IMG/VR virus record: IMGVR_UViG_3300027708_000291
Coordinates: 1 to 24,203 of that record
Length of the DNA stretch: 24,203 nucleotides
Reading direction: 5' to 3' (one strand)
Source of the DNA: a virus
This document shows, one piece after another, positions 1 through 24,203 of this stretch. The translations under genes and the position numbers were made by a program. The notes beneath the pieces are model-generated. The model made no database searches, was not told the origin of the DNA, and worked only from the letters and a program-made list of their open reading frames with translations. Each line of letters begins with the position of its first letter. Position 1 is the stretch's first letter.

Positions 1-202
1 GCCAACGATCATTGATCTGGAGAACACCTGTATCAAAATGACGACCCTTACCATGCTCCCAATCACCCCACGGCGCACCCGACGGATACAGGCAGTTACT
101 CGACGGACCAGATTCACGACAGCCGATAGCAAACCATGCACGCTCAGCATGCACATTATGGGCACGCAAGAAACGTAACCACCATGCAGCCCCACTACTC
201 AT
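1..202 (-). CDS. Lysozyme-like lytic transglycosylase, 5' part only (runs off left edge)
   Basis: The minus strand encodes 67 residues from an ATG at 202 whose first bases overlap the TGA of the endolysin (ATGA junction). The frame stays open to the edge of the window. Around residues 24-31 it reads FAIGCRESG, and around residues 57-67 FDTGVLQINDRW. This is the arrangement of lysozyme-fold transglycosylases (GH23/SLT type): a catalytic Glu in an ESG motif (E30 here), followed by a G-x-x-QIN segment. The inferred role is cleavage of the peptidoglycan glycan strand, complementing the peptidase endolysin just upstream. The C-terminal part is not visible, so the full domain set and any secretion or binding modules are unknown. 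The family call is by motif; a catalytically dead relative cannot be excluded. Confidence 0.72.
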   Translation of the reverse strand, partial: MSSGAAWWLRFLRAHNVHAERAWFAIGCRESGPSSNCLYPSGAPWGDWEHGKGRHFDTGVLQINDRW

Positions 203-1017
203 GCGACTACTGCGAATCCATGCTTGGCACCCAACTTCGTCAGGCTCGTCTGCCCCGGCTTACCATCAGCGGCAGCACCCGCATAACCCAACCGCTGCTG
301 CCATACCGAATATGCTTTCAACGTGGCAGGACCAAACGCACCATCAGCACCCGACGCACCGACACTGATCTTCTCAGCGATCAACGCCTTCTGCACCAAA
401 GCGATCTGCGAATTCTTCTTACCCGGCTGCACATTAGCCACCGAAACCGTCGGCCTCGTCCCCGGCTTCGGAGGCACCACCGGAGCAACCGTCGGTGTTC
501 CAGTCCGAGTACCATCGGAACGGATCCCCAACTTGGCGATCATCCGATTCACATCAGCCTGCGTCGTACCGGGCTTGAGCGCCCAGTGCATGGCATCGTA
601 ATACCGTGGATTCCCGTAATCTCCCCCGAGGTCACGCGGCCCACCCCAGATCACAATCTCATACCGAGCCTTGATCACTCGGGCCGCAGCACTCTTCGCT
701 CCAACCCACCAGTTGTAGGTGCTCGTCCCTTGAGCACCCTCAGCCGAGGCACGCAAATCCGTGGCCGTTCCAGAACTATGGTCACTCCACGACGAACTCG
801 CTCGCGCAATTCTGTAATCATAAGAATCGACATCGGTCTTATTGACCAGCGGATGAATCGTCTTGTGATAATCCAACGCCAACGATACGAACAAGGGTGC
901 CACCGAGGCGCGACCATAGAAGACGCACGGTGTACCCGGTACACGTAAACGAGTGAGCCGCTTATCATCCCACGGCGGTGATCCAAGAACTTCCCACCCA
1001 TTAATGGAAGTCGCCAT
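199..1017 (-). CDS. Endolysin: M15-type L,D/D,D-peptidase with C-terminal peptidoglycan-binding domain
   Basis: This is a 272 aa cell wall hydrolase. Residues 1-150 form a peptidase M15 (VanY/endolysin-like) domain. The zinc motif SDHSSGTATDLRA supplies H80 and D87, and DAMHW supplies H144. The domain cleaves peptide bonds in peptidoglycan stems or bridges. A Pro/Thr-rich linker (about 170-195) leads to a PG_binding_1-type domain (about 197-265, with DGAFGPATLKA). No signal peptide is seen, so release should depend on the holin encoded just upstream. The ATG at 1017 was chosen because it lies one base after the holin stop. The frame stays open upstream to 1227, but that stretch is Arg/Trp-rich and overlaps the holin gene, so it is a shadow. 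The stop overlaps the start of the next gene (ATGA). Confidence 0.9.
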   Translation of the reverse strand: MATSINGWEVLGSPPWDDKRLTRLRVPGTPCVFYGRASVAPLFVSLALDYHKTIHPLVNKTDVDSYDYRIARASSSWSDHSSGTATDLRASAEGAQGTSTYNWWVGAKSAAARVIKARYEIVIWGGPRDLGGDYGNPRYYDAMHWALKPGTTQADVNRMIAKLGIRSDGTRTGTPTVAPVVPPKPGTRPTVSVANVQPGKKNSQIALVQKALIAEKISVGASGADGAFGPATLKAYSVWQQRLGYAGAAADGKPGQTSLTKLGAKHGFAVVA

Positions 1018-1018
1018 G

Positions 1019-1339
1019 TCAGCCAACCGATTCCGACGCCGGATCAACAGGAGCATCAACCACGGCAGGATCAACCACCTCAACCGGAGCATGATCAACC
1101 AACGACGGAACAACTGCCTCATTCGCCAACGACGGACCCGTGTTCCCAATACCACTAGACACGATGCTGGACAGGATTGACAACATTGTCGCCGTCGCCG
1201 CCACCGCCGCAGCCTGCGTCCAATCAACGCTGAGGATCGTGGTCTGATTCACCGCGAGCAATGCAATCAATGTCTGCGCGAGAGTCTTCACAGCACGTTC
1301 GGCTGCAGCCTTCCAAAAAGATACTGACCAGATAGTCAC
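1019..1339 (-). CDS. Holin, r1t-like
   Basis: A 106 aa small membrane protein starting at a GTG (1339). Residues 1-25 contain FWKAAAERAVKTLAQTLIALL, which matches the opening of r1t-type phage holins (FWxxAAERAxKTxAQ). Two hydrophobic segments follow, about residues 20-32 and 40-65 (AAAVAATATMLSILSSI). The C-terminal tail is rich in Val, Asp and Pro (VDPAVVDAPVDP). It would form the membrane lesion that frees the endolysin encoded one base downstream. The GTG is favoured over the upstream ATG at 1387 because AGGAG lies seven bases before it, and the longer version would overlap the previous gene and add a basic, non-homologous leader. Confidence 0.88.
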   Translation of the reverse strand: MTIWSVSFWKAAAERAVKTLAQTLIALLAVNQTTILSVDWTQAAAVAATATMLSILSSIVSSGIGNTGPSLANEAVVPSLVDHAPVEVVDPAVVDAPVDPASESVG

Positions 1340-1346
1340 AGACCTT

Positions 1347-1351
1347 CTCCT
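1347..1351 (-). promoter_or_regulatory. Ribosome binding site deciding the holin start
   Basis: AGGAG on the minus strand, seven bases upstream of the GTG at 1339. It overlaps the last base of the preceding gene's TAG plus the bases after it. It selects the short 106 aa holin over the longer open frame. Confidence 0.7.
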
Positions 1352-1676
1352 ATTTCTTGTAGAGTGCTGCCCACGTAGCAGCATCAATCGTCCCGGTAGG
1401 TTTCAAACCATTGACGCCCTGCAGTCGACGCACGGCACGCACCGTCTCATAACCAAACACGCCACTGATCTTCCCCCCATACATGTCGATCACGGTCAAC
1501 TGTCGTTGCACATCGGCAATGACAGGACCACGATCACCTGACTCCAACGGTCGACGAAAACCAGCAGGAGGATTCACTCCCGTAAGTTTGCCCGGTCGAA
1601 TCACCGCCGGTTCAGGCTCAACACTTTTACGAGCCCGTCGCGGTTTCGCTGTTTCCTCAACACTATGTTCAGTCAT
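1350..1676 (-). CDS. Stand-alone peptidoglycan-binding protein
   Basis: A 108 aa protein with a charged, disordered-looking N-terminus (about residues 1-35, Lys/Arg/Pro/Glu rich). Residues 45-108 form a single PG_binding_1-type domain: VIADVQRQLTVIDMYGGKISGVFG, then the conserved TVRAVRRLQ and TIDAATWAALY. No catalytic domain or signal peptide is visible. It sits between a membrane/coiled-coil protein and the holin, so it belongs to the lysis cassette or is a wall-binding accessory of the tail. The ATG at 1676 is preferred because GGAGG lies five bases upstream; ATGs at 1679 and 1688 in the same frame are alternatives. Confidence 0.82.
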   Translation of the reverse strand: MTEHSVEETAKPRRARKSVEPEPAVIRPGKLTGVNPPAGFRRPLESGDRGPVIADVQRQLTVIDMYGGKISGVFGYETVRAVRRLQGVNGLKPTGTIDAATWAALYKK

Positions 1677-1723
1677 CATCGCCTCCATCAGTAAGGGTAA
1701 AGCCCACCGTGGACGAGACTAAG

Positions 1724-2143
1724 TTAAGACACGCTACTGGTATTGATATGACTATCTAAGGTTTGCGAATGAACTTCCAACTGATTTTGAATGTTGCGTT
1801 GTCGTGTCTCCACCACCCCGACCTGTTCAATTAACCAGTCTACGGCTCGCCGCGTATCACACACCTGATCCTTCAACGATGCGCCCCCGTTACGTTTCAA
1901 TTCACCATCAATCGCATTCAACCGTTCCATCACCCCCGGCACCCGGTCACGACCCGGAGCCTCCTCCTCACCCTCCCAGTCGCGTTGAAACTTCTCCGAC
2001 CAGTCAAGGAAAGTCGACAATCGACTGATTGCCTTACCGAAGATCAGCCGTAACACTCCCAGCAGCGTGGCTATCCCGGCAGCCAACCAGAACACGTCAT
2101 CGATACCGATCCCATCAGCGATACCAACATCGGCGAGGATCAT
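1724..2143 (-). CDS. DUF2746-like membrane protein with coiled coil
   Basis: A 139 aa protein. It has a short N-terminus, one transmembrane segment at about residues 17-37 (VFWLAAGIATLLGVLRLIFG), then a basic/acidic region. Next comes the motif LKRNGGASLKDQV (about 82-94), typical of the actinophage DUF2746-type family, and a predicted coiled coil to the end. Its role is unknown; it lies at the junction of the tail and lysis genes, and related proteins are annotated either as holin-like or as minor structural proteins. The ATG at 2143 overlaps the previous stop (ATGA). The frame is open upstream to 2218, but that extra part overlaps the preceding tail gene and is rejected. Confidence 0.75.
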   Translation of the reverse strand: MILADVGIADGIGIDDVFWLAAGIATLLGVLRLIFGKAISRLSTFLDWSEKFQRDWEGEEEAPGRDRVPGVMERLNAIDGELKRNGGASLKDQVCDTRRAVDWLIEQVGVVETRQRNIQNQLEVHSQTLDSHINTSSVS

Positions 2144-2808
2144 GGTTTTGGTCCAAGATAGGTGAGCGAGGCAAAAGCAAGACCAGCCGAAATAGTAGAG
2201 GCTGAACCTCCAAGCCACACTTGACTGAGAACGTAATCACCAGCGAGCATCGGATAAACACCTGTGACGTTGACGTTCAAGTTATAGCCAGTTGCGCCAG
2301 TGAACGAGTAATCAACGTATTGTGAAGTTCCCGCACGAGTATGAACCAAGGCTGCATACACAACTTCTGCGGTGCCCGGTGCAGTAATTTGAGTATTAGC
2401 CGTCGCCATATAGATCCCGTCAATCGGCGCGTTCATTCGCTCAGGATTCGTACCATTCCACATTCCCCACGTATCAATACCTTGCACCGTATTGAAAACT
2501 ACGTTGGTATACGTCGCCAAGGCAATGCTCTGACTCGTCGAACGAGCAACGCGCACATGAGGAACAGGAACACTAGATAAAGTGCCGATGATCATCATGT
2601 CCCGACCATCAACGGCAACCCACACCGCCGACCCCGGCAACGGATACACATGCGACATCCGCGCAATACCCGTCAACTGAGTACTACCACCAGCCAACGT
2701 GATCGTCGACGTAATACCCGAATTCGAGACCACCGTCGCCTGACGTAACCGAACCCCAGCCGGTGCCTCCAACGCCGACATCAGGGAGGTCACATCATAA
2801 TCACTCAC
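2140..2808 (-). CDS. Minor tail protein: OB-like domain plus C1q/jellyroll-like receptor-binding domain
   Basis: A 222 aa protein with two parts. Residues about 18-78 look like a small OB-type baseplate beta barrel, with alternating beta strands ending in PLPGSAVWVAVDGRDMMIIGTLSS. Residues about 85-222 look like a C1q/TNF-like jellyroll used by phages for receptor binding: VVFNTVQGIDTWGMW, NPERMNAPIDGIYMATA, and a terminal strand LAFASLTYLG. It follows the tail hub gene with a GTGA overlap and a GGGA five bases upstream of the GTG start. It is probably attached at the tail tip and contacts the host surface. The fold assignment is by pattern only. Confidence 0.62.
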   Translation of the reverse strand: MSDYDVTSLMSALEAPAGVRLRQATVVSNSGITSTITLAGGSTQLTGIARMSHVYPLPGSAVWVAVDGRDMMIIGTLSSVPVPHVRVARSTSQSIALATYTNVVFNTVQGIDTWGMWNGTNPERMNAPIDGIYMATANTQITAPGTAEVVYAALVHTRAGTSQYVDYSFTGATGYNLNVNVTGVYPMLAGDYVLSQVWLGGSASTISAGLAFASLTYLGPKP

Positions 2809-4052
2809 GATAATCCCAACGCTCGAATCGTAACCGTCGATGACCCCGAAGGAGTCAAAGGTATCTTAACGCAATCAACGATACCCGCGAGGTCGACACC
2901 AGAATCCTGATCATAAACAGCGACCACATCCATCGCATCAAGATACGGATTCGGCACGATCTCCAAATCCATCTGCACACCGGCAACAGAATTCAACAGG
3001 TAAGGAGCGACACCATTCATCTGATCCGCCGACACAAAAATAGGATTAGAAATTTTTGTCGCATTAGCACCAAACGGGCCGTTATATCGCAACGCACACG
3101 ACGGATCAATAATCCAATACCCATCGATACTGGCACCATAATTCGACGGGATCGGTAACGGAGTAAGCAACCCCGTCCCCTCCGCTGTCACAATCACACC
3201 ATTAACGGCTTGCCGTTTGAAGGATCGTTTCAACGACAACAACACACCCGTCGAACCAGAATCCAACGTGTAATCAGGAACATCATCAAAGGATGGATAC
3301 AGGCTCGTCGTCACTCGACCCGCATAATCCATATACAACGCCATCCCCGATGCTTGCGCTATCAGACACGCATCCTGCCACGGCGAAGAATTGCTATCAG
3401 TGCCGAACGTCAACTGCGGAGTCGTATACGTGGTGGACGCCAAATTGAACGTCAACGGGATATTCCACTGATTCAACACGTTAGTAATCGCATCACTAAC
3501 ATTCGTTCCCGCAGCCACCTGATACTGCGTATTCCACGGTTGCGCGAGCATCCCCGACAAATCTTCACCCGACACCGCCAACGTCGTCCCCGTATGATCA
3601 TTCGTGATCGACAGATCCGTCGAACGAAACACTCCCAACGGCACGTCAACCTGACCGAACCCGGCGATGATCGAACGATAAATGGTGATCGTATATTGCG
3701 AGAACGGACCTAACGGATAGTCAGTATCGAAATTGGTTGTCGGCATCAACGAACCCGAATAATCCGGCAACGTCATCTCCATACTGCGACGCACCGACCG
3801 ACGCCCATCGATGGTGACACTACCCGCCGTGGGTTGCAGATTAGCGATCAAGTTACCGTAAACATCAGCGAGCATGCAATACACGTTCATCTCATGAGAT
3901 GAACGCCACGCCGTATCAACCGCAGAAGAGTAAGAACGACTCGGAAAATCGGGTGCAGCCTGCACATAATTTGAGGACGTGCTCGGGATCGTACTATTAC
4001 TGTCACCAACCGCGACAGCAGAAATCCCCTGATTAGAGTTGGACACCACCAT
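2805..4052 (-). CDS. Tail hub / baseplate protein, DUF5047-like
   Basis: A 415 aa protein. After a Ser/Asn-rich N-terminus, it has the pattern of actinophage tail hub proteins. There is a strand with GSVTIDGRRSVRRSMEMTL (about 77-95), then YPLGPFSQYTITIYRS, the plGVFRSTDLSI strand (about 139-150), and LAVSGEDLSGML (about 158-169). A long C-terminal region follows, ending in TVTIRALGLS. These proteins form the ring closing the tail tube and holding the tip, like gp27-type hubs. It follows the giant Dit-like gene with a TGATG junction and lacks a close Shine-Dalgarno, so translational coupling is likely. No lysozyme or peptidase domain is visible. Confidence 0.72.
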   Translation of the reverse strand: MVVSNSNQGISAVAVGDSNSTIPSTSSNYVQAAPDFPSRSYSSAVDTAWRSSHEMNVYCMLADVYGNLIANLQPTAGSVTIDGRRSVRRSMEMTLPDYSGSLMPTTNFDTDYPLGPFSQYTITIYRSIIAGFGQVDVPLGVFRSTDLSITNDHTGTTLAVSGEDLSGMLAQPWNTQYQVAAGTNVSDAITNVLNQWNIPLTFNLASTTYTTPQLTFGTDSNSSPWQDACLIAQASGMALYMDYAGRVTTSLYPSFDDVPDYTLDSGSTGVLLSLKRSFKRQAVNGVIVTAEGTGLLTPLPIPSNYGASIDGYWIIDPSCALRYNGPFGANATKISNPIFVSADQMNGVAPYLLNSVAGVQMDLEIVPNPYLDAMDVVAVYDQDSGVDLAGIVDCVKIPLTPSGSSTVTIRALGLS

Positions 4053-7000
4053 CAGTTCGGGCCAACCTCAACATAATCACACTTGACGAATCGGATCTCA
4101 CGACCAACCGGACCCTGCTGATCATAGGATCGTTTCGTTAACCGGATCCATCGTTGTCGACCAAACGCATCCTGCCACAACAGGGTGCCCTTAAATTCGA
4201 CCACCAGTTTCAACGTGGCCCAATCACTGGCCGTCGTACTAATCAACTGCAAAGTTCCACCCGTACCATACAAGCCGCCAGAGATCGCCAACGAATATCC
4301 ACGACCGCGTGGCTTAAACATGGCAACTTCTTCATCCAGCGCGAACGTCGGCTTATCAGCCATCGACACAGATCGCGACAGGGTAGGCGAATCGATCACC
4401 TTCAACCAGTTTTTACCATCTGAGGTTGACGTGATGGAGATCGCCGGATTGAACGTATCAGTTGTTGACCATGCCGTGGCTAAGGCACCCGTACCAGAGA
4501 CGACGAGCATCTGCGAACGATACGACACGGTAGTACCACGAGCCGCTTCATAATCGTAATACGTTTCCTTCGTATGACCCAACGTGAAGTATTGCAACGT
4601 CGACGTGGTAGCCGTCAGTGAACGATACGCACGTACCGCCTGAGTCGTGACGATGCTATCGGTACGTTGCACCGTAATGCTCGGCAACGTGTAGCCGCCC
4701 GACAACCAACCGAAATATGTTTGTGACGCCGACGCATTCGCAGCACCGAGGAAACCACCATAATACGGCGAGGTCACATTACCGTCGAAATAATCATTGA
4801 CCGTTGCCGACTGTTCAATCAGGACCGCATCAATCCATGTCGAGGTTGACGTGCCAGTGATCGACTTATTCCTGATCCCAATCTGATGTGAGGTTGCCGT
4901 GGCCGTGAATGTGTAGGAGACGCGCACCCACGCATCCTTAGTGGTTGATGTGGTGCCATTACCGATGGTGGCACAGTAGGCAGCGATATCGGGTCCACCC
5001 GTCGGGGTGTAAGCGTAGAAACTGATCGTATACTGCTGACCGATGCTTAAACCAGTCAACGTGTTATACACCGTGGCTCCATCAACGGCGACACCATTTG
5101 ACCATCCGATCAGACCAGATGCCGTACCCGTGAGGTAACGAGTCGTATCTTGAGTGATGGTCGCGGACGCTGGTGTCCAGTTACCGTTATTGGTTTCAAA
5201 TGAAGGATTGGTACATAAGTTGGTTCGCACCGTGATCGATGAATCAATCGGGGTCACCATGTAACGGTCGAAGAAATGAATCTCCCCCGACGTAATACCT
5301 GCTTGCTCAACCATGATGTACGGTTGCGCTGTCACAGCCCATGATGGTGCAGTGAAAATGCCACTCGTGATCGGAGTCCATGCGCTCGTGCTCGTCGTTG
5401 TGGCAGTACCGAAACTGTTACCCACCTGAGCCACACCAGTCTGAGCAGTTGCCGCAGCACCCGTCGCATTTGTCACATCGAACGTAGTCGACGTGACAGC
5501 CGTAATCGTAAAAACTCCAGTATTGCCGACAGCACTCATCGCCGTGATCAACACATTCTGTCCAACGGTAAACGTGTGAGCAGCACTGGTCGTATACCGC
5601 CATGTCGAACCCGACACTAATGCGGCAGTGGTGACCGTGGCCGACACTTGCCTACTAGATCCTGAACCGTCATACCATGCCATGCACAGACGAGCCGTAC
5701 GAGTATTGACCGTCGAGCGCGTAAATGCGGTGCAATAGTAAGCGGCACTGCCCGTCACCGAAAACGTAGGATAACTGACGGCTTGCAAATGTCCGGCAGC
5801 GTAGGCTCGAATCGCTAACGATTGCGTATCTTGATACGCCTGCGGAACAGGAATACCAGCGGAAGCGGTCGGGTTCGATACGTACTGCGGATAACCGATC
5901 TTCGTGACTGTACCCGGACCAGCGACTTGTGCAGCCCCACTAGCATTGGTGATGGTGAATTGTGTCGTACTTGGCACCGTCAACACGTAGAAGGTTCCCT
6001 GATTACCACCAGCCGTCGTACCGGCGATGGTGATCTTATTGCCGATGGTTAACCCATGAGCCGTTGACGTGTTCACTGTGACAGTGGGTGTGATGAAACT
6101 GATGCTGCTGATATTGGTGACAGGAGCCGTCACATCATTGTTAACCGAATCACCCCACGCACCCGCAGGGCTCGTACCCTCCATGTTCGCCGCAGCATTA
6201 GACAACAAATTGTTGAATGCGGGCGGAATTGTCAACGCGACCCGTTGATTGGTACTATCCCACGTCGCCGTGACCGGAACATTCACCGGAGACGAAGATG
6301 CCAACGTCGTCAACGTGAACTGAGCATAAGTAAACGCCAGCGTCGTATTATCGGTGGAATAGGCCGTCGCACCCAGATTTGGTTTACCCACACGGACATA
6401 GGCACGATACGTCTGATTGCTCAACGCCGTCGACGGGATCGTCGAATTGATTGAACTCGATGTTCCCGTTGTACGGTAGGAGGCTTGCGCCGTATACGTA
6501 CTGGTGAATGGAGAAAAACCTATAGTATTATAGATTGAGGCAGGATACACGCACACCTCATAATAGGTTTGCAGTTCCCCATCAGTATCAGCATACGTCC
6601 AGTTAACGGTGGGCTGTTTGCTCAAAGTCAAGGTTGCAGGCGAACCGATACTTGCTGTCGACGAACCATCAGAGACAGTAACTGCCGAGACGGTAGGTAA
6701 GGATCGTGTTTGCACAATCGCATACGCTTCATAGAAACGTACCGCCGAAGCGAATGTGGTCGAATTATCGTATAACCAGATTTGCATCGGCCAACCCGCC
6801 GCATAAGCCGTTGCATCAACGAGACCTCGCGTCCAATTCTGTGTCCCGATGCTATAGGTCACACCATCACTGCCCGTGAATGTCAGCAACCCAACGCCAG
6901 CAAATAATGATGTGGTCAGAGGAGTGAAATAGTCAGAGATCGCGGCAGGAGATCCAGCCCACGAATACGCCACCGACGATGATCGACCAACCGGAGATAC

Positions 7001-7525
7001 CGTCATCTGGAAACGTGATCCGTTAACCGTCACACCACTATTGGCTCGGAGACGCACACCACCATAAACACCACACACCACTTCCGATGGTGCAATGCCC
7101 ACGACCGCTGTACCTGTCGCACCTGATTGGGCGACACCTGACGCATTCGTCACATCGAATGTGGTTGACGCGACAGCCGTCACCGTAAACGTGCCATTAT
7201 TACCAGCCGACAAGCCCGTGATCGTCACACCACAACCAACAGTGAAACCATGCGCGGCAGCAGTCGTATACCGCCATGTTGAACTCGACACCAATGCGGC
7301 AGTCGTCACCGTCGACGTTGAAACACCCGCATATGAAGTACGCAACCCCGGCTCACACTTAAACACCGACGATGAGATAGCAGCACTCGATGCTGTCCGA
7401 GCAATCCAACTAGCATCACTATTATCTGACACGTTACCGGCAAATGTTACCGCACCACCCGTAGCCGTGACAGCACCATTATTGTTGATCAACGATTCGA
7501 TACGTTTCCAGTAATAACCAGCCAT
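4052..7525 (-). CDS. Giant distal-tail (Dit)-like minor tail protein with repeats and a carbohydrate-binding module
   Basis: A 1157 aa, Ser/Thr/Ala-rich beta protein encoded directly after the tape measure (TAATG junction), the usual position of Dit. Visible parts: a repeated module of about 70 residues in three copies (about 71-142, 475-542, 628-701); a fibronectin-III-like stretch with two domains (about 278-440); and a galactose-binding-like domain (about 768-910, opening CTNPSFETNNGNW and closing WIDAVLIEQS, then YFDG). The C-terminal about 75 residues (GTGGTLQLIS through WIRLTKRSYDQQG) resemble the C-terminal domain of Dit-like minor tail proteins. The picture is an evolved Dit loaded with adhesion modules at the tail tip. 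A less specific call would be minor tail protein. Confidence 0.72.
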   Translation of the reverse strand: MAGYYWKRIESLINNNGAVTATGGAVTFAGNVSDNSDASWIARTASSAAISSSVFKCEPGLRTSYAGVSTSTVTTAALVSSSTWRYTTAAAHGFTVGCGVTITGLSAGNNGTFTVTAVASTTFDVTNASGVAQSGATGTAVVGIAPSEVVCGVYGGVRLRANSGVTVNGSRFQMTVSPVGRSSSVAYSWAGSPAAISDYFTPLTTSLFAGVGLLTFTGSDGVTYSIGTQNWTRGLVDATAYAAGWPMQIWLYDNSTTFASAVRFYEAYAIVQTRSLPTVSAVTVSDGSSTASIGSPATLTLSKQPTVNWTYADTDGELQTYYEVCVYPASIYNTIGFSPFTSTYTAQASYRTTGTSSSINSTIPSTALSNQTYRAYVRVGKPNLGATAYSTDNTTLAFTYAQFTLTTLASSSPVNVPVTATWDSTNQRVALTIPPAFNNLLSNAAANMEGTSPAGAWGDSVNNDVTAPVTNISSISFITPTVTVNTSTAHGLTIGNKITIAGTTAGGNQGTFYVLTVPSTTQFTITNASGAAQVAGPGTVTKIGYPQYVSNPTASAGIPVPQAYQDTQSLAIRAYAAGHLQAVSYPTFSVTGSAAYYCTAFTRSTVNTRTARLCMAWYDGSGSSRQVSATVTTAALVSGSTWRYTTSAAHTFTVGQNVLITAMSAVGNTGVFTITAVTSTTFDVTNATGAAATAQTGVAQVGNSFGTATTTSTSAWTPITSGIFTAPSWAVTAQPYIMVEQAGITSGEIHFFDRYMVTPIDSSITVRTNLCTNPSFETNNGNWTPASATITQDTTRYLTGTASGLIGWSNGVAVDGATVYNTLTGLSIGQQYTISFYAYTPTGGPDIAAYCATIGNGTTSTTKDAWVRVSYTFTATATSHQIGIRNKSITGTSTSTWIDAVLIEQSATVNDYFDGNVTSPYYGGFLGAANASASQTYFGWLSGGYTLPSITVQRTDSIVTTQAVRAYRSLTATTSTLQYFTLGHTKETYYDYEAARGTTVSYRSQMLVVSGTGALATAWSTTDTFNPAISITSTSDGKNWLKVIDSPTLSRSVSMADKPTFALDEEVAMFKPRGRGYSLAISGGLYGTGGTLQLISTTASDWATLKLVVEFKGTLLWQDAFGRQRWIRLTKRSYDQQGPVGREIRFVKCDYVEVGPN
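5423..5644 (-). repeat. Module copy 3 inside the giant tail protein
   Basis: Encodes residues about 628-701: TTAALVSGSTWRYTTSAAH, FTVGQNVLITAMS, TGVFTITAVTSTTFDVTNATG. It is much closer to copy 1 than to copy 2, suggesting a more recent duplication or a conversion between copies 1 and 3. Confidence 0.8.
5900..6103 (-). repeat. Module copy 2 inside the giant tail protein
   Basis: Encodes residues about 475-542 with the same pattern but more diverged: STAHGLTIGNKITIAGT, QGTFYVLTV, TTQFTITNASGAAQ. The spacing of the shared motifs matches copies 1 and 3. Confidence 0.72.
7100..7315 (-). repeat. Module copy 1 inside the giant tail protein
   Basis: Encodes residues about 71-142. The pattern is TTAALVSSSTWRYTTAAAHG, then FTVGCGVTITGLS, NGTFTVTAV, and TTFDVTNASG. 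It is close to copy 3 even at nucleotide level; both contain the plus-strand string gtcgtataccgccatgt. Confidence 0.8.
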
Positions 7526-10500
7526 TACCGTCTCGCCTTCTCCTGCGCCAACGCCTTCAACGCCTTCGTCACTTCAGCCACAATATCCTTATTGATCGCC
7601 GTACGATCAGCGGCAGACACATTCGGTGCGATGTTCACCGTGACAGCACCATTGGCAATGTTCACCGTCGAATTCATGACACCATTGGCTTGCGCCTGAT
7701 TCATCCCGAACACACCCGCACCCGCAGAACCCGCCGTCGCCTCAGCAGCCTTCTGAATCGCAGTATAAGTATCGTTAATACCATTAGGACCAGTAATCAG
7801 ATTAGGTTGAGCGAGCAACGCTTCCGCATATTGCGTACCAGCCACCGGCCCCATCCCAATGATGTCCTGCAACACTGCAGGCAGAAGACCGGCCTTCTGC
7901 AACGCAGAAATATCAGCACCAAACTTCTTGATCTGCGCCAACCGTTGCTGCATGTTCGCCAACATGTCAGTAGCATTAGCACCCCGAGGCCCGGACGGCG
8001 CATAGGTACTGATCGACCCAAACTTCGCCATATCCCCCTGCACACTCGCCATATAGTCGAGCGCATCCTTCGCCTTCTTCTTCCACACATCCAACGCCGC
8101 CTGCGACGCATTCAACGTCGCCGTCAACGGATCATTCTTCGCAGCCTTCTCCTGATTCAACTTCGCCAACGCCAACAACGCATCAGCCTTCTGCTGGAAC
8201 GCTTGAGCAGTTTCCAACGCCTTCTTCGCCCGCTCCACCGCAGTCTTACCATGCGCCGTATATACTGCAGCCTGCGCTCGAATCACCGCCTCACCAGCAG
8301 CAGTCGCTACTACTTGCGCCTTATTCATCGCGGCGAGAGCCTTCCCCGCTACTACTGCCGCAGCAGTCTCCACCATCTTCGAGTGACGGTTAATACCGAT
8401 GGCTAAACCGGCGACAAGAAACTTACCCATCTCAATCGTGTAAGACGATGGAGACTTAACACCCAACGCATCCTTAGCGCCCTGAATGATGCTGGCACCA
8501 AATCCAGCGATATTGTTGATGATCCAATCCTTGAGATTAGAGATACCATTCCATAAACCAGTGACGAGGTTGGAACCAATCGACTGCGCCTGACCAATAA
8601 CAGTTCCAGCAGTTGTCGAAATCCAACTCCCAATCGACGATGCCAAACCAGCCAATTTACCCGGCAACTGGTTCACCGCCGTACCAACCCACAACGTAAT
8701 GTTCGTCGCCAACGCTAACGCTTTCCCCGGCAACTGCGAAGCCGTCGACGACACCCATCCCCAGAGAGCACTTGCAACAGCCGCCGCCTTACCCGGCAAC
8801 TGCGACGCCGCCATATAAGCCCACGTCAACAAGCCCGTGACCCAACCCATCATCCGGCTCGGCAACGTCGCCGCCGTCATCACAATCCAACCCAGCAAAT
8901 AGCCGAGGAAGTAACCCAACTTCGATGGTAGACCAGCGATAGCCGTACCAATCCAACTGAGCATCGCCGTGCCCCAGTTCAACAGATTCGTACCCAACCA
9001 GACAGCCGCGCCACTAACCCAACCAAGCAACGTAGAACCGAATGAGGCAAGCATCCCCGGTAGTGCAGCAATCGCTGGCCCAATCCAACTAATGAATGTC
9101 TGTCCGAGCGTCAGGAGGTAACCACCAATCGCTCCCCCGACACCCATGATCAGACTCAGGAAACCATTCCAGATTGTCGATACTGCTTCACCGAAACTAA
9201 TGTTGCCGTCGATCAGATCCATGATCGTATTACCCAACATGCCGATAAACGACAACACTTGACCAACGACATTCCATATCGTTGACAGCGCACTGATCAA
9301 CAATCCGAATGCTGGACCAGCCAACTGCAAGACAACGGGAATGATTTTACCCAACACGAACGAGTAGAACTCAAAGATCTTTCCGATAAGCCTAGTCAAG
9401 AAAGTCACAACAGAAAGAATGCCCGGCAGGAGGCTTGTTTGAAATGTTTGAGCCAACGAAACAATCCCCGGTAACACGCTCCCGGAAATGAAACCAGCAA
9501 TAGCGGTAAACGCTGGCATCAAATTACTGGTCACCACCGAAGCAACGCGCATGATGATCGGCATCAATGTGCCACTAAACCATGCCGCTAACTGCGCCAA
9601 CACACCCGACACAATTCCAGCCATTACCGAAGCGAAATTGTCGACGGCATCGTGGAACGATTGAATGTGAGTGTATGCCAGATAGAAGCCTGCAGCGAGT
9701 AGTGCGATTGCAGCCGCAACGAGAATGATCGGCCCACCGGCTGCAGCCAACCCAGCACCGAGAGCACCCATTACTCCTGCACCAGCCGTGAGCGCATCCG
9801 CAATCGCAGAAACGACTGCCAAGCCTCGGAATGCTGTAACTAAACCTTCAATCGCCGAGGTGACTTCAGTGATCGCTTTATAGGCAAGGATCGCTGTCAG
9901 TACGGCACCCAATGCGGTAACGATGGCATCCTTGTTGTCGATGAACCATTTGAATGCCGTAGCGAACATCGCACCAATTTTGAAAGCGATGGGTGACTGT
10001 GCAGCATACACACCACCGAGATCAAAGCCTACCTTGAATTGACCCCATGCGACGAGAACAGAATCGAATACAGAACGAATCCTCTGACCAAATTGATTGA
10101 ACGGATTTGCTGCATCACCAATACCTTGAAAACCATCCTTGATTTGCGAAGCAAATTTGCCCACCCAAGTAATAGCCCCAGTAATAGCAGCCACAAGTTT
10201 AGGAATGGCAATGGCAGCGATATCAATCAACTTCTGTGTCATTGTCGACAGTAAATCAATCAAAGGCCCAGACGCTGAAACAAACTGACCGTAAATCGTA
10301 TCCTTCAAAGTTGAGATCAAACCAGACAACGAACGTGACTGTTGATCCATCATGCCGCCAAAACCCTTGAATGTGCCACTACCATGCTCGATTGCTCCAG
10401 TGATAGCATCGATGGCAGTTTTGGCTGGGATAAGTCCCTTCTCACTCATCTTATGTACTTCAAGAGTTGACTTACCGAGTGTGGTTGCGAGAATATCCCA

Positions 10501-11115
10501 TACCGGGATATTCATCTCAGCCAAACTCTGTAACTCTTCACCACCCGTCCGGCCCTTACTCTTCATGCGACCTAACGCACGAACGATAGTGTCAATACCT
10601 TCAGCACCACGACCCGATGCCGCCGCAGCATCACCAGCCGCAACTGCGATACCCTGAAATGTAACTTTACCGTTTGCGCCCTTGACTTTACGCAAAACAT
10701 CAGCCGCGCTAAATCCCATCGACATCATCATCTTGGCTGAGTTAGCCAACTGAGGAAATTCAAATGGAGTGACAGCGGCAAAATCGTTCAACAGTTTCAG
10801 TTCATCTTTTGCACGTTTTGCAGAACCCATCAGATTGGTGAACGCAATTTCTGTCTGCTGCATATCCATCGCACGATGAATGATCTCAGAGCCAAACCGG
10901 GTGACTTGTCCAGTTGCCATAGAGAAACCATTGGCAAGTAGACCACCAACAGCGGTGGCTCCAGCCATAGTCGAAAACAATCCACGACTACGACCCTCAG
11001 CAGAAACCGTCGCACCCTCAAAATGACGAGCCGCACTAGCCGCACTATCCATGCCACTAATGAAACGTGACGGATCAGCAGAGATGCGTGCAAGTACCTC
11101 AGTTACGACAGCCAC
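7525..11115 (-). CDS. Tape measure protein
   Basis: A 1196 aa protein setting tail length and filling the tube until DNA ejection. Residues about 75-275 match the tape measure N-terminal domain (AKDELKLLNDFAAVTPFEF, GRTGGEELQSLAEMNIPVW). Large hydrophobic stretches follow (about 300-320, 400-480, 500-630). A region of exactly 22-residue repeats centred on LPGK spans about 685-840, then GVKSPSSYTIEMGKF (about 885-899), common in this family. An Ala/Lys/Gln-rich helical region (about 915-1025) and a beta-like end follow. At about 1.5 angstrom per residue it would give a tail of roughly 180 nm (family rule, not measured). The start is a GTG at 11115 with GGAGGAGG seven bases upstream. No embedded peptidase or lysozyme was recognised. 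Confidence 0.93.
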   Translation of the reverse strand: MAVVTEVLARISADPSRFISGMDSAASAARHFEGATVSAEGRSRGLFSTMAGATAVGGLLANGFSMATGQVTRFGSEIIHRAMDMQQTEIAFTNLMGSAKRAKDELKLLNDFAAVTPFEFPQLANSAKMMMSMGFSAADVLRKVKGANGKVTFQGIAVAAGDAAAASGRGAEGIDTIVRALGRMKSKGRTGGEELQSLAEMNIPVWDILATTLGKSTLEVHKMSEKGLIPAKTAIDAITGAIEHGSGTFKGFGGMMDQQSRSLSGLISTLKDTIYGQFVSASGPLIDLLSTMTQKLIDIAAIAIPKLVAAITGAITWVGKFASQIKDGFQGIGDAANPFNQFGQRIRSVFDSVLVAWGQFKVGFDLGGVYAAQSPIAFKIGAMFATAFKWFIDNKDAIVTALGAVLTAILAYKAITEVTSAIEGLVTAFRGLAVVSAIADALTAGAGVMGALGAGLAAAGGPIILVAAAIALLAAGFYLAYTHIQSFHDAVDNFASVMAGIVSGVLAQLAAWFSGTLMPIIMRVASVVTSNLMPAFTAIAGFISGSVLPGIVSLAQTFQTSLLPGILSVVTFLTRLIGKIFEFYSFVLGKIIPVVLQLAGPAFGLLISALSTIWNVVGQVLSFIGMLGNTIMDLIDGNISFGEAVSTIWNGFLSLIMGVGGAIGGYLLTLGQTFISWIGPAIAALPGMLASFGSTLLGWVSGAAVWLGTNLLNWGTAMLSWIGTAIAGLPSKLGYFLGYLLGWIVMTAATLPSRMMGWVTGLLTWAYMAASQLPGKAAAVASALWGWVSSTASQLPGKALALATNITLWVGTAVNQLPGKLAGLASSIGSWISTTAGTVIGQAQSIGSNLVTGLWNGISNLKDWIINNIAGFGASIIQGAKDALGVKSPSSYTIEMGKFLVAGLAIGINRHSKMVETAAAVVAGKALAAMNKAQVVATAAGEAVIRAQAAVYTAHGKTAVERAKKALETAQAFQQKADALLALAKLNQEKAAKNDPLTATLNASQAALDVWKKKAKDALDYMASVQGDMAKFGSISTYAPSGPRGANATDMLANMQQRLAQIKKFGADISALQKAGLLPAVLQDIIGMGPVAGTQYAEALLAQPNLITGPNGINDTYTAIQKAAEATAGSAGAGVFGMNQAQANGVMNSTVNIANGAVTVNIAPNVSAADRTAINKDIVAEVTKALKALAQEKARR
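8596..9078 (-). repeat. 22-residue repeats in the tape measure protein
   Basis: Leu-Pro pairs fall at residues 685, 729, 751, 773, 795 and 817, i.e. every 22 residues with one doubled interval of 44. Each unit holds one or two Trp and a small-residue-rich helix, as in TASQLPGKALALATNITLWV. Confidence 0.8.
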
Positions 11116-11131
11116 TCACACGCCTCCTCCG

Positions 11132-11347
11132 CTAACGATTCTGCCTAGCCTGCTCTTCCGATTCCTGACCCTTCAAATGCCACAACGCTTCCCACTCACT
11201 CAACTCAGCAGAGGAGATCGGACGGTAGGCGTAACTGCCATACAGTAGTTCCTCAACCGTCCGACCTAACTTCTCCGCTAACTCAAACAGGAAGCGACGA
11301 TGCGGGTGCGTCAGGAAATCGTTTACCCGCCTCATCCGCAGCCTCAT
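11132..11347 (-). CDS. Tail assembly chaperone, second frame (gpT-like)
   Basis: This frame encodes up to 71 residues, including FLFELAEKLGRTVEELLYGS and SSAELSEWEAL, a pattern typical of the downstream half of phage tail assembly chaperone pairs placed just before the tape measure. It overlaps the first chaperone frame by 65 bases and is in the +1 frame relative to it. The frame is open back to a TAG at 11381-11383, so expression as a fusion needs a +1 (or -2) shift between about 11283 and 11380. Alternatively it starts on its own: an ATG at 11335 (MRRVNDFL) has GAGG six bases upstream. The ATG at 11347 is the outermost start. Confidence 0.72.
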   Translation of the reverse strand: MRLRMRRVNDFLTHPHRRFLFELAEKLGRTVEELLYGSYAYRPISSAELSEWEALWHLKGQESEEQARQNR

Positions 11348-11666
11348 CAGTGAAACCCGAGAGCCGCATCCCCACCTGCGCTAGACGATCAATCGCCTGC
11401 GCTGACTTCGACAAGATCGCATCCTTATCACCGGACTCGAATACACGCTCACCCGTATCCGGGTCATAGCATGTACCGATCACGATCTCCGGGTAGACGA
11501 CAGCGAGATCCACTTTCCCTGACGCGCTGACAGCAGTGTCAAGGATGCGTGTGCGATCCGCTCCGGTCATGCCCCGAACTTCAATCGCAACATTCCATTC
11601 AGGAATCGTGACCAGTTCAGATGGGATATCTTTTGCATCGAAAATTGCGGTGCGTAACAAACTCAT
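11283..11666 (-). CDS. Tail assembly chaperone, first frame (gpG-like)
   Basis: A 127 aa acidic protein between the tube genes and the tape measure. In siphophages this position holds the chaperone that coats the tape measure before tube assembly. The N-terminus SLLRTAIFDAKDIPSELVTI and the segment VRGMTGADRTRILDTAV fit actinophage members of this group. The start is an ATG at 11666 with AGGAG six bases upstream. Its 3' end overlaps the second chaperone frame. The function is assigned by position, size and pattern. Confidence 0.78.
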   Translation of the reverse strand: MSLLRTAIFDAKDIPSELVTIPEWNVAIEVRGMTGADRTRILDTAVSASGKVDLAVVYPEIVIGTCYDPDTGERVFESGDKDAILSKSAQAIDRLAQVGMRLSGFTDEAADEAGKRFPDAPASSLPV

Positions 11667-11727
11667 TCAGGTCTCCTAGAGAGAGGGCGCACAGTGGCGC
11701 ACGATGTTATGAAGTTGTGGGTACAGA

Positions 11728-12174
11728 TTAGAACGTGGTACGAGTCAGTGCGCCTGAGCACTGCAAATCCAGCGAGTAGGAGACGACATCGCCAACAGCG
11801 GCGGACACCTCATACTTGGTGACGATGGCTTCACCCGTGTACTTGATACGACCCGTGGCTGAACCTTCAGGACCATACTCGAAGGTCGCCGAATTGGTGG
11901 GTGCCGTACCTGACTTGGTGTCGGCCATGAGTGCAGCGATGAGGGCTTGGAACTGTGCATCGAAGGTGGCATCGAACTTGCCTGAGATGGACACGGATGC
12001 ATCCTGCAGGCCGGTGATGTATGCCTTCGAGTTGTTGCCGAACTGGGTCACTTCACCCGTGTCGACAGAGTAGGAGACCTTAGCGTCTTCGACGACGGTT
12101 GAAATGTCGACGAGCGTACCGGAGGCGTTGTCCAACTTGAACACGCCGCCCTTACCGTGACGGAACGTAGGCAT
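11728..12174 (-). CDS. Major tail tube protein, shorter paralogue
   Basis: A 148 aa protein opening with MPTFRHGK and sharing three blocks with the gene just upstream: DAKxSxSVDTGExTxFG, SKxYITGLxD, and TKYEVSAAVGDVVS. The size and beta-rich sequence fit a siphophage tail tube subunit of the gpV/Hcp fold. It consists only of the core domain. The ATG at 12174 is preceded by AAGGAA six bases away. The first 24 bases of the two genes' coding ends are identical, pointing to tandem duplication. Which paralogue forms the bulk of the tube cannot be read from sequence. Confidence 0.8.
   Translation of the reverse strand: MPTFRHGKGGVFKLDNASGTLVDISTVVEDAKVSYSVDTGEVTQFGNNSKAYITGLQDASVSISGKFDATFDAQFQALIAALMADTKSGTAPTNSATFEYGPEGSATGRIKYTGEAIVTKYEVSAAVGDVVSYSLDLQCSGALTRTTF
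12151..12174 (-). repeat. 24-base direct repeat, copy at start of shorter tube gene
   Basis: These 24 bases encode the first eight residues (MPTFRHGK) and are identical to 12908-12931. With the conserved codons further in, this indicates a recent duplication or strong conversion between the two tube genes. Confidence 0.85.
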
Positions 12175-12196
12175 TACTGTTTCCTTTCAGTGGGGT

Positions 12197-12931
12197 TTAG
12201 CGGCGAGCGAAAGCCATCGAGTAGACGATGGCTCCCGTGTTGGCGGTGGTTGATTGTGCGCGAAGGTAACGGTTGACAGTTGTACCGGCAGTGACGACGG
12301 CGTACTGTGCTCCGATCACCGTGGTCGCAACCGTGGTGAAGGTGACCAGATCAACCCATGTGCTGTTATCGGTGGAATGTTGAACCTTGAATGTGGTGGT
12401 GCCGGTGTTTGCGTTTGCTGTGACATGTAACGTGGCGACTCCACCATTAGCGGAGGAGGCCGCATTATCTTGGCCGGTTTCATTGGTGGTGGTTGCGGTG
12501 GCTACCGACCGGGCTGCGGCCAGATTGATACCAGCATCAATACCACCATCGTTCTGGAAGTCAGCGGAGATCGAGACGACATCACCAACGGCAGCGGACA
12601 CCTCATATTTGGTGATCAGCCCTTGTGAGAGTTGAGCCCGTCGACCGAGGATGTTTCCTTCGGGGAAGATGGTGAGCACATCATCGGTAGAGTCAGCGAC
12701 CTGACCGGACAAGACTGGATCTGAACCAGCCGATGTGCTCGCCTCGAACAATCCCGACAGCGAGATCGTGCCGTCAGCGAGCCCAGTGATGTACGTCTTG
12801 GATGAGGCACCGAAGGTCGTGGTTTCTCCGGTATCCACTGAGCGTGATGCTTTCGCATCATTCATGTAGGCGCTCATGTCGTATCCGTTGAGCAGGATGT
12901 TAGTGGTCTTACCGTGACGGAACGTAGGCAT
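12197..12931 (-). CDS. Major tail tube protein, longer paralogue with extra C-terminal domain
   Basis: A 244 aa protein. Residues 1-130 are homologous to the 148 aa protein downstream (same MPTFRHGK start and shared VSAAVGDVVS block). A Thr/Ala/Asn linker leads to a C-terminal beta domain at about 160-244 (FKVQHSTDNSTWVDLVTF, then NRYLRAQSTTANTG). That pattern is common in actinophage tail tube proteins, where such domains project from the tube surface. The start overlaps the preceding stop (TGATG), with GAGG about ten bases upstream. It could be the main tube subunit, with the shorter copy as a variant, or the reverse. Confidence 0.8.
   Translation of the reverse strand: MPTFRHGKTTNILLNGYDMSAYMNDAKASRSVDTGETTTFGASSKTYITGLADGTISLSGLFEASTSAGSDPVLSGQVADSTDDVLTIFPEGNILGRRAQLSQGLITKYEVSAAVGDVVSISADFQNDGGIDAGINLAAARSVATATTTNETGQDNAASSANGGVATLHVTANANTGTTTFKVQHSTDNSTWVDLVTFTTVATTVIGAQYAVVTAGTTVNRYLRAQSTTANTGAIVYSMAFARR
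12908..12931 (-). repeat. 24-base direct repeat, copy at start of longer tube gene
   Basis: Identical to 12151-12174, offset 757 bases. It encodes MPTFRHGK of the 244 aa tube paralogue. Confidence 0.85.
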
Positions 12932-13242
12932 CAGGCACCAACCTCAGGAGTCGGATCGACAGGAGCGGGATCTGCCGGAATGGGAGCGGGATCGACGGGA
13001 GCATCGGTTACCACATCAGGCACCGGAATGTCGTCGGGTTGCTTCATGGAAGCATTTGTCAGGATCGTGAAAGCAGGAGGCAGGATCTCTGCGGGAGTCG
13101 CATTAGCCTTCACTACTTCGACGTAACCATCAGCGAGTAACCATTTCACTGCATCACCGGGAAGATCGGTTACAGTGTCACCGGCTTCGACCCGCTTATT
13201 CGGCGGATAGTCGATGCCGACCAGTGCGCGATGAGTTGCCAC
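12931..13242 (-). CDS. Small conserved phage protein upstream of the tail tube genes
   Basis: A 103 aa protein. Residues 1-45 have the pattern LVGIDYPPNKRVEAGDTVTD, then LPGDAVKWLLADGYVEVV, which recurs in small actinophage proteins encoded near head-tail or tube genes. The function is not known to me. The C-terminal about 35 residues are a Pro/Asp/Ala tail (VDPAPIPADPAPVDPTP) that looks disordered. The GTG at 13242 is chosen because AAGGAG is five bases upstream; the GTG at 13248, two codons earlier, lies inside that site. Its stop overlaps the next start (TGATG). It is the first gene after the 269-base gap. Confidence 0.75.
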   Translation of the reverse strand: MATHRALVGIDYPPNKRVEAGDTVTDLPGDAVKWLLADGYVEVVKANATPAEILPPAFTILTNASMKQPDDIPVPDVVTDAPVDPAPIPADPAPVDPTPEVGA

Positions 13243-13247
13243 GCTCA

Positions 13248-13253
13248 CTCCTT
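13248..13253 (-). promoter_or_regulatory. Ribosome binding site deciding the start of the 103 aa protein
   Basis: AAGGAG on the minus strand, five bases before the GTG at 13242. It overlaps the alternative GTG at 13248, which is therefore unlikely to be used. Confidence 0.7.
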
Positions 13254-13283
13254 ATCCGGGGCGTGCGCGACCTACACCGTCGC

Positions 13284-13337
13284 AAGGCCACAGGGGGCAC
13301 GTCCACGAGAGACGGTAAAGGCCACTGAGGGCACGTC
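13284..13337. repeat. Two imperfect 20-base direct repeats in the intergenic gap
   Basis: 13284-13303 and 13318-13337 share the plus-strand pattern aaggccac, three variable bases, then gggcacgtc (17 of 20 identical), with a 34-base period. They lie upstream of the tail operon restart and have no coding explanation. They could be binding sites for a regulator or remnants of a duplication. Confidence 0.6.
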
Positions 13338-13397
13338 ACCTACAGCATTGATAATACTGACAGGCCGCGACACTATGGTATGACTCGCCGGATAAAG

Positions 13398-13442
13398 TTC
13401 GACCCTCTTACGTCAGGAGCCACCAAACGTAAGAGGGTCGAA
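13398..13442. terminator. Perfect 15-bp inverted repeat with 15-base loop (candidate terminator or operator)
   Basis: The arms 13398-13412 and 13428-13442 are perfect reverse complements (ttcgaccctcttacg). They sit between the end of the cargo module and the tail genes. Read as minus-strand RNA, the stem is followed by CUUUAUCC, a poor U-tract, so factor-independent termination is possible but not clear. A protein-binding palindrome or an RNA processing site are alternatives. The surrounding gap 13243-13511 holds no convincing gene and no promoter I would defend. Confidence 0.55.
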
Positions 13443-13511
13443 AGCGCGGACATCCGGTACGGGGGTGAACCGTGTCGCGCAGCCTTGTGGGCTGTGTTTA
13501 TCGTAGCAGTC

Positions 13512-14090
13512 TTACACCATTTCGTCGAACAGGATCCGCGCCTCGGGACGAGGGAACTGTGACATGTTCCAAGCCGCCGGGGAGATCCCACCGGCCAAGG
13601 GCGATGAGGTCAACTCCATCGCATTGTTGGGCTCGATCCAGCCGATCTTCGTGGCGATCTCAATCTGATCAGCCGGGACGAAGAACTTGCCCTGACTATC
13701 CTCGATGCCGACCCGGAAGTAGGTTGCGGATTTGCTTGACCGGAACTTGTCGACACCGAACCAGAAGATTTCGCCCTGCCGATTCTTGTACTTCTTTCCT
13801 CCGACGACTCGGGCTGCCTTCCCGACTGCAGCCATATTGTCGTTGAAGGCTTCGATATCGACCTTCGTTTGAGCGGCCTTAGCGTCGTACCATGCTGAGT
13901 AAGCCGCCTTCACTTCTGGAGTGGCATTCGGGGTGGCGATCCAACCGCCTTGAAAACGGGTTGTCCCGGTAGCGATCCAGCCGAACTCGCCATTGTCTTT
14001 CTGAACCAGCGCGTAGAAGTCGCTGTCGTCGTAGCCGTTGTCTTCGCGGAAGGCGATTACCCGGCCCTCGTATTTCTGCCTGTCGGTCAT
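13512..14090 (-). CDS. KOW/SH3-like protein of unknown function
   Basis: A 192 aa protein. Residues about 6-45 (GRVIAFREDNGYDDSDFYAL through GWIATGTT) and about 97-145 (KKYKNRQGEIFWFGVDKF, then YFRVGIEDSQGKFFVPADQI) are short beta-barrel-like stretches. The second resembles the KOW-like pattern (KGxxGxxFWxGxxxxxxRVGIxDxxG) seen in phage and plasmid proteins often encoded beside GP88-type genes. The role is unknown; nucleic acid or protein binding is an inference. The middle (about 55-95) is helical and Ala-rich. The ATG at 14090 has GAGGAG seven bases upstream. It is the last gene of the cargo module and is followed by the gap. Confidence 0.65.
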   Translation of the reverse strand: MTDRQKYEGRVIAFREDNGYDDSDFYALVQKDNGEFGWIATGTTRFQGGWIATPNATPEVKAAYSAWYDAKAAQTKVDIEAFNDNMAAVGKAARVVGGKKYKNRQGEIFWFGVDKFRSSKSATYFRVGIEDSQGKFFVPADQIEIATKIGWIEPNNAMELTSSPLAGGISPAAWNMSQFPRPEARILFDEMV

Positions 14091-14124
14091 TTGTGGCTCC
14101 TCTCTCTCCGACAGTTAAAGTGTA

Positions 14125-14442
14125 TCATACCCCCGGTGAGTTATCAAGGTTGCGGTCGCGCACCGCACGCTCCTCACGCACCATCGCCAACGTCAAAAAA
14201 TAGCCAATCCCATCCACCACCGTATCGGCCTTACTCTTATGAACCTCCCGAGCAATCTTCACCCCCACCATACATAACGCAACCTGCTCCGCCGTCACTT
14301 CACAACCAAGGATCGCCTGCCAGATCAGAGCAGCCCGCGAAAAATCATCCAACGGATGACCATACTCATCATTACGATCACCAGCCACCAACGAGGCAGC
14401 ATGAGCGGCAATATCACACGGGTCAGATAGATGATGCGACAT
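14125..14442 (-). CDS. DUF6378-like small protein
   Basis: A 105 aa helical protein with [21 protein letters not shown] (about 22-42), [20 protein letters not shown] (about 48-67), and [16 protein letters not shown]. This is the pattern of the phage DUF6378 family (D-R-x-x-x-Y-G then a helix with VALxMxxxKxAR). Its role is unknown; the all-helical shape and acidic/His residues recall MazG-like nucleotide pyrophosphatases, but a catalytic EExxE motif is not visible. The ATG at 14442 is preferred over the GTG at 14448 because GAGGAG is five bases upstream. The 5' end overlaps the GP88-like gene by 20 bases. Confidence 0.72.
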
Positions 14443-15229
14443 CGCCACTCCTCGAACTATGACGATCCGCTTGCATCCCAGACAACGACCGACCGTTCAT
14501 TTTTGTGCGCGAGCCCGGATGATTGTTTGCCACAATGCCAACCGCTTCCGGCCCGTAGATTGCCAGCAGATCACTTGCCGCCTGATCAGTGAACCCGGCA
14601 GTCATCAGCGCCTCCTCGTCAGGGAACACATCACAACGACGATCCCCTTCGACAATCAACTTATCCTGCCTGCCCCCATACGAGAAAACATATCTAAAAT
14701 TCTTGGGAGGATCTGGCTCCACTACCTCACGAAACAACGCGACCTCTTTCGTGTAGGCGTAGAAGGTCGTTTGAGGGTTTGCTCGAATCACTCGCAACCA
14801 CCCCTCCAAATAAGTACGCGAGAAGAAATCACCCGTGTCGTGAATACGGACGTGTGCGCCATCAAACCGCTTATGCTTCAATTCTTCAATTAGCAGACTC
14901 TCCCACTCTTCTTGCGCTTCAAGCACCATCAGCAAGTTACGAGTATGAGCCGCTCGAACATTCTTAAATATGTAGGTGCCACGTAGTGCGTAACATAACT
15001 CTACGCATGCGCCTGCGCTAGGGCACACGTTCATCTTGCTGCCATCGGGTAACTCGACAACCCACGCTGGTAACGACCAAGTGAAAATGCCGTCGCGTCT
15101 GAGATCAGCATTGTTCGAGGTGAGTAGCCTCTTCACAGGATCATTAGATCTGCGAGACGCACCTGCGGGTAGGAAGCGAACGTCAACACTCCCGGCATCG
15201 ACGATTCGCCCCGCGTCTGCTTCCACCAT
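14423..15229 (-). CDS. GP88-family protein
   Basis: A 268 aa protein of the GP88 family (phage gene product 88 type). It shows [20 protein letters not shown] (about 35-54), then [18 protein letters not shown] with C69, C75 and C79. [22 protein letters not shown] (about 126-137), FYAYTKE (about 156-162) and ANNHPGSR follow. The spaced cysteines ending in CYA, together with the TGDFFS and YTKE blocks, recall the DUF5131 group suspected to bind iron-sulfur clusters; an enzymatic role is inference only. The start at 15229 is supported by GGAGG six bases upstream, giving a 97-base overlap with the metallophosphoesterase gene. A shorter start at the GTG near residue 32 is possible. Confidence 0.85.
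14448..14453 (-). promoter_or_regulatory. Ribosome binding site deciding the start of the DUF6378-like gene
   Basis: GAGGAG on the minus strand, five bases upstream of the ATG at 14442 and inside the 3' end of the GP88-like gene. Confidence 0.65.
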
Positions 15230-16353
15230 TCAGAACCTCCATCTAAGGCTGGGCATTGAACCCAGATGCAGCCACCCCAATCAGCGACACGCATATGATG
15301 ATAATGACCCGTCACCAAAATGTCAGCATCACCCACCGGCTGCTTCCCACCCGCAGCCCGCTCATACCAGCGACGCAACTTCGCTTCCGCCGTCCCCGAC
15401 TCACGAGCCACATGCCCATGCGTCACCCCAACAATCCAACCCGCCGCCATCGCCGTCACCGTCAAATGATCCGGCGGAATCACGATCTTCACATGACCAA
15501 ACGTGTCCGGGTTCACCGCAAGGATCTCCGCGACCTGCTCGACAACAGCCAAATCATCATTATCACCAAACGACGTATACGCCTTACCTGATCGGCCACG
15601 ATTCTCACCATGATTACCACCGACCGCTAACACGATCACCTCATCAAACAGGCGCGACCATCGCATCAACGCATCACGCAACAATCGTCGCGTCACCTTC
15701 ATCTGTTCACGACGATCCAATTCGACACCGAAAGTTTGCATCGCATAAAACCCGACACACCCTTCAACCGAATCGCCGGTCCACTCCACCATCAACGTCC
15801 CCAACGGGCGACCCAGTTTACGCAGATCACGCACCCGACGTTCCACATCAATGATCGCCTGCTGAATCCGTAACACCGTCCCCCGCAACCCATCACCATC
15901 AGGTTTACCGATCTGCCAATCACCTAAGACCACATGGAACACGCCCTCACCCATCGGCGCGGGCTTCGCGGGTTTTGCTTTCAACACATCCGCGAGCAAC
16001 TTCTCCACATCAATATCAGGACCGACATCACCCTTACGTCGAACGACTCGTGCTTTCCATTGACGCATCCGAAGGATCGCACCCTCAGGACCGGGAGCAT
16101 CCCACGCATTAAACAATACCGGCTCAACGACAGCGAACTTGTCAGGATCAAGATCCCACACCGCTAACACATGCGACCAGTCAGGATGAGCATCACCAGC
16201 CGCAGCCGATGTCGTCAGTGTCCCCTCATCACCCTTCCACTCCACACCCGGTCGCCACATCGCATCACGATCACGACGCGGCGTAACATTAGCCGACTCT
16301 CCCTCGACAGGGGCAAGCAAATCATCTAACGCATCATCAATGCTCATGGACAT
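15133..16353 (-). CDS. Metallophosphoesterase (calcineurin-like)
   Basis: A 406 aa protein. Residues about 138-375 carry the ordered metallophosphoesterase motifs: GDWQIG (D145, Q147 at the usual DxH position), GDSVEG (D194), GGNHGENRG (N247, H248), THGH (H312, H314) and TGHYHH (H350, H352). These would bind two metal ions and hydrolyse phosphodiesters or phosphomonoesters. The substrate is unknown; nuclease activity is plausible. Gln in place of the first-motif His is a variation seen in some members. Residues 1-130 are a family-specific N-terminus opening MSMSIDDALDDLL. The ATG at 16353 has GGGA five bases upstream; the in-frame ATG at 16347 forms an ATGA junction with the HTH gene and is an alternative. 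Confidence 0.87.
   Translation of the reverse strand: MSMSIDDALDDLLAPVEGESANVTPRRDRDAMWRPGVEWKGDEGTLTTSAAAGDAHPDWSHVLAVWDLDPDKFAVVEPVLFNAWDAPGPEGAILRMRQWKARVVRRKGDVGPDIDVEKLLADVLKAKPAKPAPMGEGVFHVVLGDWQIGKPDGDGLRGTVLRIQQAIIDVERRVRDLRKLGRPLGTLMVEWTGDSVEGCVGFYAMQTFGVELDRREQMKVTRRLLRDALMRWSRLFDEVIVLAVGGNHGENRGRSGKAYTSFGDNDDLAVVEQVAEILAVNPDTFGHVKIVIPPDHLTVTAMAAGWIVGVTHGHVARESGTAEAKLRRWYERAAGGKQPVGDADILVTGHYHHMRVADWGGCIWVQCPALDGGSEWWKQTRGESSMPGVLTFASYPQVRLADLMIL
15236..15240 (-). promoter_or_regulatory. Ribosome binding site of the GP88-like gene inside the preceding gene
   Basis: GGAGG on the minus strand, six bases before the ATG at 15229. It is embedded in codons for DGGSEWW of the metallophosphoesterase, and supports the long 97-base overlap. 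Confidence 0.65.
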
Positions 16354-16619
16354 TTACATCCCGCCGATGGTCGAGCCAGACGACGACGATGACGTTGCAC
16401 CGACTGTTGAGACACCGGATAGCCAACCTCAGTCAACTTGTCAGCGATCAACGATCCCGGTTTACGAGTCTCATCAATCAGAGCCCGCAACCGTTCGGCT
16501 GTCTCGTCAGGAACGGTTTGCATGATCTTAAAGATGGGACACAAGTTACCGTTATGCTGAAGATAATCTGGTGAGGATGCGATCTCTTCTAACGCATCGT
16601 CAAGAGTTTTTGCAGACAT
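16344..16619 (-). CDS. Small HTH-type DNA-binding protein
   Basis: A 91 aa protein. Residues about 52-80 (RKPGSLIADKLTEVGYPVSQ, then QSVQRHRRR) form a helix-turn-helix-like unit of the type found in small actinophage proteins that end in an RHRR plus Cys-rich tail (here GCKCP). A central C27 is also common in that group. These genes often stand directly upstream of the metallophosphoesterase, as here, so the pair is probably functionally linked. It could regulate the module or bind phage DNA; the target is unknown. Its N-terminus (SAKTLDDALEEI) resembles that of the metallophosphoesterase. The start ATG at 16619 lacks a close Shine-Dalgarno. Confidence 0.72.
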   Translation of the reverse strand: MSAKTLDDALEEIASSPDYLQHNGNLCPIFKIMQTVPDETAERLRALIDETRKPGSLIADKLTEVGYPVSQQSVQRHRRRLARPSAGCKCP

Positions 16620-16635
16620 AAGAGTGTGAAACCTT

Positions 16636-16785
16636 TCATGGAGATTGGTTCATCGCTTTACATCGGGAACAACGAATCTGCCACGGTCGCGTCACGAGCA
16701 GCGCAATCACACGAGCACACCGCCAACACCGTGGAGTTTCGTCAGACAAAACTGTCCGACCATACGGGTCACGATCATCGGTCAT
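16636..16785 (-). CDS. Com-like zinc-ribbon protein, 49 aa
   Basis: A very short gene starting at an ATG (16785) that overlaps the previous stop as ATGA and ending at TGA 16636-16638. It has C20-x2-C23 and C39-x2-C42 in the contexts RCWRCARVI and IRCSRCKAMN. This is the layout of the Com family of phage zinc proteins (two Cys pairs about 15 residues apart, ending C-x-R-C-x-x-x-N). In phage Mu, Com binds mom mRNA and activates its translation. An RNA- or DNA-binding regulatory role here is an inference from that family. It fills most of the space between the 76 aa zinc protein and the HTH gene. Confidence 0.78.
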   Translation of the reverse strand: MTDDRDPYGRTVLSDETPRCWRCARVIALLVTRPWQIRCSRCKAMNQSP

Positions 16786-17012
16786 GGATCAACCTCATCA
16801 CCACATGTCTTACAAAATGATTGCTCCGCTCCCATCGTCGCTACCACAAGCCGATCCATGTGGACACATTCCATCGGTGGTTCCCATTCAGGATCCTCCG
16901 CGTCACGAGAAGAATCCAACGCTTTCTTCAATAATCCATGCGTAGCGATCAATGAACGGATCGCACCATCCATCGCCTGATACGCAAGCAACGCCACCTC
17001 ACGATCATTCAT
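16782..17012 (-). CDS. Small putative zinc-binding protein
   Basis: A 76 aa protein. The N-terminal half (residues 1-40) is helical. The C-terminal half has C49-x-H51 and C67-x2-C70 (MECVHMDRLVVATMGAEQ, then FCKTCGDEVD), a plausible single zinc site. Similar short proteins with a CxH...CxxC tail and the VxxTTMG-like segment occur in actinophages. The function is unknown to me. The start overlaps the tail terminator stop (ATGA) and the stop overlaps the Com-like start (ATGA), so it is embedded in the operon and begins the non-structural module. Confidence 0.7.
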   Translation of the reverse strand: MNDREVALLAYQAMDGAIRSLIATHGLLKKALDSSRDAEDPEWEPPMECVHMDRLVVATMGAEQSFCKTCGDEVDP

Positions 17013-17410
17013 AACGCAACCTGCACATTAAAATTAGTCGACACTAAGGGACGATGCTCCACATCAGCACCCATCGGCGACACGCTCCCGTTAGGTTCGA
17101 CCCGTAACACACGAACCCCGGACAGGGTTTGATCAGTCACCGCCGCGAGTAGTAGCCGAATATTGTTCACAGCATCACGAGCCGTCGGATAATCATCACG
17201 ACTGGCCCGCGCAATGATCATGATGCTCGGTTGATCAATCTGGATCCCCCCCGCACCCATCCCGAACCGGGGAGCCAACCCGGAATCTTCCATGATCGTC
17301 ACGCACACGTCAGGCTTATCGGGCAAGATGCCGAGGAACAGGTCAACACCGAGGGTCCATGATGTTTGAGCATCAACATAATCACCCAAGGATTCCAATA
17401 CCGTCGCCAT
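17009..17410 (-). CDS. Tail terminator protein
   Basis: A 133 aa protein in the usual place for the siphophage tail terminator, directly after the gp10-like neck gene. Pattern: ESLGDYVDAQTSW near the start, LGILPDKPDVCVTIMEDSG (about 27-45), then SIMIIARASRDDYPTARDAV and a final strand STNFNVQVAL. This matches the alternating alpha/beta layout of terminator proteins annotated as minor capsid protein. It would cap the tail tube and join it to the head. The ATG at 17410 (TGATG junction, GGGGG six bases upstream) is preferred to the GTG one codon earlier. Confidence 0.78.
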   Translation of the reverse strand: MATVLESLGDYVDAQTSWTLGVDLFLGILPDKPDVCVTIMEDSGLAPRFGMGAGGIQIDQPSIMIIARASRDDYPTARDAVNNIRLLLAAVTDQTLSGVRVLRVEPNGSVSPMGADVEHRPLVSTNFNVQVAL

Positions 17411-17799
17411 CACATACCCCCTAGTTCGCTACGGAACATGTGTTCCACTCGGGCTGCAAGACGATCACCCATGCCCTGCGCTTGCCTGTCGACAGGTTTC
17501 TTCAAATAGCCTGACGTGGTGGGGGGAGCATGGCGCATCGGAATATCGTGAACGTATTGCGCGTAAGGTGCTGCAGATCCGCCGTAATAGATTTCAACCA
17601 TGATCCCACTACCCGTACGTCGTGGGGCTTTCACCGACCCTGAGCCTTTCAAATAGCCATCACGCACGGGTGTCAATTCCTGCGATACGAGGAACGCTTC
17701 ATTCGCTTCCTCCCATAAGGCCGCTTCCATGTAACGATTCACATCACGACCCGACCCCTGAATCAGATTCATCAGTTGATTCCAACCCTGCAAATCCAT
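17410..17799 (-). CDS. HK97 gp10-like neck protein
   Basis: A 129 aa protein of the HK97 gp10 type, between head stopper and tail terminator. It has a helical N-terminus (MEAALWEEANEAFLVSQ) followed by LTPVRDGYLKGSGSVKAP, the hallmark segment of the family (TPVxxGxLxxS). Then come YYGGSAAPYAQYVHDI and RHAPPTTSGYLKKPVD before a final helix. It is a head-tail joining protein. The ATG at 17799 forms TGATG with the previous stop and has GGTGG six bases upstream; a GTG at 17802 is the alternative. Confidence 0.87.
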   Translation of the reverse strand: MDLQGWNQLMNLIQGSGRDVNRYMEAALWEEANEAFLVSQELTPVRDGYLKGSGSVKAPRRTGSGIMVEIYYGGSAAPYAQYVHDIPMRHAPPTTSGYLKKPVDRQAQGMGDRLAARVEHMFRSELGGM

Positions 17800-18137
17800 C
17801 ACTGACCACCGAACCCGATCACCGAATGATGTGGCCCATCCTCATCATTAACCGTCGTAAACGATGTGATCGTCACATCCTGCCCATCGGGTAAAGTCAT
17901 CCGATAATCATCAGTTACCTCATCGGCAACCCCATACACGATGGCTCGACCCGCTTCAATCACCTCGCGACCCTTCGAGTCTCGAACCACCCGAGACCCC
18001 CACACCAGACGAGCCCGATACTGTGTCCCCGTGGAGGAGAACGTACGTTTGCCATACTTGTCCACGGATGCTTGCGGATACACCGTCACGGTGTCCTGCA
18101 TCAACTCTTCAAAATCTGCATCGACAGCCATGATCAC
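17799..18137 (-). CDS. Head closure / stopper protein
   Basis: A 112 aa beta-rich protein in the position of the head-closure (stopper) protein. VTVYPQASVDKYGKRTF is followed by YRARLVWG and the segment DEVTDDYRMTLPDGQDVTI, as in SPP1 gp16-like and HK97 gp7-like stoppers. It would seal the portal channel after DNA packaging and bind the tail. The start is uncertain: the GTG at 18137 (GTGA overlap) or the ATG at 18131; neither has a strong Shine-Dalgarno. Confidence 0.8.
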   Translation of the reverse strand: MIMAVDADFEELMQDTVTVYPQASVDKYGKRTFSSTGTQYRARLVWGSRVVRDSKGREVIEAGRAIVYGVADEVTDDYRMTLPDGQDVTITSFTTVNDEDGPHHSVIGFGGQ

Positions 18138-18883
18138 TGCCCCGGATTATCATGCAGCCCGATAAAGAATTCGCCGTTCGGGTAGAGCACGCCACGGTTC
18201 GCCAAACTTGCGAGGGCTTGCGGATTGGCTTTGGGGAATGGTGGTTCACGTCGACTCGCGAGTTCAAGGAATCGTTCGGCGAGCCCCAAGTATTGTTGTG
18301 ACTTATTGGAGTAGGACCGTGAGATGCTCATGTCGCCCACCGATTTAGATGTGCTATCAGCGAGGCGAGCGAATTGTCCAGCCAATGCGTAACATGCATC
18401 ATGAGCAGCCTGATACACCGACCCGTTCGTTTCGGACAGGTGGAAAGCGATCTCGGCATCGGACAGGTAATAGTCGGTACTGTCAGTGTCATGGATCAGA
18501 TAACGCACCGTGTCGAGGGGACGCAGGGAGGGATCACCGGAGTAGGAGAATGTTCCTTTGCCTGATCCGCTAACGGTCAGGGTCATGTACCCATCGTTCG
18601 GGGCGGTAAGGTTCCGCGAGCCGAGAGTGACAACGAATTGAGCGAAATAGTTACCAGCGGTCAGGAGTGCCGCGTCACCAGCCGACCATGTGTAGGTGAC
18701 GATTCCTGCTGTTGCTGGTGAGGAGATTGTTGCCGAGGTTGAGATGAGCGTGGTCATGGTCGCGGGAGCATACACGCGGAAACTAGCGGTGCCGCCAGTC
18801 AAGTCGACAGCAGCACCATCAACGGTGATGGTTCGGGTGATGATAGGTAGACGGTCGCCTACCCCAATCGTAATGTCGCTCAC
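18134..18883 (-). CDS. Head-tail adaptor with an extra N-terminal BppU/Ig-like domain
   Basis: A 249 aa protein in two parts. Residues about 1-106 look like a beta-sandwich of the BppU N-terminal type: VGDRLPIITRTITVDGAAVD, TASFRVY, GIVTYTWSAGDAALLTAGNY, then FVVTL. After SGSGKG, residues about 112-249 match actinophage adaptor proteins: YSGDPSLRPLDTVRYLIHDTD, YLSDAEIAFHL, AACYALA-like helices (ACYALAGQFARLAD), VGDMSISRSYSNKSQQY. Adaptors normally begin near this YSGDP segment, so the N-terminal domain appears to be an added fusion. It would form the ring below the portal and could display the extra domain at the neck. The GTG start has GGAGG seven bases upstream and a GTGA overlap. Confidence 0.8.
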   Translation of the reverse strand: MSDITIGVGDRLPIITRTITVDGAAVDLTGGTASFRVYAPATMTTLISTSATISSPATAGIVTYTWSAGDAALLTAGNYFAQFVVTLGSRNLTAPNDGYMTLTVSGSGKGTFSYSGDPSLRPLDTVRYLIHDTDSTDYYLSDAEIAFHLSETNGSVYQAAHDACYALAGQFARLADSTSKSVGDMSISRSYSNKSQQYLGLAERFLELASRREPPFPKANPQALASLANRGVLYPNGEFFIGLHDNPGQ

Positions 18884-21546
18884 TTATGAACCTCCACTTT
18901 ATTAGCACTACCTTTAGGGTAGACGCTTCCAGCGCCTTGCGACACTTCGGCGCGTCCTGTATTTCCTGATGCTTGACTGCTCCCTTTCGCCCCGGCAACG
19001 CTCATCCCGGCTCCTATCCCTGCCGCATGCACAGGCGGTGGAGTTGCGAGGATCACATCCACGAATAGGGATTCGCTGAGGGTGAGTGTTGCGCTGAATG
19101 TGCGCGTGCGAGTCGTTGCCCGATTCAGAGCCTCAGTCAAGGTGACTGTATCGGCGAGCGAACGTAGCCGCGCCGTGTTCCGTGTCAATCCGTCAGTCAG
19201 GGTGAGCGTATCCGCCGTGGAGCGGAGTCGTACCTGAGTGGCTGTGATCGTTTCGGCGAGTGTCAGCGTCTCTACCGGAGCGAGAGTGACAGTCAGGGAT
19301 CGCGCTAGTGAATCGGCAGTCGTGATTGTGTCCACGACTGTCCGAGGTCGCGTAGCGTTGCGCGTTACAGTGTCAGACAGGGCGAGCGTGTCACTGATCG
19401 CCCGAGCATCTCCAAGTGGAGAACTGATCGTGTCAGATAGTGCAAGCGTATCCGTAACAGTTCGAGTGCAGGCGCTAGAGCGCGTCAACGAGTCAGTCGC
19501 CGTTACCGTATCGCTTAAGGATTGAGTCGTAACGAGAACCCGAGCCACGGTGTCAGTCAATGTCAGCGAGTCACTTACCGTCTTTACGCCTTGCGCGTAA
19601 ACACCAGCCACCGTATCGCTTAACGTGAGCGCATCAGCAATGCTGCGCGATAATGCTCCCCCCGCAATCGTAGTGTCGGATGTAGTCAGCGAATCAGAGA
19701 CGGAACGAGCGAGCGTCACCCCTGCCGCTGTTTTAGAGGGCAGGATGCTGGCCGAAAACGCTGAGTAGTTACTCCACGATGCGCCTACGCTGTCACCGGA
19801 GAACCATGATCCCAGAGTGCTTGACTGTTCCAGCAATGTACCGTCGGCCCACATCGCCATTCCGACTGGATACACGCTAGAGGGATCAACAAGATCATGG
19901 GTACATCCGACGTAATACGTTCCGGCTGGAGCAGTCGCGGTGAAAGAGACTCGCGTCCAGACCGTATTGGAAATATCGAAATCAGCACTCTGAGACGTGG
20001 AGTAGTTTATGTTAAAAATGCTGCGCCAGAAGATACGCAGATGCGCCTTCATTCCCGTTCGATCCGCTTTCAAATACACGCTGTACGTGTACGGTAAACC
20101 TTCCGAGGCAGGCCCGTAAGTAGGACTAGCCGTTGAGTTGACAGCCTGTTTTGGCCCTCCCGAAACCCCGAAACCGGCCCCGGTCGTTGAATGCTTGATC
20201 GAACTTGTGCCCGACCATGACACGCTCGTGTCTAACGTCAATGTGCCGTTCGTTGGATTGTTGAAGTAGTTACTTGCCGATGTCGCGTCGGGATCAGCGA
20301 TGAGGTTGACGCGAGTCGTGGCCGCCGCCGCTGACGTGGAAATGGTTTGACCCGCACCAACATTGGCGATGGGGCCAGCGCCGGGTAACGCATACGCTCC
20401 GCCTGAGCCTTGCCACAAACCAACCCCGTCAACATATACCGCGTCGCTAGTATTTCCTGTTCCCCACAGAATGAACGGTTGGACGGCAGTTGCCTCCGCA
20501 GGAGGAATCGCGCTTGCGCTGATGCGCCGCCATTCAGTTGTTGACATAGGCAATCCCGACACCGGCTGTGTGACGGATGATCCGATAGATGTGCCGTTAG
20601 CGCGATACCAATAGAACCCGACACTTGCGTATCGTGTTCCAACACTGCTGCGAACATGCGCCACCATCGTGTAAGGAATTCCAGCGGTGATGGGGGTCGT
20701 CGCTGGAGAAGTACCGCCGTTGGTTCTGATCTGCGCTGAGCCAGCGCCCGTGAAAGTGACGAGGAGACTATTGGTGCCGTACAGTGCTTGCGCGGAAGAT
20801 AAGGCAACGGTCGTGTTGGAGTTATTAGTCCAAGCACTAGCGTCGGTTTCCATGCTCGCTTGATTAGCGGTCAAAATGTTGCCTGTTGCATCGCCGCCAC
20901 CCGCTCCAGCCCATGCGCCACCGGCGGAGTCCCCATCAAAATATGCACCACCGCCGTAGGTGGATCGTTCAATCAGTACCCCGTCAATGTAGCCAGCATC
21001 GGTCGCGGCCCCGGTAGTTATCATAGCGATATACGTTGTGCAGTACGCGGTATTTTGAGGCGCAAAATATGTACCGCCAATGCGAGTCCAACTTGACGAA
21101 CTAACTGTTGTGATCGGCGTGTTGTAGTTTACGAGGTTTTTGCCTTGAGCATCGTAAAAGTAAACGATGATGTACCACTGTCGAGTTCCGACATCGTTGC
21201 GGATGTAACAACTGGCTGTGTAGTACTGGTTACCGCCTTGCGGTAGGTTCCAGTTTCCTACGATCCCCAGACCGGTAGTGGTGTTTCCAGCCACCACATA
21301 ACATGACGCTGAGCCAGTAACTGCTTGAGTCGTGGATCGGCTCGGCGACGCATTGTTATAGGTTGACCAACCTGACAGGTCATACTCAAACGACGGATTC
21401 CAGCAATAGTTGATTCGCGCATCCTGCGCCACCAACGAGTCATACGCAGTCAAGCCACGCGACTGAGCAGCGAACGTGGACGGTTGAGGAACAGCACCAA
21501 ATGGAGGAACGAGTGCTACTGGCACCGTTCCTAACGAGGCAGGCAT
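18880..21546 (-). CDS. Large adhesin-like structural protein with three sugar-binding-like domains and 20-residue repeats
   Basis: An 888 aa protein. Residues about 45-206, 222-390 and 410-595 are three galactose-binding-like (CBM 4/9-type) domains: openings such as YCWNPSFEYDLSGW, closings YIDGVLIERS, YVDGVGLWQG and WADGTLLEQS. Two are followed by YFDGDSAGGAW or WFSGDSVGASW. Residues 613-833 are eleven repeats of about 20 residues of the type RSxSDTLTLSDTV. A Gly/Ser/Ala tail ends in VEVHK. The composition is that of a fibre or spike with a glycan-binding head. The gene lies between the major capsid gene and the adaptor, not among tail genes, so a head or neck fibre is the inference. A minor tail protein displaced in gene order is the alternative. 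Start by coupling to the preceding stop. Confidence 0.72.
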   Translation of the reverse strand: MPASLGTVPVALVPPFGAVPQPSTFAAQSRGLTAYDSLVAQDARINYCWNPSFEYDLSGWSTYNNASPSRSTTQAVTGSASCYVVAGNTTTGLGIVGNWNLPQGGNQYYTASCYIRNDVGTRQWYIIVYFYDAQGKNLVNYNTPITTVSSSSWTRIGGTYFAPQNTAYCTTYIAMITTGAATDAGYIDGVLIERSTYGGGAYFDGDSAGGAWAGAGGGDATGNILTANQASMETDASAWTNNSNTTVALSSAQALYGTNSLLVTFTGAGSAQIRTNGGTSPATTPITAGIPYTMVAHVRSSVGTRYASVGFYWYRANGTSIGSSVTQPVSGLPMSTTEWRRISASAIPPAEATAVQPFILWGTGNTSDAVYVDGVGLWQGSGGAYALPGAGPIANVGAGQTISTSAAAATTRVNLIADPDATSASNYFNNPTNGTLTLDTSVSWSGTSSIKHSTTGAGFGVSGGPKQAVNSTASPTYGPASEGLPYTYSVYLKADRTGMKAHLRIFWRSIFNINYSTSQSADFDISNTVWTRVSFTATAPAGTYYVGCTHDLVDPSSVYPVGMAMWADGTLLEQSSTLGSWFSGDSVGASWSNYSAFSASILPSKTAAGVTLARSVSDSLTTSDTTIAGGALSRSIADALTLSDTVAGVYAQGVKTVSDSLTLTDTVARVLVTTQSLSDTVTATDSLTRSSACTRTVTDTLALSDTISSPLGDARAISDTLALSDTVTRNATRPRTVVDTITTADSLARSLTVTLAPVETLTLAETITATQVRLRSTADTLTLTDGLTRNTARLRSLADTVTLTEALNRATTRTRTFSATLTLSESLFVDVILATPPPVHAAGIGAGMSVAGAKGSSQASGNTGRAEVSQGAGSVYPKGSANKVEVHK
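19048..19710 (-). repeat. Eleven tandem 20-residue (about 60-base) coding repeats
   Basis: Encodes residues 613-833 of the 888 aa protein. Units start with R-S/T, followed by SDTLTLSDTV-like cores; the seventh, eighth and eleventh are diverged. Ten units are 20 residues and one is 21. The strict period and Thr/Ser/Asp/Leu content suggest a regular beta stalk. Confidence 0.85.
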
Positions 21547-21549
21547 CGG

Positions 21550-22086
21550 CTATGCCAGCGTAGACATGTTCTCCACCAATAGATGGTGGCAGGTGATCGT
21601 GTTCGATGCGGAGGCCGTACCCCACTGCGCTCCGATCACCAGAGACTTCGCCGTGGTCGTATCCACCGTTACGGCAGCGTTCGTAGTCTGCGGTAGGGGT
21701 AGATGCGTTACTGCCGCAACTGTCGTACCAATATCAAGCCATCCATGACCGAACACGGAGCCGGATGTACCCGTAGCGCGTACCGTGAACACGTACTCTA
21801 AATGCCACGGCATATTCGTGACCGACGAGGCGGTAGTAATCGCTGACGATACGACGATGGCCGTACCACCGACGCCGCCATAGTAGACGCCAAACAGTAG
21901 GGTTGGAGTCGTAGTGGTAGAGAACACGCCATGTGCGGTGATACGAAACGATGAACCAACCGTCAACAGGCCAGCCGGGATCGTGTAATCAGGAACAGGG
22001 GAGATCGCCGTCAACGTCGTAGAGTTCGCCAACGCCGTACCCGGCCCATACACCGGGAAGTTCACAAGCGAGTCGTAACCGGGCAT
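21550..22086 (-). CDS. Structural beta protein, possible receptor-binding or head-decoration protein
   Basis: A 178 aa, Thr/Ala/Val/Gly-rich beta protein without charged clusters. Strands such as GSSFRITAHGVFSTTTTPTL, LLFGVYYGGVGGTAIVV and PWHLEYVFTVRATG are typical of jellyroll domains in phage virion proteins (TIPAGLLTVGSSFRITAHG is a recurring phage pattern). No membrane segment or enzyme motif. It has a strong AAGGAG seven bases before the ATG at 22086, so expression should be high. It lies in the adhesin-like block between capsid and connectors, three bases before the 888 aa gene. Confidence 0.65.
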   Translation of the reverse strand: MPGYDSLVNFPVYGPGTALANSTTLTAISPVPDYTIPAGLLTVGSSFRITAHGVFSTTTTPTLLFGVYYGGVGGTAIVVSSAITTASSVTNMPWHLEYVFTVRATGTSGSVFGHGWLDIGTTVAAVTHLPLPQTTNAAVTVDTTTAKSLVIGAQWGTASASNTITCHHLLVENMSTLA

Positions 22087-22097
22087 CGTGAATCTCC

Positions 22098-22487
22098 TTA
22101 CGAAAGAGTGATCGTGTGCGTGATCGTGAGCGTGTCACCCGACGCCGACAGGGTAGCGGTTGGGGACAATGCTGTCTCATACACCATCGTTCCAGCACTA
22201 GAGGCGGTGAACAAACCGATCTTCGCCACCGTCACCGGCAACGAATCTGAACCGTTCGCCGTGAACGTTTTAGTCAACGTCAATACTGATGTGCCCGCCG
22301 TGTGCGCATACGTTGCCAGAGCGCGAACCAAACCACCGCTCGCGGTCGCAATCTCACCCGTCAACGTCGTATCAGCAGGAGCAGGTGTGGTCGTGTTCGC
22401 AGTCAACGCCAGATACTGCGCCGTTGCAGTGCCACCAGCACCAGCGATCTGAGCGGCCACAAAATCTTTCCCAGCATTCGTAATCAT
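22098..22487 (-). CDS. Tail-fibre-like small structural protein
   Basis: A 129 aa protein opening MITNAGKDFVAAQIAG, a start seen in small fibre-like or minor structural proteins of actinophages. It continues with YLALTANTTTPAPADTTLTG, LVRALATYAHTAGTS, LTKTFTANGSD, and a C-terminal beta strand TLTITHTITLS. It is probably a virion surface component. The start is an ATG at 22487 with AGGA about six bases upstream, overlapping the previous stop. Homologues I recall lie near fibre genes; here it sits in the head module. Confidence 0.68.
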   Translation of the reverse strand: MITNAGKDFVAAQIAGAGGTATAQYLALTANTTTPAPADTTLTGEIATASGGLVRALATYAHTAGTSVLTLTKTFTANGSDSLPVTVAKIGLFTASSAGTMVYETALSPTATLSASGDTLTITHTITLS

Positions 22488-22495
22488 TAGTTGTC

Positions 22496-22756
22496 CTAAG
22501 CATTCAGGCCGGGAACCGGCATCGACGGTGCGCCATAATGGGAACAGAGACGCGCTTGGAGATCAGCATCAGAACAGGCAACCCATGTTGGGCTTGTCGA
22601 TGATTGAGCAGCCCAAACCCCGTTAGGGTCAGTCACCGTGATGAACGCTTCATCCGAACTGATCCCGTCAGGGAATGTGACGTACGTGATCTGCTCATCA
22701 GTGGAGCCAGCCACGTCATCATGGGTGGGAGCAACATTGCCGAACTGCGCTTTCAC
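22496..22756 (-). CDS. Small post-capsid protein
   Basis: An 86 aa acidic protein. The segments SSDEAFITVTDPNGVWAAQS and SPTWVACSDADLQARLCSHY (Trp, then Ser-Pro-x-Trp-Val, then L-x-x-L-x-x-x-Y/F) match small proteins that often follow the capsid gene in actinophages. Their role is not established to me. The GTG at 22756 is chosen because GGAGG lies four bases upstream. The frame is open further, to 22909, but that part overlaps the capsid gene and the hairpin and is not expected to be translated. Confidence 0.7.
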   Translation of the reverse strand: MKAQFGNVAPTHDDVAGSTDEQITYVTFPDGISSDEAFITVTDPNGVWAAQSSTSPTWVACSDADLQARLCSHYGAPSMPVPGLNA

Positions 22757-22760
22757 GTTA

Positions 22761-22765
22761 CCTCC
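22761..22765 (-). promoter_or_regulatory. Ribosome binding site deciding the start of the 86 aa protein
   Basis: GGAGG on the minus strand, four bases before the GTG at 22756 and downstream of the intergenic hairpin. It shows that the open frame extending into the capsid gene is not the true start. Confidence 0.65.
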
Positions 22766-22778
22766 GAAGAATGGTGAA

Positions 22779-22810
22779 GGGGCAGGCACCCCCGAAAGGA
22801 TGCCCGCCCC
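22779..22810 (-). terminator. Strong hairpin after the major capsid gene
   Basis: As minus-strand RNA, a 13-bp stem (two G-U pairs, otherwise paired) of GGGGCGGGCAUCC against GGGUGCCUGCCCC with a six-base loop. It begins 19 bases after the capsid stop codon. The following bases, UUCACCAUUCUU, are only moderately U-rich, so it may be a leaky terminator or an mRNA 3' stabiliser that keeps capsid expression above that of the downstream genes. Confidence 0.68.
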
Positions 22811-22829
22811 TCCGGTTACGGAATCGTTA

Positions 22830-23810
22830 TTAGGCGACGCAACTAGCGAAGTACACGCCCAGATCGGCAGCGACAACCTTATTGTCGAAGGCCACTTCAC
22901 CTTCAACACGGGTCGACTTCAAGTGCTCCATACGGAACGATGACGTTCCGATGGTGGCACCCAAACCACCCGACACGCCAGTCCATCCGAAGATGTAACC
23001 AGCCGACGGAGTAAGCAGGCCGGGGCTCGACGCAACATGTCCGAGCCATGCACCCTTACCGAAGGTCAGGGCGTAAGCACCCGTGGCACCTTCATTGTTG
23101 GTGGCCTTCACTGACTTGGAGACCAGCACACGATCAATCTCGAACATGCGAGCGATCATGTCGGTCGTGATGGTCTGCGCCGACGTGTACTTGATCCGGT
23201 CAACCAGATCAGGGTGGTGACGCAACTGACGGAACGTCTCGTAGCCGAGCACGAGAGTGTTGGCTTCCATGCCGGTGGTCGTGAGGATCTGCGCCTTGCC
23301 AGCCTCAACGTCGATGATCGGATCCGAGTTAGCGTAATCCGACCACTGAATGAACGACGTGCCAGCGGTTGCACTCGACGCCACGCCGGTGTAATCCTTA
23401 GCCCACACCGAGGTGGTCAGGTAGTCGCTGACGAACTGCAATTCACGACGCAACATTAGGCGACGAGTGATGAACTCGCTGGCCTCACGCAACGGTGACA
23501 GCGGAGCATCCGAGTTCGCCATCGTCTGATCGTCGACATCCTTATGGAAGGCGAACACGTCGGCTGAGTAGGTGTCGCTGGACAGGTTGAATCCGCCACC
23601 GGCTGACTCAGTACCCGGAGCGCGGCGCTGAGCCTCGTCACGGAACCAGTCATTCTTGGTGTAGACGAAATACTTGTTGCTCTTCTTGTCTACGGGAACG
23701 ACAGGGAAAACCTTGTCGGCGATGAAATTATCCTGCTGTTGCATCCAAGCAACAGAGATGTTAGTCAGGATCGCATCAATGTGAACCTGATTGATGGACG
23801 GCTGAGGCAT
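22830..23810 (-). CDS. Major capsid protein
   Basis: A 326 aa protein of the HK97-fold capsid type. The N-terminus INQVHIDAILTNISVAWMQQ and the block FIADKVFPVVPVDKKSNKYF are typical of a widespread phage capsid family, as are WFRDEAQRRAPGTESAGGGF, the LMLRRELQFVSDYL helix and the late segment RVEGEVAFDNKVVAADLGVY. It forms the icosahedral shell. It follows the DUF2190-like decoration gene by 25 bases and has the best Shine-Dalgarno in the window (AAGGAG, eight bases before the ATG at 23810), as expected for the most abundant virion protein. No N-terminal scaffold domain is visible. Confidence 0.92.
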   Translation of the reverse strand: MPQPSINQVHIDAILTNISVAWMQQQDNFIADKVFPVVPVDKKSNKYFVYTKNDWFRDEAQRRAPGTESAGGGFNLSSDTYSADVFAFHKDVDDQTMANSDAPLSPLREASEFITRRLMLRRELQFVSDYLTTSVWAKDYTGVASSATAGTSFIQWSDYANSDPIIDVEAGKAQILTTTGMEANTLVLGYETFRQLRHHPDLVDRIKYTSAQTITTDMIARMFEIDRVLVSKSVKATNNEGATGAYALTFGKGAWLGHVASSPGLLTPSAGYIFGWTGVSGGLGATIGTSSFRMEHLKSTRVEGEVAFDNKVVAADLGVYFASCVA

Positions 23811-23835
23811 CGGGCTATCTCCTTATTCTAGGTGG

Positions 23836-24203
23836 TTATGCAGCCCGGTGCGGGGCAGCGCAGTTGATGAGGGCGGTTCCGATTTCACCATCGGCACCGG
23901 GGGCTGAGAGGATCGTGCCCACGATGTACTTGGTGGTGTCGGTGCCGGGGGTGAGGGCAGCAGCCTTACCAGCGGTCGTGGTGCCAACCTGAGCACCAAC
24001 AGAGATGGAGGCAGATCCGATGATCTTGCTACCACCGATGACCGTGATCTCGGCTTCCTGACCAGACAGGGGAGCGTTCTGGAGAACACCCACCGGAATG
24101 TCGGTCGCGGCTGAACAGACGACAGCCTGTCCGCTGCTGAGTTTCACGAACTTGTACTGTGCAGCCGACAGGTCAGCCCCCGCGACGAGGGTGATCTTGA
24201 CGG
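23836..24203 (-). CDS. DUF2190-like capsid decoration protein, 5' end cut by window edge
   Basis: 121 residues are visible, from an open 5' edge at 24203 to TAA at 23836-23838. The first visible residues VKITLVAGADLSAAQYKFV are close to the normal start of DUF2190-type proteins, so only a few residues are probably missing. Gly/Ala/Thr-rich beta strands follow: QAVVCSAATDIPVGVLQN, GSASISVGAQVGTTTAGKAA, TKYIVGTILSAPGADGEIGT. Such proteins trimerise on the capsid surface and stabilise it. A GTG at 24147 is internal and not the start. It stands just before the capsid gene, as in lambda-like head modules. Confidence 0.83.
   Translation of the reverse strand, partial: VKITLVAGADLSAAQYKFVKLSSGQAVVCSAATDIPVGVLQNAPLSGQEAEITVIGGSKIIGSASISVGAQVGTTTAGKAAALTPGTDTTKYIVGTILSAPGADGEIGTALINCAAPHRAA

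Follow-up and report, generated by a model that had tools for sequence, protein, structure and literature searches.

The window analyzed here, a viral DNA of 24,203 nucleotides (record IMGVR_UViG_3300027708_000291), carries a fibre cassette between the genes for the major capsid protein and the head-to-tail adaptor. The capsid protein (326 aa, 22830..23810, minus strand; phrog_1005, major head protein, E 6e-98) shares 53-59% identity with the capsids of Arthrobacter and Microbacterium phages; it lies outside the fibre and served as our synteny anchor. Between it and the adaptor gene (18134-18883), we found, as the first-pass annotation had claimed, three minus-strand open reading frames of fibre or adhesin type, encoding 129, 178 and 888 aa at 22098-22487, 21550-22086 and 18880-21546, respectively. 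The positions were as claimed, but a fourth gene of 86 aa (22496-22756), which opens the cassette, had been missed; the three genes first noticed are genes 2-4 of the cassette, and the adaptor gene is gene 5. The cassette genes are packed tightly on one strand, with a 4-bp overlap between the 888-aa gene and the adaptor gene. The capsid gene is separated from the cassette by a strong RNA hairpin resembling an attenuator or terminator (22777..22815, minus strand). Its minimum free energy is -38.8 kcal/mol over 78 nt (z -4.2), a stability equalled in none of 200 shuffles, and the 80 nt after the capsid gene fold below -18 kcal/mol in all 86 clade capsid loci tested.

The surrounding genes are those of a phage head and tail. 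A shell accessory protein (23836-24201; phrog_673), whose counterparts carry the name head fiber protein, is encoded upstream of the capsid gene. The minus strand also encodes a head-tail stopper of the neck (17799..18137), with connector matches to phrog_3881 and phrog_793, and a tail terminator (17009..17413; Pfam Phage_tail_terminator_6, E 3e-8). Two tail-tip genes (1157 and 415 aa, 2805..7525, minus strand; phrog_1887, tail protein) come after the tape measure, with tblastn matches to minor tail or baseplate hub proteins. The 1157-aa tail-tip protein has its own CBM-like domains at approximately residues 563-931, of the same family as those in the 888-aa protein.

The 86-aa gene (minus strand) starts at a GTG codon (22756) shortly after GGAGG, a strong Shine-Dalgarno sequence. 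Relatives of the 86-aa protein come before relatives of the 129-aa protein in approximately half of the loci and form one fused open reading frame with them in six (L099, L105, L106, L107, L109 and L110). Therefore, we assigned this gene to the cassette, and its product is likely an anchor or partner of the 129-aa protein; the 86-aa family profile matched no PDB sequence. The 129-aa protein itself, a whisker or fibre subunit on the minus strand, was modelled by AlphaFold2 as a beta-sandwich (pLDDT 89). VIA-align matched this model to the Bas63 connector chain K (Z 9.7), to the whisker protein gp31 in the Sf14 neck (9c39_K; Z 9.5, 104 residues, 3.0 Å) and to GP4 fibre I (8jou_a; Z 8.0). Thus, the structure prediction proposed in the first-pass annotation returned the whisker fold of the Sf14 and Bas63 necks, although the baseplate arms of phi812 and A511 and the HFTV1 tail match at equal Z, and the fold is not exclusive to whiskers. 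A PDB sequence search with the 129-aa family profile returned nothing, so the link between this protein and whiskers is one of fold. With 25.0 bits, the protein narrowly missed the 27-bit gathering cut-off of Pfam Gp80 (PF23140, GP4 fibre I), and 14 of the 41 family members matched Gp80 at E<0.01. Relatives of the 178-aa protein (minus strand) were found only adjoining relatives of the 129-aa protein (L008, L009, L094 and L128). We saw no convincing match for it in Pfam, PHROG or PDB sequences, and it is probably a fibre domain.

The 888-aa protein (minus strand) reads as an adhesin. Three galactose-binding-like domains and a long repeat stalk had been proposed for it, and both were recovered. 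The domains lie at residues 45-206, 229-386 and 413-585 (profile i-E 4e-54, 3e-35 and 1e-37) and are related to one another (inter-domain blastp E 6e-11 and 1e-7). Pfam CBM_4_9 (PF02018) sees one copy in this protein at 23.7 bits, slightly below the gathering cut-off of 25.9, whereas relatives bearing the same domain score 84-114 bits; we therefore call the domains CBM_4_9-like. They are predicted to bind glycans. Approximately ten 20-residue repeats form the stalk (approximately residues 626-830), with a self-identity of 0.30 at lag 20 compared with a maximum of 0.21 in 200 shuffles. TRF detected no tandem repeat in the DNA of this gene, so the repeat exists at the protein level only. A conserved C-terminal segment is also present, and no BppU-N-type domain was found in this fibre.

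That domain is instead carried by the adaptor. The fused adaptor (249 aa, minus strand; phrog_1732) consists of a BppU-type N-terminal domain (residues 1 to approximately 90), a linker and the adaptor domain (residues 111-246). The extra beta domain reported for it is real, as the protein reaches 23.6 bits against Pfam BppU_N (PF10651), above the gathering cut-off of 23.1. Its model has two domains with a beta-sandwich, at modest confidence (pLDDT 63), and the BppU-type half (pLDDT approximately 55-77) gave no clear fold match and none to BppU itself. The adaptor model matched phage necks (phiCD508, Sf14, Bas63 and Pakpunavirus), both in the top three Foldseek matches and in VIA (Z 6.8-10). 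By phmmer, the adaptor matched 9c39_C (E 3.4e-4), and the clade adaptor profile matched the Sf17 orthologue of gp35 in a nine-protein set (E 3e-12). The Sf14 homologue of the adaptor is the connector gp35; an assignment to the whisker-holding adapter gp37 was rejected. Among 38 clade adaptors compared, only those of the window and its two closest relatives, L007 and L009, bear the BppU-type extension, and all others start at the adaptor domain. In seven unrelated loci (L092, L106, L108, L110, L118, L121 and L125), a BppU-type gene stands alone directly after the stalk gene, and the protein from L110 passes Pfam BppU_N at 31.1 bits. In L094, a single metagenome contig with all four cassette genes, no stop codon separates the stalk reading frame from the head-to-tail adaptor domain that follows it; its BppU-like segment is weakly similar (hhalign probability 7%). 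The N-terminus of the adaptor is the probable anchor domain of the cassette.

Among capsid relatives (73-86% identical), the gap between the capsid and adaptor genes ranges from 42 bp to 9.3 kb and serves as an accessory slot. This slot often houses a dozen fibre-like genes, and its content differs greatly between relatives; what could be recognised is almost all fibre-like (CBM, collagen, Gly-rich and fibre N-domains). The synteny search suggested in the first-pass annotation found the order kept in close relatives. L009/L090 has the capsid gene followed by genes of 112, 134, 182, 694 and 253 aa, and it shares 84% identity with the window in the 129- and 178-aa proteins. Further afield, the module recurs in 12 loci at a distance of 0-2.2 kb behind capsid genes, which belong to four PHROG families (phrog_1005, 29, 1357 and 10). 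No capsid gene was recognised nearby in 29 of the 43 loci with the 129-aa family, and the upstream neighbours of such loci are mixed in a PHROG tally (terminase, exonuclease, partition and portal); therefore, capsid adjacency of the module is not universal. A tblastn comparison with 50,697 phage records returned nothing for the 888-, 178- and 129-aa proteins; for a 129-aa relative, a single weak match appeared, to a Chlorobiaceae phage. The module is thus almost absent from cultured phages. A genome scan with the single 129-aa protein found four actinobacterial genomes.

Cultured Laroyevirus phages differ in the same slot. Laroye carries the fibre cassette gp27-30 there, Shrooms and Waltz have none, and the isolation host is common to all three. 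Tail-tip proteins of Laroye and Shrooms share 83-88% identity. Their adaptors are only 67% identical, compared with 86-93% for the capsid, stopper, neck and terminator proteins. The slot fibre of Laroye, gp28, is named 'minor tail protein' and was assigned to tail PHROGs. Presence in Laroye and absence in Shrooms fit the dispensability of a fibre in this slot.

Overall, we consider it likely that the products of the four genes at 18880-22756 are accessory fibres of the neck (whiskers) and that the adaptor gene provides their docking ring. Fibres of the head or neck, separate from the tail tip, had been proposed before, and this is the best-supported reading; as to their position on the virion, we infer the neck, and the capsid shell is less favoured. 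Three observations favour the neck: the BppU-type domain occurs on the adaptor only where the cassette is present and as a separate gene in unrelated phages; the Sf14 and Bas63 necks contain matches to both the adaptor and the 129-aa protein; and the module is found behind capsids of four families. Host and tail tip are common to Laroyevirus phages whether or not they have slot fibres, which argues in the same direction. The proposal of a device distinct from the tail tip stood in that a separate tail-tip set follows the tape measure. However, the CBM domains of the tail-tip protein and of the 888-aa protein belong to one family; the two devices may therefore have targets in common and may not be fully distinct.

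We propose the following putative mechanism. The BppU-type beta-sandwich of the adaptor, which sequence and model place on a flexible linker, would form a collar around the portal-adaptor junction, possibly as a dodecameric ring as in its relatives. The 86- and 129-aa proteins would build the proximal, bead-like part of the fibre, a role suggested by GP4 fibre I, Sf14 gp31 and A-1(L), and the 178-aa protein would add a further fibre domain. The repeat stalk and conserved C-terminus of the 888-aa protein would link it to the collar, with its three CBM domains facing outward, an orientation suggested by the placement of the BppU-type domain after the stalk in other loci. Such fibres may tether the virion reversibly to glycans of the host surface, either ahead of irreversible binding by the tail tip, which has CBM-like domains too, or during it. 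Infection probably does not require them.

The place of a gene is not the place of its product in the virion, and the cassette could be a set of genes for tail-tip or side tail fibres that was merely relocated into the head operon. The 129-aa protein shares its fold with baseplate arm proteins, tail baseplates are the best-known setting of the BppU family and often bear CBM modules too, and the slot fibre of Laroye is annotated as a tail protein. However, covalent joining of the BppU-type domain to the neck adaptor coincides exactly with the occurrence of the cassette, the tail-tip set after the tape measure is complete, the slots of Laroye and Shrooms differ while their tail-tip proteins are 83-88% identical, and the placed modules come after unrelated capsids and not after tape measures; we regard such a relocation as unlikely.

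Head fibres are known in other phages, such as phi29 and RcGTA, and the cassette lies directly after the capsid gene. Nevertheless, it is quite improbable that the fibres decorate the capsid shell in the manner of phi29 gp8.5, since the gene upstream of the capsid gene already encodes a shell accessory protein and the neck is indicated both by the fusion on the adaptor and by the whisker fold. A slot that serves as a depository for moron-like or degrading cargo, with products that are not virion parts, would suit the high variability of its content between relatives, but this is hardly credible given that the recognised content is nearly all fibre-like and that the genes are tightly packed on one strand up to the overlap with the adaptor gene.

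Fibres of known phages resemble the cassette in part. The neck passage structure (NPS; collar and whiskers) of lactococcal phages is non-essential and combines fibres tipped with CBMs with a ring of BppU type lying over the adaptor (PMC6669499, PMC10747895). Similar to the NPS of the 936 group and TP901-1, the window is predicted from its genes to have a BppU-type beta-sandwich at the portal-adaptor level, a CBM on the fibre and a patchy accessory presence (PMC6669499, PMC10747895). NPS fibre proteins, however, begin with the BppU-type domain, and a predicted trimeric coiled coil comes next. Here, that domain sits on the adaptor, four other genes make up the fibre between them, and the stalk consists of 20-residue repeats. 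By analogy, we infer that the cassette works like the lactococcal NPS, with the ring domain on the adaptor instead of the fibre. For the neck whiskers of the Ounavirinae phage Sf14 (gp30/gp31; 9C39) and of Bas63 (9MT4), the connector gp35 is homologous to the adaptor domain and gp31 has the fold of the 129-aa protein, and the whisker genes also sit in the head operon, as seen in the sister phage Sf17. Unlike the window phage, Sf14 and Bas63 are myophages, their whiskers attach via the adapter gp37 (PMC11821841), and no CBM or repeat stalk has been described for them; by phmmer, the window proteins gave no match to Sf14-type gp30 or gp37.

GP4 fibre I (gp80, PF23140, 8JOU) resembles the 129-aa protein, which comes near its Pfam cut-off and matches its fold, but GP4 is a podophage, and we know of no BppU-adaptor fusion in it. 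This fibre has been described as a fibril tied to the collar (PMC13243795). Compared by description only, cyanophage A-1(L) has a similar three-gene neck fibre (gp82, gp81 and gp80) with an anchor, a repeated bead and a distal CBM; in contrast to the window, this fibre sits on a pentadecameric neck ring and its genes are far from the head operon, and its CBM did not bind the host (PMC10966104). Siphophage LSH1 also has three linked accessory genes (gp34-36: an adhesin, a GP4-like fibril and an Ig-like protein), present in half of its relatives only, but they follow the lysis module and the adhesin has a beta-helix lyase-like domain (PMC13243795).

The attachment of BppU-type collars to the phage neck has been stated as unknown (PMC10747895). 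The natural fusion of a BppU-type domain with an adaptor suggests a direct answer and predicts the stoichiometry of the attachment. We tentatively speculate, at slightly less than even odds, that a mobile neck-fibre module, comprising the 86-, 129- and 178-aa proteins, the CBM-stalk protein and the BppU-type ring domain, passes from one actinobacterial phage to another, unrelated one; with the ring domain covalently built into the adaptor here, the neck ring would be a built-in, swappable dock for adhesins, distinct from the tail tip. In this clade, the gap between capsid and adaptor genes is a variable adhesin slot, and a fibre cassette is present in some and absent from other cultured Arthrobacter phages on one host. 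Therefore, what neck or head fibres contribute to adsorption is testable in the laboratory.

Every head and tail gene of the window, a 24,203-base piece of a virus record, lies on the minus strand. First comes a small accessory protein of the capsid (24201-23836, phrog_673), then the major capsid protein (23810-22830, phrog_1005), the cassette and the head-tail adaptor (18883-18134). The genes for stopper, neck protein and tail terminator follow, and after them the two for the tail tube, the tape measure gene (11115-7525) and those for tail-tip proteins of 1157, 415 and 222 aa. At 14423-16353, the structural genes are broken up by two overlapping genes, one phosphoesterase/exonuclease-like (406 aa, phrog_284) and one of 268 aa without assigned function. 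The first-pass annotation had described a fibre or adhesin cassette of three genes (129, 178 and 888 aa) between the capsid and adaptor genes. We confirmed these ORFs at 22487-18880 and extended the cassette by a fourth gene of 86 aa, which starts with GTG at 22756, shortly after a GGAGG motif, and ends at 22496; it appears as 137 aa in the ORF listing because, read upstream, its frame meets no stop codon before it enters the capsid gene.

Between the capsid gene and the cassette lies a very stable RNA hairpin, about 17 bp long (22777-22815). Among phages with related capsids (hereafter the clade), 86 loci were tested, and all have strong hairpins, of unrelated sequence, in the 80 nt 3′ of this gene. 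The hairpin is likely an attenuator, terminator or processing site, and would be in keeping with strong expression of the capsid and weaker expression of the fibres.

The 888-aa protein contains three domains of one family (residues 45-206, 229-386 and 413-585); behind them come a stretch of about 200 residues that has a 20-residue periodicity and, last, a conserved end, in agreement with the three galactose-binding-like domains and repeat stalk proposed earlier. The domains resemble the carbohydrate-binding module (CBM) family CBM_4_9; the window copy falls slightly under the Pfam cut-off, and same-profile domains in related loci score far over it. In the 1157-aa tail-tip protein (7525-4052), two or three domains are CBM_4_9-like and share 29-32% identity with those of the 888-aa protein; therefore, one carbohydrate-binding fold type serves both tail tip and cassette. 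Of the two tail tube genes, which lie in tandem (244 and 148 aa), the larger (12197-12931) encodes a C-terminus that weakly matches F5/8 type C (galactose-binding-like) and might give the virion a third site for binding glycans.

The extra beta domain previously noticed on the adaptor passes the Pfam cut-off for BppU_N and was modeled as a beta-sandwich (residues 2-86), which a disordered linker joins to a four-helix domain (pLDDT 63 overall, 80-87 in the best helices). Among 38 clade adaptors compared, only those of the window and two other loci (L007 and L009) have this N-terminal domain; in the remainder, the protein starts with the adaptor domain itself. Seven unrelated loci that carry the module (L092, L106, L108, L110, L118, L121 and L125) have a small BppU-type gene directly 3′ of the stalk gene; the L110 call passes the Pfam cut-off, and the other six, based on an iterated profile, are weaker. 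The gene that comes next in L110 encodes a neck-type protein. These gene arrangements are most simply read as a fusion, in the window's lineage, of the module's last gene to the adaptor. L094, where the four cassette genes are all present, lends support but not proof, because it is one contig: no stop codon separates its stalk ORF from a head-to-tail adaptor domain. This single 1155-aa ORF (L094:2002-5466) comprises an adhesin-like N-terminus, a long stalk with 20-residue-type repeats and the adaptor domain; the stretch between stalk and adaptor domain looks BppU-like by eye, and its profile comparison gave no significance.

For the helical domain of the adaptor, the matches are neck connectors from Sf14 (gp35, the head-to-tail connector), Bas63, phiCD508 and a Pakpunavirus. 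The confident model of the 129-aa protein (pLDDT 89) matches Bas63 connector chain K (Z 9.7) and Sf14 neck chain K (Z 9.5), the latter being the whisker protein gp31 (PMC11821841), as well as GP4 fibre I (Z 8.0). Thus, two cassette components find matches in two components of the same solved necks, those of Sf14 and Bas63. Structure prediction, suggested by the first-pass annotation, was nevertheless equivocal for the 129-aa protein: the HFTV1 tail (Z 10.9), the phi812 baseplate arm (Z 9.9) and A511 gp105 (Z 9.6) match too, and the modeled fold alone does not distinguish neck from baseplate. Overall, the data support the earlier reading of head or neck fibres, with the neck preferred over the shell.

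The module recurs far outside the clade. Relatives of the 129-aa protein occur on 42 viral contigs, nearly all of which have unrelated capsids, and in the genomes of four actinobacteria (Actinomadura, Sphaerisporangium, Acrocarpospora and Herbidospora); in about half of these loci, the 86-aa gene precedes the 129-aa gene or is fused to it. The synteny search placed the module 0-2.2 kb 3′ of the capsid gene in 12 loci, with capsids from four PHROG families, and before the capsid gene in two; in the others no capsid was recognized, and upstream genes are mixed. The stalk-repeat protein was present in 32 of 43 loci with the 129-aa family versus none of 78 capsid relatives lacking it, an association rather than a mechanism, because different phage groups are compared.

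We also surveyed the capsid-adaptor slot in 80 viral contigs with capsids 73-86% identical to that of the window. Where both genes were present, their distance ranged from 42 bp to 9.3 kb; the slot was below 70 bp in seven loci and held 11-17 ORFs in most others. Its recognized content is fibre-like: Gly-rich domains, collagen repeats, CBMs and fibre N-terminal domains. In freshwater-type relatives (L031, L032, L050, L057, L063, L073 and others), the slot contains as many as 17 fibre-like genes, both small and large, in conserved order with glycine-rich and fibre genes swapped, a hotspot of adhesin variation. Two slot proteins of 1306-1307 aa (L046:3047-6964 and L027:5210-9130) have six CBM-like domains in a row. 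The cultured Arthrobacter phages Laroye, Wheelbite, Kovu and Ottawa carry 2-3 kb of fibre-like genes in the slot, whereas Shrooms and Waltz have none there. Laroye gp28 (L132:2588-4330) is labeled "minor tail protein" yet is encoded between capsid and adaptor, and the label may mislead. Laroye and Shrooms share their isolation host; therefore, the slot fibre cassette is dispensable for infecting that host. The two phages share 83-88% identity in their tail-tip proteins and 93%, 89%, 86% and 88% in capsid, stopper, neck and terminator proteins, but only 67% in the adaptors, a divergence that could reflect either fibre contact or a recombination border.

In TP901-1, a ring of BppU-type domains of the neck passage structure (NPS) fits over the adaptor (PMC10747895), and the fibres of 936 phages carry terminal CBMs, with binding to the host observed for a CBM from the neck (PMC6669499). 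By analogy with both, we propose that twelve fused adaptor subunits would form a collar on which the fibre proteins would dock in a putative order, and that the CBM-like domains would hold the virion on surface glycans as an accessory grip. However, the neck-fibre CBM of A-1(L) failed to bind its host (PMC10966104), which cautions against assuming host binding here. Neck whiskers and the NPS are already known; what is new is the adaptor-fused, putatively ring-forming domain together with a modular adhesin slot.
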